Shown one piece after another: positions 1-64,000 of a stretch of 64,000 bases of DNA (its first letter is position 1; every line of letters starts with the position of its first letter). Under the pieces are notes generated by a model. It was not told the DNA's origin. It made no database searches and worked only from the letters and a program-made list of their open reading frames with translations. The DNA comes from Natronolimnohabitans innermongolicus JCM 12255 (GTDB lineage Archaea > Halobacteriota > Halobacteria > Halobacteriales > Natrialbaceae). A program made the position numbers and the translations under genes. Location of the stretch: NCBI RefSeq assembly GCF_000337215.1, contig NZ_AOHZ01000086.1, positions 7,791 through 71,790 on the forward strand, written 5' to 3'.

Positions 1-2
1 GT

Positions 3-1706
3 CTGGCACTCGCTATCCTCGCTGTTATCGCGACCGGCTACGTCGAGTTCCACTTCGATCGGCTACTGCACGAAGCTCGGATGGTCGGGTGGACGCAGAC
101 TGATCTTTTAGTCGGACTCCTTATCATCGGACTCGTAACCGAGGCGACCGGACGAGCCTACGGGAAAACGATCGCGGCAGTCGTACTCGGCTCGGTGCTG
201 TATGCGACGACTCTCGTCGGTACGAACATGCCGGGGCTGTTTCGACACACCGGAATGGACTGGCAACAAATCAGCCGCGAGGGGGCGATCTCGCTGACTG
301 GAACGTACGGGTTTATTTTCGAAGTCGGAGCAACGTGGGTCGCGATCTTCATCATGTTCGCCGGGATGGCCAAGGTGTACGGTTTGATGGATTTCATCAT
401 CGAAACCTCCCAAGAAGTTCTCAAAGTCCTCGAGAGCGGCGTCGTCCATATCGCGATTATCAGTAGCATGGTCATGGGATCGATCACGGGTAGTGCTGCG
501 GCTAACACCGCCACGACCGGTAGCTTCACGATTCCGATGATGCAAAATCAGGGTATTCGTGATGATTTCGCTGCGGCAATCGAGAGCGTCGCCTCCACCG
601 GTGGACAGATGTTGCCGCCGGTAATGGGCGTCGCGGCGTTCCTGATGGCGGATATCTTGGGTGTCTCGTACCTCAGGATCATCCAGGCCGGCATCGTTCC
701 CGCGCTCTTGTTCTACTTCAGCGTCATGGTCGCGACGCACCTCCTCGTGATTCGTCACGATTGGAAGGCGACCGAAACTGGATCATTTGACCGCAGTGTC
801 CTGTTGAAAGGTGCTCATTTCGCAGTCCCGCTTGCCGTCCTCATCTACACGCTCGTGATAATGCGCCTGACCCCGCTCGGTGCCGGTTTCTACACGATAC
901 TTTCTCTCGTCGGAACGATGTACGTGCGAAACGCCATCGTCGACGGCATCTCGATTGGGACGGTCCTCGAGACGACGAAACAGACTCTCCTCGGCTTACG
1001 TCAAGGGGCCGTCGAAATGGCGCCGCTGGTCGGTATTCTGGCGTCGCTTGGCGTCGTCATCAACATGCTACAACAGACAGGACTCACACAGAAGATTAGC
1101 GCCCAGATGATCGGACTGTCCGGTGGTGTGTTCGTTATCTTACTCCTGCTCGCAATGATCGCGAGTATTCTCTTCGGACTCGGCATGCCAACGCCGGCGG
1201 CGTACATTCTGGTCGTAGTACTCGTCGCGCCTGCGATGATCCAGTACGGCGTTGCGGAGATCACGTCTCACATGTTCGTTTTCTACTTCGCGATGCTCTC
1301 GGCGATCACCCCACCGGTTGCAATCGCGGTGGCGATCGGCTCTCAAATATCCGGAAGCGGATTCCTGATTGCGTGTAAACAAGCGTTGCGCATCGGTGCA
1401 CCGGGATTCATTATTCCGTTCTCGTTCGTCGCGAACGAGAGTCTGATCTACTGGTCGTTCCCGAACACGGTGATTTCGCTCGTGCTCGTACTCGCCGGTA
1501 TCGTCGCGTTGATCGTAGCGATGGTTGGGTTCAACGGAAAGGAAGTGCTGTCTCGTCCCAAGCAGGGAGTCTACTTAGTGTTGGCACTAGTGGCGATGGT
1601 CGCTCCGACCGCAGCCCAGGTCGGAGCCGTCGTCCTTATCGGCCTACTACTCGCGAGCGTACACCTTCGGTCAACTCCCAAACTCCAGCCGGTAGCTGAC
1701 GACTAG
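3..1706 (+). CDS. TRAP transporter fused permease (4TM/12TM type), 5' end cut by the window
   Basis: The frame is open from the left edge, so the apparent Met at position 81 is internal and the N-terminus lies outside the window. About 567 residues remain, almost all hydrophobic transmembrane segments. Family-like landmarks are a glycine/proline-rich stretch STGGQMLPPVMG and the DctM-type loop GLGMPTPAAY in the second half. TRAP permeases couple Na+ gradients to uptake of carboxylates captured by a separate binding protein (TAXI or DctP), and in this fused subfamily the small and large membrane subunits are one chain. No TRAP binding protein is visible here; it is probably upstream of the window. 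Substrate is unknown, but the CoA-catabolism neighbours make an organic acid likely. Confidence 0.85.
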   Translation: MALAILAVIATGYVEFHFDRLLHEARMVGWTQTDLLVGLLIIGLVTEATGRAYGKTIAAVVLGSVLYATTLVGTNMPGLFRHTGMDWQQISREGAISLTGTYGFIFEVGATWVAIFIMFAGMAKVYGLMDFIIETSQEVLKVLESGVVHIAIISSMVMGSITGSAAANTATTGSFTIPMMQNQGIRDDFAAAIESVASTGGQMLPPVMGVAAFLMADILGVSYLRIIQAGIVPALLFYFSVMVATHLLVIRHDWKATETGSFDRSVLLKGAHFAVPLAVLIYTLVIMRLTPLGAGFYTILSLVGTMYVRNAIVDGISIGTVLETTKQTLLGLRQGAVEMAPLVGILASLGVVINMLQQTGLTQKISAQMIGLSGGVFVILLLLAMIASILFGLGMPTPAAYILVVVLVAPAMIQYGVAEITSHMFVFYFAMLSAITPPVAIAVAIGSQISGSGFLIACKQALRIGAPGFIIPFSFVANESLIYWSFPNTVISLVLVLAGIVALIVAMVGFNGKEVLSRPKQGVYLVLALVAMVAPTAAQVGAVVLIGLLLASVHLRSTPKLQPVADD

Positions 1707-1848
1707 GCCGTCGATTTGTTCGCTTTCGGCGCGACGATGTGCATTCCTGGGGCCATACCGTCATCTGCTCTCGGGTTACTCCCGCGGTTTACGCGATCTG
1801 AGTACCGGAGTGTTATTGTAGTCCCTCAGCTATCGATTATGTCGGACG

Positions 1849-3042
1849 ATGTCTGCTGCAACTTCAGAGCCGCCCACGACCGACCGTCTTCTGTCGGGGT
1901 ACTCCGGTCGACTAATGGCGCTGATAGCGCTCGGCTCTGTCGCATCACAGATCGGGTGGCTCGTTCTCCCCCCGTTGCTTCCCTCGATCATCGACGACCT
2001 CGGTATCTCCGCTGTACAGGCCGGTGTCGCGCTGACGCTGCTGACACTATTTGCGGCTGGTGGGCGCTACCCCGGCGGTCGAATCGCCGATCAACTCTCC
2101 CGAAAAACGGCGCTTGGAATCTGCTTTCTGGCCTGGATAATCGGGTTTTCGATACTCGCGGTGGCGACGACGTATCCGCTCTTTCTTCTCGGCGTCTCGG
2201 TCGCCGGAGTCGGAATCGGCATGTACGTTCCAGCGGCCTTCGCACAGCTTTCCGATCTCTTCGTTCGGAAACGCGGGCAGGCATTCGGGGTGAACAACGC
2301 TGCGTACAACCTCGCCGGTACCGCAGCGCCCGGTCTCGCGTTCGTCGTTCTCCTCGTCGGCCCGTGGCGGCTGTCGTTTGCGTTACTGGTCGGGTTGTTG
2401 CTTGTCCTTGCATTCCTGGTTCACTCGCTACACGAGGAGGAGTACGTCGTTCGCCGACTCGAGTTCGGGTTTACAGCGACCGTCGCACGTACCGTCTTCG
2501 ATCCGCAGGTCCGCCTCGTGTTGATCGCCGCGTCGCTGGTCTCGTTCGTCTGGAACGGATCGATCAGCTTTCTCCCGATCTTCCTCGAGACCGAACGGGG
2601 GGTATCGACTCAGATGGCCGGCGTAGCGTTTGCGGGGCTATTTCTCGTCGGCGTCGCCACGACGCCGACGACCGGGTGGGTCGGCGACCGCATCGGGCCG
2701 CTGCCGACGATCCTCGGCACGCTCTGTGCCGCAAGTATCGGACTGGTAGCGATGACGGTATCGACGTCGACCGCGGGCATCATGCTCGGCGTCGGGGCAT
2801 TCGCCGTCGGGTTGCTCGGATTCTGGCCGGTGATGACCGCGTATATGATGGCGATCGTCCCCGAAGAAAGCAAGGGCGGCGATTACGGTGCTATCGGGAC
2901 GGTGTACGCCGGCGTCGGGAGCCTCGGGCCGACGTTCGCCGGAACGATGGGACAGTACGGCTCTTATACCACGGCCTACGTCGGATTCGTCGGCTGTCTC
3001 GTCGTCTGCCTGGCAATCGTTCTCTACGCACGGGCGACGTGA
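1849..3042 (+). CDS. MFS transporter
   Basis: A 397-residue membrane protein with about 12 hydrophobic helices, the usual size for the major facilitator superfamily. The loop after helix 2 carries the MFS signature as GGRIADQLSRK (near residue 79), and its pseudo-repeat appears after helix 8 as TGWVGDRIGPLP. It lies 142 bp after the TRAP permease on the same strand and 74 bp before the MaoC gene, and probably imports or exports an organic anion. The Met chosen begins MSAATSEPP; a nearby upstream ATG is in another frame. A weak AT-rich patch (1811-1820) could be its TATA box. The substrate cannot be told from sequence. Confidence 0.85.
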   Translation: MSAATSEPPTTDRLLSGYSGRLMALIALGSVASQIGWLVLPPLLPSIIDDLGISAVQAGVALTLLTLFAAGGRYPGGRIADQLSRKTALGICFLAWIIGFSILAVATTYPLFLLGVSVAGVGIGMYVPAAFAQLSDLFVRKRGQAFGVNNAAYNLAGTAAPGLAFVVLLVGPWRLSFALLVGLLLVLAFLVHSLHEEEYVVRRLEFGFTATVARTVFDPQVRLVLIAASLVSFVWNGSISFLPIFLETERGVSTQMAGVAFAGLFLVGVATTPTTGWVGDRIGPLPTILGTLCAASIGLVAMTVSTSTAGIMLGVGAFAVGLLGFWPVMTAYMMAIVPEESKGGDYGAIGTVYAGVGSLGPTFAGTMGQYGSYTTAYVGFVGCLVVCLAIVLYARAT

Positions 3043-3116
3043 TGGCGATACGATGAGAGCGGCTCGGTTTTCTTCCCCCCCAACTACTTGATCGAACGGG
3101 ACCACACTACCGAGTA

Positions 3117-3575
3117 ATGCGTTACTACGAGGACATCGAGATCGGTGAAACGAAGGAGTTCGGCGAGTTTCACGGTACCGAAGCGGAGATCGTCGAATTC
3201 GCCGAACAGTACGACCCACAACCGTTTCACACTGACGAGGACGCGGCCAAAGAGTCGGCATTCGGCGAACTGGTCGCCTCCGGCTGGCACACTGCGTCGA
3301 TCTCCATGCGCATACTTGCGGATGGACCGATCACGGAACGGGCGGGGATGGGGGCTCGAGGTGTCGACGAACTCCGATGGAAACGCCCTGTCAAGCCCGG
3401 CGATACGCTTTCCGTCCGAACCGAGGTCGTCGACAAGCGCGTCTCCGACAGTGACCCGAAGCGAGGGTACGTCGACAGCGACACCGAGACCATCGATCAA
3501 AACGACGAAGTCGTCCTTTCCTGGATCGGACTCGGGATGGTCGAACGGCGAACTCCCGGTGAGTTACCGGAGTGA
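3117..3575 (+). CDS. MaoC-family (R)-specific enoyl-CoA hydratase
   Basis: A 152-residue single hot-dog domain, the standard length for stand-alone MaoC-like hydratases. The hydratase motif is visible as YDPQPFHTD, with candidate catalytic Asp33 and His38, followed by the conserved small-residue segment FGELVASGWHT. Such enzymes hydrate 2-enoyl-CoA to (R)-3-hydroxyacyl-CoA, and some act on branched or steroid-derived CoA esters as heterodimers. No second MaoC gene is present here, so a homodimer or a partner elsewhere must be assumed. It is the first enzyme gene of the 3-15 kb catabolic group. Confidence 0.85.
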   Translation: MRYYEDIEIGETKEFGEFHGTEAEIVEFAEQYDPQPFHTDEDAAKESAFGELVASGWHTASISMRILADGPITERAGMGARGVDELRWKRPVKPGDTLSVRTEVVDKRVSDSDPKRGYVDSDTETIDQNDEVVLSWIGLGMVERRTPGELPE

Positions 3576-3777
3576 CGATAGTCGTCGAGGGTGAGCGCTG
3601 ACCGAACCCCCACCCGAAACCGATAGCGTATCGTCCACTACCGCCGCGACAGCGACCGAACCCGTACCCGTCGATCCAGTGTGAACGCCCTTCGAGAACG
3701 ACGAGGGTTCGGTCGTCGGCGTTGTCACTCTGCGAGACGCGAGTAGTCAGCGCCTTATCCCGTCAAATAACCCAAAC

Positions 3778-3785
3778 ATTTATTC
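3778..3785 (+). promoter_or_regulatory. TATA box for the small membrane protein / APC permease pair
   Basis: The AT-rich octamer tttattcg is centred about 28 nt before the ATG at 3809, the spacing expected for a leaderless haloarchaeal transcript. This also argues for the Met at 3809 rather than the in-frame upstream start at 3722. The preceding 200 bp (3576-3777) show no gene. Confidence 0.5.
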
Positions 3786-3808
3786 GTTATATTGTGGTGT
3801 GTGGTCAC

Positions 3809-4075
3809 ATGGCAATCGGCAAATATCGCGACGAACCGACCGAAATGGACGAGTACGAGGAGGAGATCGCGGCCGCTCAGTACCCCGAAGGTGGACTCGT
3901 CGTCGGCATCGGCGCGGGGATCGCCGTCGCGATGGTGACGCTCGAGGCGCTGCTCGTCCTGACGCCGTTCCTCGGCGGGCTGGTCGGATACGCGCTGGGC
4001 AGACGACTCCGACGGCAGAGAGTCGACCGGGCGGAGCGCCGCCTCACCGACGGCGGCAGTGAGCGCCGTGACTGA
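3809..4075 (+). CDS. Small two-helix membrane protein, unknown function
   Basis: An 88-residue protein. The first 30 residues are soluble and acidic. They are followed by a Gly/Ala-rich hydrophobic region that can form two transmembrane helices (around residues 32-65), then a basic and charged tail (RRLRRQR). Its last 17 nt overlap the GTG start of the APC permease, so the two are translationally coupled and probably work together, for example as a permease accessory subunit. I do not recognise the family. The start at 3809 is chosen because a TATA box lies 28 nt upstream; a longer in-frame form from 3722 would lie partly upstream of that promoter. Confidence 0.65.
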   Translation: MAIGKYRDEPTEMDEYEEEIAAAQYPEGGLVVGIGAGIAVAMVTLEALLVLTPFLGGLVGYALGRRLRRQRVDRAERRLTDGGSERRD

Positions 4076-5438
4076 AACAGCGTCGGATACCGATACGCTC
4101 TCGCCGAGCGTCGGCATACTGGGGGTGCTAGCGCTTCTGGTCGGGAACGCTATCGCAGTCCCGATATTCGTTCTTCCGGGCCCGCTCGCGGGGAACGCGG
4201 GCCCGTCGATCGCGCTCGCGATCGTTCTGGCCGCGATTCCGGCTAGCTTCGTCGTGCTCTACAACGCCCTGCTCGGATCGGCGATGCCGGTCGCCGGCGG
4301 ACTCTACGTCTATATCTCTCGGCTTACGGCACCGTTCTGGGGATTTTTGGTCCCGTTTACGATCCCGCTCGTCGCCTGGGCGTCGCTGCTCATCACGGCG
4401 ACCGGATTCGCCGAGTACACTCGCGTGTTCTTCGACGTCCCGTCGTTGGCGCTTATCTACGCGCTTCTCGCGTTCGTACTCGGTATCAATCTGATCGGGC
4501 TCAAAGTCGTCGTACAGGTCCAACTCGTGTTCTTTCTCGGTCTCCTCGTCGCGTTACTGACGTTCATCGTTCCCGGCTCGACTGCCATCGAAGCGACGAA
4601 CTATCAGCCGTTTTTCCCCGACTACGGCGCGTTCGCGCTGGCCGTCGTCGCCCTCTTTTACCCGTTTCTCGGATTCGGCCTCCTCGTCGAACTCGGGGAG
4701 GAAATCGAGGACCCCGGTCGAACGATCCCGCTGGTTCTCGGCCTCGGTATCGGGTTCGTCGCGCTCATCTACGTCGCACTTATCGCCGTTCTCGTCGGTG
4801 CCGTGCCGTACACACAGCTCGGAAGCGAGGCGGATCTCGCGCTGGTCGCCGCCACGTTCCTGCCGTGGTGGGGCCAGTACGTCGTCGCCTTCGGCGCGAT
4901 TTTCGCCGTCATCACGACGGTGAACACGACCTTGCTCGTCTTCTCCCGGACGCTGATGCGGGCGAGCCGTGACGGTATCGTCCCCGAACTGTTCGCCGAG
5001 ATTCATCCCCGTTTCCAGACGCCCCACTACGCGGTTCTGGTCCTCGGTCTTCCGCCGTTCGTTCTCGTTCCGCTCGCCGATCAGATCGTCGGTCTCTCGA
5101 CGTTCATCGGTCTCGCGAGCCTGACGGCGTATTTCTTCTGTGCCGTCGGTCTCTGGAACCTGCCACGGGAGTTCCCACAGCACTACGCCAGCGCGCCGTT
5201 TCGGCTCCGACGGTACCGGGGACTCTTGCTCGCCGTCGCCGGCGGTGCGGTCGCGACGGGTTCGTTCTGGGCGATCACGCTGTTGCAACAACCGATCGTC
5301 GGCGGCGTGCTGATCGGCTGGTTCGTGGTCGCCTACGGCTACTACCGGTACCGACTGACGAAGGTCGATCCGGTCGAACTCTACCGGACGATGACCTCGC
5401 TTGACGCACACGAGCGCCAACGCGACCACGGCGATTGA
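4059..5438 (+). CDS. APC-superfamily amino acid / organic cation permease
   Basis: A 459-residue protein with about 12 membrane helices. The first helix has the APC-type unwound glycine region (VGNAIAVPIFVLPGPLAG), and the family's consensus segment GEEIEDPGRTIP follows helix 6. It starts with GTG inside the 3' end of the small membrane protein gene, an overlap typical of coupled haloarchaeal gene pairs; a second in-frame GTG at 4068 is an alternative start. The protein likely symports or antiports an amino acid or amine. Specificity cannot be deduced. Confidence 0.85.
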   Translation: MSAVTETASDTDTLSPSVGILGVLALLVGNAIAVPIFVLPGPLAGNAGPSIALAIVLAAIPASFVVLYNALLGSAMPVAGGLYVYISRLTAPFWGFLVPFTIPLVAWASLLITATGFAEYTRVFFDVPSLALIYALLAFVLGINLIGLKVVVQVQLVFFLGLLVALLTFIVPGSTAIEATNYQPFFPDYGAFALAVVALFYPFLGFGLLVELGEEIEDPGRTIPLVLGLGIGFVALIYVALIAVLVGAVPYTQLGSEADLALVAATFLPWWGQYVVAFGAIFAVITTVNTTLLVFSRTLMRASRDGIVPELFAEIHPRFQTPHYAVLVLGLPPFVLVPLADQIVGLSTFIGLASLTAYFFCAVGLWNLPREFPQHYASAPFRLRRYRGLLLAVAGGAVATGSFWAITLLQQPIVGGVLIGWFVVAYGYYRYRLTKVDPVELYRTMTSLDAHERQRDHGD

Positions 5439-5484
5439 GGTCCGTACCGGAACATCCTTCATCGAAGTCGTCGTGTGGTCCCAC

Positions 5485-6453
5485 ATGACTGACTACGGCT
5501 ATCTGTTGCCGACGCGGGGCGCCGTCCTCACGAGCGACGATGAACACACGTTGACGGCGAAAACGGCCGCCGACGTACTCGGGCTGGCGCGGCGGGCCGA
5601 AGCGGCGGGGTTTCGATCGGTCTGGGTCGGAGACAGTGTCCTCGCGAAACCGCGTCACGAGCCGCTGTCGACGCTCGCTGCGATCGCCGCGGAGACCGAC
5701 GCCGTATACCTCGGCACCGCGGTCTACCTTCCGGACCTCCGAAACCCGGTTCACGTCGCCCACCAGGCCGCGACGGTCGACCAGCTAAGCGGCGGCCGAC
5801 TCCGACTCGGCGTCGGCGTCGGGATCGGACCGGACGTCGAGGCGGAGTACGAGAACCTCGATCGGTCGTTCCACGAGCGCGGGGCTCGCACCAACGAACT
5901 CCTCGAGATCGCCACCGAACTCTGGGACGGTAGCGCCGTCGACCACAGCGGGGAGTACTACGACCTCGAGGACGCGAGCATCGGATTCGAACCCGTCGGC
6001 GAGCTGCCGATATACGTCGCTTCGGCGGCGTTCGATCCCTCCGACGGCTTCCCGAAACTGATCGAAGAGCGCCTGCGGCGGTACGGCGACGGCTGGCTTC
6101 CGATCGCCGTCGGTCCCGAGCAGTATCGCGAGGGCGTCGCCGAGATCGAAACGATGCTCGAGGAGAGCGGCCGGTCGAGCGAGACGTTCCACGGGGGCGT
6201 CTATCTCGACGTGGTCATCGACGACGACGAGTCCCGCGCGATCGATACTGCCAGGTCCTTCTACGAGCGCTACTATCCGGCCTGGCCGTCGCTCTCGGAC
6301 GAGCAAGTTCGGAGCAAGGGCGCGTTCGGATCGATCGAAACCGTCCGGGAGACGATCGAGGCCTACGAAGCCGCGGGCGTCGAAACGATCACGGTCAGGT
6401 TTACCACCGATACCCAGCGCGAGCAGTTCCGAAAATTCGCACCGCTCGTGTAA
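5485..6453 (+). CDS. LLM-class flavin/F420-dependent oxidoreductase
   Basis: A 322-residue luciferase-like TIM-barrel protein. Typical segments are the early RRAEAAGFRSVWVGDS stretch, the AATVDQLSGGRLRLGVGVG motif for the cofactor phosphate, and a C-terminal GSIETVRETIEAYEAAGVETI helix. Haloarchaea make coenzyme F420, so either F420 or FMN could be the cofactor. The reading frame is open upstream to 5401, but the ATG at 5485 starts with a normal family N-terminus. It is one of three LLM proteins in the window and lies 47 bp after the APC permease. Likely role: hydride transfer to, or monooxygenation of, a catabolic intermediate. Confidence 0.8.
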   Translation: MTDYGYLLPTRGAVLTSDDEHTLTAKTAADVLGLARRAEAAGFRSVWVGDSVLAKPRHEPLSTLAAIAAETDAVYLGTAVYLPDLRNPVHVAHQAATVDQLSGGRLRLGVGVGIGPDVEAEYENLDRSFHERGARTNELLEIATELWDGSAVDHSGEYYDLEDASIGFEPVGELPIYVASAAFDPSDGFPKLIEERLRRYGDGWLPIAVGPEQYREGVAEIETMLEESGRSSETFHGGVYLDVVIDDDESRAIDTARSFYERYYPAWPSLSDEQVRSKGAFGSIETVRETIEAYEAAGVETITVRFTTDTQREQFRKFAPLV

Positions 6454-6571
6454 CGGGCGCGCAATCCGTTGTCGTACCGCCGACGCGGCTCGGGAGTGAT
6501 CGCGCCCCGAGAGAATCGGCCGCTGAGACACCAAGAACTATGCTCTTACAGACAGTGTGAAAAGACATCGC

Positions 6572-7501
6572 ATGGCACAAGAAGTCTCCACGCCTACACA
6601 CCGAGAGCTCAGCGACGGGCTCTACTGGACCCAGGAGTGTCTCCCGCTGGGCACGCTCAGCGAACTGCAACAGTTCGATCTCGACGAGTGGGTCGGACCC
6701 GACGAGGACGTTCACGGCTGCCAGAACGCGTATCTCATCTCGGACGATCGAAATCTGTTGTTCGATACCCTCACGCAGCCAAACGGCGACCACGTCGTCG
6801 AACTGATCGACGACGTGCTCGAGGGAGAGGACCTCGACTACCTCGTCATCTCGCATCCGGAAGCCAACCACGCGGGCAACACCTTCACCATCCTCGAGGC
6901 GTACCCGGACGCGACGCTGCTCGTTCCCGGCGAAGCGGCCGGCTACGGAAGCGGACACGGCGCCGAGCACGAACTCTATCACATCGCGGCCGAGACGCCG
7001 GACGACGTCGAGGGAGTACCGAACGAGATTCGGTACGTCGAGCCCGGTGAGACGATCGATCTGGGGACGCACACGGTCGAGTTCGAAGCGCCGCTGTTTC
7101 CGGACCACTCGTTTACGCTGTGGATGAGCGAACGGACGACGAACACCCTGTTTACCGTCGATTGGATGGGGTTTCTCCACCAGAGTTCGAACTGCGTGAC
7201 GGTCGCGGGCGACCTCGACCGCGACGTCACCGTCGAACAGGTGTTCCGATTTCACGCGCTGGCGTTTCCCTGGATGCGGTTTGCTGACCTCGAGGCGATC
7301 GAACGCGCCGTCGACGACGTCAGGGAGCGACTCGACCCGGACGTCATCGCACCAGCACATGGAATGGTCATGAACGAGAATCTGGATACGTCCCTCGACC
7401 GGTTCCTCGAGGCGGCCAGAGCGCTGTCTCGCGAGGGTGAGCCGAGTAACATGGAGAGCAAACTCGAGTACATCCTGCGGCCGCCGGAGGTGGGCCAATG
7501 A
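6572..7501 (+). CDS. Flavodiiron-type metallo-beta-lactamase fold protein
   Basis: A 309-residue protein with the lactamase-like domain of flavodiiron proteins (ODP type) but no flavodoxin domain. Candidate metal ligands are His95, Glu97, His100, His179, Asp197 and His263, in the contexts SHPEANHAGN, FPDHSF, TVDWMG and PAHGM. The usual Asp of the HxExDH motif is Asn99, so metal loading may be altered. A GTG at 6557 would add five residues; the ATG at 6572 is preferred. Its stop overlaps the start of the next MBL gene (ATGA), so the two are co-translated. Possible roles are O2/NO reduction or hydrolysis; none can be assigned. Confidence 0.75.
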   Translation: MAQEVSTPTHRELSDGLYWTQECLPLGTLSELQQFDLDEWVGPDEDVHGCQNAYLISDDRNLLFDTLTQPNGDHVVELIDDVLEGEDLDYLVISHPEANHAGNTFTILEAYPDATLLVPGEAAGYGSGHGAEHELYHIAAETPDDVEGVPNEIRYVEPGETIDLGTHTVEFEAPLFPDHSFTLWMSERTTNTLFTVDWMGFLHQSSNCVTVAGDLDRDVTVEQVFRFHALAFPWMRFADLEAIERAVDDVRERLDPDVIAPAHGMVMNENLDTSLDRFLEAARALSREGEPSNMESKLEYILRPPEVGQ

Positions 7502-8229
7502 CGAGGAAACTCACCGACGACGTCCACTGGATCTCGAGTTGCCACCCGGACGACGAGTACCACATGCACATGTCCGAATACCTGATCCAGGGCGAGGACG
7601 GGACCGTACTCGTCGACTCCGGCTCGAGTCAGTACCGCGACGAGATCGTCGAGGAGATCGATCGGCTCACCGACGGACGCGGTCCGGACGTCATCTTGCT
7701 CACGCACTCGACGCTCCCTCATACGGAGAACGTTCCCGCGTTCGAGTCGGAGTGGGGCGAGATCACGACGGTCGCCGCGACGGGGCGCTATCCCGAAATC
7801 GTCGGACTCCCGAACGCCGAACCCCGACGGCTCAACGCGCCGATCGAGTTCGCCGGTCGGTCGATTACCTGCGTCCATCCGTTGCTCACCGACGTGACGG
7901 TCTCCCAGTGGGTCTACGACCACGAGTCGGGCGTCCTGTTCACGGCGGAGGCGTTCGGACACTACCACGACCCCGGCGACTGCGAACTGACGACGGGCGA
8001 GATCGACGGCGGCCTGTCGGCCGACCAGATCGACGCGTTCTACCTCGACAAGATCCCGTTCGTCGACTACCTCGACCGCGAGCGCCTCGGTAACGCTTTC
8101 GAGACGCTCTTTGACACCCTCGACGTGAGCTACGTCGCGCCGATCCACGGCAATCCCGTCCCCGGCGAGCGGATCGACCGCTACATCGACGACGTGATCG
8201 CGGCGCTCGAGCCGCCGACGACGGCGTAG
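7498..8229 (+). CDS. Degenerate metallo-beta-lactamase fold protein
   Basis: A 243-residue MBL-fold protein translated from an ATGA overlap with the preceding MBL gene. The fold is recognisable from VLVDSGSSQYRDEI, DVILLTHSTLPHTEN, TAEAFGHYHDPGDC and APIHGNP near the C-terminus. The metal motif HxHxDH is reduced to HSTLPH, so a normal dinuclear site is unlikely. It may be a non-catalytic partner of the protein at 6572-7501, forming a heteromer of one metal-bearing and one degenerate subunit. The 224 bp after it hold no gene, only the promoter for the ACAD pair. Confidence 0.7.
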   Translation: MTRKLTDDVHWISSCHPDDEYHMHMSEYLIQGEDGTVLVDSGSSQYRDEIVEEIDRLTDGRGPDVILLTHSTLPHTENVPAFESEWGEITTVAATGRYPEIVGLPNAEPRRLNAPIEFAGRSITCVHPLLTDVTVSQWVYDHESGVLFTAEAFGHYHDPGDCELTTGEIDGGLSADQIDAFYLDKIPFVDYLDRERLGNAFETLFDTLDVSYVAPIHGNPVPGERIDRYIDDVIAALEPPTTA

Positions 8230-8404
8230 TACGGAGGGCAACGTTTCCCGCAGCCGGATACCCGAATCGGACCGTCGCCTATCCGCGCTCGGTCCAGTAT
8301 CGAATTCGGAACCTCGATCCGTGGAGAACAACACGGGGAGGTCGCTCCGACGGTTCGAACCCGGGATCGTCTCTCGCCGAAACGGGTAGATACATAGGGA
8401 ATCT

Positions 8405-8412
8405 CTTATATG
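8405..8412 (+). promoter_or_regulatory. TATA box upstream of the tandem ACAD genes
   Basis: The element cttatatg predicts transcription starting near 8434, leaving a roughly 20-nt leader before the ATG at 8454. A GGAG stretch in that leader may act as a weak ribosome binding site, unlike the leaderless genes elsewhere in the window. Confidence 0.4.
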
Positions 8413-8453
8413 ATCTGTCGTCGATATCACCGATCGGAGACGAAGAACCGACC

Positions 8454-9659
8454 ATGGACTTTAGCTACACGGACGAACAGGAGTCGTTTCGCCGCGAACT
8501 GCGCGCGTGGCTCGAGGAGAACGCGCCGGACGGCTGGCTCGAGGATCCGGAACTGCCCGACGACGACGCCGAACGCGTCGAGTTCCTGCGAGACTGGCAG
8601 CGAACGCTCGCCGACGGCGGCTGGGCGGGCGTCCACTGGCCCGAGGAGTACGGCGGCCGGGGCGCGTCGCTGATCGAGCAGACGATCTACCGCGAAGAGA
8701 TGGCGCGGATCAACGCGCCGCCACAGATCAACCTCATCGGCATCAACCTCATCGCGCCGACGCTGATCGAAGTCGGGACCGAGGCACAGAAACAGCGATT
8801 CCTGCCGAAGATCCTCAGTGCGGAGGAGATCTGGTGTCAGGGCTACTCCGAGCCGGAGGCGGGCTCTGACGTCGCGAGTCTGACGACGAGCGCGGAACCC
8901 GCCGGCGACGGCGAGTGGCGCATCGACGGACAGAAGATCTGGACCAGTTACGCCCACGTCGCCGACTGGTGTTTCCTCGTTGCGCGGACCGATGACTCCG
9001 GGACGAAACACGAGGGGCTCACCGCGTTCCTCGTCGAGATGGACCAGGACGCGATCAGCACGGAGCCGATCCATCAACCACACGACGACCGGACGTTCAA
9101 CCAGGTCTATTTCGACGATGCGGTTGCAACCGACGACCGCGTCGTCGGCGAGGTCGACCAGGGCTGGGACGTCGTGATGACGCTGTCGGCGTTCGAGCAC
9201 GGCTCGACGTCGATCTACTCGATCGAACAGCGGTATCTGGACCTCCTCGAGTACTGTCGGACCGAGACGCGAAACGGGACGCCGCTGATCGAACGGGACC
9301 GAGTTCGCCAGCGGCTGGCGGATTTCGATGCGCGCATTCAGGCGGCGAAGGCGGCCCACCGTCGGAACGTCAGCAAACAGATGGAGACGGGAACCCCCGG
9401 ACCGGAGGGGTCGATGGACCTGCTCGTCAGCGACGAACTCAGACACGACCTGCTCAACTTCGCGGTGAACCTGCGGGGGCCGGCCGCGGCCCTGTGGGAG
9501 AACGGCCACAACGCCTTCGACGACACCTCCGGCTACATCCGGTCGTACGGCGCGTGGATCGCCGCCGGAACGGGCGACATCCAGCGAAACATCATCGGCG
9601 AGCGGGTGCTCGGCTTGCCGAAGGACGACAAGAGCAAAACGAGCCACCGGAGTGAGTGA
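8454..9659 (+). CDS. Acyl-CoA dehydrogenase, likely catalytic subunit of a paired ACAD
   Basis: A 401-residue full-length ACAD: N-terminal helical domain, middle beta domain with the FAD-contact motif SEPEAGSDV (132-140), and C-terminal helical domain. The MCAD-type catalytic Glu of the EGT motif is absent (AAGTGDIQRN, 370-379). A Glu is present in helix G (Glu248, SAFEHGST), where steroid-type and isovaleryl-CoA-type ACADs keep their base. It is followed after 2 bp by a second ACAD lacking both Glu positions, the arrangement of alpha2beta2 heterotetrameric ACADs such as mycobacterial ChsE/FadE pairs. Likely role: FAD-dependent alpha,beta-desaturation of a bulky acyl-CoA. Confidence 0.85.
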   Translation: MDFSYTDEQESFRRELRAWLEENAPDGWLEDPELPDDDAERVEFLRDWQRTLADGGWAGVHWPEEYGGRGASLIEQTIYREEMARINAPPQINLIGINLIAPTLIEVGTEAQKQRFLPKILSAEEIWCQGYSEPEAGSDVASLTTSAEPAGDGEWRIDGQKIWTSYAHVADWCFLVARTDDSGTKHEGLTAFLVEMDQDAISTEPIHQPHDDRTFNQVYFDDAVATDDRVVGEVDQGWDVVMTLSAFEHGSTSIYSIEQRYLDLLEYCRTETRNGTPLIERDRVRQRLADFDARIQAAKAAHRRNVSKQMETGTPGPEGSMDLLVSDELRHDLLNFAVNLRGPAAALWENGHNAFDDTSGYIRSYGAWIAAGTGDIQRNIIGERVLGLPKDDKSKTSHRSE

Positions 9660-9661
9660 CG

Positions 9662-10822
9662 ATGGACGCGAGACTAACCGACGAACACGAGCGCGTACAG
9701 GAGACCGCACGGGAGTTTATCGAATCCGAGGGCGGAATCGACCTCGCGAGACGACAGATCGACGGCGAGAACGTCGTCGACGACCTGTGGAACGAACTCG
9801 CCGACCTCGACTACACGGCGATCACCGTCCCCCTCGAGTACGACGGGTTCGGCGAGGGGATGGTGTACCTGGCGGCCCTGCTCGAGGTTGCGGGTCGCTA
9901 CGCGCTTCCCGGGCCGCTCCCCGAGACGGCGGCCGTCGCCGTGCCGCTGATTCGCGACCTCGGCACCGAAGACCAGCGGTCGCGGTTCCTGCCGTCGGTC
10001 GCCGACGGCGACCTCCGCATGAGCGTCGCCGTCTACGACGACGAAACCGAACCCCTCCCGGGCGGTATTCGGATGGGAGCCGAGCGACGCGGCGACGAGG
10101 GGACGACCGAGTTCCGACTCGAGGGGACGAAGACGCTGGTTCCGTACGCCGCGGAAACCGACGTGGTGATCGTCGCCGCGCGAACGCGCGAAGGCCAGGG
10201 ATACGACGGCGTCTCGCTGTTCGCGGTCGAAACCGATCACGACGCCGTCGAGGCGACCCGGATGGACAGCCTCGACTGGGCCCGACCGATGTACGAGCTG
10301 TCGATCGACGGACTCACCGTCGGCGAGGACGCGCTGCTCGGCCCGCTTCACGGCGGCGGGAGCGCGCTCGTGACCGCGATGGATCGGTTTTCGGTCGCGG
10401 GAACCGCGATGCTCGTCGGCGCCGCCGACAGGGCGGTCGAGCTCTCGGTCGAGTACGGCACCGAGCGCGAACAGTATGGGCAGCCGATCGGCCGGTTCCA
10501 GGCCGTCAAACACCGGACGGCCGATATGTGGGTCGACATGCAAAGCGCCCGCTCGCTGGTCTACTATGCCGCGTGGGCGCTCGACGAAGACGAACCCGAC
10601 GCCGCGCGCGCCGCCGCCGCGACGAAGGCCTTCGCGGCCGACCGCTTGCACCGCGTCTTCGGCGACGACATCTGGAACCACGGCGGGATGGGCTTCACCT
10701 GGGATCACGACGCCCACATCTACCTGAAACAGGCCAAGAGCTGGCGGAACTTCCTCGGCTCCCCCGAAGCGAACCGGGACCGACTCATCGACGCGCGACT
10801 CGCCGCCGAGCGGAACCGGTAG
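9662..10822 (+). CDS. Acyl-CoA dehydrogenase-like subunit without catalytic glutamate
   Basis: About 386 residues with the ACAD fold but divergent. The helix-G position is Asp241 (AMDRFSVAG), and the C-terminal EGT region is replaced by YLKQAKSWRNFLGS, so neither known catalytic Glu site is filled. The R-x-Q-F/Y-G dimer segment is kept as REQYGQPIGRFQAVKH. It begins 2 bp after the stop of the catalytic-type ACAD and is almost certainly co-translated and complexed with it. A GTG at 9656 would give two more residues. Known steroid ACADs form alpha2beta2 complexes in which one subunit has lost catalytic residues; that is my interpretation here. Confidence 0.8.
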   Translation: MDARLTDEHERVQETAREFIESEGGIDLARRQIDGENVVDDLWNELADLDYTAITVPLEYDGFGEGMVYLAALLEVAGRYALPGPLPETAAVAVPLIRDLGTEDQRSRFLPSVADGDLRMSVAVYDDETEPLPGGIRMGAERRGDEGTTEFRLEGTKTLVPYAAETDVVIVAARTREGQGYDGVSLFAVETDHDAVEATRMDSLDWARPMYELSIDGLTVGEDALLGPLHGGGSALVTAMDRFSVAGTAMLVGAADRAVELSVEYGTEREQYGQPIGRFQAVKHRTADMWVDMQSARSLVYYAAWALDEDEPDAARAAAATKAFAADRLHRVFGDDIWNHGGMGFTWDHDAHIYLKQAKSWRNFLGSPEANRDRLIDARLAAERNR

Positions 10823-10999
10823 GACGCCGCTCGAGCGGTGCGATCTCCGCCGTCGATCCCTGGCTCGGTTCGACCGGCTACGATCGCGAACGATCGGCAC
10901 GCGGCGCCGCCTGGTTCTCGCGGATTCGTCGGCGTCGAAACGGCGGTTCGTCGTCTTGTCCCGCCGTCCTGTCGTCTCGTCGTTTCGTCGGTCCCTAGG

Positions 11000-11007
11000 A
11001 TTATATG
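11000..11007 (+). promoter_or_regulatory. TATA box of the small ORF / kinase transcript
   Basis: The sequence attatatg sits 24-31 nt before an ATG at 11031, ideal spacing for a leaderless transcript. The large kinase ORF starts only at 11147, so the small ORF would be translated from the 5' end. The 10823-10999 stretch otherwise shows nothing. Confidence 0.55.
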
Positions 11008-11030
11008 CGAGATCGTTGTTACCTAGTGCC

Positions 11031-11150
11031 ATGACACACCGGTACGTTTCGAACGGGACGCTCGAGCCGGAACGTCTACAGCCGCTCGAGCGACGCGACC
11101 GACCGCTCGGAGAACGGGCGAAACGTTCACTCGCCGGGGTCTCGGCATGA
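11031..11150 (+). CDS. Possible 39-residue leaderless ORF coupled to the kinase gene
   Basis: A short ORF beginning MTHRYVSNGTLEPERLQPLE. It starts about 28 nt after a good TATA box, so its ATG would be at or next to the transcript 5' end, and its TGA overlaps the kinase ATG as ATGA. The peptide is basic and polar with no membrane segment or cysteine, unlike the acidic proteins around it. It may be a real small protein or only a ribosome-loading leader that delivers ribosomes to the kinase start. I do not recognise it; the layout is the main evidence. Confidence 0.4.
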   Translation: MTHRYVSNGTLEPERLQPLERRDRPLGERAKRSLAGVSA

Positions 11151-12265
11151 CTCGCACGGACGACTCCGACTACCTCGACCGGCTGATCGACGACGACGCG
11201 CTCCGCCGGTACCTGGAGTCGACCCTCGGCCCCGCGGACGGGCTCGAACTGACGTACCACCGGGAGGGCCAATCGAACGAGACGCTCTTCGTCCGGTGGG
11301 GCGAGCGGGAACTCGTGCTTCGGCGACCGCCCGCCGGCGCGACGGCCGACTCCGCACACGACGTGCTCCGCGAGTATCGCGTCCTCGAGGCCCTGCAGGA
11401 CGCGGACGTGCCGGTCCCGCGGACGGTCGCGGGCTGTGACGATCACGGCGTCCTCGGCGCCGATTTCTACCTGATGGAACGGTGTCGCGGCGACGTGCTC
11501 AGAGACGAGGAGCCCGAACGGTTCGCGCGACCGCGGCGCCGCCGATCGCTGGCGGAGCGGTTTATCGACACGCTCGCCGATATCCACGAGACCGATCCCG
11601 AAGCGGTCGGACTCGGGGAGCTAGGTCACCCCGACGGCTACACCGAACGGCAGATCGATCGGTGGACCGAGCAACTCGAGTGGGCGTTCGAGCGAACGGA
11701 AGCGGAGCGGTCGGTTCCGCTGCTTCGGGAGATCGCCGACTGGCTCGCCGCGAACGTTCCCGAGGCGTACGACCACACGCTGGTCCACGGCGATTACAAG
11801 CTCGACAACGTGATGTTCGCGCCGGACGGCGGTCGCGACGCGTCCTCGGACGAACGGGCGGACGGCGCCAGCGAACGGCCGCCGACGGTCGAAGCCGTCT
11901 TCGACTGGGAGCTCTGTACCCGCGGTGACCCCGCGATGGATCTCGGCTGGATGTTGGTCTACTGGCCCGATCCGGGCGATCCGTCGCTGGAGGACGGACT
12001 GTTGCCCCGGTTTCTGGTTCGGGAGGGGTACCCGACGCGGCGGGAACTCGTCGAGCGATACGAAGCCCTGACCGGCCGCACGTTCGACCACCATCGGTTC
12101 TACCGAACGTTCGGCGTGTTCAAGATGGCCGGCGCCTGCGAGATGATGTACCGCCGGTATCTCGAGGGGAACGCCGACAACGAGTCGTATCCCCTGATGG
12201 AACGGCGGGTTCCGAAACTCGCCGAGCGCGCCGACCGAATTCGGACGGGCGAGGAGCCGCTGTAG
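11147..12265 (+). CDS. APH-fold acyl-CoA-pathway kinase (phosphotransferase family, ACAD10/11 kinase type)
   Basis: A 372-residue kinase of the aminoglycoside-phosphotransferase fold. It has the catalytic loop VHGDYKLDN (His214 to Asn221) and the metal-binding FDWE (Asp253), separated by an insert of roughly 20 acidic residues not seen in its two paralogs in the window. The glycine-rich strand is HREGQSNETLFVRW near residues 38-51. This subfamily sits beside ACADs; the fused mammalian ACAD10/11 kinases and bacterial LvaA phosphorylate 4-hydroxyacyl-CoA. Here it follows the ACAD pair and precedes the thiolase-fold gene by 64 bp. The substrate is inferred from family only. Confidence 0.75.
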   Translation: MTRTDDSDYLDRLIDDDALRRYLESTLGPADGLELTYHREGQSNETLFVRWGERELVLRRPPAGATADSAHDVLREYRVLEALQDADVPVPRTVAGCDDHGVLGADFYLMERCRGDVLRDEEPERFARPRRRRSLAERFIDTLADIHETDPEAVGLGELGHPDGYTERQIDRWTEQLEWAFERTEAERSVPLLREIADWLAANVPEAYDHTLVHGDYKLDNVMFAPDGGRDASSDERADGASERPPTVEAVFDWELCTRGDPAMDLGWMLVYWPDPGDPSLEDGLLPRFLVREGYPTRRELVERYEALTGRTFDHHRFYRTFGVFKMAGACEMMYRRYLEGNADNESYPLMERRVPKLAERADRIRTGEEPL

Positions 12266-12329
12266 GCGGGGACGCCACTCGAGGAGTAGACGTAATACCG
12301 ATCAGCGGAAACAACAACCACGACAGTAC

Positions 12330-13502
12330 ATGGAAGCCTCACGAACGCCGATGGTCGCAGGGACGGCACAACTGCCGAACGGAACGTACTCGGTCCCCGA
12401 GCGGGACCTCGCGATGACCGTCGTGCGGGACGTCCTCGACGACGCGGATATCGCGCCGTCGGCCGTCGACGGTCTCTACATGCCGTCGCCGCGACCCTGG
12501 ACGGAGCAGAAGTTCTTTTCGACCGCCATGATCCGCCTGCTCGGTATCGAAGCGGATCGAACGCTCGAGGTGTCGACCGGCGGGACGAGCGGCGGAAAGG
12601 CGTTTCAGGCCGCCGTTCGGGACGTCCAAAGCGGCGCGGTCGACACGGCGCTCGTCTTCGCCGTCGAGCGCAATTCGACGGTCGAAACGACCGGCCCGTA
12701 CTTCGAGTACATCCTGCAGACGTTCGAGTCGGAGTTCGAGTCACCGATCGGGATGTCGATCCCGGGAATCTACGCCCAGAGCATGCAGCGATACTGCCAC
12801 GAGTACGACGTCGATCGCGACGACCTCGCCGAAATCGTCGTCAAAAACCGCGACAACGCGACCGACGATCCGGAGACGCTTTTCGACAGTGCCGTCACGC
12901 GAACGGCGGTGCTCGAGTCGCGGCCGGTCGCGGAGCCGATCCGACTGTTCGAGTGTCCGGCCCCGTGCGACGGCGCCGCGGCGATCGTCGTAACCGCCGA
13001 CCCGGACGTTGCGGCGGCTGTCGACGACCCGGCTACCGTGGCCGGAATCGGCTCGCACCACGCCGCGAGCCACCACCTCGCGTCCCGTCACGGGTCGATG
13101 ACCGAACTCTCGGCCGTTCGCCGCGCCGCGTCCGAGGCGAGCGCGGCGGCCGGTCGCTCGCGCGACGAGATCGACGTCTACGAGCCGTACGCGCCGTTCC
13201 CGCACGTCGAAGCGATCGTCACGGAGGAACTCGGCCTCGTCGACCGGGGCGAGGGCGTCGCCGCCTGTCTCGACGGTCGGACGGCGCCAGACGGCGAATT
13301 TCCGATCAGCCCGTCCGGGGGCTGTCTCGGTCGCGGCCATCCGCCGATGGTGACGCCGCTTCACAACTACGTCCACGCCGTCCGGCAGCTCCGGGGAACG
13401 GCCTCGAGTCAGGTTCCGGACGCGACGACGGTCATGACGACGAGCGAACACGGCCACGTCAACGGCGTGACGGCGACGGTCTTCGAACGGGGTGACCGCT
13501 GA
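12330..13502 (+). CDS. Thiolase-fold protein without nucleophilic Cys (Ltp2-like aldolase candidate)
   Basis: A 390-residue thiolase-superfamily protein. Where thiolases have the acylated Cys, this one reads STGGTSGGKAF (82-92), so it cannot use the usual Claisen mechanism. The region around residues 281-290, DVYEPYAPFPHVE, holds tyrosines, and EHGHVNG near residue 373 keeps the C-terminal His region. It overlaps by one base (TGATG) with a DUF35 protein. In actinobacterial steroid breakdown, Cys-less Ltp2 pairs with a DUF35 domain and acts as a retro-aldolase on a 3-hydroxyacyl-CoA side chain. I infer a similar C-C cleaving role, substrate unknown. Confidence 0.75.
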   Translation: MEASRTPMVAGTAQLPNGTYSVPERDLAMTVVRDVLDDADIAPSAVDGLYMPSPRPWTEQKFFSTAMIRLLGIEADRTLEVSTGGTSGGKAFQAAVRDVQSGAVDTALVFAVERNSTVETTGPYFEYILQTFESEFESPIGMSIPGIYAQSMQRYCHEYDVDRDDLAEIVVKNRDNATDDPETLFDSAVTRTAVLESRPVAEPIRLFECPAPCDGAAAIVVTADPDVAAAVDDPATVAGIGSHHAASHHLASRHGSMTELSAVRRAASEASAAAGRSRDEIDVYEPYAPFPHVEAIVTEELGLVDRGEGVAACLDGRTAPDGEFPISPSGGCLGRGHPPMVTPLHNYVHAVRQLRGTASSQVPDATTVMTTSEHGHVNGVTATVFERGDR

Positions 13503-13903
13503 TGGAGCGCACGCCGTACACCGAGCCGTTCTGGGCGGCCCTCGCCGACGACCGATTGCTGATCCACGCCTGCGAGGACTGCGCCGAACGGTTCTTTCCG
13601 CCCGCACCGCTGTGTCCAGCCTGCGGGTCGGACGCGGTCGACTGGGAGGAGTCCTCGGGCCGCGGCACGCTCTACTCGGTTACGCGCCAGCACGCGACGG
13701 CCGACGGCTTTCCGGATCGGATCGTCGCGGGGGTCGTCGAACTCGACGACGGGCCGCGCATCCTGACGCCGATAGACGCGAGCTACGAAGCGCTCTCGAT
13801 CGGCGACCGGGTCGTCGTCGAAGCGTGTGACTACCCCCACGAGTACGATCGCGGCCGCCTCGAGTCGGCGCCGTTCTTCGCGGCGACGACTCTCGAGGAG
13901 TGA
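13502..13903 (+). CDS. DUF35 Zn-ribbon / OB-fold partner of the thiolase-fold protein
   Basis: A 133-residue protein with an N-terminal rubredoxin-like zinc ribbon (Cys24, Cys27, Cys38, Cys41) followed by an OB-fold that includes GTLYSVTRQH. Its start overlaps the thiolase-fold stop by one nucleotide. Such proteins form complexes with thiolases, HMG-CoA synthases or Ltp aldolases and shape the CoA-substrate channel. It ends 32 bp before the convergent hydratase gene. It is one of three DUF35 genes in the window, each overlapping a thiolase-fold gene. Confidence 0.85.
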   Translation: MERTPYTEPFWAALADDRLLIHACEDCAERFFPPAPLCPACGSDAVDWEESSGRGTLYSVTRQHATADGFPDRIVAGVVELDDGPRILTPIDASYEALSIGDRVVVEACDYPHEYDRGRLESAPFFAATTLEE

Positions 13904-13935
13904 AGAAGCGGTCGGTCGAGGGCGGCGATGGCGGC

Positions 13936-14730
13936 CTATCGGCCTTCGAACTCCGGTTCGCGTCCCTCGATCCGCGCGGTGAACCCTTCCGTGTAATCGT
14001 GCGTGTCGTCGAGTTGGTTTCCGAGCGCTCGTTCGTACGCGAGCCCTTCGTCGAGGGGCACGTCCAGGGCGGCGTTCAGCGCTTTCCGGGCGTTTTCCAT
14101 CCCGAGCGGCGCGTTCTCGGCGAGTTCGTCGGCGAGTTCCCGGGCGCGCTCGTCGACGCGCTCGGGGTCGCAGATTTCGTTTACCAACCCGATCTGTTTC
14201 GCCTCCGCCGGATCGATGAACTCGCCGCTTAACACGAGTTCCTTCGCTTTCGCCAGTCCGATCAGTCGCGGGAGGCGCTGGGTCGCGCCGCCGTGGGGGA
14301 ACGTGCCGAGTTGCACCTCGATGACGCCGTACTTGGCGTCGGGAGAGATGACCCGGAAGTCAGCCGGAAGCGACAGCTCGAACGCGCCCGCGGGCGCCGC
14401 GCGCTTGATCCCGACCACGGTCGGGACGCGTGCGGTATCGATCGTTTCGATCACCTCTCCCAGCAGATTTCCGTTCTCGTCGCCCGCATCCGCCTGCTCG
14501 CCTCGATCGCGCATCATCTCGAGGTCCATCCCCGCACAGAAGACGGGTCCCTCTCCGAGCAACGCGATGGCGCGGACGGAGTCGTCGGCGAGCACCTCCT
14601 CGAACGCCTGTTTGAGGTCCCGAAGGACGTCCTCGTTCATCGCGTTCCGTTTCTCCGGCCGATTCAAAACGACGTCGGCGCGGTGACCGTCGACGTCGAC
14701 GAGCGCATTCCCTGTGCCAATCTCTCGCAT
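13936..14730 (-). CDS. Enoyl-CoA hydratase/isomerase family, both catalytic Glu present
   Basis: A 264-residue crotonase-fold protein. The oxyanion-hole segment FCAGMDL is at 65-71, and the two hydratase acids appear as Glu118 (AGAFELS) and Glu138 (YGVIEVQLG), so hydratase activity is plausible. The start at 14730 is preferred over the in-frame ATG at 14748, because an AT-rich element (gataataat on the top strand, 14755-14763) lies about 29 nt upstream of 14730. It converges with the DUF35 gene. It likely hydrates a 2-enoyl-CoA made by the nearby ACADs. Confidence 0.85.
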   Translation of the reverse strand: MREIGTGNALVDVDGHRADVVLNRPEKRNAMNEDVLRDLKQAFEEVLADDSVRAIALLGEGPVFCAGMDLEMMRDRGEQADAGDENGNLLGEVIETIDTARVPTVVGIKRAAPAGAFELSLPADFRVISPDAKYGVIEVQLGTFPHGGATQRLPRLIGLAKAKELVLSGEFIDPAEAKQIGLVNEICDPERVDERARELADELAENAPLGMENARKALNAALDVPLDEGLAYERALGNQLDDTHDYTEGFTARIEGREPEFEGR

Positions 14731-14763
14731 AGTATGATACTCTACCATCGCGGTGATAATAAT

Positions 14764-15276
14764 GTCGGTCTCTTTCGGACGGTCTGCTGTACCGATGTCT
14801 CGCCCGCAGGACGGCTCGCGCTCTGGACGGACTGACCGACAGTAGTCCGTAGCAGCCGCCAGGACGGCTGTATCCGCACGGGTGGGTAGGTTTCACCTCG
14901 GACAGGGTCGGGTCACGGTCGCCCCGGCTTCCCGCACCGATTCGCCTTTCGCGATGTGTGGGTGTGAGATACACTTTGGTACACAGTCTCACACAAAATC
15001 TCTGTCTGTTATGGTAACACCCTAAGGGTGTTATAGTTGTGGTGGGCGGACAGCTCTGGGGGACGAATACCCATTCTATCCGAACTGAAACGCCGTTCCA
15101 CGAGAGACTGGATCGGAACGTAACGCAACGGGCTGTCGGACGGCGACGGCTCGAGACGAACGCGTACGCGTCAGTGGTTGAAAACCGACCGTGGCCGTGA
15201 GTGCTGCCTCCCGAAAACGAGTACAGTAGCGCAAACGGGACGCTGACCTCCTCTCTGCGACGGAACCGAACCTGCG
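14764..15276. other. About 500-bp gene-free region with two dyad symmetries
   Basis: No credible ORF on either strand. Two inverted repeats stand out: an 8-bp arm pair gtgtgaga / tctcacac (14962-14969 and 14987-14994, 17-nt spacer), and a near-continuous palindrome taacaccct-a-agggtgtta (15015-15033). They lie 230-300 bp upstream of the hydratase start and just past the 3' end of the ligase gene. They could be operators, a processed RNA, or remnants of a mobile element. Confidence 0.4.
15015..15033. repeat. Perfect 9-bp palindrome with 1-nt spacer
   Basis: Arms taacaccct and agggtgtta are exact inverted repeats around a single A. The size and symmetry fit a dimeric regulator site. No run of T follows on either side, so it does not look like a terminator. 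Confidence 0.5.
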
Positions 15277-16821
15277 TTACTCGAGTTCAATCTTTCGTAC
15301 CTTTCCGCTCGCCGTCCGCGGGAGTTCGTCGATGAACTCGATCTTGCGGGGGTGCTTGTAGGCCGCGAGGTTGTCGAGCGAGAAGTCCCTGACGTCGTCG
15401 GCCGTGATGTCCTCGCCGACGGTCGCGTTCGGCGCCGGGACGACGAACGCCTTCGGGACCTCGTTTCGCCGTTCGTCGGGGACGCCGACGACGGCGACGT
15501 CGGCGATGGCGTCGTGCTCTCGCAGCAGATCCTCGACCTCGCTCGGGTAGACGTTGTAGCCCGCGGTCACGATGACGTCTTTCGCCCGGTCGATGATCTC
15601 GTAGTAGTTGTCCTCGTCGCAGCGAGCGATGTCGCCCGTACGGAAGTAGCCGTTCTCGTCGAACGCCGCGTCCGTCTCCTCGGGGAGGTTGTGGTATCCC
15701 TTCATCACGTGCGGGCCGCGAATCAGTAGCTCGCCCTCCTCTCCGGGTTCGACCTCGTCGCCGCTCTCGTCGACGATCTTGCAGTCGGTCATCCGGAACG
15801 GCTGTCCGATCGTTCCCAGTCGCGGCCCGAACGTGGAGTCGTGGCCCGCGTGGGTCGCGCCGCTGGTTTCTGTCAGCCCGTACCCCTCGTACATATCGAC
15901 GCCCGCGACCGACTCGAACTCCTCTTGTACCGTTACGGACATCTTCGCCCCGCCTTCGCCGACCGACTCGAGACTCGAGAGATCGTACTCGCCGAACGAG
16001 TCGTCGTTGATCATGTCGACGAACATCGCGGTGACGCCGTTGAACGCGCTGATCTCGTGTTCTTCGATCGCCGCCATCGCGTCGGCCGGATCCCACTCGC
16101 TGGGGTCGCGGAGATAGACGCACCCGCCCTTGATCAGCGGTTGCCACGTGCAGTGGTAGACGCCGGTCGTGTGGTACAGCGGCAGACTCACGAGCACCCG
16201 TTCGTCGTCCGGCTCGTCGACGCCGGTGGTCAGTCCCGCGAACGCCTGCGTTCGGAGGTTCTTGTGGGTCGAGAGGACGCCTTTCGGCTTTCCCGTCGTG
16301 CCGCTCGTGTAGAGTTGCGTGGAGATGTCGTCGTCCGCGCGGTCGACGCAGATCGGGTCGCCGTCGACCGCTTCGAACGGCACGTCGTCCGGGCGGGCGT
16401 CTCCGACGGTGACGACCAGCGGGTCGGCCCCGGTCGCCTCGAGGGTCTCCTCGACGACGTCGCGTAACTGTTCGTGCGTCACGATCACCTGCGCGTTCGA
16501 GTCGGTGAGCTGGTGTTCGAGTTCCCGCGACCGGTACTGGGGATTGGCCGGCGAGACGGGCGTGCCCGCTTTGAGACCGCCGAAGAACGCGATCAGGAAC
16601 TCCGGACAGTTCGGGACGTAAAGCAACAGCCTGTCGTCGGGTTCGATCCCGCGTTCGGCCAGTCCGCCGGCGAAGGCCGCGGATCGATCGCGGAGTTCGG
16701 CGTGTGTCAGCGTCCGCTCGCCCATTTTGATCGCCGGCTCGTCGCCGCGCTCTGCCGCCGTGACGTCGTGGAGTGCACCGGCGTTACCGGTGGCCACGTC
16801 TTGAAAGTCGGTCCGTTCCAT
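15277..16821 (-). CDS. AMP-forming acyl-CoA ligase
   Basis: A 514-residue ANL-superfamily enzyme. It has the phosphate-binding P-loop YTSGTTGKPK (171-180), the YEGYGLTETSG adenylate motif, the hinge DRAKDVIVTAGYN, and a C-terminal PRTASGKVRK with the catalytic Lys. It activates a carboxylic acid to acyl-AMP and then the CoA thioester. The ATG at 16821 is preferred over an in-frame GTG at 16836. It sits between the hydratase and the ABC transporter operon on the same strand (stop of permease to this start 84 bp), so it may be read through from the transporter operon. Chain length specificity is unknown. Confidence 0.9.
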   Translation of the reverse strand: MERTDFQDVATGNAGALHDVTAAERGDEPAIKMGERTLTHAELRDRSAAFAGGLAERGIEPDDRLLLYVPNCPEFLIAFFGGLKAGTPVSPANPQYRSRELEHQLTDSNAQVIVTHEQLRDVVEETLEATGADPLVVTVGDARPDDVPFEAVDGDPICVDRADDDISTQLYTSGTTGKPKGVLSTHKNLRTQAFAGLTTGVDEPDDERVLVSLPLYHTTGVYHCTWQPLIKGGCVYLRDPSEWDPADAMAAIEEHEISAFNGVTAMFVDMINDDSFGEYDLSSLESVGEGGAKMSVTVQEEFESVAGVDMYEGYGLTETSGATHAGHDSTFGPRLGTIGQPFRMTDCKIVDESGDEVEPGEEGELLIRGPHVMKGYHNLPEETDAAFDENGYFRTGDIARCDEDNYYEIIDRAKDVIVTAGYNVYPSEVEDLLREHDAIADVAVVGVPDERRNEVPKAFVVPAPNATVGEDITADDVRDFSLDNLAAYKHPRKIEFIDELPRTASGKVRKIELE

Positions 16822-16905
16822 GCCTACGAATGACACTCTCCACGAGACAATGTGAAACTACCGCTCACCGAACACCAAAGCGGAAAAGCGGCGAGTCGAC
16901 CGTGC

Positions 16906-17679
16906 TCAGCTGCTGATCCGGTCACCGAGGACGCTCACGATAATCATAATTGCAACGAGCGTCGTCGCGAGGGCGCTGATCTCCGGGCTGAGGCCGGTCT
17001 GAATCTGGTTGAAGATGATGATCGGAACGGTCGTCGTACTCGGCGTGACGAGAAACTGTGTCGCCGTGAACTCGCCGAACGAGATGACGAACGCGATCAG
17101 CATTCCGGCGATCATCGCCGGCGCGATGACCGGAATCGTGACGTTGAACGTCGTCTCCAACCGGTTCGCTCCCATGATCATCGACGCGTCCTCGAGGCGT
17201 TCGTCGAAGGTCAACAGCCTGGACCGAACGATGAGGAATACGAACGGGAGCGCGAGTATCGAGTGTGCGAGGATGATCTGCGGGTAGCCTCGCGGAATCG
17301 CGAGGAGGCCGCCGAATCGGAGGAATGCGACGCCGGTAATCACCGGGGAGATCATCAGCGGCAGTAGCATGAGCGTCGCGAACGTCTCTTTCATCCGCAC
17401 CTCGGCTCGCACGAAGCCGAACGCGGTAATCGTTCCGACGATACCGGCGACGACGGCGGTCGCCGAGGCGACGATCGTACTCACGATCATCGCGTCGATG
17501 AGCCGCTGATTCTGGAAGAGCGAGACGTACCAATCGAGCGTCAACCCGTCGGTCGGAATCGTCGGTGCCGATTGCACGGTCAACGACGTCGCGATGACGA
17601 TCACGAGCGGGACGAGCAGTATCGCGTAAACCAGTACGATCGCGGGGTAAAACGCCAGTCGCGTCCTGAGTTCCGTCAT
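16906..17679 (-). CDS. ABC transporter permease, PotC-like
   Basis: A 257-residue inner-membrane permease with about six helices. It carries the EAA loop that contacts the ATPase (EDASMIMGANRLETTFNVTIP). The arrangement ATPase, permease, permease with 4-bp overlaps matches the spermidine/putrescine-type (PotABCD) importer family, which also includes transporters for other organic solutes. It is the last gene of the three-gene operon running from 19576 to 16906. Because four related binding-protein genes in the window have no permease of their own, this may be a shared translocator. Confidence 0.85.
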   Translation of the reverse strand: MTELRTRLAFYPAIVLVYAILLVPLVIVIATSLTVQSAPTIPTDGLTLDWYVSLFQNQRLIDAMIVSTIVASATAVVAGIVGTITAFGFVRAEVRMKETFATLMLLPLMISPVITGVAFLRFGGLLAIPRGYPQIILAHSILALPFVFLIVRSRLLTFDERLEDASMIMGANRLETTFNVTIPVIAPAMIAGMLIAFVISFGEFTATQFLVTPSTTTVPIIIFNQIQTGLSPEISALATTLVAIMIIVSVLGDRISS

Positions 17680-18527
17680 AGGTCACCAAGCACCTCCGAG
17701 ATGTTCGCGTAGTGGTTGAATATCCCGATGAGGATCAGCAGGGCCACGGTGAAGACGACCGAAAGCGCCGCTGCCAGCGGGATGCTGTACGAGAACGACT
17801 GTTCGATGACGTTCGCCATCATGAAGTCGCCGGGACCGCCCAGAATCGCCGGTGCGAGGAACGAACCGGCGGCGAGAATGTAGACGAACAGTGCGCTGGC
17901 GATGACGCCGGACAGGCTCAGCGGGAAGATGACCGTCCGAAGCGTGGACATCGGTCTCGCACCGAGCACTTGCGAGGCGTTGATGAGCTCCTCGTCGATC
18001 GACTGCAGGGAGTTGTATATCGGGAGAATCGCGAACGGCAGTAGCGCGCTCGTGAGCCCGACGATAACGCCGGTCGTCGAGAAGAGAACCCCGAAGTCCG
18101 TTCCGAACGTTTGCTGGACGGGGCCGGTCGGCAGGAAGAACAGCGACACGCCGAAGTACCGGATAATGATCGCGACCCACAGCGGCAGCAGGACGAATCC
18201 GAGCATCAGCATTTGTCGCTTGGCTTTAAAGGCGATGTAGTAGGCGATCCAGTACGCCAGGACGAGACAGACGATGGTCGTTATGAACGCGTACGCCATC
18301 GTTCGGCCGAGGGTTCGGAGGTACGTTCCGCTCAGCGCCGTGCTGTAGTTCTCCAGCAGCGATCCCTCGCCGAAGTTCAGGCTCTCGAAGAGCAAGACGA
18401 CAACTGGAACGATAAAGAAGATCGTCAGCCAGCCGAGGCCGATCGCCATCAGTAGCTTCGCCGTCGATCGATCGCGCAGCATCGACAACGACGGCATCTC
18501 CGGCAGTCGAACGGTCCCGAGATTCAT
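17676..18527 (-). CDS. ABC transporter permease, PotB-like
   Basis: A 283-residue membrane protein with about six helices and the EAA loop ELINASQVLGARPMSTLRTV. An N-terminal extension of some 25 residues precedes the first helix. It overlaps both neighbours by 4 bp, so ATPase and the two permeases are translated as a coupled unit and form the heterodimeric membrane core of the importer. Confidence 0.85.
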   Translation of the reverse strand: MNLGTVRLPEMPSLSMLRDRSTAKLLMAIGLGWLTIFFIVPVVVLLFESLNFGEGSLLENYSTALSGTYLRTLGRTMAYAFITTIVCLVLAYWIAYYIAFKAKRQMLMLGFVLLPLWVAIIIRYFGVSLFFLPTGPVQQTFGTDFGVLFSTTGVIVGLTSALLPFAILPIYNSLQSIDEELINASQVLGARPMSTLRTVIFPLSLSGVIASALFVYILAAGSFLAPAILGGPGDFMMANVIEQSFSYSIPLAAALSVVFTVALLILIGIFNHYANISEVLGDL

Positions 18528-19576
18528 ACGCAGATCACCTTCTCTGGATCGAATTGGACCGCTACTTCGTCGTCGATGTCCAACTCGTCGGACGTTTGGC
18601 TAAACGCCGTCACTACCGTTCCGTCGCCGAGTTCGATCTCGAGTTCGGCGCGGTGACCGAGATACTCGATGTCTCTGACTGTTCCGGTAAACGTGTTGAC
18701 GTCCCCGTTGGCCTGTGGCGATCGGTATACGGTGATCTCTTCCGGCCTGATGTACGTCGATACTTCCTCGCCGTCGGCGGGGTCGAAGCGGCCGTTCGTC
18801 TTCACGTGGATCTCCCGCGACCCCGCTTGAACGATCGGGGAGGGGGAGTCGACCAGTTCTCCCTGGAACTTCGTCGACTGGCCGAGGAACTCCGCGACGA
18901 ACTCCGTCTCCGGTCGCTCGTAGAGTTCGGTCGGATGCCCTACCTGTTCCTTTCGGCCGTCGTTCATGACGATCACCCGGTCCGACATCGAGAGCGCTTC
19001 GGACTGGTCGTGCGTGACGTGCAGCGTCGTCACGTCGACCTCCTGTTGGATCGATCGAATCTCGTTTCGCATGTCCTCCCGGAGCACGCGATCGAGTCCC
19101 GTCAGCGGTTCGTCCAGGAGGAGAATGTCGGGTTCGTAAACGAGCGCTCGCGCGAACGAGATGCGGCGTTGCTGCCCGCCGCTGAGTTCGTCGGGCTTGT
19201 GATCGGCGTGATCGGCCATCTGGACCATCTCGAGGTACTTCTGGACCTGATCGTCGTGATCGCCGTCGAAGTTCTGCATCTTCAGGCCGTACCTGAGGTT
19301 CTCTTCGACGGTCATGTGGGGAAACAGCGCCGAGTGCTGGAACACTAACCCGATGTTTCGTTCGTACGGCGCAACGTCCGAGACGTCTTTTCCACGAAGG
19401 TGGACCGAACCGGACGACGCGTCGATAAGCCCCGCGATCGCGTGTAACGTCGTACTCTTCCCACAGCCGCTCGGTCCGAGTAGCGTGGCGAACTCTCCCT
19501 CTTCGATACGGAACGAAACGTCGTCGACGGCGAGTAAGTCGCCGTAGTATTTCGTGAGGTTTTTGACTTCTAACAT
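18524..19576 (-). CDS. ABC transporter ATP-binding protein, PotA-like
   Basis: A 350-residue ATPase with Walker A GPSGCGKST (34-42), signature LSGGQ (131-135), Walker B ILLLDEP (151-157) and a C-terminal TOBE-type regulatory domain of about 110 residues, as in PotA/UgpC/MalK relatives. It is the first gene of the ABC operon and is transcribed divergently from the binding protein at 20005, with 428 bp between the starts. It powers import by the two permeases downstream. Confidence 0.92.
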   Translation of the reverse strand: MLEVKNLTKYYGDLLAVDDVSFRIEEGEFATLLGPSGCGKSTTLHAIAGLIDASSGSVHLRGKDVSDVAPYERNIGLVFQHSALFPHMTVEENLRYGLKMQNFDGDHDDQVQKYLEMVQMADHADHKPDELSGGQQRRISFARALVYEPDILLLDEPLTGLDRVLREDMRNEIRSIQQEVDVTTLHVTHDQSEALSMSDRVIVMNDGRKEQVGHPTELYERPETEFVAEFLGQSTKFQGELVDSPSPIVQAGSREIHVKTNGRFDPADGEEVSTYIRPEEITVYRSPQANGDVNTFTGTVRDIEYLGHRAELEIELGDGTVVTAFSQTSDELDIDDEVAVQFDPEKVICV

Positions 19577-19975
19577 ATTTGTGTGGTTTCGGTGGTGTGG
19601 TGTTGGCCCGATCGGTTGTTGGCTTGTGTTGGTTTCTGTGGCCCGCTCTCATCGGCGGTTCGTAGCGAACGATTCACCCACAGTATGTGCACTGATCGGG
19701 GGTTGCGTTCCCGTTTCATCGGCCTCCGGTCCAAAAAATGGCCGACGCGATGGCGGATGTGACGGGATAGCAGCACACATATCTCACTGTAAACCCGTCC
19801 TCCTGTATTAATCATTTTGTGTATGAACTGACAATATTGGTGCAGATATTTTCTACGACGCGACGCGTCGGTCGAGCCTCGAGTAGGTTCGGACGATCGG
19901 GTGAGAAGTGCCGCATACGGGCCGATCGCCGGTCAGCAGTGACGTGAGTTGGGGCAACGAACACGGGAGAAAGCG
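19577..19975. other. Divergent intergenic region between ABC ATPase and its binding protein
   Basis: About 400 bp without a credible gene; short ORFs here lack start signals and have no recognisable content. The segment 19800-19850 is AT-rich, in contrast to the GC-rich remainder. It must hold the promoter of the ABC operon and regulatory sites of the divergent binding protein, but I cannot point to an operator. Confidence 0.5.
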
Positions 19976-19983
19976 TTTTACCA
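19976..19983 (+). promoter_or_regulatory. TATA box for the ABC binding protein
   Basis: The element ttttacca is 22-29 nt before the ATG at 20005, which places that ATG at the transcript 5' end. It lies too close to the alternative ATG at 19990 (MIGCIM) for that to be the start. Confidence 0.55.
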
Positions 19984-20004
19984 TGTAATATGATAGGGTG
20001 TATC

Positions 20005-21087
20005 ATGGACAGTAACGATTCCATTCGCTGTAGCTCCAGGCGTCGAGTACTTCAGGTAGGCGCTAGCGCCGTTGGGCTCTCCATCGCGGGGTGTCTCGGC
20101 GGAGACGGCGACTCGATCACGTTCCTCTCGCGTGGCGGATCGACACAGGAGGCGGAACGGGAGATCATGGAGGAGTGGACCGAAGAGAGCGACATCACCG
20201 TCGAACACCAGTCGGCGCCGAGCGACCAGGAGATGATTCAACTGATCGCGGAGAACCCCGGGTCGATCGACTTCACCAACTTTTCGGCCTCGGGCCTCGG
20301 GCTGGCTCGCGGCGAACACGACGACGAACTGCTCGCCGAGATCGACTACGGCGAGATCCCGAACTACGAAGAACACGTGCAAGACGAGTGGCAGTCGGCA
20401 CCGCCAATCGACGGCCACGACGACGGCCTGGCATATCACATCTCGACGCACGGACTCGCGTACAACACCGAGATGGTCGACGAAGAGCCGACCTCGTGGG
20501 ATGTGACGCTCGAGTCCGAGTACGAGGATCAGGTCGCCTTTTCGGACATCTCGTACGCCCGGTTCGGCGTCGGTGCAGCACACGCCGGGTTGGACGTCAA
20601 CGAAGCGCTCGCCGACGAGGAGCTTCGCAACGAGGTGTACGATCAGTTGCGCGAACAACACCAGAACGTGTTCACCTACTGGGCCAGCGGCGACGAGTTC
20701 ATGCGATTGCTCCGAGAGGACCAGGCCGCCTTCACTACCGCCTGGGGCGGCCGTATCGAGCAGCTCCAGGAGGACGACTACCCGGTCGACTACACGATTC
20801 CGGAGGAGGGAACGCCGTCGTTTTCGAGCTTCATGGTGGTGACCGAGGAGAGCGAGAACAAAGACGCCGTCTACGACTTCCTGAACTGGTACTACGAGCC
20901 CGAACACGCCGTTCAGCACTCGCTGAACTACAACTATCCGACGCCGCTCGAGGATCCGCCGGCGGAACTCACGGAGCTTCTCGAGTACGTGGAGGATCCC
21001 GACGAGTTGCTGTGGATGGACTTCCAGCTCGTCTTCGAACACCTGGACGAAATCGAGCAGAACTGGAACGACATCAAAGCCGAGTAG
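20005..21087 (+). CDS. Tat-exported lipoprotein solute-binding protein, PotD-like (cognate of the ABC operon)
   Basis: A 360-residue binding protein. The N-terminus has a twin-arginine signal SRRRVLQVG (11-19), a short hydrophobic stretch and a lipobox ending in Cys30 (LSIAGC), so it is exported folded and anchored to the outer face of the membrane. The mature part shares long blocks with the paralogs at 24617, 32665, 38622 and 47952 (for example the block around ISRGGxTQDAERE and the C-terminal PLEDPPAELTE region). It is divergent from the permease/ATPase operon and is the obvious cognate receptor. Ligand unknown; an organic acid or amine is possible. Confidence 0.88.
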   Translation: MDSNDSIRCSSRRRVLQVGASAVGLSIAGCLGGDGDSITFLSRGGSTQEAEREIMEEWTEESDITVEHQSAPSDQEMIQLIAENPGSIDFTNFSASGLGLARGEHDDELLAEIDYGEIPNYEEHVQDEWQSAPPIDGHDDGLAYHISTHGLAYNTEMVDEEPTSWDVTLESEYEDQVAFSDISYARFGVGAAHAGLDVNEALADEELRNEVYDQLREQHQNVFTYWASGDEFMRLLREDQAAFTTAWGGRIEQLQEDDYPVDYTIPEEGTPSFSSFMVVTEESENKDAVYDFLNWYYEPEHAVQHSLNYNYPTPLEDPPAELTELLEYVEDPDELLWMDFQLVFEHLDEIEQNWNDIKAE

Positions 21088-21151
21088 TTTCCGTCTCCCA
21101 TTCGGCGACATCGAGGCGCGGCGAGATCTGGTCGGCCGGACGCCGACCCGG

Positions 21152-21943
21152 TCAGTAGCCGACGAAGTCGGGCTCTCGTTTCTCCTTGAACGCGCTCACG
21201 CCTTCCGCGTAGTCGTCCGTCGTCGCCGCGGTCGCAATCTGTTCGGCCTCGTCGGCGAGCTGTTCGGATAACTGTCGAGCGTACGCCTCCTCGAGCTGTC
21301 GCGAGACCGCTCCGAGGGCCTTCGTCGGGCCCGTCGCGAGCGAGGTCGCCAGTTCCTCGAGGCGATCGTCGAACGACTCGTCGTCCGCGACCTCCGTGAC
21401 GAGTCCGATCTCCGCGGCCTCGTCGGCCGGGATTCGCTCGTTGAGCAACGCGATGCGCTTTGCCTCCTGGAGTCCGACGAGGTGCGGGAGGAAGTACGTC
21501 GCCGATCCGTCGCCGGTCAAGCCGACTCCGGGGTAGCCGTACTGAAGGTACGCCTCCTCGTGGACGAGGGTGATGTCTCCCAGCAGTGCGAGGGCGAACC
21601 CGGCGCCGACGGCCGGTCCGTCGATTCCGGTGACGATCGGCGTTTCGCCGCGTTTCAGCTGGTAGACGACGTTGTTGAGGAAAGACGCTCCTCGGCGGAG
21701 TTGCGCCGGCGCGCTCGAGTCCTCGTCGAATGACGTGATGTTGCCGCCGGCACAGAACACGCCGTCGGAGCCCCGCAGGACGATACAGCGGACGTCGTCG
21801 TCCTCGTTGAGCTCCGTCCCGAGCCACAGGAGTTCCTCGGTCATTCCGTCGTTCAGGGAGTTCATCGCCGACTCGCTCTCGATCGAGAGAGACGCGATAC
21901 CGGTCTCGGTTCGTTCGACGTTGAAGTTGTCGAATTCGTTCAT
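21152..21943 (-). CDS. Crotonase-family protein lacking both hydratase glutamates
   Basis: A 263-residue crotonase-fold protein with the oxyanion-hole segment FCAGGNI (63-69) and glycine-rich AVGAGFALALLGD. The two Glu residues of true hydratases are replaced (Ala117 and the YGYPGVGL segment around 135-142), so water addition is unlikely. Isomerase, thioesterase-like or decarboxylase chemistry seen elsewhere in the fold is more plausible. It is the last gene of a minus-strand run LLM (24367), ACAD (23257), crotonase (21943), with gaps of 90 and 63 bp. Confidence 0.8.
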   Translation of the reverse strand: MNEFDNFNVERTETGIASLSIESESAMNSLNDGMTEELLWLGTELNEDDDVRCIVLRGSDGVFCAGGNITSFDEDSSAPAQLRRGASFLNNVVYQLKRGETPIVTGIDGPAVGAGFALALLGDITLVHEEAYLQYGYPGVGLTGDGSATYFLPHLVGLQEAKRIALLNERIPADEAAEIGLVTEVADDESFDDRLEELATSLATGPTKALGAVSRQLEEAYARQLSEQLADEAEQIATAATTDDYAEGVSAFKEKREPDFVGY

Positions 21944-22006
21944 TATCGTGGGTAAACGTTGATTGATTGCCTGCCGTGTTCGCGGTTCAGGTCGGATCGT
22001 CGCGTC

Positions 22007-23257
22007 TCACTCGTCGAGTGCGTCCACGCGTCGCTCCTCGTCGAATCGAAGGACGTTCTCGAGTTCTTCCTCTTTGACGTCGTCGAAGGCCCACCGCGCG
22101 ATCGAACGTCGGTGGACCTCGTCGGCGCCGTCGACGATGCGGAACGGCCGGACGTTCTCGTAGAAGTGCGCCAGCGGCAGATCCTTCCCGATCCCGTTCG
22201 CACCGCAACACTGGACCGCGAGGTCGATGATCTCGTTTGTGGCGTTGGCGGTGAAGTTCTTGGCCATCGCGACTTCGATGCGGGCGTCGCTTCGATCGAG
22301 TTCGCGGGCAGCGTGGCGAGACATGGTGCGTGCGGCGTGTAAGCGCGTCTCCGCGTCGGCGATGCGGTGTCGCAGCGCCTGCTTTTCGGACAGCGCCGAG
22401 CCGAACCCTTCGCGCTCGCTAACGTAGGCTTTCGCGATCTCGAGCGAGCGCTGGGCCATCCCGGAGTAGCGCATACAGTGGGTGAGTCGACCGCCGCCCA
22501 GTCGCATCTGCGCAACTTTGAAGCCGGCGCCCTCTTCGCCGACCGTGTTCTCGACGGGAACGCGGACGTTCTCGTACTTCACTTCCGCGTGGCCGCCGGT
22601 CCGGTCGGTGATGCCGTGGCCGCCGAGGTGACCGACGTTTCGAACGACGTTGACGCCGTCCGTATCGGTCGGAACGAGGATGATCGAGGTCCCTTCGTAC
22701 GGGTGGGCGTCGAGGTCGGTTCGAGCCATCACCAGCAGGAAATCCGCGTCGGCGCCGTCGGAGGTCCACCACTTGTGGCCGTTGATCACCCACTCGTCGC
22801 CGTCCTTCTCGGCCGTCGTCTGCAGCATCTTCGGATCCGAGCCGCCGCCACCCATCGGTTCGGTCATCGAGAACGCCGAGGAGATTTCGCCCTGGACGAG
22901 CGGTCGAAGCCACTCCTCTTTCTGCTCTTCGGTGCCGACCATCTCCAAGGTGTGCATGTTCCCCTCGTGCGGCGCGTTCGCCCGAATCGAGAGCGCGCCG
23001 ATGAGCGACCGTCCGACCTGCTCGAACGACGGCAGCATGTCCTGGAAGTCCAGTCCCTGTCCGCCGTACTCCGTCGGCATCTGCGGCGCGAAGAGGTCGC
23101 GCTCTTTCGCCATCTCCCACAGCTCTTCGATCTCGTCTTGGGTGATGTTCTCGCCGGTTCGGAGCGCTTCCCGCTCGCGCGGGATCACTTCTTCGTCCAT
23201 GAACGATTCGACGCGCGAAGCTACCTCTTGGGCCGTCTCGGAGTCGTGGTACTCCAT
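22007..23257 (-). CDS. Acyl-CoA dehydrogenase of the ACAD10/11 (LvaC-like) type
   Basis: A 416-residue ACAD. The C-terminal motif is IVDGADEVHRR (374-384) instead of YEGTxxIQ, and helix G reads RLGGGRLTHCMRYSG (252-266). Both closely resemble the DGPDEVH and RLGPGRIHHCMR signatures I associate with the ACAD domain of ACAD10/11. Those enzymes, and bacterial LvaC, act on 4-phosphoacyl-CoA made by an APH-fold kinase, eliminating phosphate rather than simply oxidising. It lies between an LLM oxidoreductase and a Glu-less crotonase; kinases of the right type are at 26800, 30960 and 11147. Phospho-substrate use is inference from motifs. Confidence 0.8.
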   Translation of the reverse strand: MEYHDSETAQEVASRVESFMDEEVIPREREALRTGENITQDEIEELWEMAKERDLFAPQMPTEYGGQGLDFQDMLPSFEQVGRSLIGALSIRANAPHEGNMHTLEMVGTEEQKEEWLRPLVQGEISSAFSMTEPMGGGGSDPKMLQTTAEKDGDEWVINGHKWWTSDGADADFLLVMARTDLDAHPYEGTSIILVPTDTDGVNVVRNVGHLGGHGITDRTGGHAEVKYENVRVPVENTVGEEGAGFKVAQMRLGGGRLTHCMRYSGMAQRSLEIAKAYVSEREGFGSALSEKQALRHRIADAETRLHAARTMSRHAARELDRSDARIEVAMAKNFTANATNEIIDLAVQCCGANGIGKDLPLAHFYENVRPFRIVDGADEVHRRSIARWAFDDVKEEELENVLRFDEERRVDALDE

Positions 23258-23347
23258 ACCACGTGATCCAGATGCGCATTTGTAAATCTATGCTATTACG
23301 GAACGTTATCCGGTTTCCGAATGTCGGGCGGAGCGGCCGATCGCCGA

Positions 23348-24367
23348 TCAATCGCTTTTGAGATCCTCGAGAACCGCTTTCCAGTACTCGTTGCCGTCGA
23401 AGGAGAGTTGAATGCGGTCGGCGATGCCGCCGTATTTGTCCTCGATCTCGGCCGCGAGCTCGTCCGGCGGGGCCTCGATCGCGAACGCGTCGATCATGTC
23501 GTCCGTGACCAGCTCCGTCATCTCGCCCCACTCGCCCTCTTTCGAGAGCTCGTGGAGTTCCATTCCGACGTCTTTCCACCCGTGGAGTTCGAGGACGTCG
23601 TGGTAGGTTCTGGTCGAGCCGTAGAACGCGATGCGCTGTTTCGCTTCCTGGCGCATCTCGGCGCGTTGCTCTTCGGTTTCACCCGTGATGAGGAACGGGC
23701 TGGCGGAGAGCGTCACTTCGTCTGGATCGCGATCACCGATTTCGGCGCCCTTCTCGACCATCGGATCGATGACCTCCTCGGTGTATTTCGGCGTGTTGAA
23801 CGCGTGCATGCAGAGCCCGTCCGAGACGTCGCCGGCCATCTTGAGCATGTACTCGCTGACGCCGGCGACCCAGATCTCCGGCGGCCCCGCCTCGAGCGGG
23901 CCGGGGTTGAACTCGTCGGTCATCAGCGAGAACTGGTAGAACTCGCCGTCGAAATCGAGTTCGTCTTCGTTGCCCTGGAAGACGTCGAAGATGTGTCTGA
24001 GGGCGAGGACCTCTTCGCGAAGCCGAGAGCCCGGGCTCTCCCACTCGAAGTCGACCGAAAACCGACGTTCGTTGTGTCCCTTGACCTGCGTTCCGAGCCC
24101 GAGGATCATCCGGCCGTCGGAAAACCGCTGCAGGTCCCACGCCTGATAGGCCAACACCATCGGAGACTTGGTGAACGACGTCGTGATTCGGGTGCCGATG
24201 TCGATGTCGTCGGTCCGATCGGCCACGAGCGGGAGCGGAAGCAACGGATCCTCGTCGGTCTCGGGCGTGAACACGCCGTCGAAGCCGAACGATTCCGCCG
24301 TCGCTGCGAGCTCCGCTGAGTCGTTCGACAGTCCCTTCACTGCCGTATCGATTTTGAGATCTGTCAC
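23348..24367 (-). CDS. LLM-class flavin/F420-dependent oxidoreductase
   Basis: A 339-residue luciferase-like barrel. Recognisable parts are SFGFDGVFTPETDEDPLLPL near the N-terminus, RFSDGRMILGLGTQVKGHNERR for the cofactor phosphate, and GPPEIWVAGVSEYMLKMAGDVSDG. The TIGR-type F420 family is as likely as FMN. It heads the minus-strand run that continues into the ACAD10/11-like dehydrogenase and the Glu-less crotonase. It could supply redox chemistry on an unsaturated or keto-acyl intermediate. Confidence 0.8.
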   Translation of the reverse strand: MTDLKIDTAVKGLSNDSAELAATAESFGFDGVFTPETDEDPLLPLPLVADRTDDIDIGTRITTSFTKSPMVLAYQAWDLQRFSDGRMILGLGTQVKGHNERRFSVDFEWESPGSRLREEVLALRHIFDVFQGNEDELDFDGEFYQFSLMTDEFNPGPLEAGPPEIWVAGVSEYMLKMAGDVSDGLCMHAFNTPKYTEEVIDPMVEKGAEIGDRDPDEVTLSASPFLITGETEEQRAEMRQEAKQRIAFYGSTRTYHDVLELHGWKDVGMELHELSKEGEWGEMTELVTDDMIDAFAIEAPPDELAAEIEDKYGGIADRIQLSFDGNEYWKAVLEDLKSD

Positions 24368-24584
24368 GTTCGGCTACACCATCGTCGGACGGAAAGATAA
24401 TAGTACCGCTGAGCGCCCCGCTCTCGATCGCACGCGATCGGTTACGAACCGCTCAACCGCGGTGTGGAACGCACAGCGCCGGCTGTGGCGTGGATCCACT
24501 CGCGCGTTCGATCAGTTCGACTGGCGGCCTTCGCTCGGCAGCTATCTAATTCCCTGGGAGTAGGCGCTAATATTATTCAAACAA

Positions 24585-24592
24585 CTTAATAC
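24585..24592 (+). promoter_or_regulatory. TATA box for the second binding protein
   Basis: The element cttaatac lies 25-32 nt upstream of the ATG at 24617 within a locally AT-rich stretch (24571-24593), giving a leaderless start. Confidence 0.55.
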
Positions 24593-24616
24593 GGATCACC
24601 CGAAACGTGACTGTGT

Positions 24617-25714
24617 ATGTCATTAGATAACGAGAGTCGGGGCTCCCGAGACGGGCGCCCGATCACTCGGCGGCGGGTGTTACAAACTGGTGCTGTGGTC
24701 TCCGGTATCACGATCGCTGGCTGTATCGGCGGCGGCGACGATACGCTCAGATATATTAGCCGCGGCGGGACGACCCAGGATGCCGAACGGGAGATGTTCG
24801 AGCGGTGGAGCGAGGAAAGCGGCATCGACGTCCAGCACCAGGAAGCGGCCGACGACACCGAGATGATAAACCTCATCGCGGAGAATCCCGGCGACTTCGA
24901 CTTCACGAACCCGGCGCAGTTCGGCCTGGCGCTCGAGCGACTCGAACACGAGGGCGAACTGTTCGACGAAATCGATACGGGCGAGATTCCGAACTACGAG
25001 GAACACGTCCAGGACCAGTGGAAGGAGGCGCCGCCGATCGAGGGGGAAGACGACGCCATCTTCTACTACATGTCCTCGCAGGGAATCGGCTACAACCGGG
25101 AGTACGTCGACGAGATCACGTCATGGGACGATCTCAAGGACGACGACCTCGATGGCAATATCGCGCTGTTCTCGTCGCCGCCGACTCGATTCGGGAACTG
25201 TTGTGCCGCCCTCGAGTACGACGTCGGCGAAGTCTTCGAAGACGAGGACATGTTCGAAGACGTCTTCGAGGAGATGGAAGAACAACACGAGTACGTCTTC
25301 AATTACTGGGACGCCGGCGACCAGTTCATGCAGTGGATGCGAGAGGAGCAAGCCTACGCGTGCTCGGCGTGGGGCGGCCGTGTACAGGTGCTAAACGAGG
25401 ACGGCATGGATACCGAGTACGTCATCCCCGACGAGGGTGCAGTCGCGCACACGAACTATTTCGTGATGACCCAGGAGAGCGACAATCAGGAAGACGTCTA
25501 CGACCTCCTGAACTTCCTCTACGATCCCGAAAACGCCGTCGAGTTGAGCACGACCCACAACTATCCGATGGCCATGGAGGATCCGGGAGACGACATCACG
25601 GAACTGTTCGAGTACGTCGAAAGTCCCGACGACCTCCTCTGGATCGACTGGGATTCGATGATTCCGAACCTCAGCGAAATCTCGGAGCGGGTCAACGACG
25701 TGATGGCGGGGTAG
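24617..25714 (+). CDS. Tat-exported lipoprotein solute-binding protein, PotD-like (orphan)
   Basis: A 365-residue paralog of the binding protein at 20005, with Tat motif TRRRVLQTG (18-26) and lipobox Cys36 (ITIAGC). Mature conserved blocks include YISRGGTTQDAERE and the aromatic and charged segment around QFMQWMREEQAYACSAWGGR. No permease or ATPase gene is adjacent, so it either docks on the ABC core at 16.9-19.6 kb or on one outside the window. It is followed by a decayed ACAD gene. Confidence 0.87.
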   Translation: MSLDNESRGSRDGRPITRRRVLQTGAVVSGITIAGCIGGGDDTLRYISRGGTTQDAEREMFERWSEESGIDVQHQEAADDTEMINLIAENPGDFDFTNPAQFGLALERLEHEGELFDEIDTGEIPNYEEHVQDQWKEAPPIEGEDDAIFYYMSSQGIGYNREYVDEITSWDDLKDDDLDGNIALFSSPPTRFGNCCAALEYDVGEVFEDEDMFEDVFEEMEEQHEYVFNYWDAGDQFMQWMREEQAYACSAWGGRVQVLNEDGMDTEYVIPDEGAVAHTNYFVMTQESDNQEDVYDLLNFLYDPENAVELSTTHNYPMAMEDPGDDITELFEYVESPDDLLWIDWDSMIPNLSEISERVNDVMAG

Positions 25715-25824
25715 CGGTCCACTCGTTCGACCATCGGTACCGTCTCGAGCGGTCGACGACCGGAATCGGCCGCAGTCGACTCGACCGCGAACCCGCCACT
25801 CGGTTTCGTCGTTCTGTACTATGA

Positions 25825-25832
25825 TTTTAAAC
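25825..25832 (+). promoter_or_regulatory. TATA box of the ACAD pseudogene
   Basis: The element ttttaaac is 23-30 nt before the ATG at 25855. The promoter looks intact although the gene behind it is broken, suggesting recent decay. Confidence 0.5.
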
Positions 25833-25854
25833 ATCTGATTGTCGACCCGCTCGT

Positions 25855-26774
25855 ATGGACTTCAGCGAACCGGACGAAGCCACGCGTCTCAAATCGGCGC
25901 TAGCGGAGTTCATCGAAACGGAGATACGGCCGCTCGAGGACGAACACGAGCGCTTTTTCGACCCGGATTCGGAACGAGAGATCTTCGACGACGGGTTTAG
26001 ACAGGTCCCCGAGTATCTCGAGTTGAAAGCGACGATTCGCAAACGCGCCGCCGAGGCCGGGTTCTGGGGGCTGAACATGCCGGAGTCCGTCGGCGGCCGG
26101 GGCGTCAGCGCGCTCACCGATGCCATCGTGGCCGAATACCTGGCCGATGACCCGCCCGGACTCCACACCTACGCGGTCCGGGGTGCCGGCGCGGACCGAC
26201 GCCGATTTTGCTCAACTGCGACGAACGGCAGCGCGAACGTTACCTCGAGCCGCTCATGGCCGGGGAGAAGACGACGTGTTTCGCGCTGAGCGAACCCGAC
26301 GCCGGCAGCGATCCGCAGTTCATGGAGACGACGGCCGAGACGGACGGCGACGAGTGGGTGATCGACGGCCGGAAGTCGTGGATCAGCAACGCGCCGTACG
26401 CCGACTTCGCGATGGTGTTCGCCCGGACGAGCGGCGAGCCGGGACGGATCGGCGGAATCTCGTGTTTCCTCGTCGAGACGGACGCGCCGGGAGTCGGTCG
26501 GCGACATCCACCGGCCGATGGGTCACGCCTGGGTCGCCCCGGCCGAACTGGAGTTCGATGGGTGTCGAGTCGGCGAGGAGGCGCTTCTGGGAGACGAAGG
26601 CACGGGATTCTATCAGGCGATGGAGTGGACGGAAACGCGCGATTGGGCGTCGCCGCCGGCTACTCGCGACGGGAGCCGATCGAAACGCGGTATCGGACCA
26701 CTCGCGAGAAACGGCTCACGGAGGGATCGGACGAGATGCAGAAACAGACGATCGTTCGCGAACTTCGCGAGTGA
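25855..26774 (+). pseudogene. Acyl-CoA dehydrogenase pseudogene (two frameshifts and an internal deletion)
   Basis: The gene opens as a normal ACAD (MDFSEPDEATRLKSALAEF). Near 26193-26200 the frame shifts; restoring one C in gaccgacg would give ADPTPILLN and rejoin the next frame. That frame runs through ALSEPDAGSD and WVIDGRKSWISN, then shifts again near 26490-26500, where removing one G restores VGDIHRPMGHAWVAPAE. After EALLGDEGTGFYQAM the sequence jumps directly to the final ACAD motif RLTEGSDEMQKQTIVRE. Total length is 920 bp against about 1,200 for the family, so roughly 300 bp of the C-terminal helical domain is missing. The canonical EGS Glu was present in the ancestor. It converges with the kinase gene. 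Confidence 0.85.
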
Positions 26775-26799
26775 GTCGGTGGCGGGTCGAGCGCCCGCG

Positions 26800-27867
26800 T
26801 CAGTCCTCGCCGTCGATAATGCGCAGCGCTTCTCGAGCCAGTTCCGGGACTCGCTCCTCCATGAGCGGATAGTGGTCGTCGTCGGCGTTGCCCTCGAGGT
26901 GGCGTCGGAAGAACATCTCGCCGATGCCGCCCAGCTTGTAGTAGGCCAACGCCCGGTAGAATCGGTCGTTCTCGAAGGCGTAGCCGGTCGCTTGTTCGTA
27001 CCGCTCGATGAGCTCCGACCGCGTGTGATAGCCCTCTCGCAGCAGGTATTCGGCATCGCCGGCGGTACCGACTTTCGTCGTCGCGTCGTCCTCGTCGGGC
27101 CAGTAGGAGAGGTACCAGCCCAGATCGGTAAACGGGTCGCCGATCGTCGACATCTCCCAGTCGAGGACGGCGATGATCTCCGGCGGCGCCTCGGGCCCGA
27201 ACATCACGTTGTCGAGTTTGTAATCGCCGTGGACGAGCGTGTGCGGATGATCCGACGGGACGTTCGCTTGCAGCCACTCGGTTAGCTCGTGTACTTCGGG
27301 GATCTCGCGTGCTTCGGCCGTTACCTCGAACGCCCACTCGTACTGCTGTTCCCACCGGTCGACCTGCCGCTGCGTGAATCCGTCCGGGCGACCGAACTCC
27401 TCGAGTCCGACCGCTTCGTAGTCGACGGTGTGAATCGCAGCGAGCGTGTCGACCATCTCGGTGCCGAGTTGCGTTCGGTCCGCCGGCGAATCGAACTGGT
27501 CGGGTTCTCCGTCGCGGATGACGATGCCGTCTAGCTTCTCCATCACGTAGAACTCCGATCCGATAACGTCCTCGTTCTCGGTCGCGACGACCGTCGTCGG
27601 GACGGGGACGTCGGTCTCCTGGAGCGCCTCGAGGACGGTGTACTCGCGGATCACGTCGTGTGCCGTATCGGCCGTCTCACCCGGCGGCGGACGGCGGACG
27701 ACGAGGTCGTGATCGTCCCACGTTACGAAGAGCGTCTCGTTCGAGTGTCCGCCCGGATGGCGGTCGACCTCGAAGACGTCGGCCGGACCGAGGTGGTCGG
27801 TCAGAAACGCCTCGAGGGAATCGAGATCGACGAGTCGGTCGAAGTAGTCGGTCTGTTCGTCGGACAT
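26800..27867 (-). CDS. APH-fold acyl-CoA-pathway kinase (ACAD10/11 kinase type)
   Basis: A 355-residue kinase with glycine-rich strand HPGGHSNETLFVTW (37-50), catalytic loop VHGDYKLDN (His213 to Asn220) and metal-binding LDWEM (Asp236). It is closely related to the kinase at 11147 (shared REYTVLEALQ, DVPVP and FGRPDGFTQRQVDRW-type segments) but lacks its acidic insert. Start: the ATG at 27867 is preferred over 27891 because a GGAG stretch precedes it and a TATA-like element (top strand 27904-27910) would start transcription between the two. It lies between a broken ACAD and an intact divergent ACAD. Confidence 0.78.
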   Translation of the reverse strand: MSDEQTDYFDRLVDLDSLEAFLTDHLGPADVFEVDRHPGGHSNETLFVTWDDHDLVVRRPPPGETADTAHDVIREYTVLEALQETDVPVPTTVVATENEDVIGSEFYVMEKLDGIVIRDGEPDQFDSPADRTQLGTEMVDTLAAIHTVDYEAVGLEEFGRPDGFTQRQVDRWEQQYEWAFEVTAEAREIPEVHELTEWLQANVPSDHPHTLVHGDYKLDNVMFGPEAPPEIIAVLDWEMSTIGDPFTDLGWYLSYWPDEDDATTKVGTAGDAEYLLREGYHTRSELIERYEQATGYAFENDRFYRALAYYKLGGIGEMFFRRHLEGNADDDHYPLMEERVPELAREALRIIDGED

Positions 27868-27981
27868 CTTGGGTAGCTCCGGTTGTCTCATTCAGGTACA
27901 CCCTTAAAATCTCTCGTGTCCGCCGCCCGGGCTTCCTCGAGTATCGACCCGAGTCGGCCGTCGGAAACCGGAGCGGAGGGT

Positions 27982-27989
27982 AATTTTTT
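27982..27989 (+). promoter_or_regulatory. TATA box of the ACAD at 28016
   Basis: The element aatttttt is 27-34 nt before the ATG, within the 148-bp divergent region shared with the kinase gene. The spacing gives a leaderless or near-leaderless transcript. Confidence 0.5.
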
Positions 27990-28015
27990 GGTACTGTACG
28001 AGTAATCTTGACGAC

Positions 28016-29263
28016 ATGGATATCAGTCCATCCGAAGAGCTACAATCATACCTAGACGAGCTCGACGAATTTATCGACGACGAGATCAAGCCGCTCGAGG
28101 AAGAACACGAGCAGTACTTCGACAAGCGCCGCGAGCACGCACGCACCGACTGGGAGTCGGGCGGCGAACCGGACGAAGAGTGGGTCGAGCTCCTTCAGGA
28201 GATGCGAGAGCGCGCCGACGAGGCGGGGTTCTTCCGGTTTGCCCTCCCCGAGGAGGTCGGCGGCGACGACGGATCGAACTTCGCGATGGCGGTGATCCGA
28301 GAGCACCTGGCCCACAAGGGACTCGGCCTGCACAACGTCCTCCAGAACGAGGCGTCGGTCGTCGGTAACACCGTCTTTCCCCAGATCCTGCTCCGATTCG
28401 GCACCGAGGAGCAACAGGAGATGATCGAGGACGTCATCACCGGCGAAACCGGGGTCGCCTTCGGGCTCACCGAACCCGACCACGGCAGCGACGCGACGTG
28501 GATGGATACGACCGCCGAGAAAGACGGCGACGAGTGGATCATCAACGGCGCGAAGCGCTGGAACAGCGGGATGCACGCCGCGGAGTACGACCTCGTGTTC
28601 GCTCGGACCAGCGGCGAGGACGGCGACGCCGACGGCATCACGGCGTTTCTGGTGCCGACGGACACCGATGGTTTCGACGTCGACTACTTCTGGTGGACGT
28701 TCAACATGCCGACCGACCACGCGGAAGTGTCGATCGACGACGCCCGCGTCCCCGACTCGGCGATCCTCGGCGAGGAGGGACAGGGGCTGCACATCGCGCA
28801 GTTTTTCGTTCACGAAAACCGCATCCGGCAGGCCGCGGCGAGTCTCGGCGCCGCGCAGTTCTGCATCGACGAGGCCGTCGACTACGCGAACGAGCGGGAG
28901 ACGTGGGGCAAACCGCTCTCGACGCGCCAGGCCATCCAGTTCCCGCTCGCGGAGTTGCACACGGAAGCGGAGATGCTCCGTAACACGATCCGCAAGACGG
29001 CTCGTCTCCTGGACGACGAGGGCGAGATGGTAACCGAATCGGACTCCTCGATCAGCCAACTCGTCGCGATGTGTAACTACAAGGCCAACGACCTCGTCTG
29101 CCGGGCGGCCGACCGCGCGATGCAGGTCCACGGCGGCGTCGGGTACAGCCGACACAAGCCCTTCGAGCACATCTATCGCCACCACCGCCGGTACCGCATC
29201 ACGGAGGGCTCCGAAGAGATCCAGAAGCGTCGCGTCGCCGGCCACCTCTTCGATTTCATCTGA
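28016..29263 (+). CDS. Acyl-CoA dehydrogenase, canonical EGS type
   Basis: A 415-residue ACAD with FAD motif TEPDHGSDATW and the canonical C-terminal catalytic motif ITEGSEEIQKR near residue 400, so the usual base is present. The N-terminal domain is longer than in MCAD and very acidic. Its start resembles the ancestor of the pseudogene at 25855 (both have an EIKPLEEEHE / EIRPLEDEHE segment). It is divergent from the kinase at 27867 and convergent with the ligase at 29303. Likely alpha,beta-desaturation of an acyl-CoA. Confidence 0.9.
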   Translation: MDISPSEELQSYLDELDEFIDDEIKPLEEEHEQYFDKRREHARTDWESGGEPDEEWVELLQEMRERADEAGFFRFALPEEVGGDDGSNFAMAVIREHLAHKGLGLHNVLQNEASVVGNTVFPQILLRFGTEEQQEMIEDVITGETGVAFGLTEPDHGSDATWMDTTAEKDGDEWIINGAKRWNSGMHAAEYDLVFARTSGEDGDADGITAFLVPTDTDGFDVDYFWWTFNMPTDHAEVSIDDARVPDSAILGEEGQGLHIAQFFVHENRIRQAAASLGAAQFCIDEAVDYANERETWGKPLSTRQAIQFPLAELHTEAEMLRNTIRKTARLLDDEGEMVTESDSSISQLVAMCNYKANDLVCRAADRAMQVHGGVGYSRHKPFEHIYRHHRRYRITEGSEEIQKRRVAGHLFDFI

Positions 29264-29302
29264 GCTTCGCCCCGCCGACGCGACCCAGGATCCCGCCGGC
29301 GA

Positions 29303-30832
29303 CTACGCGAGTTCCGATTTGAGCACTTTCCCGGTCGGGTTCCGCGGCAGTTCCGAGCGGAACTCGATCTCTCGAGGCGTCTTGTAGCCGGCGATCCGTT
29401 CCTCGACGTGCGAGGCGACCTCCTCGGCGTCGAGGTCGGTCGCGTCGGCTCCGGGGACGACGACCGCCTTGACCCGTTCGCCCCACGTCTCGTCGGGGAC
29501 GCCGACCACCGCGACCTCGTCGACGTCGGGATGCTCGTGGATGACCTCCTCCACTTCGGCCGGGTGGACGTTCTCGCCGCCGGAGACGATCATGTCGTCC
29601 GCTCGGCCGACGAAGTAGACGAACCCCTCCTCGTCACGTCTGATGAGGTCGTCCGAGACGAACCAGCCGTCCTCGTCGAACGCCTCGTCGGTCTTCTCCG
29701 GCATGTCGTGGTAGCCGTCGAACACCGTCGGCCCCTTGTACGCCGCGCGACCGATTTCGCCGCGGGGAACCCGGTTTCCGTTTTCGTCGACGACTTTCAT
29801 CCGGAGGGACAGCGCCGGTCGGCCCACGCTCTCTGCCTTCTCGAGCGTCCGCTCGGGCGGGAGTCGGGTCGCCAGCGCCTCCGTCTGGCCGAAACTTTCG
29901 ACGAGGTCCGTCTCGAAGGTCTCGATGAGTTCGCGTTTGAGTTCCGCACCCGACGGCGCGGCGCCGGTGCCGTAGCTCTCGAGCGCCGAGAGGTCGTACT
30001 CGTCGACGTCGTCGACGGACAGGAGCATTCGGCTCTGGGTTGGCACGAAGTACGTGGAGTTGATCGACTCCTCCTCGAGCAGGGTCAGGACGCGCTCCGG
30101 ATCGAAGCCGTCGGTGACGACCGTCGTTCCGCCGGCGTAGAGGTTCGTGATGAACGGAACGAACGCGCCGACGTGAAACAGCGGCGTGACGATCAGGTGA
30201 CGGTTGCCGGGCTCGAGGTGGTCGCCCTCGTAGACGCCGTCGGCCGCGAGCGTCAGCAGGTTGTCGTGCGTGAACCGACACCCCTTCGGGCGACCCGTCG
30301 TCCCGCTCGTGTACATGAGCGCGGCCTGATCGCTGCGGTCGGGAACGACGTCGACGGCGTCGTCGGACGCGCTCTCGAGGAACGCCTCGTACGAGTCGGC
30401 GAACGCCGGGGGGTCCTCGCCAACGTAGAGAAACGTTTCGACGGGAACGAGCGGATCGTCGTGAATCTCCTCGACCGTGTCGGCCCCGAACCCGTCGACT
30501 ACCGCGACCTCGGGGCCGCTGTCGTCGAGGACGTATCGCACTTCCTGGCCCTTGAACCGGTGGTTCACCGGGACCGGGCGCGCGCCGAGAATCATCGCGC
30601 CGACGAAACACTCGAGCGTTTCGACGTTGTTCTTCATGTACAGCGCGACCGTGTCGCCGGCCTCGACGCCGAGATCGGCGAGGCCGTTCGCGACGCGGTT
30701 TACTCGTCGCTCGAATTCGGCGTACGTGCTCTCCGCGACTCGTTGCCCGCCGGATCGGTGAACGGTCGCTTCCCGATCCGGGTGCTTCCACGCGTTGCGC
30801 CGTACCAGGTGGCCGACAGTCTGCCCTCCCAT
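29303..30832 (-). CDS. AMP-forming acyl-CoA ligase (LvaE-like position)
   Basis: A 509-residue ANL ligase with P-loop MYTSGTTGRPKG, adenylate motif ESFGQTEAL, hinge GRADDMIVSGGENV and C-terminal PRNPTGKVLK. It is the third gene of a minus-strand run: DUF6285-like small protein (32485), kinase (32036), ligase (30832). The gap between kinase stop and ligase start is 127 bp, so it may be co-transcribed. Bacterial levulinate clusters have the same combination (kinase LvaA, small partner LvaB, CoA ligase LvaE). The closest paralog in the window is the ligase at 44267. Confidence 0.9.
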   Translation of the reverse strand: MGGQTVGHLVRRNAWKHPDREATVHRSGGQRVAESTYAEFERRVNRVANGLADLGVEAGDTVALYMKNNVETLECFVGAMILGARPVPVNHRFKGQEVRYVLDDSGPEVAVVDGFGADTVEEIHDDPLVPVETFLYVGEDPPAFADSYEAFLESASDDAVDVVPDRSDQAALMYTSGTTGRPKGCRFTHDNLLTLAADGVYEGDHLEPGNRHLIVTPLFHVGAFVPFITNLYAGGTTVVTDGFDPERVLTLLEEESINSTYFVPTQSRMLLSVDDVDEYDLSALESYGTGAAPSGAELKRELIETFETDLVESFGQTEALATRLPPERTLEKAESVGRPALSLRMKVVDENGNRVPRGEIGRAAYKGPTVFDGYHDMPEKTDEAFDEDGWFVSDDLIRRDEEGFVYFVGRADDMIVSGGENVHPAEVEEVIHEHPDVDEVAVVGVPDETWGERVKAVVVPGADATDLDAEEVASHVEERIAGYKTPREIEFRSELPRNPTGKVLKSELA

Positions 30833-30959
30833 ATGCCATCAATTGACACGCTTCGGGATAGCTGTTGTCCTTCGACAGGTTCGGTGCGGGACGAACTCGT
30901 CCGGTCGGGAGACTGAGGACGAATCATCGACGAACTGGTGTCTGCGAAAGCCGTCGCCG

Positions 30960-32036
30960 TCAGGTTCGATCGGCTTCGATCAGGTCCAGCATGTCCTCGA
31001 TCAGTCCGGGGACGATGTACTGGAACCACGCGGTTCGGACGTCGTCGCTCTCGCCGGTGTGGTACCGGTAGGCGCCGTTGACGCCGCTGTTCATCATTCG
31101 GAACGCGCCGAACACCCGCCAGTAGCGCAGCCGTTCAGGATCGACCGTTCGCCCGGTTCGCTTCTCGTACTCGTCGTAGAACCACTCGCGATCGACGAGC
31201 GACCCCGCCAGGTTCGGCCGTTCGATCGGATCGACGAGCTTCCCCGCGAAGTACTTCAGCGAGCAGTACGCCAGATCGAACATCGGGTCGCTGATCGCCG
31301 ACATCTCCCAGTCGAGCACGGCGGAGACCGACTCCTCGTGGAGCAACATGTTTCCGACGCGCAGATCGCCGTGAACGAGCGTCGTTTCGGGAACCTCGGG
31401 CTTGTTCGCCTCGAGCCACCTGATGATCTCGTTTACCGCCGGCTCGTCGACGAGGTTCATCTCCTCGAAACTGCGCCGCTGTAGGTCGAGCGTCTCGTCG
31501 ACGACCGTCTGTGGATCCTTCGCCTCGAGGCAGGGCACGTCGTCGCCGTCGAGTTCGTGGATGTTCGCGATGACGTCGACGAACTGGTTCGGCAGGGGCT
31601 TGCCCTCGCGGTCCCAGGAGTCGTACAGCGACTGCCGGTCGCGGGGGTTCCAGGTGACCGGGGCCGTGCCCGGCCGGTGGCTAACCAGGAAGAACGGACC
31701 GCCGAGCACCGACTGATCGGCTTCGAACCAGTAGGTCTCCGGAACGGGGACGTCGACGTCGGCTTCGTCCACCGCTTGCATCGTCTCGAACTCGGTCTGG
31801 ATATCGTTGCGGTAGTCGAACGTTCGCTCCTCGCCGTAGCTGGGATCGACGCGCGCGACGAGTCGCTCCGATCGTTCGGTGCCGCCGTCGGTCCAGCTGG
31901 CCGTAAACGACATCGTCTGCCGGGACCACCCCTCCGTGTGCCGCTCGAGGTCGGTCACCGTCACGTCGCCGTCGGCCAACCGTCCCGAGAGGTACGGCGC
32001 GAGTTCGCCCGTGATGTCGTCGATCTCGAGCGTCAT
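30960..32036 (-). CDS. APH-fold kinase, LvaA-like
   Basis: A 358-residue kinase with catalytic loop VHGDLRVGN (His222 to Asn229) and metal-binding LDWEM (Asp242). It is more distant from the other two kinases (HGDLRVGN instead of HGDYKLDN). Its start overlaps by 4 bp the stop of a 150-residue small protein, a tightly coupled pair. In Pseudomonas the LvaA kinase needs the small neighbour LvaB to phosphorylate 4-hydroxyvaleryl-CoA; the pairing and the adjacent CoA ligase make that the best model. The biochemical assignment is inference. Confidence 0.75.
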   Translation of the reverse strand: MTLEIDDITGELAPYLSGRLADGDVTVTDLERHTEGWSRQTMSFTASWTDGGTERSERLVARVDPSYGEERTFDYRNDIQTEFETMQAVDEADVDVPVPETYWFEADQSVLGGPFFLVSHRPGTAPVTWNPRDRQSLYDSWDREGKPLPNQFVDVIANIHELDGDDVPCLEAKDPQTVVDETLDLQRRSFEEMNLVDEPAVNEIIRWLEANKPEVPETTLVHGDLRVGNMLLHEESVSAVLDWEMSAISDPMFDLAYCSLKYFAGKLVDPIERPNLAGSLVDREWFYDEYEKRTGRTVDPERLRYWRVFGAFRMMNSGVNGAYRYHTGESDDVRTAWFQYIVPGLIEDMLDLIEADRT

Positions 32037-32485
32037 GTCCGATCACGTCCGAGCATCTCGAGTTGTCCCTCTACGCGGACCCGCAGGTAGTCGTACAGCG
32101 GCTCCCGTGCCGCTCTGGCCGCGTCGCCCTCGAGTTCCGCATCGATCGTCTCGAGAACGTCGTTGCACGCCGAGACGAGGACGGTCTCGAGTTCGTTACT
32201 GTTGGCCGACGCGTTCTCGATCCGGTCGCGAGCGTCCGCGGCCGACTCGACGACGGCCGTCTCGTCGCAGCGTCCGTCGACGGCCTCGAGTCCCTCGAGC
32301 AGCGACGCTCGCTGTCGGCTCGTCACCTCGTCTCTGTGACGCAACTCCTGGGAGAGATACCGCATCGTACTCGACATCGATCCCACCTGTCCGTCGACGA
32401 ACTCGTCGTCGATCTCCGCCCTGACGTCCTCCTGGAGAAACGATGCGAACTGCTCGAGGACCTGCGCCGGCTGTAGGTGTGGCAT
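32033..32485 (-). CDS. Small kinase-partner protein (DUF6285-like, LvaB-like position)
   Basis: A 150-residue, soluble, mostly helical acidic protein. The N-terminal pattern QPAQVLEQFASFLQEDV, followed by a middle TMRYLSQELRHR segment, resembles the DUF6285 proteins that I recall sitting next to APH-fold kinases. The start at 32485 is chosen over a GTG six bases upstream because a TATA box is centred about 27 nt away. Its stop overlaps the kinase start by 4 bp, so equimolar production is expected. Proposed role: stabilising or activating subunit of the kinase. Confidence 0.65.
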   Translation of the reverse strand: MPHLQPAQVLEQFASFLQEDVRAEIDDEFVDGQVGSMSSTMRYLSQELRHRDEVTSRQRASLLEGLEAVDGRCDETAVVESAADARDRIENASANSNELETVLVSACNDVLETIDAELEGDAARAAREPLYDYLRVRVEGQLEMLGRDRT

Positions 32486-32507
32486 TATCACTCACAATCG
32501 ATTGGAA

Positions 32508-32515
32508 CGTAAAAA
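32508..32515 (-). promoter_or_regulatory. TATA box of the LvaB-LvaA-ligase-like operon
   Basis: On the minus strand it reads tttttacg and is 23-30 nt before the ATG at 32485. It faces the divergent promoter of the binding protein at 32665, so both could share a regulator. Confidence 0.5.
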
Positions 32516-32664
32516 GAAGTTTCGCTCGGTGTCACGTTCGACGGACCGCAACGATCCCGTGCTCCGTGATAATTATCTCACTGGATGGCACGGTTGGTCT
32601 TCGACTCGGTGGGCGGGGTACGAACGAGTAGATTAATGATCGAGAATGATGGATCGTGTAGTGT

Positions 32665-33735
32665 ATGGCAGGCGATACCAATAGCCAATCGACGCGTCGA
32701 CAGGTACTACAGACGAGCGGAGCGGTAGTGGGGGTCGGCATCGCAGGCTGTGTCGGCGGAAGCGACGACGACACGCTCAGCTACATTAGCCGCGGTGGAA
32801 TCACACAGGACGCCGAGCGAGAGTTGATGGCCGAGTGGTCCGAGGAAAGCGGGATCGACGTGACCCACCAGGAAGTCGCGGACGACACCGAGATGGTCGA
32901 ACTCATCGCAGCCAATCCGAACGAGTTCGACTTCACGAATCCGGTCTCGTGGGCGTTCGAACTCAACCGACTCGAGCACGACGAAGAACTCTTCGCGGAG
33001 ATCGACCTCGATCAGGTGCCGAACTACGACAACGTCGCCGACAACTGGCAGTCCGCACCGCTCGTCGAGGACAACCCCTACGGGATTTTTTATTACATCT
33101 CGACTCAAGGGTTGATCTACAACACCGAACACGCCGACGTCTCGTCGTGGGACGATATCAAAGACGACGAGTACGACGGGCAAGTGACGCTCCAGAACAG
33201 CGCCGTTTCGCGGTTCGGCAACTCGTGTGCGAGTCTCGGATACGACATCACGGAGGCCGCAAACGACGACGACCTCTACGAAGACGCCATCGCGGAGATG
33301 GAAGAACAGCACCAGAACGTCTTCACCTACTGGACCGCCGGCGACGAGTTCATGCGCTTGCTCCGGGAAGAGCAAGCCGCCGTTTCGGAGGGCTGGGGCG
33401 GCCGAGCCGAAAACCTCCAGGAGGACGGCCAGCCGGTCGAGTACGTCATTCCGGAAGAGGGCTGTATCACGTGGTCGACCGCGTTCGTCGTCGTCGAAGA
33501 GAGCGACATGAAAGAGGAAGTCTACGACCTCCTCAATTTCATCTACGAACGCGACAACGCCGTCGAACTGACCCAGGCCCACAAGTATCCCATTCCGCTC
33601 GAGGACCCGCCCGACGAGATCACCGAGCGCGCCGAGTACACGGAGGATCCGGACGATCTCGTCTGGATCGACTGGTCCGATATCGTTCCGTTACAGCAGG
33701 ATCTAGAGCAGCGACACAACGAAATTCAGAGTTGA
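32665..33735 (+). CDS. Tat-exported lipoprotein solute-binding protein, PotD-like (orphan)
   Basis: A 356-residue paralog with Tat motif TRRQVLQTS (10-18) and lipobox Cys29 (VGIAGC). Conserved mature segments are YISRGGITQDAERE, EFMRLLREEQAA and PIPLEDPPDEITE. An AT-rich gattaatg (32631-32638) is about 30 nt before the ATG. It is divergent from the kinase-partner operon with 179 bp between starts, so a shared inducer is plausible. No adjacent permease. Its position suggests it captures the substrate of the kinase/ligase pathway. Confidence 0.87.
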   Translation: MAGDTNSQSTRRQVLQTSGAVVGVGIAGCVGGSDDDTLSYISRGGITQDAERELMAEWSEESGIDVTHQEVADDTEMVELIAANPNEFDFTNPVSWAFELNRLEHDEELFAEIDLDQVPNYDNVADNWQSAPLVEDNPYGIFYYISTQGLIYNTEHADVSSWDDIKDDEYDGQVTLQNSAVSRFGNSCASLGYDITEAANDDDLYEDAIAEMEEQHQNVFTYWTAGDEFMRLLREEQAAVSEGWGGRAENLQEDGQPVEYVIPEEGCITWSTAFVVVEESDMKEEVYDLLNFIYERDNAVELTQAHKYPIPLEDPPDEITERAEYTEDPDDLVWIDWSDIVPLQQDLEQRHNEIQS

Positions 33736-33778
33736 CGGACCGAACCGATTTCGACGTTGGTCGCGAGGAGCGAGGTGG

Positions 33779-34552
33779 TTACTCCTCGAGTCGCGGAACG
33801 CCTTTTATCGTCACCGTTTCGCCGACGATGTACGACGACGCCGGACTGGCGAGGAACTGCGCGAGATCGGCGACCTCTTCGGGGCGCCCGATCGTCCGGT
33901 CGGCTCTCGCCCGATCGATTGCGTCGGCATCGTCGTCGATCCCCATCTGCGTCCGGACTCCTTCGGTGGCGACGAGCCCGGGTGCGATACAGTTGACCCA
34001 GACGTCGTCTTCCGCCCAGTCGGCCGCGACCGAGGTCGTGTAGTTGATGACGCCCGCCTTCGCCGCGCCGTAGTGGCTCATGTTCTGTGAGCCCCGCTGG
34101 CCGGCGACGCTTGCGACGTTGACGATGTGGCCGCCGCCGGACTCTCGCATCTTCTCGTAGGCGACCTGCGAGCAGTGGAACGTTCCGTGGAGATTGATGT
34201 CGACGATCGTCTTCCAGCCGTTCTCGCTGATCTCGGCCGCCGGCGCCTGAAAACTCGCGCCGGCGTTGTTGACGAGAATATCGAGCCCGCCGAACTCGTC
34301 GACGGTCGTCTCCACGAGGTCCTCGACGGCGGCCCGATCCGTCACGTCGCACTCGACGGCGAGCGCCTCGCCGGGGGCGTCGCCCTCGTTGATCCCGTCG
34401 GCGACCGGTTCGACGTTGGCCGCCTCCCGCGAGGTGACGACGACGTTCGCACCGTCCTCGGCGAACCGTTCGACGATTGCCTTTCCGATCCCGCTCGAGG
34501 ATCCCGTGACGACGGCGGTCTTCCCGTCGACGCTGAACTGCGAGAGCGTCAT
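33779..34552 (-). CDS. SDR-family 3-oxoacyl-CoA/ACP-type reductase or hydroxyacyl-CoA dehydrogenase
   Basis: A 257-residue short-chain dehydrogenase. It has nucleotide motif TGSSSGIG (17-24), NNAG (95-98) and catalytic Ser148, Tyr161, Lys165 (SHYGAAKAG). The frame is open far upstream, but the ATG at 34552 gives the normal SDR N-terminus. It converges with the binding protein at 32665. In levulinate clusters an SDR (LvaD) reduces levulinyl-CoA to the 4-hydroxy ester; here that role, or ordinary 3-hydroxyacyl-CoA dehydrogenase, is possible. Confidence 0.85.
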   Translation of the reverse strand: MTLSQFSVDGKTAVVTGSSSGIGKAIVERFAEDGANVVVTSREAANVEPVADGINEGDAPGEALAVECDVTDRAAVEDLVETTVDEFGGLDILVNNAGASFQAPAAEISENGWKTIVDINLHGTFHCSQVAYEKMRESGGGHIVNVASVAGQRGSQNMSHYGAAKAGVINYTTSVAADWAEDDVWVNCIAPGLVATEGVRTQMGIDDDADAIDRARADRTIGRPEEVADLAQFLASPASSYIVGETVTIKGVPRLEE

Positions 34553-34821
34553 CGGCGCCCCTCCGTCTCGTCGACTCGGGTGGTGCGCGGACGGTACCGC
34601 TCGCTGCAGGTCGTGTGATTTGCTACCATCGTTCTGAGTTGTATGCCATCGATAATAAAATCTCGCTCCGACCGATGGGACGCCGACCCGCCATCGGACA
34701 CGGCGGAGACTCGTACCGGCTACCATGTCGACAAACCGTCGACACCGCAGGACGGGTCGTGGTTATGCCGGAACTGACCGACAGTGGTCCGTCTCAGCTC
34801 ACCGATTCGGCAACGGGGCGC

Positions 34822-35814
34822 TTACGCCGGAACGTAGTACCGAACGCCGTCCTCGAGTCGCGAGTCGAGGCGCCCCTCCGTCTCGAGGTGGGCGAGCATG
34901 CCGACCGTTTCGACGAGCAGGCGCTCGATATCGTGTTTTCGCCCCGCTCGGCTGGCCGCGAGGCCAAACGCCGTCGTTCCGTCGACCGAGACCGACTCGG
35001 CGGTCTCCTCGAGACGCGACTCGATGTCCGCGATCGATCGCGCGACCATGGCCTCGTACTCGGAGTGTACCGGACCGTGGCCGGGGTAGACGCGGTCGAC
35101 GTCGGCGGACCTGATGCGACGAAGCGACTCGAGGAAGGTCGTGACCGACTCGCGGACGCCGTCGTCGAAGTTGACGAGCAGCGCCGGCGCACGAAACGGT
35201 TCCATCGCGACGTCGCCGGAAAACAGCGCCCGCTCGCCGTCGAGTTCCGTTCGGTAGCAGTACTGCGAGACGTGATGGCCCGGCGCGTGGATCGGCTCGA
35301 CCTCGAGCGGGCCGACGTCGATGGGCGTCCCGTGGTCGAGCCAGACGTCGACCGCCTCGAGCGGCAGCAGGGTCCGGATGGTTCGGTGAAATCCGACGAG
35401 TCGCTCGGTCGCGGTATCGAGTACGTCGTCGTCGACGCCGGCCTCGACGAGGTTCGTCCGGGTCGCCGCTGCGACCGTCTCTATGTCTCGCTCGTACCGG
35501 GTTGCGATCTCTCGCGGCGCGTACACGGTCGGCGATCCGTTCTCGAGCAGCGTCCGCACCTGCCCGATGTGGTCTCTGTGCGCGTGAGTGAGCAGCAGGT
35601 GGTCGACGTCACCGGGATCGCATCGGGAGGCGGCCAGTTCGGCGGCGAGTTCGCTTCTGGCGTCGTCGCCGGGCATTCCCGCGTCGACGAGGACCGGTTC
35701 GTCACCGTCGAGGAGGTACGCCGCCGAGTGTCCCGGCGGCCATTCGACCGTGAACTCGAGTCGATGGACGCGCCGCTCGATCCCGCTCGCGGGCGTTCGA
35801 TCGGGCTCTTCCAT
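34822..35814 (-). CDS. Metallo-beta-lactamase fold hydrolase
   Basis: A 330-residue MBL hydrolase with intact dinuclear metal motif THAHRDH (His77, His79, Asp81, His82) and a further GHGPVH segment. The C-terminal 80 residues form a helical and winged region as in glyoxalase II / LACTB2-like proteins. The Met at 35814 is chosen; the frame stays open further upstream only as an antisense-like extension through the neighbouring ligase. It is 77 bp downstream of that ligase. Likely a thioesterase or lactone/ester hydrolase for a CoA-pathway intermediate. Confidence 0.8.
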   Translation of the reverse strand: MEEPDRTPASGIERRVHRLEFTVEWPPGHSAAYLLDGDEPVLVDAGMPGDDARSELAAELAASRCDPGDVDHLLLTHAHRDHIGQVRTLLENGSPTVYAPREIATRYERDIETVAAATRTNLVEAGVDDDVLDTATERLVGFHRTIRTLLPLEAVDVWLDHGTPIDVGPLEVEPIHAPGHHVSQYCYRTELDGERALFSGDVAMEPFRAPALLVNFDDGVRESVTTFLESLRRIRSADVDRVYPGHGPVHSEYEAMVARSIADIESRLEETAESVSVDGTTAFGLAASRAGRKHDIERLLVETVGMLAHLETEGRLDSRLEDGVRYYVPA

Positions 35815-35891
35815 GCACCGTCGTTTGCGAGCGGAGTATATAAGCGCTCGCCGTCGGGCTCGGTTCGGGTCGGTCGGGACGGTTAGGACGG

Positions 35892-37601
35892 TCAGGCCGA
35901 CTCGAGTCCCTCCCGCTCGCGCAGGTCGAGGCGTCGAACCTTCCCCGTCGTCGTCTTCGGCAGTTCGTCGACGAACTCGATCGCGCGCGGATACTGGTAC
36001 TTCGCCAGCCGGGAGCGGACGTGATCCCGGAGCGCCTCTCGCATCGAGTCGGTGGCGTCGGCGTCGTCGGCGAGCACGACGAACGCCTTGGGGATCTCGC
36101 CGCGAGTGTCGTGGGGGACGCCGATGACGCCGGAATCGGCGACCGCGTCGTGGTCGGCCAGACACTCCTCGATCTCCCGCGGGCCGATCTTGTAGCCGGA
36201 GCTGATGATGACGTCGTCCGTTCGACTCCGAAAGGAGAGGTAGCCGTCCTCGGATAACACGCCCAGATCCTCGGTTCGCAACCAGCCGTTTTGCACCTTT
36301 TCGGCGTTCGCGTCCGGCCGATTCCAGTACTCGTCGAAGCACATGGGATTGCCGTCGTACTCGAGTGCGATCTCGCCGACCTCGCCGCGGGCTACGGGGT
36401 CGCCAGTATCGGGGTCCTGAACGCGGACGGTGTGTCCGGGTGCGACGACCCCCATCTTGCCGAACTCGTGGCCGACGCCGAGCGCCGTGCAGTCGGCGAC
36501 GAACTGCAGGGCCTCGGTCTGCCCGTAGACCTCGTGGACGACGGCGTTTTCGAAGACGTCGGTCAGTCGCGTGGCCGTGTCTCGGTCGAGGGCTTCGCCG
36601 CCCTGGACGATGACGCGAACGCTCGAGAGATCGTACCGGCCGGCGCGGTCGGACTGGATTAGCATCCGAAGCGCGGTCGCCGGGCCGCCGGTCATCGTCA
36701 CGTCGTACCGGTCGATCAGTTCGAACTCCCGCGTGGGATCGAATTCGCCGCCCGCGTCGATAACCGTCGGCGTCCCGAAGTACAGCGCCGGGTACAGGCT
36801 GAGATACAGCGACCCGATCCACGACCACTCGACGACGGTGCGGTTGACGTCGTCCTCGCGCACCTGAAGGTTGTACTGGCCGAGCAACACCGCCGGCAGC
36901 GCGCCCAGCATGCTGCGGTGGGGGTGTACCACGCCCTTCGGATTCCCCGTCGTCCCGCTCGTGTAGATCATCATCGCCGGATCGGTCGCCGACGTCGAAA
37001 CGGTCTCGAACGTCGACGCCCGTCCCTCGAGCGCGTCCCAGAATGCCTCCTCTTCGTCGGTCGGCGTCGCCTCACCGACGACGAACGTCGACTCGAGCGC
37101 CGCGAGGTCGCCGGCGACGGGGCGAAGCGCCTCGAGGCTGTCGTCGTGGGCGACGAACGCCCTCGCCTCGCTGTCCTCGAGGCGAAACGACAGCGCGTCC
37201 GGGCCGAGGAGGACGCTCAGCGGAACCGAGACGGCGCCGAGTTTCCACGCCGCGACGTGTGCGACGAGCGTTTCGACCCGCTGGGCACCGCTGACGGCGA
37301 TCCGATCCCCGCGTTCGATTCCGCGGTCCGCGAGGACGCGCGCGAACTGGGTCGCGTACTCGTCGAGTTGGTCGAAGCTGTACCGAGTCGCCGACCCGTC
37401 GCTCGCCCCCTCGCTCGAGGCATCGACGAGCGCGGGACGGCCCTCGCCGGTCGCCCATCGCTCACAGAGGTACGTCGCCATGTTGAACGTCTCGGGGATC
37501 TCCCACTCGAAGGACTCGTACAGGTCCTCGTAGTCGTCCCACTCCTCGCGGAAGAACCGATAGGCGTCCAGGCGCGGCTCGACGTCGCGATCGTCTCTCA
37601 T
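35892..37601 (-). CDS. AMP-forming acyl-CoA synthetase (medium-chain / ACSM-like)
   Basis: A 569-residue ANL enzyme, longer than the other ligases because of an N-terminal region (FFREEWDDYEDLYE) typical of acetyl-CoA-synthetase/ACSM relatives. P-loop IYTSGTTGNPKG, adenylate motif VYGQTEAL, hinge SRTDDVIISSGYK and C-terminal PKTTTGKVRR are present. The ATG at 37601 is preferred to a TTG 15 bases earlier. It is divergent from the SDR at 37742 across 140 bp and followed by the MBL hydrolase. Confidence 0.9.
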   Translation of the reverse strand: MRDDRDVEPRLDAYRFFREEWDDYEDLYESFEWEIPETFNMATYLCERWATGEGRPALVDASSEGASDGSATRYSFDQLDEYATQFARVLADRGIERGDRIAVSGAQRVETLVAHVAAWKLGAVSVPLSVLLGPDALSFRLEDSEARAFVAHDDSLEALRPVAGDLAALESTFVVGEATPTDEEEAFWDALEGRASTFETVSTSATDPAMMIYTSGTTGNPKGVVHPHRSMLGALPAVLLGQYNLQVREDDVNRTVVEWSWIGSLYLSLYPALYFGTPTVIDAGGEFDPTREFELIDRYDVTMTGGPATALRMLIQSDRAGRYDLSSVRVIVQGGEALDRDTATRLTDVFENAVVHEVYGQTEALQFVADCTALGVGHEFGKMGVVAPGHTVRVQDPDTGDPVARGEVGEIALEYDGNPMCFDEYWNRPDANAEKVQNGWLRTEDLGVLSEDGYLSFRSRTDDVIISSGYKIGPREIEECLADHDAVADSGVIGVPHDTRGEIPKAFVVLADDADATDSMREALRDHVRSRLAKYQYPRAIEFVDELPKTTTGKVRRLDLREREGLESA

Positions 37602-37741
37602 GCGTACCAGCAGCAATGTGGACTGTTGTGTTAAGAGTTACCGTCACACGCACTAGTGCGGGCCGCGCGACAACACGAGACACTCCCGTAATTTCCGAAA
37701 GGGTAACTGTTATTGTGGTAGACAGTAACTCACGAGATGGA

Positions 37742-38527
37742 ATGGACCTAGGTATTACCGATAGGACTGCAGTCGTCACGGGCGGTGGCGGCCGAATTGG
37801 TGGTGCAGATTGCCGAACGCTCGCCGAGGAAGGCGTCAACGTCGTTCCGCTGGACGTCGACGTCGACGGAGCCCAGAACGTCGCCGAAGAGATCAACGAA
37901 ACCGCCGGCGGCGGCGACGCCCTGGCGGTGGAGTGCGACCTCACGGACCGAACCGACGTAAGCGAGGCGATGGACGAGGTCAGAGACGAGTTCGGCGGCG
38001 TCGACATCCTCGTGAACAACGCGGCGATGGTCGACGCGAGAGACCGCATCGCCACCTTCGACGACGACGTCTGGGACCGCGACGTCGAAATCAACCTCAC
38101 GGGAACCTACAACATCAGCAAGGAGGTCTTCCCGAACATGTGCGAACGCGGCTGGGGTCGCGTCATCAACATGTCGTCGATGGCCGGCTGGTACGGCGGC
38201 TTCGGGCAGTTTTCCTACTCGGCGACGAAGGCGGCGATGATCGGCGTCGGCAAGACGATGGCCCTAGAGGGCGCTCAGTCGGGCGTCACGTCGAACATCA
38301 TCGCGCCGAATATCGTCGTCGGGGAGTGGTCGGACATGGACCCCGACGAACTCCGAGAGAACGTCGACCCCTACTTCGCCCGGATCGCCGAGGCGACGCC
38401 GATGCGACAACTCGGCAGCGAGGACGACGTCGCGGACATGGTCACCTACCTCAGTTCGGAACAGGCCTCCTACGTTACGGGACAGATCATCGGCGTGACC
38501 GGCGGCGTCGACCTCTTCTCGTTCTGA
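37742..38527 (+). CDS. SDR-family dehydrogenase
   Basis: A 261-residue SDR with TGGGGRIG (13-20), NNAA (92-95) and catalytic Ser146, Tyr159, Lys163 (FSYSATKAA). The classical TGxxxGIG motif is changed to GGGGRIG, so cofactor preference may differ from the SDR at 33779. The start at 37742 has the normal family N-terminus; the upstream frame contains no promoter-compatible Met. A hairpin plus T-run follows its stop. It probably oxidises a hydroxyacyl-CoA, or reduces a keto one. Confidence 0.85.
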   Translation: MDLGITDRTAVVTGGGGRIGGADCRTLAEEGVNVVPLDVDVDGAQNVAEEINETAGGGDALAVECDLTDRTDVSEAMDEVRDEFGGVDILVNNAAMVDARDRIATFDDDVWDRDVEINLTGTYNISKEVFPNMCERGWGRVINMSSMAGWYGGFGQFSYSATKAAMIGVGKTMALEGAQSGVTSNIIAPNIVVGEWSDMDPDELRENVDPYFARIAEATPMRQLGSEDDVADMVTYLSSEQASYVTGQIIGVTGGVDLFSF

Positions 38528-38533
38528 CTTCTT

Positions 38534-38552
38534 CGGAACACGTTCCGTTTTT
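38534..38552 (+). terminator. Hairpin followed by five Ts after the SDR gene
   Basis: The stem cggaac-ac-gttccg (38534-38547) is immediately followed by ttttt and lies 7 bp after the SDR stop. Archaeal termination needs mainly the T-run; the stem makes it a particularly clear site. It separates the SDR from the binding protein at 38622. Confidence 0.6.
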
Positions 38553-38590
38553 ATCTTACCGCTCTCGAGCGGTCACTCGAACACAACGGC

Positions 38591-38598
38591 TATTAACT
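38591..38598 (+). promoter_or_regulatory. TATA box for the binding protein at 38622
   Basis: The element tattaact lies 24-31 nt before the ATG. A second, stronger-looking ttttatat (38608-38615) is too close to the ATG to serve this start. Confidence 0.45.
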
Positions 38599-38621
38599 CG
38601 CGTTCTGTTTTATATCCTGGC

Positions 38622-39683
38622 ATGGAAGGACATGACACTTCACCCGTCACTCGCCGGCGGGTGCTTCAATCCGGTGCGGTTGCGACCGGTGTCGCAATCG
38701 CCGGCTGTCTCGGCGGCAGCGGCGATACGATACAGTACATGGGACGCGGTGGTGCAACGCAGGATGCGTTCAGAGACGTCGTAACGGAGTGGGAAGAGGA
38801 AAACGACGTGGACGTTCAGCACATGGAGGTCGCGGACGACGCGGAGATGCTCAGCGTCCTCGAGGGAAATCCCGGCGAGATCGACCTCTGTAACCCCTCG
38901 CCGAACGGATTCGCACAATTTCGTGACGCGGATATCCTCGCCGATCTCGATTACGGCGAGATTCCCAACTACGACAATATCGACGATCCGTGGCACGATG
39001 TCCCGTTCCTCGAGGACCACGAGGATGGCGTCTACCGGTACATCTCGACCCAGGGGCTCGCGTACAACACCGAAGAAGTCGACGAGTTCGATTCCTGGGA
39101 GGAAATCGAACAGGACGAGTACGAGGGTCAGATCTCGCTGTTCGCGGGCGCGGAAGTACGATTTGCCAACGCTGCGGCCGCCGCGGGCGAAGACATCAAC
39201 GAAATCGGAGACGAAGACGTCTTCGACGCGATCGTCGAGAAAGCCGAGGACCAACACGAGAACGTCTTCCAGTACTGGGCGTCCGGCGACCAACACATGC
39301 AGTTCCTGCGCGAAGAGCAAGCACTCATCTCCTCGGCCTGGGGCGGTCGAGTCCTCTCGCTGCAGGCTGACGACCAACCGATCGAGTACTTCATCCCCGA
39401 AGAGGGTGCCGTCACCCACAGCGAAGGGTACGCGATCCCCGACGGCAGCGAGAATCAAGAGACGGTTCACGAACTCCTCAACTGGCTCTACGAACGGGAG
39501 AACCTGATCGAACTGTCGACGAACATCGACTATCCGATCCCGATCGAAGATCCGCCCGACGAGATCACCGAGTTGCCCGATTATACGGAACACCCGGACG
39601 ATCTGACGTGGATCGACTGGGACGTGGTGTTGCCACACCAACAAGAGATCTCGCAGGCGTTCGACGAAATACGCGGAAGCTAA
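38622..39683 (+). CDS. Tat-exported lipoprotein solute-binding protein, PotD-like (orphan)
   Basis: A 353-residue paralog with Tat motif TRRRVLQSG (10-18) and lipobox Cys29 (VAIAGC). It is the most divergent of the intact paralogs: YMGRGGATQDAFRD replaces the usual ISRGG block, and QHMQFLREEQALISSAWGGR replaces the ligand-region block, so the ligand probably differs. No transporter core genes adjoin it. It follows a terminator and therefore has its own transcript. Confidence 0.87.
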   Translation: MEGHDTSPVTRRRVLQSGAVATGVAIAGCLGGSGDTIQYMGRGGATQDAFRDVVTEWEEENDVDVQHMEVADDAEMLSVLEGNPGEIDLCNPSPNGFAQFRDADILADLDYGEIPNYDNIDDPWHDVPFLEDHEDGVYRYISTQGLAYNTEEVDEFDSWEEIEQDEYEGQISLFAGAEVRFANAAAAAGEDINEIGDEDVFDAIVEKAEDQHENVFQYWASGDQHMQFLREEQALISSAWGGRVLSLQADDQPIEYFIPEEGAVTHSEGYAIPDGSENQETVHELLNWLYERENLIELSTNIDYPIPIEDPPDEITELPDYTEHPDDLTWIDWDVVLPHQQEISQAFDEIRGS

Positions 39684-39779
39684 CCTCCCGGCCGCCGAGG
39701 CCCTGTTTTTGGGCGACCCACGCCCTCGAGCGACCGGTTCGAACGTCGACGTCTCGTTTCTACCGAGTCGACGTGGGCG

Positions 39780-40955
39780 TCACCGGATCGCGTCCGCCTC
39801 TCGAAGCTCCTCGAGTTCCCCGTCGGAGTATCCCACCGCCGAGAGCAGCGACTCGGTGTGTTCGCCCTGGGCGGGCAGGTCTTCGTTCGTCTCCGCCGGC
39901 GTCTCGCTCGAGCGAGCCGGGAAGCCGATTCGGGGCGGCGCGTCGTCGGGGCGTTCGACCAGGTCGCGCGCGTTCAGCTGCGGATGCTCGACCATCTCCG
40001 CGGGGCTGTAGACGCCGCCGAAGGCCGCGTCGACGTCGCCGAGGGCGTCCTCCCACTCCTCGCGGGTCCGCTCTGCGAACAGGGCCTCGAGCTCTTCGGC
40101 CACGGCCGCGAACGTCTCCGGATCGTGGTCTTCGTGGGCGTCGATGAGGTGTTCTTTGTCCACCGCCTCGCAGAACGCGCGCCAGAACTTCGGCTCGAGG
40201 GCGGCGAGGGTCACCCACTCGCCGTCGGCCGTCTCGTAGCTGTCGTACCAGGGGAACGTCCCCGACAGCGCGGTCTGGCCGGGACGCGGTTCGGCGGGGT
40301 CGCCGGTGAGGGCCTGATAGGTCACCGACTGCGAGAACGACGCGACGACGTCGCTCATCGCGACGTCGATGTACTCGCCGCCGGTGTTGCCGAGTTCGCG
40401 CGACAGCAGCGCTTCGGTGATCGCGAACGCGGAGAACAGCCCGCCGCCCATGTCGCCGATCGGATAGCCGGGCATCTGGGGTTTGTCTTCGGGGGATTCG
40501 CGGGTCATATCGAGCAGCCCGGCCAGTCCGACGTAGTTCAGGTCGTGGCCCGCCCGATCCGCCCACGGTCCGTCCTGTCCGTAGCCGGTCAACGAACAGT
40601 AGATCAGCTCCTCGTTGTACGAGCGAAGCGTCTCGTAGTCGATTCCGAGCCGGTCGACGACGCCGGGTCTAAACTGTTCGAAGACGACGTCGGCCGATTC
40701 GACGAGCCGGTAAAAGGCCTCGGTTCCCTCGTCGGATTTCAGATCGAGCGAGACGCTCTTTTTGCCCCTGTTTACCATCTCGAAGATGGCGCCGACGTCC
40801 CGTTCGGAGCGCGGTTGCCCGTGGCGGGCGTAGTCGCCGGCACCCGTGTCTTCGACTTTGATGACTTCGGCGCCGGAGTCGGCGAGCAACTGGGTCGCGT
40901 ACGGTCCCGGAAGCAAGCGCGTGAGGTCGAGTATGCGTACTCCGTCGAGTTGCAT
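39780..40955 (-). CDS. CaiB/BaiF family protein, alpha-methylacyl-CoA racemase-like
   Basis: A 391-residue family III CoA-transferase fold protein. It contains the residues used by alpha-methylacyl-CoA racemase: His137 in AGHDLNYVGLAG, Asp168 in YPIGDMGGG and Glu254 in ALEPKFW. Asp168 is also where true CoA-transferases carry the aspartate that forms a CoA thioester, so the two functions are hard to separate, but the GHDxNY and GDMGGG combination fits racemases best. A racemase would convert (R)- to (S)-2-methylacyl-CoA so that ACADs can act on methyl-branched chains. It converges with the binding protein and lies 74 bp from the hydratase at 41815 on the same strand. Confidence 0.8.
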   Translation of the reverse strand: MQLDGVRILDLTRLLPGPYATQLLADSGAEVIKVEDTGAGDYARHGQPRSERDVGAIFEMVNRGKKSVSLDLKSDEGTEAFYRLVESADVVFEQFRPGVVDRLGIDYETLRSYNEELIYCSLTGYGQDGPWADRAGHDLNYVGLAGLLDMTRESPEDKPQMPGYPIGDMGGGLFSAFAITEALLSRELGNTGGEYIDVAMSDVVASFSQSVTYQALTGDPAEPRPGQTALSGTFPWYDSYETADGEWVTLAALEPKFWRAFCEAVDKEHLIDAHEDHDPETFAAVAEELEALFAERTREEWEDALGDVDAAFGGVYSPAEMVEHPQLNARDLVERPDDAPPRIGFPARSSETPAETNEDLPAQGEHTESLLSAVGYSDGELEELREADAIR

Positions 40956-41029
40956 AGTTTACCATACACGTTCCGGTACTTCAACGTAGGGATTGCTGGC
41001 GGGTCGAAAACGGGGGGTTGTGCGGCTCG

Positions 41030-41815
41030 TTAGCGCCCTTTGAACTCCGGCTCGTAGTCGTCCTCGGCGAACGCGCGAGCGCCCTCTTCGTGGTCTTCGG
41101 TCGCGAGCAGCGGCTCGAACACCGTGTTGTCGTACTCGATGCCCTCCTCGAGGGTCGACTGGGTTGCCATCCGGGCGGAGTCTTTGATCGCCTGGATCGC
41201 CAGCGGCGGCTTCGAGGCGATCGTTTCGGCGAACTCCTGGGTCGTCTCCTCTACGTCGTCGGGGACGCGGTTGACGATACCGAGTTCCTTCGCGCGACTC
41301 GCGCTGATGTGCTCGCCCGTCATCGCGATCTCCTTGGCCGCCGCCGGGTTGGCCAGTTTCGCGATGTACTGGACGCCGCCGGCGCCGGGGATGATTCCCA
41401 GATCGACCTCGGGGAGTCCGAGGCGCGCGTCTTCGTCGGCGAACCGGAAATCACAGGCCATCGCCGTCTCGAGGCCGCCGCCCAGACAGTAGCCCTCGAT
41501 CTTCGCGATGACCGGCGCCGGGAAGTCGCGGATAAACCGGTAGTGGTCCCGGCTGGAACTCGCGCCGGCGGCGGCGTCGTCGAACTCGGTGATGTCGGCG
41601 CCGGCACAGAAGTTCCCCTCCGCGCCCTCGAGGACGACCACTCTGAGTGCGATCTCCTCGTCGTTCTGGTCCTCGAGCAGTCGAAGGCTCTCGATGATGT
41701 CGTCGCGCAGTTGCCCGCTCAGTGCGTTGAGCGCGTCGGGTCGGTTCAGGGTCACGCGGCCAACGCCAGTGTCTTCGTCGAACGCAACCGTCGTCGTATC
41801 TAACGATTCCTGCAT
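41030..41815 (-). CDS. Enoyl-CoA hydratase
   Basis: A 261-residue crotonase-family enzyme with both hydratase acids, Glu116 in LGGGLETAMACDF and Glu136 in LPEVDLGIIPGAGG, and the oxyanion motif FCAGADI. It is the most canonical hydratase of the three in the window. A TATA box lies about 29 nt upstream on the minus strand. The racemase gene follows it after 74 bp, so the two may be co-transcribed. Role: syn-hydration of 2-enoyl-CoA. Confidence 0.92.
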   Translation of the reverse strand: MQESLDTTTVAFDEDTGVGRVTLNRPDALNALSGQLRDDIIESLRLLEDQNDEEIALRVVVLEGAEGNFCAGADITEFDDAAAGASSSRDHYRFIRDFPAPVIAKIEGYCLGGGLETAMACDFRFADEDARLGLPEVDLGIIPGAGGVQYIAKLANPAAAKEIAMTGEHISASRAKELGIVNRVPDDVEETTQEFAETIASKPPLAIQAIKDSARMATQSTLEEGIEYDNTVFEPLLATEDHEEGARAFAEDDYEPEFKGR

Positions 41816-41839
41816 ACAGGTACACGTTTTCGTGACAGC

Positions 41840-41848
41840 ATATAATTA
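41840..41848 (-). promoter_or_regulatory. TATA box of the hydratase/racemase genes
   Basis: The minus-strand AT-rich segment aattatatg is 25-33 nt before the ATG at 41815, suggesting a leaderless transcript divergent from the LLM gene. Confidence 0.55.
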
Positions 41849-41912
41849 TGCCGATGGGTGCCACTGTGAGGTGAACCGCGGTGACGTGGTCCGTTCCGTC
41901 GTGCGGGTATAG

Positions 41913-41920
41913 TTTTATAC
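41913..41920 (+). promoter_or_regulatory. TATA box of the LLM gene at 41946
   Basis: The strong element ttttatac is 26-33 nt before the ATG. Together with the minus-strand TATA at 41840-41848 it makes a compact 130-bp divergent promoter region. Confidence 0.6.
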
Positions 41921-41945
41921 GGTCCGTCTGCAACCATACTGACGT

Positions 41946-42944
41946 ATGACAGACCGAGACGTCTTTTTGCCAGTCGGTGCACAGCCGACGCTCGACGCGC
42001 TCGTCGAGCAGGCGATCGCCGCGGAAGAACTCGGATACGACCGAGCGTGGTTCCCGGAATCGTGGGGTCGAGACGCCGTCACGGCGATTACCGCGGCGGC
42101 GGAACGGACCGACGAGATCGGCCTCGGAACGAGCATCGTCAACGTCTACTCGCGTTCGCCCGCGTTATTGGGCCAGACCGCGGCGACGTTACAGGAGGCG
42201 ACCGACGGCCGGTTCCGCCTCGGCGTCGGCCCGAGCGGACCGATCGTTATCGAGAACTGGCACGGCATGGAGTTCGGCAACCCCCTCCGCCGAACGCGGG
42301 AGACGATCGAGGTCGTCAAGCAGGTGCTGAGCGGCGAGATCGTCGAGTACGACGGCGAATACTTCGATCTGGACGGGTTCAAACTACGGTGTGGCGCGCC
42401 CGACCCGATTCCGCCGATCGACGCCGCGGCGCTCGGCCCGAAGGCGGTCGAACTGGTGGGTCGCTTTGCCGACGGCTGGCACGCGGTCAATTACACCAGA
42501 GGCGGCATCGAAGACCGACTCGAGGACCTCGAGCGAGGGGCCGACCTCGGCGACCGTGACGTCGACGACCTCCGCGTCACTCTGTCGGTCGGATGCTGTG
42601 CGCTCGAGGACGCGGAGCGGGCGAACGACCTCGTCGCCCAGCATATCGCCTTCTACATCGGTGGCATGGGGACGTTCTACCGGGATAACCTCGCTCGGCA
42701 GGGGTACGAGGACCTCGCTCACGAGATCCACGACTCCTGGCAGGAAGACGAACGCGACCACGCGGTCGAGCTCGTCAAGGCCGAACTCCGCGACCAGATG
42801 GGTGCGGCCGGAACGCCGGCCGACGCTCGCGCCCAACTCGAGCAGTTCGAGGAGATCGACGCCGTCGACGCCGTCTACGTCTCGTTCCCGCGCGGAGCGA
42901 CCACCGAGGAGATCCACGAGACGATGGAGGCCCTCGCGCCGTAG
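41946..42944 (+). CDS. LLM-class F420/flavin-dependent oxidoreductase
   Basis: A 332-residue luciferase-like protein with AAEELGYDRAWFPESWGRD, the GTSIVNVYSRSPALLGQTA strand and helix, and EATDGRFRLGVGPSGP for the cofactor phosphate. This pattern is close to the F420-dependent methylene-tetrahydromethanopterin-reductase-like branch. The start at 41946 is fixed by a TATA box 26-33 nt upstream. The ACAD at 43032 follows after 87 bp with its own promoter. Confidence 0.82.
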   Translation: MTDRDVFLPVGAQPTLDALVEQAIAAEELGYDRAWFPESWGRDAVTAITAAAERTDEIGLGTSIVNVYSRSPALLGQTAATLQEATDGRFRLGVGPSGPIVIENWHGMEFGNPLRRTRETIEVVKQVLSGEIVEYDGEYFDLDGFKLRCGAPDPIPPIDAAALGPKAVELVGRFADGWHAVNYTRGGIEDRLEDLERGADLGDRDVDDLRVTLSVGCCALEDAERANDLVAQHIAFYIGGMGTFYRDNLARQGYEDLAHEIHDSWQEDERDHAVELVKAELRDQMGAAGTPADARAQLEQFEEIDAVDAVYVSFPRGATTEEIHETMEALAP

Positions 42945-42997
42945 GCGGATCATCCACCTCGCCGTTAACCACAGAATTTTTACACGAAGCAGTGATC

Positions 42998-43005
42998 TTT
43001 ATATG
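42998..43005 (+). promoter_or_regulatory. TATA box of the ACAD at 43032
   Basis: The element tttatatg is 27-34 nt before the ATG, consistent with a leaderless or near-leaderless transcript separate from the LLM gene. Confidence 0.55.
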
Positions 43006-43031
43006 CTTATTTCGACAACGTGTAGCCACTA

Positions 43032-44258
43032 ATGGCGAAATCAGTAGATAGTAGTCCAGGCGTCTCTTTCGGCGTCGATCAGGAGACGGAGCTCATCCTC
43101 CAGAACATCGACGAGTTCATCCAACAGGAAGTCAAGCCGATCGCCGACGAACTCGGCGAGACGCTGACGAATCCCCGACTCGGCCACGAGCCGGACGGTC
43201 GACTGACCGACGAGGTCGTCGAGGCCCAACAGGAGGTTCGACGCAAGAGCGCCGAGGCGGGGTTCTACGCAATGAACATGCCCGAATCGGCTGGCGGTCA
43301 GGACGTCTCCGCGATCACCTGGTACCGAGCCAACAAACGCGTCGCGAAGTCCGACGTTCCGCTGGCGACGAACGTCCTCGCCGGCCCGGAGGGTCCGAAA
43401 CCCCTGCTCGCCCAGGCTGAGGGCGACCAGGTCGAAACATACCTCGAGCCGGCGATGCGCGGCGAGAAGTCGACGGCGTTCGGTCAGACCGAGCCGGGCG
43501 TGGGATCGGACTCGCCGAACATGGAAACTCGCGCCGAGAAGGACGGCGACGAGTGGGTGCTCAACGGGACGAAACAGTGGATCACGAACGCGCCCTACGC
43601 CGACTTTATCCAGGTGTTCGCGCGGACGACGCCACAGGAGGAAGCCGGTAGACACGGCGGCATCACGTGTTTCATCGTCGAGCCCGACGAATACGAGATC
43701 GGCTCGCTGAACAACGCCGTCGGCGCGGAAGGGGTCCAGGCCGAAGTTCACTTCGACGACGTTCGTCTCGCCGAGGACCGCGTGCTCGGCAACGTCGACA
43801 CCGCCTTCTACGACGCCATGTCGTTTCTGGGCCTCGGTCGGGTGGAGATCGGCGCGACGGCGGTCGGCCACGCCGAGTGGCTCCTCGACGAGGCGACGGA
43901 GTACGCCAACAGCCGGGAGGCCTTCGACGAAAACATCGGCAAGTACCAGGCCGTCTCCCACAAGATCGCTCGCGGCCGAGCGAACGCGTTTGCCGCCGAC
44001 ACCGTCGGCCTCAAATGCGCGTGGCTGCTCGACCAGGGCGAGCAAGCGATCGCCGAGTCGTCGATCCTCAAGTGGTTCGCGACGAACACCGTCTGGGAGA
44101 TCGCCGACGACGTCGTCCAGATTCACGGCGCGAACGGACTGGCCGAGGAGAACCCGTACATGAACCACCTCCACCGCGCGCGAATCCAGCGGATCGTCGA
44201 AGGCACCGACGAGATCCAGCTCAACACGATCGCAAAACAGTACGGCGTCGAAACCTGA
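43032..44258 (+). CDS. Acyl-CoA dehydrogenase, canonical EGT type
   Basis: A 408-residue ACAD with FAD motif TEPGVGSDS, substrate-domain motif NGTKQWITNAPYAD and C-terminal catalytic motif RIVEGTDEIQLN. The N-terminal FGVDQETELILQNIDEFI is acidic and helical. Only 8 bp separate its stop from the stop of the convergent ligase, so no gene-specific terminator fits between. Likely a short/medium-chain acyl-CoA oxidising enzyme. Confidence 0.92.
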   Translation: MAKSVDSSPGVSFGVDQETELILQNIDEFIQQEVKPIADELGETLTNPRLGHEPDGRLTDEVVEAQQEVRRKSAEAGFYAMNMPESAGGQDVSAITWYRANKRVAKSDVPLATNVLAGPEGPKPLLAQAEGDQVETYLEPAMRGEKSTAFGQTEPGVGSDSPNMETRAEKDGDEWVLNGTKQWITNAPYADFIQVFARTTPQEEAGRHGGITCFIVEPDEYEIGSLNNAVGAEGVQAEVHFDDVRLAEDRVLGNVDTAFYDAMSFLGLGRVEIGATAVGHAEWLLDEATEYANSREAFDENIGKYQAVSHKIARGRANAFAADTVGLKCAWLLDQGEQAIAESSILKWFATNTVWEIADDVVQIHGANGLAEENPYMNHLHRARIQRIVEGTDEIQLNTIAKQYGVET

Positions 44259-44266
44259 TCTTCCGA

Positions 44267-45844
44267 TCAGGACTCCCAGCCAACCAGTTGGCCCTCCTCC
44301 TGCTCGAGGGGCGATTTGAGCACTTTTCCGGTCGGATTCCGCGGCAGCGACTCGATGAACACGAACTCTCTCGGTTTTTTGTAGTCCGCGAGTCGGTCAC
44401 CGACGTATGCCTGGAGTTCCTCGGCGGACGGCTCCTGGCCGTCGACGGGAACGATCGCCGCCTTGATTCGTTCGCCCCAGGTGTCGTCGGGCGCGCCGAC
44501 GATCGCCACCTCGTCGACGGCCGGATGTTCGTGGAGCGTCTCCTCGATCTCGGCCGGATAGACGTTCTCGCCGCCGGTGATGATCATGTTGTCGGCCCGA
44601 CCGACGAATTCGACGAAGCCGTCTTCGTCCTGGCGAACCAGGTCGCCCGAGACGAAAAAGCCCTCCTCGTCGAACACCTCGTCGGTCTTCTCTGACATCC
44701 CGTGATAGCCATTGAACATCGTCGGGCCGCGGTAGCAGACCTGGCCGATCTCGCCCGGTTCGACCACCTCGCGAGTTTTCGGGTCGATGACCTTGAGCAG
44801 GACGTTGAGAACCGGTTTGCCGACGCTGTCGGGGTGCTCGAGCGCCTGATTCGGCTGGAGGAACGTCGTCGTCGGCGACATCTCGGTCTGGCCGAACGCC
44901 TCCTGTAAGTCGGCGTCGAACGCCTCCGAGATCGTCTCCTTGAGTTCCCGCCCGGACGGTGCGGCGCCGATTCCGAACTCCTCGAACGCCGAGAGGTCGT
45001 ACTCGTCGAAGTCGTCGACCGCCAGCAGCGCTCGCGCCATCATCGGAACGAAGAAGCCGGAGGTCACCGCCTCCTCCTCGATCACGTCCATGACACGGTT
45101 CGGTTCGAACCCGTCCATCAGGACGGTCGTCGCACCCGCGTAGTAGTTGTTGACGAACATCCCGAACGCGGCGATGTGAAACAGCGGCGTCACGATCAGT
45201 CCGCGTCCGTCGACGTTGACGTCGCGTCCCTCGAGGGCCTTCTCGACGATCCCGTTGACAGTCATCTGGATGATGTTGTCGTGGGTGAGCAGACAGCCCT
45301 TCGGATCGCCGGTCGTCCCGGAGGTGTACATCAACATTGCCTCGTCGACCCGAGAAGAGGCGATCTCGACGGAGTTGGTGCCGGACTGCTCGCGGAAGTC
45401 GACGTAATCGTCGGCGTAGTCGGGTCGGTCCGTCCCGTAGAACAGCGTCTCGTCGGGCACCGTCGGTTCGTCGTGGATCTTGTCGACGATCTCCGCAGCG
45501 TGATCGTCGAACAGGAGCAGTTCTGCGTCGGAGTCCTCGAGGACGTACTGTACCTCCTCGGCCTGAAACCGGTGGTTGACCGGGACCGGCAACGCGCCGA
45601 TTCGCATCGCTCCGAGGTACGTCTCGAGCGTCGGGATCGAGTTCGTCGTGTAGACGGCGACCTTGTCGCCGCGTTCGATGCCGCGGTTTTGCAGGCCGTT
45701 CGCAACCTGATTGATCCGCTTGTCGAAGGTGTCGTTCGTGATGGCGGTCCGTCCCCCGTCGACGGGCGTCATCACGATCGCCTCCTTGTCCGGGAACTTG
45801 TACGCGTTCCGCTCGGCGAGCCAGCTAAGGGTTAGTCCTTGCAT
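44267..45844 (-). CDS. AMP-forming acyl-CoA ligase
   Basis: A 525-residue ANL ligase with P-loop MYTSGTTGDPKG, adenylate motif EAFGQTEMS, hinge GRADNMIITGGENV and C-terminal PRNPTGKVLK. It is a clear paralog of the ligase at 29303 (shared FIESLPRNPTGKVLKS-type end). The ATG at 45844 is chosen because MQGLTLSWLAER aligns with the normal N-terminus; a minus-strand TATA-like segment (top strand 45871-45880) is about 30 nt upstream. Substrate unknown. Confidence 0.9.
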   Translation of the reverse strand: MQGLTLSWLAERNAYKFPDKEAIVMTPVDGGRTAITNDTFDKRINQVANGLQNRGIERGDKVAVYTTNSIPTLETYLGAMRIGALPVPVNHRFQAEEVQYVLEDSDAELLLFDDHAAEIVDKIHDEPTVPDETLFYGTDRPDYADDYVDFREQSGTNSVEIASSRVDEAMLMYTSGTTGDPKGCLLTHDNIIQMTVNGIVEKALEGRDVNVDGRGLIVTPLFHIAAFGMFVNNYYAGATTVLMDGFEPNRVMDVIEEEAVTSGFFVPMMARALLAVDDFDEYDLSAFEEFGIGAAPSGRELKETISEAFDADLQEAFGQTEMSPTTTFLQPNQALEHPDSVGKPVLNVLLKVIDPKTREVVEPGEIGQVCYRGPTMFNGYHGMSEKTDEVFDEEGFFVSGDLVRQDEDGFVEFVGRADNMIITGGENVYPAEIEETLHEHPAVDEVAIVGAPDDTWGERIKAAIVPVDGQEPSAEELQAYVGDRLADYKKPREFVFIESLPRNPTGKVLKSPLEQEEGQLVGWES

Positions 45845-46002
45845 GAGAGTTACAACCACACATCCCGCCATAGGTATTACGGTCAACACGTTGTGCCGGT
45901 TCGGCTGACAAACGGCGGACGTGGAACGGCCGATGGACGACGGTCGATGGATGACGACCGATAAACGAGAGCCGACGAACGAAGAACGGCGGATCGCCGG
46001 TA

Positions 46003-46392
46003 TCAGGACCGTTCCTCGCCGCCGCTCGGAACGCGGGACTGTCCTCGTTCACGCTCCTGATACTGGGTTACGCGGGCCTGCTTTCGCTGCTCGCGTTTCC
46101 GACGGGCCTCCCCGTCCATCATGTTCTGGCTCCAGTTGATCCCCGAGTCGGTCTCGAGCGAAACGGCGTCGACGCCCTCTATCGACCCGACGCGATCCTC
46201 GACCTCGTCGATGAAAAACGGGATCTGCATGCAAAACGGCGACGTCAGGTGCATCGAGACGGTAACGTGTCCGTCGTCGATCTCGATCTCGTCGATCAGG
46301 CCCATCGAGACGATGCTGAGGTCGGTTCCGTTCGCGGCGCTACACGGATCGACGATCTCGTCGAGTCGCTCGCGAACGCGGGCTTCGTCCAT
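46003..46392 (-). CDS. MIP18/PaaD-like (DUF59) metal-sulfur cluster protein
   Basis: A 129-residue protein with the MIP18-type plan: VDPCSAANGTDL, then SMGLIDEIEIDDGHVTVSM, then LTSPFCMQIPFF with a Cys that matches the reactive Cys of the family. The C-terminal 30 residues are highly basic and Gln-rich (EARRKREQRKQAR). Such proteins assist Fe-S cluster delivery (SufT, Cia2) or belong to multicomponent oxygenases (PaaD). Its start overlaps the stop of the amidohydrolase by one base, so it may mature that enzyme's metal centre. Confidence 0.72.
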   Translation of the reverse strand: MDEARVRERLDEIVDPCSAANGTDLSIVSMGLIDEIEIDDGHVTVSMHLTSPFCMQIPFFIDEVEDRVGSIEGVDAVSLETDSGINWSQNMMDGEARRKREQRKQARVTQYQERERGQSRVPSGGEERS

Positions 46393-47495
46393 CAGGCCAC
46401 CTCCTCGGCCTCGATGGCGTCCGTGGTCGAGTACGGTTCGGCGAGCCCGTCCTCGCTTCGATGTCGGTCGAACTCGTCGCCGTCGATTCGCGACCGCGCG
46501 TCGTCGATGTCCAGCCCGATGAGTTCGGCGTAGTTCTCGCCGAGTATCTTCCGTTTGTGCTCGTCGGTGAGCCGTGGCAGTTCGCCCATCGTGCTCGTGT
46601 TCTTCCGAACGTCGTCCGGGAACTCGAAGTCGCGAAACGCCTCGAGTTGCGGTCTCGGGTGGACCGACATCGCGCCCGAACTCCAGAACAGCCGATCCAT
46701 CCCGTCCTCGCCGACGAGGCTGATCAGTTCGGCCAGAATCTCCGCGAAGCGGCGCTCGTTGCCGAGCAGGATCGGCGGCACGCCCTCGAGGTTGACGTGG
46801 ACGTTCGGAAACCGCGCGAGCTGCCAGGCGGTCTCCTCGGTGAACGCGAACCCGCCGTGGACGATGCTGAAGTCGAGGTCCGGGAAACTCTCGGCGGCGA
46901 CGTCGACGTCCCGCGGATGGTACGGCCCGCGCGGAACCGGCCCGAACGGGATCGCTTTGTGGATGTCGATGAGGTCGATACCGAGGTCGATCGCTTTCTC
47001 GAACACCGGAAACGCCACGTCGGGGTCGCCCATGCTCCAGCCCTCGTGGTGGTCCGCGCTCCAGTGGGACGGGTAGAGCTTGACCCCGATCGGATCGAAC
47101 GACTCGACCTGTTCCTCGAGCGTTTCCTCCCACTCGTCTCGAAGCGGGTCGACGGCCGCGTACGATCGAAACCGGTCGGGCCAACGATCGACGACGTCGC
47201 CGGCTTTCTCGTTGGCGACCAGCCCGTCGTGAAACGCGTACATCGGGACGGGATGGAACGTCGACATGTCCGTGTAGCTCTCCCGGAACAGCATGTTCGC
47301 CGTCTCCTCGACGCTCCAGTCGCGAACGAACCCCTCGGGCTCGAGGCTGTACTCTTCGGGCATGACGCCGTCGACGGTGCCGTAGAGCATCTCCGTGATC
47401 CCCTCGGCGTGTTGCTCGTTCCGATAGTTCGCCGGTTCCAGGTTGTACGCGTGGGTTACGGCGTCGTAGACGAACGTCTCCTCGAGGTCGATCAT
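46392..47495 (-). CDS. Amidohydrolase-family (ACMSD-like) metal-dependent hydrolase/decarboxylase
   Basis: A 367-residue TIM-barrel protein of the amidohydrolase-2 type. Candidate metal or active-site contexts are DAVTHAYN near the N-terminus (in place of the usual HxH), GVKLYPSHW, DIHKAIPFGP, FSIVHGGFAF and LFWSSGAMSVHP. It has a strong leader with GGAGGAG (top strand 47503-47509) 8 nt before the ATG, a clear Shine-Dalgarno start in contrast to the leaderless genes around it. It is co-translated with the MIP18-like protein. The family hydrolyses or decarboxylates ring-cleavage acids; the substrate here is unknown. Confidence 0.75.
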   Translation of the reverse strand: MIDLEETFVYDAVTHAYNLEPANYRNEQHAEGITEMLYGTVDGVMPEEYSLEPEGFVRDWSVEETANMLFRESYTDMSTFHPVPMYAFHDGLVANEKAGDVVDRWPDRFRSYAAVDPLRDEWEETLEEQVESFDPIGVKLYPSHWSADHHEGWSMGDPDVAFPVFEKAIDLGIDLIDIHKAIPFGPVPRGPYHPRDVDVAAESFPDLDFSIVHGGFAFTEETAWQLARFPNVHVNLEGVPPILLGNERRFAEILAELISLVGEDGMDRLFWSSGAMSVHPRPQLEAFRDFEFPDDVRKNTSTMGELPRLTDEHKRKILGENYAELIGLDIDDARSRIDGDEFDRHRSEDGLAEPYSTTDAIEAEEVA

Positions 47496-47634
47496 GTAGT
47501 CTCTCCTCCGGCGAGTACGGTTCGTCCGCTCGACGGTTCGATCCTTATCATGATGTTAGGTACCATGAGTCACAGTAGACCACTCCTGTCATTAAATAGC
47601 TATTGGAGGGCTGTAATGAATGACCGGTCCGGTA

Positions 47635-47714
47635 TCGTTGCCACTGAACCAGACCACACACTGGTCGCGACGCTGCCTGTCGGTCAGTTGTGCAGTGACG
47701 TTCAGCGGCGGCCA
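47635..47714. mobile_element. Degenerate copy of the 80-bp MITE
   Basis: Aligns without large gaps to the two intact copies: ttgccactgaa at the left, cgacgctg and tcagttgtgcagtgac in the middle, ttcagcggcggcca at the right. The terminal repeats no longer match each other exactly, so this is an older insertion. It lies 19 bp from an intact copy, a hint of repeated insertion at a preferred spot. Boundaries are approximate. Confidence 0.65.
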
Positions 47715-47733
47715 TCTCTGGCAGGGGGGTCTG

Positions 47734-47813
47734 TAGTAGCCACTGAAATGATTTACATACTGATCACAACGCTGTACTGCGATCAGGTGTGCATTGACTT
47801 TCAGTGGCTACTA
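47734..47813. mobile_element. Intact 80-bp MITE with 15-bp terminal inverted repeats
   Basis: The ends tagtagccactgaaa (47734-47748) and tttcagtggctacta (47799-47813) are perfect inverted repeats. The interior shares atttacat/cac, gcgatc and gtgtgcattgac with the copy at 48314. It has no coding capacity. Flanking bases are TG on both sides, which may be the 2-bp target duplication. It must be moved in trans by a transposase not present in the window. Confidence 0.85.
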
Positions 47814-47920
47814 TGACTCGAGTGAGGTGTTTCGACACGCTATCCGATCGGTCCTGACAAACCAGTGATACGTACTGGTGGCCGGTAACCGATAGTCTCC
47901 ACCCCGCTCACCAGACATAG

Positions 47921-47928
47921 ATTTATAT
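47921..47928 (+). promoter_or_regulatory. TATA box of the disrupted binding-protein gene
   Basis: The sequence atttatat is 24-31 nt before the ATG at 47952, supporting that Met rather than the ATG at 47937. The promoter is still intact. Confidence 0.5.
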
Positions 47929-47951
47929 GATAACATATGGTGCCTCTCCCC

Positions 47952-49107
47952 ATGGCTGATATTGACAATCAACAGTCAGTAACGCGGCGACAGCTGCTAG
48001 GAACCGGCGCAGTAGCATGCGGGATTGCGGTGACCGGTTGCGTCGGCGGGAGCGGTGATTCGATCGCCTATATTAGCCGCGGTGGTGCCACGCACGACGC
48101 AGAACGGGAGGTGATGGCCGAGTGGTCCGAGGAGTCCGATATCGAGGTGACACACCAGGAAGTCGCGGACGATACCGAGATGCTCGAACTCATCGACGCG
48201 AACCCCGAGGAGTTCGATTTCACGAACCCCGTCCCCGCAGCGTTTGCCCAGCACAGCCTGTTGTACGACGAGGAACTGTTCACCGAGATCGATTTCGGCG
48301 AAATTCCGAACTATAGTAGTCAGTGAAACGATTTACACACCGATCGCGACGTCGCCCTGCGATCGGGTGTGCATTGACTTTCACTGACTACTATACGACA
48401 ACATCAAGGACTCCTGGCAGGAGGCGCCGTTTCTCCAGGGCCACGACTACGGGGCGTTCTACTACAACAACTCCCAGGGGATCGCGTACAACACCGAACA
48501 CGCGGAGCCGACCTCGTGGGAGGATATCAAAGATCCGGAGCACGAGGGGTAACTCACGCTCCACGACAACGCTCTCGCACGGTTCGCGAACACCTGCGCG
48601 CAACTCGGTCTCGACCCGGGCGAAGCGGCCACCGACGAGGCGTTGTTCGACGAGGTGTTCGACGAGATGGCGGAGCTACACGAGAACGTCTTCACGTACT
48701 GGGTCGCCGGCGACGAGTGGATGCGATTGCTTCGGGAAGAACAGGCACACCTCGTCGAGGGGTGGGGCGGTCGAACTGAAACGCTCATGGAGGACGGAAA
48801 TCCCGTCGATTACGTCATCCTGGAGGAAGGCTGTCTCACCTACGCCACCGGATTCGCAATCGTCGACGAAAGCGACATGAAAGAGGAGGTGTACGACCTG
48901 CTCAACTTCATCTACGAACGAGAGAACGCCGTCAGCCTGTCGCTCGGCCACAACTACCCGGTGCAACTCGAGGGTCCGCCCGAAGAGATCACCGAGCGGT
49001 TCGATTACGTCGAAAGCCCCGACGACGTCGTCTGGTTCAACTGGGAAGAAATCCTCCCGATACAGGACGAAATCGAGGGACGGTTCGATCAGATCAAATC
49101 GTTATAG
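47952..49107 (+). pseudogene. PotD-like Tat lipoprotein binding-protein pseudogene, interrupted by a MITE and a nonsense codon
   Basis: The 5' part encodes Tat motif TRRQLLGTG (11-19), lipobox Cys30 (IAVTGC) and the family block YISRGGATHDAERE. At PNY the coding sequence is interrupted by the 80-bp MITE (48314-48393) plus a TA duplication; 82 extra bp shift the frame and the MITE supplies an early stop. Beyond it the family sequence resumes one frame over (DNIKDSWQEAPFLQGHDYG) and meets a TAA at 48550-48552 where paralogs have Gln (EYEGQ, EYDGQ), a probable C-to-T change. The rest, to 49107, is otherwise well preserved, so both lesions are recent. No functional protein is expected. Confidence 0.9.
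48314..48393. mobile_element. 80-bp MITE inserted in the binding-protein gene
   Basis: Perfect 15-bp inverted ends tagtagtcagtgaaa (48314-48328) and tttcactgactacta (48379-48393), flanked by a TA duplication (48312-48313 and 48394-48395). Removing element plus one TA restores the codons for PNYDN, so the empty site can be reconstructed exactly. TA duplication is typical of IS630/Tc1-mariner-type transposition, a family-level inference. Confidence 0.9.
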
Positions 49108-49216
49108 ATCGCTGTCCTCGAGCGAGCCGCGACGATCAAGAGGACGGCCAGTAGCCACCATCACCGAACGCGAGTTCGCATTCCTTTCCGATACTGTACT
49201 AGCCTGATACACGTTC

Positions 49217-49224
49217 GTTTTATA
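49217..49224 (+). promoter_or_regulatory. TATA box of the ACAD at 49248
   Basis: The element ttttatac is 24-31 nt before the ATG. A ggaag segment just before the ATG could also help initiation if a few leader bases are kept. Confidence 0.6.
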
Positions 49225-49247
49225 CAGTAGCTCGCGAAGGAAGTAGT

Positions 49248-50414
49248 ATGCCCACTCTCGAGACTGACGTCCACGAACTGATCCGCGATTCGGTACGGGA
49301 CCTGGCCGCCGACTTCGATTCGGCCTACTGGCGAGAACACGTCGAGGAGAAACGCTTTCCCCAGGAATACTGGGAGGCACTCGCCGACAACGGCTGGCTC
49401 GGCGTCGCGATCGACGAGGAGTACGGTGGCGAGGGGATGGAGATGCACGAGATGGCGATGGTCATCGAGGAACTGGCACGCGGCGGCGGGCAGGGCGGCA
49501 TCATCTTCATCCTGACGCCCGTTTTCGGCGGGATCAGCATTCAGCGACACGGCACGGACGAGCAGAAATCGACGTATCTTCCCCAGATCGTCGACGGCGA
49601 GATGAAGTTCTGTATGGGGCTGACCGAAGCGAACGCGGGGACGAACACCCTCTCGATCGAGACGTCTGCTTCTCGAGACGGCGACGAGTTCGTCATCCAC
49701 GGGGAGAAGACGTTCATCAGCAGCGTCGAAACCGCAGACGAGATGCTGCTGGTCGCCCGGACGTCGCCGTTCGATCCGTCGAACCCCGTTCACGGCGGCA
49801 CGCTGTTTCTGGTCTCGGATCCGGCCGAGCGCGACGCGATTTCGCTGTCGACGCTCGACACGGCGGTGCCGTGGTTCGAACACCAGTATCAGGTCTCCAT
49901 CGACGGGCTCCGCGTTCACGAAGACGACGTTCTCGGATCGGTCGACGACGGATTCAAACTCATGTTCGACACCCTCAACACCGAACGCATCGCCGGCGCC
50001 GCCAGCGCGCTCGGCGGCGGACTGCGCGCGGTCGACCTCGCGGTCGACTACGCGAACGACCGCGACGTCTTCGGACAGCCCATCGGCTCCCACCAGTCGA
50101 TCCAGCACCCGCTCGCCGAGTCCTACGCCAAACTCACGGCCGCTCGAGAGCTCACCTACAGCGCGGCCGCGAAGTGGGACGCCGGCGAGGACTGCAGTAT
50201 GGAGACCAACGCCGCGAAACTCCTGACGAGCGAGTTCAGCACCGAGGCGGCCTCGAGAGCGATCCAGGCCCACGGCGGGAACGGTTTCACGGAGGAGTAC
50301 GAGGTGTACAAGATCTGGCAGAACTCGCGGCTCACACAGACCGTGCCGGTTTCGAACGAGATGGCGAAAAACCACATCGCGGAGCACCACCTCGGACTCC
50401 CACGGTCGTATTAG
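49248..50414 (+). CDS. Acyl-CoA dehydrogenase, long-chain/isovaleryl type (helix-G glutamate)
   Basis: A 388-residue ACAD. The MCAD-type EGT motif is absent (TQTVPVSNEMAKN near the C-terminus), but a Glu occurs in helix G in LNTERIAGAA, the position of the base in isovaleryl- and long-chain dehydrogenases. The FAD motif is TEANAGTNT. Of the other ACADs it is closest to the one at 62686 (shared SNEMAKN/TQQLVLN-type and HGGNGF/HGGFGV segments). It follows the broken binding protein and precedes a different binding protein by 58 bp. Confidence 0.9.
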   Translation: MPTLETDVHELIRDSVRDLAADFDSAYWREHVEEKRFPQEYWEALADNGWLGVAIDEEYGGEGMEMHEMAMVIEELARGGGQGGIIFILTPVFGGISIQRHGTDEQKSTYLPQIVDGEMKFCMGLTEANAGTNTLSIETSASRDGDEFVIHGEKTFISSVETADEMLLVARTSPFDPSNPVHGGTLFLVSDPAERDAISLSTLDTAVPWFEHQYQVSIDGLRVHEDDVLGSVDDGFKLMFDTLNTERIAGAASALGGGLRAVDLAVDYANDRDVFGQPIGSHQSIQHPLAESYAKLTAARELTYSAAAKWDAGEDCSMETNAAKLLTSEFSTEAASRAIQAHGGNGFTEEYEVYKIWQNSRLTQTVPVSNEMAKNHIAEHHLGLPRSY

Positions 50415-50472
50415 CCCGACACGAGTCACGCAGGAAAACAGTTTTACCTCCTGTCGTGATATCCGATATGGG

Positions 50473-51828
50473 ATGCCAATAGGTACCATTACACGCCGCG
50501 AGGCGCTCGGCGGGCTCGGCGTCGCCGGGGCCGGCCTCGTAGCCGGTTGCGTCGGCGGCTCCGACGACGACGAACTGCACATACTCACCGACCTGTCGAG
50601 CGACGAGTGGCAAGAGTACTGGGAGAACGACCTCATCCCCGGCTACGAGGAGGAGTACGGTCTCCCCGTCGAACACGAGTACACCGGACTCGACGAAGTC
50701 GGGCGACAGCGGCTCGCGACGCTGATGCAGGCGCAGGATCCGCCCGGTATTTTCCACGCGAGCCTCCCGGAGATCGGCGATCTCGTCAACCAGGGACAGC
50801 TCGCGGAAGTCAGCGACGTCCTCGAGGACCTCGAGGAGGAGTGGGGCGAGCCGGTCTTTCGATACCTCCTCGAGCCGGACGACGGCCAGATCGTCAATAT
50901 TCCACACGGACCGTACATCGGGTGTCTGCAGTACCGCGAGGACCTCTACGAGGAACTCGACCTCGAGGTCCCCGAAACGTGGGACGACCTCCTCGAGAAC
51001 GCGCGGGCGATAGACGAGATGGACAACGACGTCCGCGGGTTCGGACTCGCGGCCGGCCCAGAGGGGAAACCCGACGCCGACTTCTCGTGTTGGCTCGCGA
51101 ACGCGGGCGGCAACCGGTTTCGATGGAACGGCGACGACGTCGAGTTAGCCTACGACGAAGACGACGTCCTGGCCGTCTTCGAGTTCCTACAGGAACTCGC
51201 CCAGTACTCGCCCGACCCGTCGAGTCTGGATTACGGGACGACGATCGAGTACTGGGCCAGCGGCCGTCTCGGCCAGTGTATCATGCTCAACGCGTGGGTC
51301 TGTTCGGCGGCCTACAACGCGGGTGCGGAGGAGGTCGCGCTCAACACGAAACAGGAGGTCGTTCCGCACCGGGAGGGCGTCGATCCGGACGTCCGCGGCT
51401 TCGTCACGATGACCGGCGCGCCGGTGCTCGAGGGTGCGACCCACACCGACGGCGCGAAAGACTTCAATCGGTACATGTACGGCCCGGAGCGCCACATCGA
51501 GGTCAGTTTGATGGAGCCGATGCGATTCCTGCCGCCGTACGAATCCATCCTCGAACACGAGGAGTACCGCAGCGCCGACGTGTTCCAGATCGACGACGGC
51601 TACTTCCTCGAGCGCAACGAGTACCTCCTGCAGGAGATCGCACCGCAGGTATCGGATCCGGAGAGCCCGACGACGCCGGAGACGCTCGGCCTGCTGTCGT
51701 TCGACATCGACTCCCAGATGATCAACCGCCTCATCGTCGAAGAGGAGGATCCCGAGGACGTCTACGAGTGGGGGATGGACGAACTCGAACGGCGGTTCGA
51801 GGACGTCAAAGCGGACGCGAACTACTGA
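50473..51828 (+). CDS. Family-1-type extracellular solute-binding lipoprotein (different from the PotD-like set)
   Basis: A 451-residue Tat lipoprotein with signal TRREALGGLG (7-16) and lipobox Cys26 (LVAGC). It is about 90 residues longer than the PotD-like paralogs, and segments such as LIPGYEEEYGLPVEHEYTG, ENARAIDEM and AKDFNRYMYGPE are like family-1 (sugar/glycerol-3-phosphate-type) binding proteins. An AT-rich ttttacc is about 30 nt before the ATG. No permease or ATPase adjoins it. The ligase 82 bp downstream suggests an acid-like ligand. Confidence 0.82.
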   Translation: MPIGTITRREALGGLGVAGAGLVAGCVGGSDDDELHILTDLSSDEWQEYWENDLIPGYEEEYGLPVEHEYTGLDEVGRQRLATLMQAQDPPGIFHASLPEIGDLVNQGQLAEVSDVLEDLEEEWGEPVFRYLLEPDDGQIVNIPHGPYIGCLQYREDLYEELDLEVPETWDDLLENARAIDEMDNDVRGFGLAAGPEGKPDADFSCWLANAGGNRFRWNGDDVELAYDEDDVLAVFEFLQELAQYSPDPSSLDYGTTIEYWASGRLGQCIMLNAWVCSAAYNAGAEEVALNTKQEVVPHREGVDPDVRGFVTMTGAPVLEGATHTDGAKDFNRYMYGPERHIEVSLMEPMRFLPPYESILEHEEYRSADVFQIDDGYFLERNEYLLQEIAPQVSDPESPTTPETLGLLSFDIDSQMINRLIVEEEDPEDVYEWGMDELERRFEDVKADANY

Positions 51829-51879
51829 TTTCCAGCGTCGAGCCCCACTTCGCTGGTCGCGATCGTATCGAACAAAACA

Positions 51880-51887
51880 TCTATACC
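51880..51887 (+). promoter_or_regulatory. TATA box of the ligase at 51911
   Basis: The element tctatacc is 24-31 nt before the ATG at 51911 and gives a leaderless start. Confidence 0.5.
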
Positions 51888-51910
51888 TGCAGACAATGTG
51901 TCTGTAACAC

Positions 51911-53533
51911 ATGTCATATGGTAGCGCATACGAAGCCGTCGCGGACCTGCACGACAAAGAGGCCGGCTGGGAGGAACACGTCCACGTAGGGAGCAAGGAA
52001 TCGCTCAACCTCGCCACCGAAGCGCTCGGCCGCCACGGCGACTCGTCGGAAACGGGACTGCGAATCCGGGACTTCGAGACCGGCGAGACGGAGACGTACA
52101 CGTTCGCCGAACTCGACGCCGCCGCCAACCGGGTCGCGAACTACCTGGTGGAACACACCGACCGCGGCGCTCGCGTCGGGGCGAAACTGCCCACCCAGTT
52201 CGAGCTGTACGCCGTCGTCTTCGGGACGATCAAGGCGGGTCGAATCTACCTCCCGCTGGCGCCCGTCTTCGGACCCGACGCGCTGAACTATCGCCTCGAG
52301 GACTCGCGGACGTCAGTACTGTTTACGACCGAACACGGCTGCGAAACCGTCGACGCCGATCTGCCGGCGCTCGAGCGGATCGTCACGGTCGACGGCGGCT
52401 CCGTCGACGGGTCGGCGACCGTCGACGACTACGACGCCGTCAGGTCCTGTGACGACTCCTTCGAGGCGGTCGAGACGCACCCGAACGATCCGTTCACGCT
52501 GACCTACACCTCCGGGACGACGGGATCGCCGAAGGGCGTGCTGAGTCCGCACCGCGGCCCGGTCGAACTCTACGCCTTCACGGAGTACGTCGTCGACCTG
52601 CGTCCCGACGACGTCTACCTCGTCGCGGCCTCGCCCTCGTGGTCCTACGGCCTCAACATGGGGACGATCATGTCGGGCATCCGCGGGACGGCGATCGGCT
52701 GCTACCGCGGCCAGTTCAATCCTCACACGTTCTTCGAAACCCTCGAAGAGTGGGACGTCGACAACGCGATGATCCCGCCGACGGCGCTTCGACAGTCCCG
52801 GGCCGCCGGGATCGACCTGGGAGAGTACGATATCGATCTTCGCGTGCTGATCTCGGCGGGCGAGGCGCTCGATCAGGACACCGTCGACTGGTGCGAGGGC
52901 GGCCTCGGCGCGCCGCCACAGGACTCCTACGGCCTCACGGAGGGCGGGATGGTCGTCTGCAACTACGCGTTCGACGACTGGGAGGTCAAACCCGGGAGTA
53001 TGGGGAAGGTCCTTCCCGGCGCCGAGGTCGCCCTGTTGGACGAAGACGGGAACGAAGTCGAACAGGGCGAGGTCGGCGAAATCGCGATCAAGCGCGACGA
53101 GGCTCCGACGGGCTCGTACTGGGGGCGTCCCGAGCAGTCCCTCGAGACGTTCACCGGGCTCTGGCTGCGGACGGGCGACCTGGCCAGACGGGACGAGGAC
53201 GGCTACTTCTGGTACGTCAGCCGCGCCGACAACGTCATCATCTCCTCGGGCTACCGTATCGGCCCCGAGGAAGTCGAGGAGACGCTGTTGAACCACCCCG
53301 CCGTCGAGGAAGCGGCGGTCGTCGGCAAGGACGACGACACCCGCGGCGAGATCGTCGCGGCGTACGTGACCCTCGTCGGCGAGCACGAGCCGTCCCCGGA
53401 GCTCGAGGACGAACTCAGCAACTTCGCCCGGGAGGAGCTCTCGAAACACGAGTATCCGCGCGAGATCGCGTTCATCGACGAACTGCCGAAGACGGCGAGC
53501 GGGAAGATCAAACGCGCCGAACTCGCGGACTGA
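51911..53533 (+). CDS. AMP-forming acyl-CoA ligase, benzoate-CoA-ligase-like
   Basis: A 540-residue ANL ligase with P-loop TYTSGTTGSPKG, adenylate motif DSYGLTEGG, hinge SRADNVIISSGYRI and C-terminal PKTASGKIKR. The N-terminal AYEAVADLHDKEAGWEEHVH, and an active-site region WSYGLNMGTIMSG instead of the usual HxxG segment, resemble aromatic and medium-chain acid ligases. The flavin reductase gene follows after 60 bp and an epoxide-hydrolase-like gene after that, which would suit an aromatic or epoxide-type route. Confidence 0.85.
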   Translation: MSYGSAYEAVADLHDKEAGWEEHVHVGSKESLNLATEALGRHGDSSETGLRIRDFETGETETYTFAELDAAANRVANYLVEHTDRGARVGAKLPTQFELYAVVFGTIKAGRIYLPLAPVFGPDALNYRLEDSRTSVLFTTEHGCETVDADLPALERIVTVDGGSVDGSATVDDYDAVRSCDDSFEAVETHPNDPFTLTYTSGTTGSPKGVLSPHRGPVELYAFTEYVVDLRPDDVYLVAASPSWSYGLNMGTIMSGIRGTAIGCYRGQFNPHTFFETLEEWDVDNAMIPPTALRQSRAAGIDLGEYDIDLRVLISAGEALDQDTVDWCEGGLGAPPQDSYGLTEGGMVVCNYAFDDWEVKPGSMGKVLPGAEVALLDEDGNEVEQGEVGEIAIKRDEAPTGSYWGRPEQSLETFTGLWLRTGDLARRDEDGYFWYVSRADNVIISSGYRIGPEEVEETLLNHPAVEEAAVVGKDDDTRGEIVAAYVTLVGEHEPSPELEDELSNFAREELSKHEYPREIAFIDELPKTASGKIKRAELAD

Positions 53534-53593
53534 GCGGCCCGCGGACCGAAACTCGTTTGGCTCCGCTCCGTGAGGATCGGAGTAGGACCACCG

Positions 53594-54181
53594 ATGCAGA
53601 TCGATCCGCGCGACGACACGCACTCGATGTACCGCACCCTGACCGGGCTCGTCGTTCCCCGCCCAATCGGGTGGATCAGCACCCGCAGCGACGCGGGCGT
53701 CGACAACCTCGCTCCCTACAGCTTCTTCAACGCCGTCAGCGTCGATCCGCCGATCCTCATGTTCGCTCCGATCGACAGACCGGACGGCCTCACGGACACT
53801 GCGACCAACGTTCGAGAGACCGAGGAGTTCGTCGTCAACCTCGTCACCCACGAGTTCGCCGAGGCGATGAATCGAACGAGCGCCGAACTGCCGTCGTCCG
53901 AGAGCGAGTTCGACGCCGCGGACGTCGAGCGAGCGCCCTCGGAGCGCGTCGAGCCCCCTCGAGTAGCGGGGGTCGCCGCCGCCTTCGAGTGCGTACTGTA
54001 CGACGTCCTCGAGGTCGGTTCGAACTCGCTCGTTCTGGGCGAGGTCGTTTCGGTCCACGTCCGCGACGACGTCACGACGGACGGAAAGGTGGATACGACG
54101 AAACTCGACGTCATCGGACGCCTCTCCGGCGGGTTCTACGACGGGGTCGACGATCGATTCGAGATGAAGCGACCGGACTGA
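53594..54181 (+). CDS. Flavin reductase-like FMN-binding split-barrel protein
   Basis: A 195-residue protein with the flavin-reductase N-terminus VVPRPIGWISTRS and NLAPYSFFNAVSVDPPILMF for FMN binding, and NVRETEEFVVNLVTHEFAEAMN further on. The ATG at 53594 has an AGGA stretch before it; a GTG at 53570 would add eight residues. Such proteins supply reduced flavin to monooxygenases or reduce flavin-bound substrates. The LLM proteins of the window are possible users, but none is adjacent. Confidence 0.82.
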   Translation: MQIDPRDDTHSMYRTLTGLVVPRPIGWISTRSDAGVDNLAPYSFFNAVSVDPPILMFAPIDRPDGLTDTATNVRETEEFVVNLVTHEFAEAMNRTSAELPSSESEFDAADVERAPSERVEPPRVAGVAAAFECVLYDVLEVGSNSLVLGEVVSVHVRDDVTTDGKVDTTKLDVIGRLSGGFYDGVDDRFEMKRPD

Positions 54182-54261
54182 TCTCCGTTCGAGGACTCGA
54201 GGGTTCGAGACCGCCCTCGAGAATGCAAAGAGTGAACTACATCCGTGCCAACGGGTAGCAC

Positions 54262-55122
54262 ATGTCTGGTTCGGACGTAACCGACGAGGTAACGCACGGA
54301 ACGGAGCGCGTCAACGGCGTTTCGATACACTACGTCACCGCGGGGTCGGGACCGCCGCTGGTCTTGCTCCACGGGTGGCCCCAGACCTGGTACGAGTGGC
54401 GGGACGTGATCCCCTCGTTCGCCGCCGAACACACCGTCATCGCGCCCGACTTGCGGGGGCTCGGCGATTCGGAAACGCCCGCGTCGGGGTACGATAAGGA
54501 CACCGTCGCGACGGACGTTCGAGAACTCGTTCACGCGCTCGGACACGGCGACGAGCGCATCGCGCTCGTCGGCCACGACTGGGGGATGCCGACGGCCTAC
54601 GCGTACGCGGCCCAGTATCGGGAGGAGGTCGCCGCGCTCTGCGTTCTCGAGGCGGGACTCCCGGGCGTCCGCGAGGACGAAAAGCGCCACTTCTGGCACA
54701 CCCGTTTTCACGGCGTGCGAGACTTGCCGGAGCGCCTCGTCGCCGGCCGGGAACGGATGTACCTCGAGTGGTTCTACAAGGAGGGCGCGTACGACCCCGC
54801 CGCGATCGATTCGGACGCCCGAGACGAGTACGTCCGCTGTTACTCCCAGCCCGGCGGACTTCGCGGAGGGTTCGAATACTACCGCGCGTACGACGACGAC
54901 GCCGAGAACAACGCGGTCCACGCCGAAACGCCCCTCGAGATGCCCGTACTCGCACTCGGCGGCGCGGCGTCGTTTCGCAGCCTTCCGATCGAGGATATGA
55001 ACGCGGTTGCGACCGACGTCGAGGGCGAAGTCCTCGAGAGGGCCGGCCACTGGATTCCCGAGGAACGCCCCGAGTACTTCGTCGAACGGGTGGAATCGTT
55101 CCTCGAGTCCGCGACGGAGTAG
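54262..55122 (+). CDS. Alpha/beta hydrolase, epoxide-hydrolase / haloalkane-dehalogenase type
   Basis: A 286-residue alpha/beta hydrolase with oxyanion motif HGWP (37-40), nucleophile elbow VGHDWG in which the nucleophile is Asp106, and late catalytic His263 (AGHWIPEE). An Asp nucleophile with HGxP is diagnostic for epoxide hydrolases, haloalkane dehalogenases and fluoroacetate dehalogenases rather than esterases. The cap includes EWFYKEGAYD. It is 80 bp after the flavin reductase and convergent with the thiolase at 55183. Confidence 0.85.
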   Translation: MSGSDVTDEVTHGTERVNGVSIHYVTAGSGPPLVLLHGWPQTWYEWRDVIPSFAAEHTVIAPDLRGLGDSETPASGYDKDTVATDVRELVHALGHGDERIALVGHDWGMPTAYAYAAQYREEVAALCVLEAGLPGVREDEKRHFWHTRFHGVRDLPERLVAGRERMYLEWFYKEGAYDPAAIDSDARDEYVRCYSQPGGLRGGFEYYRAYDDDAENNAVHAETPLEMPVLALGGAASFRSLPIEDMNAVATDVEGEVLERAGHWIPEERPEYFVERVESFLESATE

Positions 55123-55182
55123 TTGCCGTCTCAGTCTCGGACCTGCCGGGGAGACGGACGTGAAAAACGAGAGGCGCGTCGA

Positions 55183-56340
55183 CTACCGTTCCAGGATGTT
55201 CACGCAGGAGACCGCACCCGTCGCGTTGCGCCCGATCCCGATGTTGTGCTGGAGGCCGACCTCGGCGTCCGGAACCTGCACGTCGCCGGCCTCGCCTCGC
55301 AGCTGTTCGAAGATTTCGGCGATCTGTGCGACGCCGGTCGCCCCGATCGGGTGCCCTTTCGAGAGCAGCCCACCGGACGGGTTGACCGGCTTGTCGCCGT
55401 CGAGGTGCGGAACCCCGTCGTCGATGAACGCGCCGGCCTCGCCCTGCTCGCAGAAGCCGAGATCCTCGTAGGTGATCAGCTCCGTGATCGAGAAGCAGTC
55501 GTGGACCTCGGCGACGTCGACGTCGTCGGGGCCGTACCCCGAGCGCTCGTAGGCCATACTCGAGGCCTGCCTCGAGGCGGGGAAGTTCGTCAGCGCCAGG
55601 TCGTCGCCGCGCATGAACGAGTCCGTCGAGAAGCCGTAGCCGGCGACCCGAACCGGCGCGTCGGTAAACTCGCGGGCGCGTTCGTCGTTGGTCACGAGCA
55701 CCGCACACGCCCCGTCGGTGACCGGACAGCAGTCGTAGAGGTTCAGCGGGTACGAGACCGTCGCCGACTCCGTGACGTCGTCGACCGTGCACTCGAACTG
55801 CTGGTGGGCGTGGGGATACTTCGTCCCGTTCTCGTGGTTCTTGACGGAGACCTCCGCGATCTGCTCGCGGGTGGTGTCGTACTGTTCCATGTGACGCGTC
55901 GCCCGCATCCCGAAGAACGCCGGCATCGTCACGCCGCGGCCGCGCCAGAGGCGCTCTAAGGCGGCGCCGCCGATGAGCCCCTCGGTCGAATCGAGCATCT
56001 TCTCCGCCCCGATGACGAGTGCGACCTCGACGTCGCCGGCTTTGACGGCCTGGACCGCGTTCCGGAACGCGTCGCTGCCGGTCGCACAGGCGTTGACGAT
56101 CTGCGTCGCCGGCTTCTCGAAGAGGCCGGTGGCGTGCGCGACCGACGCACCCGACGCCCCCTCGTTCGCGATGTCCAGCGTCCCGTACCAGATCGCGTCG
56201 ATGTCTTTGGTCGGTTCGATGCCGTGATCGACGCTCTCGACGAGGTCGAGGTAGGCGCCCTCGAGGAGGTCGTCGAACGACCACTCGTACTTCTCCCCGA
56301 AGTCGATGATGCCCGAACCCACGACGTGTGCGTCGGTCAT
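55183..56340 (-). CDS. Thiolase with intact catalytic residues
   Basis: A 385-residue thiolase-superfamily protein with nucleophile Cys85 (VNACATGSDAF), GHPIGATG (His330), NHGIG-type segment LQHNIGIG (His365) and Cys379 near the C-terminus, so ordinary thiolytic cleavage or condensation is possible. The overall sequence is of the lipid-transfer/SCP2 thiolase branch. It is the last of three coupled minus-strand genes: HMGS-like (57748), DUF35 (56756), thiolase (56340), all with 4-bp overlaps. Confidence 0.88.
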   Translation of the reverse strand: MTDAHVVGSGIIDFGEKYEWSFDDLLEGAYLDLVESVDHGIEPTKDIDAIWYGTLDIANEGASGASVAHATGLFEKPATQIVNACATGSDAFRNAVQAVKAGDVEVALVIGAEKMLDSTEGLIGGAALERLWRGRGVTMPAFFGMRATRHMEQYDTTREQIAEVSVKNHENGTKYPHAHQQFECTVDDVTESATVSYPLNLYDCCPVTDGACAVLVTNDERAREFTDAPVRVAGYGFSTDSFMRGDDLALTNFPASRQASSMAYERSGYGPDDVDVAEVHDCFSITELITYEDLGFCEQGEAGAFIDDGVPHLDGDKPVNPSGGLLSKGHPIGATGVAQIAEIFEQLRGEAGDVQVPDAEVGLQHNIGIGRNATGAVSCVNILER

Positions 56341-56756
56341 CGTTTCACCTCGCGGGGCACGGCGAACTTGAAGGAGTTGATCGGCCGCTCGCCGTCGTCG
56401 AACAGCTCCCGGAAACGGGCCTCGACTTCGGTCCCGACCGACAGCTCGTCGAGTTCCGTCTCGGTCAGCAGGCCGTAGACGCGGGCGGACTCGCCCTCGC
56501 CGTCAGCCTGTGGCAGGTCGACGATGGCGAGTGGCTGTGGCACCTCGATGTCGTCGGGAAGGTACTCCTGGACGACGAAGGTCTCGACCTCGCCGCGTTC
56601 AGCCAGCCGGACCTCCTCGAACGTCGCCGGCGCGTCGCCGCAGCGTTTGCACGTTCGCCGTTCGTCCGGGAACGACACGTAGCCACACGACTGGCACTCG
56701 AAGGCCAGCAGTCGCTGATCCTGCGCTCTGGTTCGGTGATATCGCGGTCCGCTCAT
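56337..56756 (-). CDS. DUF35 Zn-ribbon / OB-fold protein
   Basis: A 139-residue protein with zinc ribbon Cys21, Cys24, Cys36, Cys39 and an OB domain (EVETFVVQEYLPDDIEVPQP). It is placed between the HMGS-like and thiolase genes, overlapping each by 4 bp. In archaeal mevalonate synthesis, thiolase, DUF35 protein and HMG-CoA synthase form one complex that channels acetoacetyl-CoA; this operon has the same trio of folds but a Cys-less synthase-like member. Confidence 0.85.
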   Translation of the reverse strand: MSGPRYHRTRAQDQRLLAFECQSCGYVSFPDERRTCKRCGDAPATFEEVRLAERGEVETFVVQEYLPDDIEVPQPLAIVDLPQADGEGESARVYGLLTETELDELSVGTEVEARFRELFDDGERPINSFKFAVPREVKR

Positions 56757-57748
56757 GCGTTTGGCACCCCCTGGTAGTCGTATCGCTCTCGGTACTCGAG
56801 GTGTTTGACGTAGGGGACGTACTCCTTGGCCTCGAGTTGTGCCGCGACGGTCAGGCCGTCGGGATCGGTCGCCCCGTCGCCGACCGTAACGACGACGGCG
56901 TCGGCGCCGCCCTGACCGTAGGCGACCGCACCGATCGTCGACCCCGCATCGACGGACTCGATCGCGTGACACAGATCGAGCACTAGCGTCGCCGTCCCGG
57001 CGTAGCCGACCTCGTTGAACGTCGACACGCGTTCGGCGTCGATCGACTCGAGCGCCGTCCGGGCGAGGCGGAAGCCGGGAGCGCTGGCGACGCCGTACTC
57101 GAGGTCGGCGTCGGTCTCCGCCCGGTCGAACGCCGTCGACGCCGCCGGAGCGACGCCGTGTCGGCGCTCGAACCGAGCGTCCCCCGCGGTGGCCGACTCG
57201 CCGTGTTCGCGGTGGCGCTCGAGAAAGCCCGTCGTCGCCTGCCCGACCGCGTCGACGGTGGCCATCGGATCGTCTCGGTCCGGCCGGAGGACGAGCGCGC
57301 CGGCGCCGGCGCCCATCGTCGCTTCGTCGTCGCCGCCGGATTCGACGGGCATGACGTCGACTGCCGCGACAACGGCGGGCTGGTCGGTCGCACGAACGTA
57401 CTCGCCGGCCGTTACCAGCGCGTCGGCCGCCGCGCGAGCGCTTCCCTGGAAATCGCCGGTTCGCACGTCGGTCGACGTTCCGAGCCTGTACGCGAGCTGG
57501 GCGGCGATGCCGTGTTCGGCGAACGGATCGGTGATGCTCGCCGTGAACACCGCCGCGACGTCCTCGGCCGCCGTCGCGGATCGCTCGAGGGCGGTCGTCG
57601 TCGCCTCGCTCGCCATCGTTACGTGATTTTCGTCGCGAGCGGGAACCGCGCTCTCGCCGCGTCCGCGACCGCCGTGTTGTGCGGCGACGTCGTCGCGATC
57701 GATTCGATACAACGGGACGTAGCCGCCGATCCCGTCAACGACAACCAT
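56753..57748 (-). CDS. HMG-CoA-synthase-like (KAS III fold) protein without the catalytic Cys
   Basis: A 331-residue protein similar in layout to archaeal HMG-CoA synthase: start VVVDGIGGYVPLYRID, middle MASEATTTALE, and FNEVGYAGTATLVLDL toward the end. At the acyl-binding position, where synthases carry a Cys followed by Ala/Gly, it reads FQGSARAAADAL (100-111), so the Cys is missing. It is first in a coupled operon with a DUF35 protein and an intact thiolase. It may be a scaffolding or decarboxylating subunit, or use another nucleophile. Confidence 0.75.
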   Translation of the reverse strand: MVVVDGIGGYVPLYRIDRDDVAAQHGGRGRGESAVPARDENHVTMASEATTTALERSATAAEDVAAVFTASITDPFAEHGIAAQLAYRLGTSTDVRTGDFQGSARAAADALVTAGEYVRATDQPAVVAAVDVMPVESGGDDEATMGAGAGALVLRPDRDDPMATVDAVGQATTGFLERHREHGESATAGDARFERRHGVAPAASTAFDRAETDADLEYGVASAPGFRLARTALESIDAERVSTFNEVGYAGTATLVLDLCHAIESVDAGSTIGAVAYGQGGADAVVVTVGDGATDPDGLTVAAQLEAKEYVPYVKHLEYRERYDYQGVPNA

Positions 57749-58183
57749 CGGGTCGACACCTCTGTTGGTAGATCATGGCACACTCAACGAGTACTCCGTC
57801 GTCAACTGACATAATAAGTGTACGGGTCCACCCGACGAGACGTATCCCGCGTCTCGCATTTCGTTCCGGAAGATGTCGTCTACGGGCTGATAAGCGCTGC
57901 TACCGTACCCCACACGGTCGAATCGTAGACCAGGGTACAACTAAAACGTTGGATGATAATAATTGACAATGAACATCGTTCGCATTCGTCACGAAAGATC
58001 GCTCGGCTTCGATTAACGGCCTAAGTCCGTTATGGGGCTAAATATCGGCCTCACCGCCATTCGAGAAAAACGGTGTGGGTTGCTGTTACTGATCACACAC
58101 ATTCTGCTCGAACGCTCTCTCGTGAGTATCGGTATCACGGTCGTAGACGACGGTTGCGGGCGGACGACCGCCTCGAGAGGGGA
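57749..58183. other. Divergent intergenic region, no supported gene
   Basis: About 430 bp between the HMGS-like gene (minus) and the MmgE/PrpD gene (plus). The segment 57945-57975 is AT-rich. A 62-codon ORF at 58032 lacks a promoter-matched start and any recognisable feature. Promoters for both flanking genes must lie here. Confidence 0.5.
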
Positions 58184-58191
58184 AACTATAT
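58184..58191 (+). promoter_or_regulatory. TATA box of the MmgE/PrpD gene
   Basis: The element actatatg lies 26-33 nt before the ATG at 58217. It is followed by tgtgacacactcaca, a partially symmetric segment that could be an operator over the transcription start. Confidence 0.45.
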
Positions 58192-58216
58192 GTGACACAC
58201 TCACACCTGTCGAACT

Positions 58217-59572
58217 ATGACAACCGAAATTTCCGACGACCCGCGCTCGGAACTCGCAACCTTCGTCGCGTCGCTGTCGTTCGACGACGTTCCCGACGAC
58301 GCCGTCACGTTGATCGAGCGCGCCGTACTCGACACCGTCGGCGTCACGCTCGCCGGTTCGACGACCGACACCGCCCAACGGGTTCGCTCCGCGGTCGCCA
58401 CGACCGGCGGAGACACGACGCTTCTCGGCGTCGACGACTCGCTTCCGCGGTCCGACGCGGTGTTCGTCAACGCCACGGCGGGACACTGTCTCGACTTCGA
58501 TGATGTCGCGTTGCCGGTGATGGACGGCCACCCGAGCGTGCCGATGGTCGCGCCGCTTCTGGCCGTCGGCGAGGGGCGAAACGCCACCGGCGAAGCGCTC
58601 ATCGCCGCCTACGCGGCCGGGTTCGAGACCCAACACTACGTCGCCCAGCCGATCAGTCCGACCCACTACGAGGACGGGTGGCACGCGACGTCGACGATCG
58701 GAACCTTCGGCACCGCGGCGGCCGTCGCCCATCTCTTAGGGCTCTCGGCCGAGGAGGTCGCCCACGCGGTGAACATCGCCGCTTCGATGCCCGCCGGCCT
58801 CAAGCGCAACTTCGGCTCGATGACGAAACCGGTCCACGTCGGGCAGGCCGCGCGGTCGGGGACGACCGCCGCGTTGCTCGCCGCCGAGGGCGTCACCGCC
58901 GACGCGTCGGCAGTCGCCGGCGACCGCGGCTTTCTCGACCTCTACAGCAGCGACGAACCGGACCGCGACCGGTTCCCGGTGCTCGGCGAGGAGTGGGCGC
59001 TGTCGACCGACGGCATCGACGTCAAGAAGTACCCGTGCTGTTACTACACCCACGCCGCGATCTACGGCGCGGCCGAACTCTCGAGGGAGCACGAGATCGA
59101 TCCCGAGACCATCGACGCCGTTCGCGTCACCGCGTCCAGGGGTGCCGAGGACGCGCTTCACCACGCGGATCCGTCGACGGGGCTCGAGGCCAAGTTCTCG
59201 ATGGAGTACGTCGTCGCTCGCGCCCTCGTCGACGGCGGCGTCGGACTGGCGGCGTTCGACGACGACCGGGTCGGAGACGCCGACGTGCAAGCGATCCGCG
59301 AACGCGTTTCGTTCGACGTCGACCCCGACCTCGAGTACGACTCGAACGCCGCGACGATCGAGGTGACGACGACGGCCGGTGCGGAGTACGAGCGAACCCA
59401 GGAGCGACCGCCGGGGACGAACGCCGAACCGCTCTCCCTCGAGGAACTCCAGGACAAGTACCGCATGTGCGGCGAGCGCGTCGACGGGTTCGACGCGGTC
59501 GAGTCGACGCTCGAATCGCTTACCGACCTCCGATCCGTCTCGGACGTCTCGACGGTACTGGCGGAGTTCTAG
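58217..59572 (+). CDS. MmgE/PrpD family protein (2-methylcitrate dehydratase-like)
   Basis: A 451-residue protein of the MmgE/PrpD fold: helical N-terminus with ERAVLDTVGVTLAG, the conserved NATAGHCLDFDD, GSMTKPVHVGQAARSG and DGIDVKKYPCCYYTHAAI. Members dehydrate 2-methylcitrate (propionate catabolism), cis-aconitate-like acids or other substrates. A propionyl-CoA-linked role would fit degradation of methyl-branched or odd-chain acids by neighbouring enzymes, but no methylcitrate synthase or lyase gene is visible nearby. Confidence 0.85.
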   Translation: MTTEISDDPRSELATFVASLSFDDVPDDAVTLIERAVLDTVGVTLAGSTTDTAQRVRSAVATTGGDTTLLGVDDSLPRSDAVFVNATAGHCLDFDDVALPVMDGHPSVPMVAPLLAVGEGRNATGEALIAAYAAGFETQHYVAQPISPTHYEDGWHATSTIGTFGTAAAVAHLLGLSAEEVAHAVNIAASMPAGLKRNFGSMTKPVHVGQAARSGTTAALLAAEGVTADASAVAGDRGFLDLYSSDEPDRDRFPVLGEEWALSTDGIDVKKYPCCYYTHAAIYGAAELSREHEIDPETIDAVRVTASRGAEDALHHADPSTGLEAKFSMEYVVARALVDGGVGLAAFDDDRVGDADVQAIRERVSFDVDPDLEYDSNAATIEVTTTAGAEYERTQERPPGTNAEPLSLEELQDKYRMCGERVDGFDAVESTLESLTDLRSVSDVSTVLAEF

Positions 59573-59701
59573 ACGGCGTCTCGCCGTTCTCTTCGCGGTT
59601 CGTTGGCGGTTCGTTGCTCGCCGTTCGGTTTCGCCGACTGTCGAACCGATCACTCCGATCCCGCGTCGAGACACTGGCGAAACCGACCGGCGCGAGCCCG
59701 G

Positions 59702-60109
59702 CTACTCCCGCGGGACGAAGACGGGAACCGCGGCGTCGGCGTCCTCGACCGCCTTGAACCGAACCGTGACGCGAGTCCCGATCTCGACGTCCTCGGGGTC
59801 GCACTCGAGGTTCGTCATCACCCGCGGCCCCTCCTCGAGTTCGACGTACGCGAGGACGAGCGGCAGGTCCTCTTCGGGCCAGCCGCTCATCGACTGCGTC
59901 GCGGAGTACGAGTAAACGGTTCCCTCTCCGGACGCTTCCTTCCACTCGACGTCGTCGCTGAAGCAGTCGGGACAGAGCGCTCGCGGGTAGTGGTAGACGA
60001 GACCGCAGTCCGTGCACTCGCGGACGAGCAACGTGCCGTCGGCGGCGGCCGACCAGTACCGCTCCGTCTCCGGCGTGATCTCCGGCGTCGGTCGCGGCTC
60101 CCAGCTCAT
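59702..60109 (-). CDS. DUF35 Zn-ribbon / OB-fold protein
   Basis: A 135-residue protein with zinc ribbon Cys32, Cys35, Cys46, Cys49 and OB domain (GEGTVYSYSATQ and VTVRFKAVED). Its start overlaps by 4 bp the stop of the upstream thiolase-fold gene, with which it should form a complex. It converges with the MmgE/PrpD gene. The N-terminus has a Pro/Thr-rich extension absent in the DUF35 protein at 13502. Confidence 0.85.
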   Translation of the reverse strand: MSWEPRPTPEITPETERYWSAAADGTLLVRECTDCGLVYHYPRALCPDCFSDDVEWKEASGEGTVYSYSATQSMSGWPEEDLPLVLAYVELEEGPRVMTNLECDPEDVEIGTRVTVRFKAVEDADAAVPVFVPRE

Positions 60110-61281
60110 CGGTCCTCACCTCCGAGGACGACGGTTGCCGCCCCGTGGCGGGTGCCGATGCTGCCGCCGGTCCCGTGTGCGAGCGCCAGGTCGGCGTCGA
60201 CCTGTACCTCTTCGTTGGCCTCCCCGCGAAGTTGTCGAACGGCTTCGATGACCTTCGTCATCCCGCCGCGGTTCGCGGGGTGGTTCGAACACAGGCCGCC
60301 GCCGTCCGTGTTGAACGGCAGGTCTCCGTTCGGCGCTTTGAGCGCGCCGTTTTCGACGAACGTCCCGCCCTCGCCCTTCTCGCAGAAGCCGAGGTCCTCG
60401 ATCGCCTCGAGGACGGTGATCGTAAACGAGTCGTAGACCGACGCGTAGTCGACGTGTTCGGGGCCGACGCCGGCCTCCTCGAACGCGCGTGTCCCGGACT
60501 GCTCCGCGGCGGTTCGCGTGAGGTCGATTCGACCCGCTCGGTGGTGTCCGACCGCCTCGCCGTGGCCGAGCACTTCGACGCACTCGCGCTCGAGTCGCGA
60601 TCGAACGTCCTCCGAGACGACGAGTACCGCCCCGCCGCCGTCGGAGATCACACAGCAGTCGAGCAGGTGCAGCGGGTCGGAAACGACGCGCGACTCGACG
60701 ACGTCGTCGACCGTCACCGGCTCCTGGAACATCGCGTCTTCGTTGTACTGGGCGTGGTGTGACGCGGCGACGCGGATCTCGGCCAACTGCTCCGGCGTCG
60801 TCCCGTGTTCGTGCATGTGCCGCTTGGCGGCCATGCCGTACATGCCGATGTTCGTCGCGCCGTAAATCCGCTCGAAACTGTCCTGTGCCGATCGAATGCT
60901 CCGGGCGCCGGAGCCGGTCGCCTGTCCGCGCGACCGGGGTCGGCCGGCGAGGGTGATCAGCGCGACGTCGCACTTGCCGTCGCGGATCGCGCTCACGGCG
61001 TGACCGACGTGACTGATGTACGAAGAGCCGCCGTAGTCCGTCGTGTCGGCGTACGAAACCTCGAGGCCGAGGTAATCGGCCATGATGAGCGGCGACAGGC
61101 CGCTCTCGTACTCCGGGACGCCGGCGGTGAAGTACGCGTCGACGTCGTCCTTTGCGAGTCCGGCGTCGGCGAGCGCGCCGCGTGCGACCTCCGCGTGTAA
61201 CTGCATCGTCGATTTCTCCGGTGCTTCTCGCGTCGGGTGCTCGTAGGCACCTGCGATGTAGGCTGACGACTGTGCTGCCAT
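60106..61281 (-). CDS. Thiolase-fold protein without nucleophilic Cys (lipid-transfer/Ltp type)
   Basis: A 391-residue protein where the acyl-Cys segment reads DYGGSSYISHVGHAV (82-96), with Ser instead of Cys. Conserved Tyr occurs in VYDSFTITVLEAIEDLGF, and the C-terminal His region is TRHGAATVV (His379). It is coupled by 4 bp to a DUF35 gene. The absence of Cys together with a DUF35 partner points to an Ltp2-like aldolase or a CoA-binding scaffold rather than a thiolase. An AT-rich minus-strand catttaggt (top 61302-61310) about 25 nt upstream is a candidate TATA. Confidence 0.78.
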   Translation of the reverse strand: MAAQSSAYIAGAYEHPTREAPEKSTMQLHAEVARGALADAGLAKDDVDAYFTAGVPEYESGLSPLIMADYLGLEVSYADTTDYGGSSYISHVGHAVSAIRDGKCDVALITLAGRPRSRGQATGSGARSIRSAQDSFERIYGATNIGMYGMAAKRHMHEHGTTPEQLAEIRVAASHHAQYNEDAMFQEPVTVDDVVESRVVSDPLHLLDCCVISDGGGAVLVVSEDVRSRLERECVEVLGHGEAVGHHRAGRIDLTRTAAEQSGTRAFEEAGVGPEHVDYASVYDSFTITVLEAIEDLGFCEKGEGGTFVENGALKAPNGDLPFNTDGGGLCSNHPANRGGMTKVIEAVRQLRGEANEEVQVDADLALAHGTGGSIGTRHGAATVVLGGEDR

Positions 61282-61310
61282 TGGGTAGTGGTTTTCTCAC
61301 TCCTACCTAA

Positions 61311-61644
61311 ATGTTACCGTCTGACTGGGTCCCGGTCGACGTCGTCAGCGTTCGGTTATCGGGAACGGTTCCCAGCCACGGGAGTGGACGGCCGTTTCGG
61401 GCTGTTTCCGCCACGAATCGCCATCGACACTATCCCGTACTCACGACCTGTCGAAGCCTCGTCCGTACCGATTCTGTCTTTCTACGGTCTCTCTGTGTTG
61501 ATACCCGTATCGTGGGGTCCACGGCTCCGACCGACGGTGAGCGCCCGGGTGTTCCGCTTCTTCGAACGAATTCTTGGCGCTCGACGCACTGCTGCCGCAA
61601 CATTTACAAATGTACTAATGTAACTAATTCTCGACGTGGCGCGC
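61311..61644. other. Gene-free stretch between the IclR and thiolase-fold genes
   Basis: About 330 bp with no supportable gene; two short overlapping plus-strand ORFs show no start signals. At 61601-61614 the AT-rich inverted repeat acattt-ac-aaatgt lies just beyond the IclR stop and may help termination of that gene. Confidence 0.45.
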
Positions 61645-62412
61645 CTACGAGTACTGAATGTTGAGTTCCAGTTCGTTCGCGGTGCCGAGAAGCAGGTTCG
61701 GAAGCGTCTCGTTGAACAGCGTTTTCTGGAACCGATGTGTTGGTCCCGAGACGCTCAGCGCGCCGAGGGGCTCGCCGTCTTCGTACCGAACCGGCACGCC
61801 GATCGCTCGGAGCCCGCTCGTGTTCTCCTGGTCGTTGGTGCTGTAGCCGCGGTCGCGAATCTCCGCTAATTCCGTCCAGAGCGCCTCCTCGTCGGTCGTC
61901 GTGTGCTCGGTCAGCGCCGGGAGCCCTCGCTGGTCGATGATCTCCTCGATGCGTTCATCCGAGAGGTTCGCGAGGATGGCTTTGCCGGCCGCGGTCGCGT
62001 GGATCGGGATTCGCTTTCCGATCTCGGAGTCTGTGTGAACGGCCCGGTCGCCGGTCTCCCGAAAGAGGTAGACGCCCTGCCCGTGCTCCTCGACGATAAA
62101 CTGCGACCGCTCTTCGGTTTCGGCGGCGAGATCCGCCACTTTCTCCTCGGCCAACCGGTAGGCGTCGGTCCGCGTCCGCGTCTGTTCGCCGATCTCGAGA
62201 AACCGCAGTCCCGTCCGATAGACCCCGTTGTTTTCCGTCACGTACTCGAGGTCCAGCAGGGTCGAAAGGTGCCGGTGGGCGGTGCTCTTGGCGACGCCGA
62301 GCTCTCGAGCGAGTTCCGACAGTCGCATCCCGTCTCGTTCCATGAGCAACTCGACGATCCGAAACGCCGTTTCGGTCGTTTTCACCCGCCCGCGATCTTG
62401 ATTCTCTGCCAT
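61645..62412 (-). CDS. IclR-family transcriptional regulator
   Basis: A 255-residue regulator: N-terminal winged helix-turn-helix (ETAFRIVELLMERDGMRLSE, then GVAKSTAHRHL) and a C-terminal effector-binding GAF-like domain (IPIHATAAGKAILANLSDE, GIRAIGVPV-like GLRAIGVPVRYED, LGALSVSGPTHRF). The ATG at 62412 is fixed by a TATA box about 28 nt upstream. It is divergent from the ACAD at 62686 and upstream of the thiolase-fold/DUF35 genes, so it likely controls one or both. The effector is typically a small carboxylate. It is the only clear transcription regulator in the window. Confidence 0.92.
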   Translation of the reverse strand: MAENQDRGRVKTTETAFRIVELLMERDGMRLSELARELGVAKSTAHRHLSTLLDLEYVTENNGVYRTGLRFLEIGEQTRTRTDAYRLAEEKVADLAAETEERSQFIVEEHGQGVYLFRETGDRAVHTDSEIGKRIPIHATAAGKAILANLSDERIEEIIDQRGLPALTEHTTTDEEALWTELAEIRDRGYSTNDQENTSGLRAIGVPVRYEDGEPLGALSVSGPTHRFQKTLFNETLPNLLLGTANELELNIQYS

Positions 62413-62435
62413 GGGTGGGAGTATCAGACAATCCT

Positions 62436-62444
62436 CATTAAATG
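62436..62444 (-). promoter_or_regulatory. TATA box of the IclR gene
   Basis: On the minus strand it reads catttaatg and is preceded by ccggaa, 24-32 nt before the ATG at 62412. The segment resembles the upstream element of the thiolase-fold gene (cggtaacattta). Confidence 0.5.
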
Positions 62445-62656
62445 TTCCGGAAAGTCGAACGACTTGCCATCCAATCGAATCTCCCATTTATAAACGGTTA
62501 GCGGTGAAATCGGCCACCGTCTGTGGGAATTCGTCCGCGGTCGGCTCCGGGTGCGAGTTCTGCATCGTCGAATGGGGCTGATTCACACCGCGTGCGCAAT
62601 TGAACGCCCACGCGCGGACGTCGAATAACCCGTCCAACTTTGACGCTTTCCGATGA

Positions 62657-62664
62657 TTTATATT
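62657..62664 (+). promoter_or_regulatory. TATA box of the ACAD at 62686
   Basis: The element tttatatt is 22-29 nt before the ATG at 62686; the in-frame ATG at 62653 would lie upstream of the transcript start and is rejected. Confidence 0.55.
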
Positions 62665-62685
62665 CTCGCTCGCTCGTCATCCGGT

Positions 62686-63942
62686 ATGGTTCACTCGTGG
62701 AGAGATAGCGTACCGCTATCCGACGAACAAACGCTCGTCCGGGACAGCATCCGGGAGATCTGCCAGGAGTTCGACCGGGAGTACTGGCGGGAGCGAGACG
62801 AAAACGAGGAGTATCCACACGAGTTCGTCGAGACGCTCAGCGATCACGGCTGGCTCGGGATCTTGATCCCCGAAGAGTACGGCGGCGCCGGCATGCAAAC
62901 GACGGAAGTCGCCGTCATGATGGAAGAGATCGCCGCGAACGGCGGCGGATTCAGCGCCGCGCAGGCGGTCCACGGCGGCATTTACAACAGCACCCCACTC
63001 GTCAAGTACGCCGACGAGGAGCTCAAGTCGGAACTGCTCCCGAAAGTCGCCGACGGAGAGGTCGCCATCCAGTCGTTCGGCCTCACGGAGCCCAACGCGG
63101 GCTCCGACTCGACGTCGATCGAGACCAGCGCCGAACGGGTCTCCGCCGAGCAACGCTCGGCTGATCCCTCGGACGTCACGGCGTCCGAGGACGGCGACGA
63201 GTACGTCATCAACGGCCAGAAGATCTGGATCTCGCGGGTGGACGCGACGGACTATCTCGTCCTGATGGCGCGGACGACGCCGCGCGAGGCGGTCGACAAA
63301 CGAACGGAGGGCATCTCGATGTTCCTCGTCGACGTCGAGGAGGCTTACGACCAGGACGCACTCGAGATCCAGCAGATTCCGAAGACGGCCAGCGGATTCG
63401 TCCACTCCTACGAGATGTGGTTTTCCGATCTTCGAATCCCGGCGGACCGACTCATCGGCGAGGAGGGACGCGGATTCTATCAGGTGCTAGATGGGCTCAA
63501 CGAGGAGCGACTGGCTATTGCGGCCGAGTGCGTGGGTCTCGCGGAGGTCTCCCTCGAGCGCGGGATCGAGTACGCGAACGAACGGGAGGTCTTCGGCAGG
63601 CAGATCGGCTCGAACCAGAGTATCCAACACCCGCTCGCAGAGGCCTACACCGAAACCCTGGCCGCGAAGCAACTCCTGTACGGCGCCGCCGAAACGATCG
63701 AGAGCGCGAGCCAGAAAGAAACCGGCGCGATGGCCAACGCCGCGAAGTACCGGGCGGCGGAGGCGGCGTTCGCGGCGGCGGACGCCGCGGTTCAGACCCA
63801 CGGCGGGTTCGGCGTCGCTCGCGAATACGACGTTGAGCGCTACTTCCGCGAGGCCAGACTCACGCGGATCGTCCCGATCACCCAGCAGCTCGTTCTCAAC
63901 TACATCAGCGAGAACGTGCTCGGACTCCCCCGCTCGTACTGA
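62686..63942 (+). CDS. Acyl-CoA dehydrogenase, long-chain/isovaleryl type (helix-G glutamate)
   Basis: A 418-residue ACAD with FAD motif TEPNAGSDST followed by an acidic insert (SAERVSAEQRSADPSDVTASED) of about 20 residues not seen in the other ACADs. Helix G has LNEERLAIAAE, giving the candidate base, and the C-terminus is TRIVPITQQLVLNYI in place of EGT. The start is chosen from the TATA position. It is divergent from the IclR regulator across 273 bp and probably controlled by it. Confidence 0.9.
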   Translation: MVHSWRDSVPLSDEQTLVRDSIREICQEFDREYWRERDENEEYPHEFVETLSDHGWLGILIPEEYGGAGMQTTEVAVMMEEIAANGGGFSAAQAVHGGIYNSTPLVKYADEELKSELLPKVADGEVAIQSFGLTEPNAGSDSTSIETSAERVSAEQRSADPSDVTASEDGDEYVINGQKIWISRVDATDYLVLMARTTPREAVDKRTEGISMFLVDVEEAYDQDALEIQQIPKTASGFVHSYEMWFSDLRIPADRLIGEEGRGFYQVLDGLNEERLAIAAECVGLAEVSLERGIEYANEREVFGRQIGSNQSIQHPLAEAYTETLAAKQLLYGAAETIESASQKETGAMANAAKYRAAEAAFAAADAAVQTHGGFGVAREYDVERYFREARLTRIVPITQQLVLNYISENVLGLPRSY

Positions 63943-63969
63943 TCGCTATCCACCCGACAACTCACACCA

Positions 63970-64000
63970 ATGACGAACGACACTGACGACTCCACCGACT
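63970..64000 (+). CDS. Start of a gene cut by the right window edge
   Basis: An ATG 28 bp after the ACAD stop opens an acidic reading frame beginning MTNDTDDSTD that runs to the last base. The close spacing suggests co-transcription with the ACAD. Too short to identify. Confidence 0.35.
   Translation, partial: MTNDTDDSTD

Follow-up and report, generated by a model that had tools for sequence, protein, structure and literature searches.

Hydroxyl removal by means of a kinase, prior to beta-oxidation, is known in bacteria and mammals, and archaea are unmentioned in the papers found. The ACAD11 kinase phosphorylates an alcohol before elimination (PMC12440821, PMC11342911), and the HCMR motif together with a catalytic Asp sets ACAD10/11 and LvaC apart (PMC12440821). 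In Pseudomonas, LvaB is required for the analogous kinase step, according to a paper which cites Rand 2017 (PMC6692424). The 25-hydroxysteroid kinase (25-HSK) phosphorylates a tertiary steroid alcohol, the lyase performing the subsequent elimination not being known in 2021 (PMC8449060). A search of the literature on haloarchaeal use of levulinate, LvaA or steroid side chains found nothing.

The DNA analysed is a stretch of 64,000 nucleotides from Natronolimnohabitans innermongolicus JCM 12255, referred to here as the window. A preliminary description had placed in it a same-strand trio of small protein, APH kinase and AMP-forming ligase, which the open reading frames and the Pfam matches bear out, as the sequence does the overlap of exactly 4 bp (ATGA) and the two kinase motifs (Table 1). 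The SDR genes listed at 33779 and 37742 are likewise present, and the divergent solute-binding protein at 32665 is of the SBP_bac_8 type. The start of the small protein was set at a conserved MP[YH]L, a longer open reading frame beginning with GTG at 32491. The kinase gene is separated by 127 bp from the downstream ligase gene, which converges, across a gap of 39 bp, with an acyl-CoA dehydrogenase gene on the opposite strand. This dehydrogenase was omitted from the earlier list, as were two further APH kinases (26800-27891 and 11147-12265).

Table 1. Features of the kinase locus and of the related dehydrogenase and kinase genes (positions in the window)
Feature	Position	Strand	Basis or remarks
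Small all-helical protein, candidate kinase partner	32033-32485	-	150 aa, no named family
APH-fold small-molecule kinase	30960-32036	-	358 aa; Pfam APH 1.2e-28
Kinase motif HGDLRVGN	31350-31373		
Kinase motif LDWE	31305-31316		
ATGA overlap of small-protein and kinase genes, 4 bp	32033-32036	-	sequence read; translational coupling
AMP-forming acyl-CoA ligase	29303-30832	-	Pfam AMP-binding 4.4e-80
Dedicated acyl-CoA dehydrogenase	28016-29263	+	415 aa; active-site alignment; ortholog distribution
Second APH kinase, ACAD10/11 type	26800-27891	-	HGDYKLDN; phmmer vs ACAD11 kinase domain 2.4e-51
LvaC/ACAD10/11-type acyl-CoA dehydrogenase	22007-23257	-	HCMR 22469-22480; Asp 22130-22132

Orthologs of the small protein occur in 11 of 394 haloarchaeal genomes, belonging to 7 genera, and those of the kinase (580-670 bits) in the identical 11, where they adjoin the small-protein orthologs in every case; the next-best kinase in any of the 394 genomes reached at most 142 bits, fragments of one broken copy aside. 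The dehydrogenase at 28016 has its orthologs in the same 11 genomes. The 11 carrier genomes are related to differing degrees, but this identical and patchy distribution is strong evidence that the small protein, the kinase and the dehydrogenase form one functional unit, and the three are a strict haloarchaeal triad whose co-occurrence is beyond chance. Moreover, an overlap of 4-8 bp between the genes of the small protein and the kinase is seen at 12 of the 13 loci measured. Neighbourhoods were counted over 16 distinct loci: an ortholog of the 28016 dehydrogenase (68-96%) lies near the pair in 14, the two others being a locus on a truncated contig (L031) and a second copy in one genome (L092); a ligase ortholog (53-87% identity) also in 14; a kinase of the 26800 type in 7; and a dehydrogenase of the 22007 type in 5, all from one syntenic group. 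In one of the 11 genomes, a decayed second copy (L028/L029, G259:C2:418641-420143) has both the small-protein and the kinase genes broken, beside a partial dehydrogenase. The closest syntenic locus among named genomes is that of Salinadaptatus halalkaliphilus (L030).

The reading that we favour, with a probability of about one half, is that of a haloarchaeal catabolic module that removes hydroxyl groups by way of a kinase assisted by a partner protein, and so feeds beta-oxidation. The gene set, the strict co-occurrence, the gene overlap and the family motifs are direct observations, from which we infer the binding of the small protein to the kinase, the order of the steps, a hydroxyl-bearing substrate and the elimination. 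In such a module, the ligase would make the CoA thioester of the putative hydroxyl-bearing acid, and the small helical protein would hold and activate the APH-fold kinase, which would phosphorylate the hydroxyl of the CoA-bound acid. The phosphate would then be eliminated, allowing the acyl-CoA to enter beta-oxidation, and the 28016 dehydrogenase would act on either the phosphorylated intermediate or the product. Most likely, the triad works as LvaA-LvaB do, the kinase readying a hydroxyl for elimination, without membership of those families by the tests run. In support, the nearest solved kinases include enzymes which phosphorylate alcohols ahead of elimination, namely 25-HSK (9fsg) and the ACAD11 kinase. 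As regards the substrate, the neighbouring genes are as compatible with a branched, alicyclic or isoprenoid acid as with a 4-hydroxy acid, and the levulinate or 4-hydroxy acids previously put forward for the kinase and small-protein pair are a guess to which no observation points in particular.

The kinase has the APH fold, the catalytic Asp and the DWE of LvaA-type enzymes. In trees built with and without solved structures, whose deep branches are weakly supported, it belongs to a haloarchaeal clade of its own (support 100/100), and neither the LvaA clade of DUF6285-linked kinases (100/99) nor that of the ACAD10/11 type (100/99) includes it. Among solved structures, its nearest relatives are Rv3168, 9o56, 25-HSK and 3dxp, the sequence matches to Rv3168, 25-HSK and 9o56 being about equal (77-79 bits each), and the best structural matches are 25-HSK (9fsg) and Rv3168. 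The structure model of the kinase is of low confidence (pLDDT 60). An RxGN following HGD/HRD is common to the kinases linked to small proteins (the LvaA set, Sulfitobacter, QY30, L046 and the haloarchaeal 30960 family), at a place where ACAD11-type kinases carry [KR]L[DN]N. Since RxGN is found in 25-HSK and Rv3168 too, for neither of which the sources consulted report a partner protein, this motif is no proof of partner dependence.

These relatives also bear on a different and rather unlikely route, by which the kinase would phosphorylate a free, possibly tertiary, terpenoid- or sterol-like alcohol before CoA ligation, elimination being left to a lyase. The best structural matches, the N-lobe GxSxxT...W pattern and the RxGN shared with 25-HSK and Rv3168, as well as the side-chain-cleavage-like genes of the region (thiolase with ChsH2-like OB/zinc proteins, an overlapping dehydrogenase pair and F420-dependent LLM enzymes), are consistent with it. 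Nevertheless, the near-equal distance to Rv3168, 25-HSK and 9o56 comes with no supported grouping with 25-HSK, which instead joins Rv3168 (100/100) on a branch that leaves out the haloarchaeal kinases; 25-HSK has Trp-Gly-Asp where the haloarchaeal family has His-Gly-Asp; and an acyl-CoA ligase and a dehydrogenase are near-constant neighbours of the pair.

All the lva-linked dehydrogenases collected carry both HCMR and the catalytic Asp. The 28016 dehydrogenase has RIRQ in place of HCMR and the canonical Glu (residue 397) in place of Asp, and so do all its aligned orthologs. Because it keeps this ordinary Glu base, the strict triad is without an identified phosphate-eliminating enzyme. A bolder and unlikely reading would make the triad a second kind of partner-dependent alcohol kinase system, whose kinase would need an unnamed helical partner with no kinship to LvaB, or only an ancient one, and whose RIRQ/Glu dehydrogenase would itself be a novel lyase that eliminates phosphate and is built on the ACAD scaffold. 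If true, this dehydrogenase would be the kind of enzyme reported missing for 25-HSK.

The dehydrogenase at 22007 was correctly described as being of the ACAD10/11 type: it has HCMR and the catalytic Asp, as in LvaC, and ACAD11 is among its best solved matches. Its proposed role as the LvaC of the pair is not sustained, as it lies near the pair in just those 5 loci and the pair has a dehydrogenase of its own, with Glu and without HCMR. A conserved partnership between the 22007 dehydrogenase and the 30960 kinase was also considered and rejected; homologs of the former are found in 200 of the 394 genomes. The kinase at 26800 clusters, together with that at 11147, with ACAD11, 3dxp and 9o56 (100/99), and its homologs adjoin LvaC-type dehydrogenases at other loci. 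In Haloferax mediterranei, a 22007-type dehydrogenase, a 26800-type kinase and a HAD protein are grouped, the same three domains that occur in ACAD10. In at least 28 genomes, by a comparison of the kinase and dehydrogenase coordinate lists made by eye, an APH kinase lies within 500 bp of a 22007-type dehydrogenase with no small protein. The 26800 kinase is thus the probable partner of the 22007 dehydrogenase, which probably belongs to a module separate from the triad. The two make up another kinase-ACAD system, which runs parallel to the triad within this gene region, and a better candidate than the triad for haloarchaeal 4-hydroxyacyl-CoA catabolism. This pairing is apparently undescribed in the literature found.

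The small protein of the window matched no Pfam or NCBIfam family. It had been called DUF6285-like, a label that did not survive: the Pfam model (PF19802), which gave 75.8 bits with a Thermus protein as positive control, has no match in the window protein or in those haloarchaeal homologs that were scanned, and its search against 21 related genomes gave no match. The AlphaFold2 model is all-helical (mean pLDDT 84.7), and a fold search with it returned nothing below E 0.5, as expected of a helical bundle; a search of solved structures with the small family and with a real LvaB gave no match. For profile comparison, twelve DUF6285 proteins from plasmid records were used as the reference set, including the annotated LvaB of a complete lva operon (L059). 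By hhalign, the haloarchaeal family aligned to this set with P 0.008 (0.018 with a trimmed alignment), the N-terminal helix being in register, and to the Sulfitobacter/QY30 small proteins with P 0.001, while these aligned to DUF6285 with P 0.001-0.002. All three comparisons exceeded 300 column-shuffled controls; against 500 natural, unrelated protein pieces, some members stand out and most single members do not exceed them. On these profiles, a distant homology between the small family and DUF6285 is possible, being strongest through the Sulfitobacter type. What the small protein shares with LvaB is a gene beside, and overlapping, that of an APH kinase.

In this context, the lva-like set originally proposed holds in part: a kinase tightly coupled to a small helical partner near acyl-CoA chemistry, and an LvaC-type dehydrogenase at 22007, are there, but the small protein is not DUF6285 and the LvaA clade does not include the kinase. 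That archaea run a full LvaABCDE pathway on levulinate or 4-hydroxyacyl-CoA, in which the small protein would take the part of LvaB, the kinase that of LvaA and the 22007 dehydrogenase that of LvaC, is quite improbable. The LvaC signature at 22007, the presence of every gene type within about 16 kb and the faint profile similarity to DUF6285 would agree with it; set against them are the unmatched DUF6285 model, the position of the kinase in the trees, an LvaC-type dehydrogenase missing near the pair in 11 of the 16 loci and found elsewhere beside a different kinase (26800 type), and a pair beside which no lva-type transporter or regulator was seen, compared with the complete operon of L059. 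Finally, a kinase target outside catabolism (antibiotic, sugar or coenzyme), with the small protein as a stabiliser, is very improbable: the APH family does include resistance and sugar kinases, but the pair is co-inherited exclusively with an acyl-CoA dehydrogenase and frequently linked to a ligase, and the best relatives of the kinase are acyl-CoA- or sterol-linked.

Several other features of the region were recorded. Between 8454 and 13903, two overlapping acyl-CoA dehydrogenases are accompanied by the third APH kinase, of ACAD11 type (11147-12265), by a thiolase at 12330 and, at 13502, by a zinc/OB protein similar to ChsH2, a gene set resembling that of steroid side-chain degradation; a second ChsH2-like protein overlaps a thiolase-like gene by 4 bp at 59702-61281. 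An acyl-CoA dehydrogenase at 25855-26774 is split across two reading frames, the syntenic gene of S. halalkaliphilus (L030:15467-16669) being intact. Five similar solute-binding proteins are encoded at 19990, 24617, 32665 (SBP_bac_8/PotD type), 38622 and 47937-49107, the last apparently broken into two open reading frames, and an ABC ATPase at 18524. F420-dependent luciferase-like oxidoreductases are found at 5401, 23348 and 41946 (TIGR03619-like, TIGR03617 and TIGR04024), and an ortholog of the TIGR03617 type accompanies the triad at seven loci other than that of the window (L030, L032, L033, L035, L094, L095 and L096). In Rhodococcus opacus (L046:4496-5125), a kinase overlaps another unnamed small protein, and the small proteins that accompany APH kinases may form a broad group that has yet to be classified.

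Two versions of kinase-dependent chemistry thus lie side by side in the window: the ACAD10/11-type pair, which is widespread, and the triad, which is rare and has a small partner protein to itself. The triad offers a clean test of whether kinase partner proteins arose more than once, and also of whether ordinary active-site residues allow a dehydrogenase to work on a phosphorylated substrate.

In comparison with the bacterial lva operon, the locus has the same translational coupling between an APH-fold kinase and a small protein, and the same neighbouring gene types (acyl-CoA dehydrogenase, ligase and SDR). It differs in the small protein (LvaB being a DUF6285 protein of about 115-135 aa, that described here a non-DUF6285 protein of 150 aa), in the separate kinase clades, in a triad dehydrogenase without HCMR/Asp and in a triad locus without an LvaF/G-type transporter. 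The gene order is small protein-kinase here, the reverse of lvaA-lvaB. With ACAD10 and ACAD11, the mammalian kinase-ACAD fusions, the common ground is the logic of phosphorylation plus ACAD, and the proteins at 22007 and 26800 closely match the respective domains, whereas the 30960 kinase is distant (RxGN, not [KR]LDN) and the 28016 dehydrogenase of another type. The 25-HSK of Sterolibacterium denitrificans and Rv3168 are the closest solved folds to the 30960 kinase, sharing the GxSxxT N-lobe and RxGN; 25-HSK differs in having WGD for HGD in the active site and in acting on steroid tertiary alcohols, with no partner protein reported in the literature consulted on it. In Sulfitobacter alexandrii (L038), a related kinase, a 157 aa hypothetical protein, a ligase and a dehydrogenase are directly together, and it is with this small protein that the haloarchaeal small family reaches its highest profile score, although kinase identity is about 30%, the order is kinase-small protein and the dehydrogenase is LvaC-type (HCMR).
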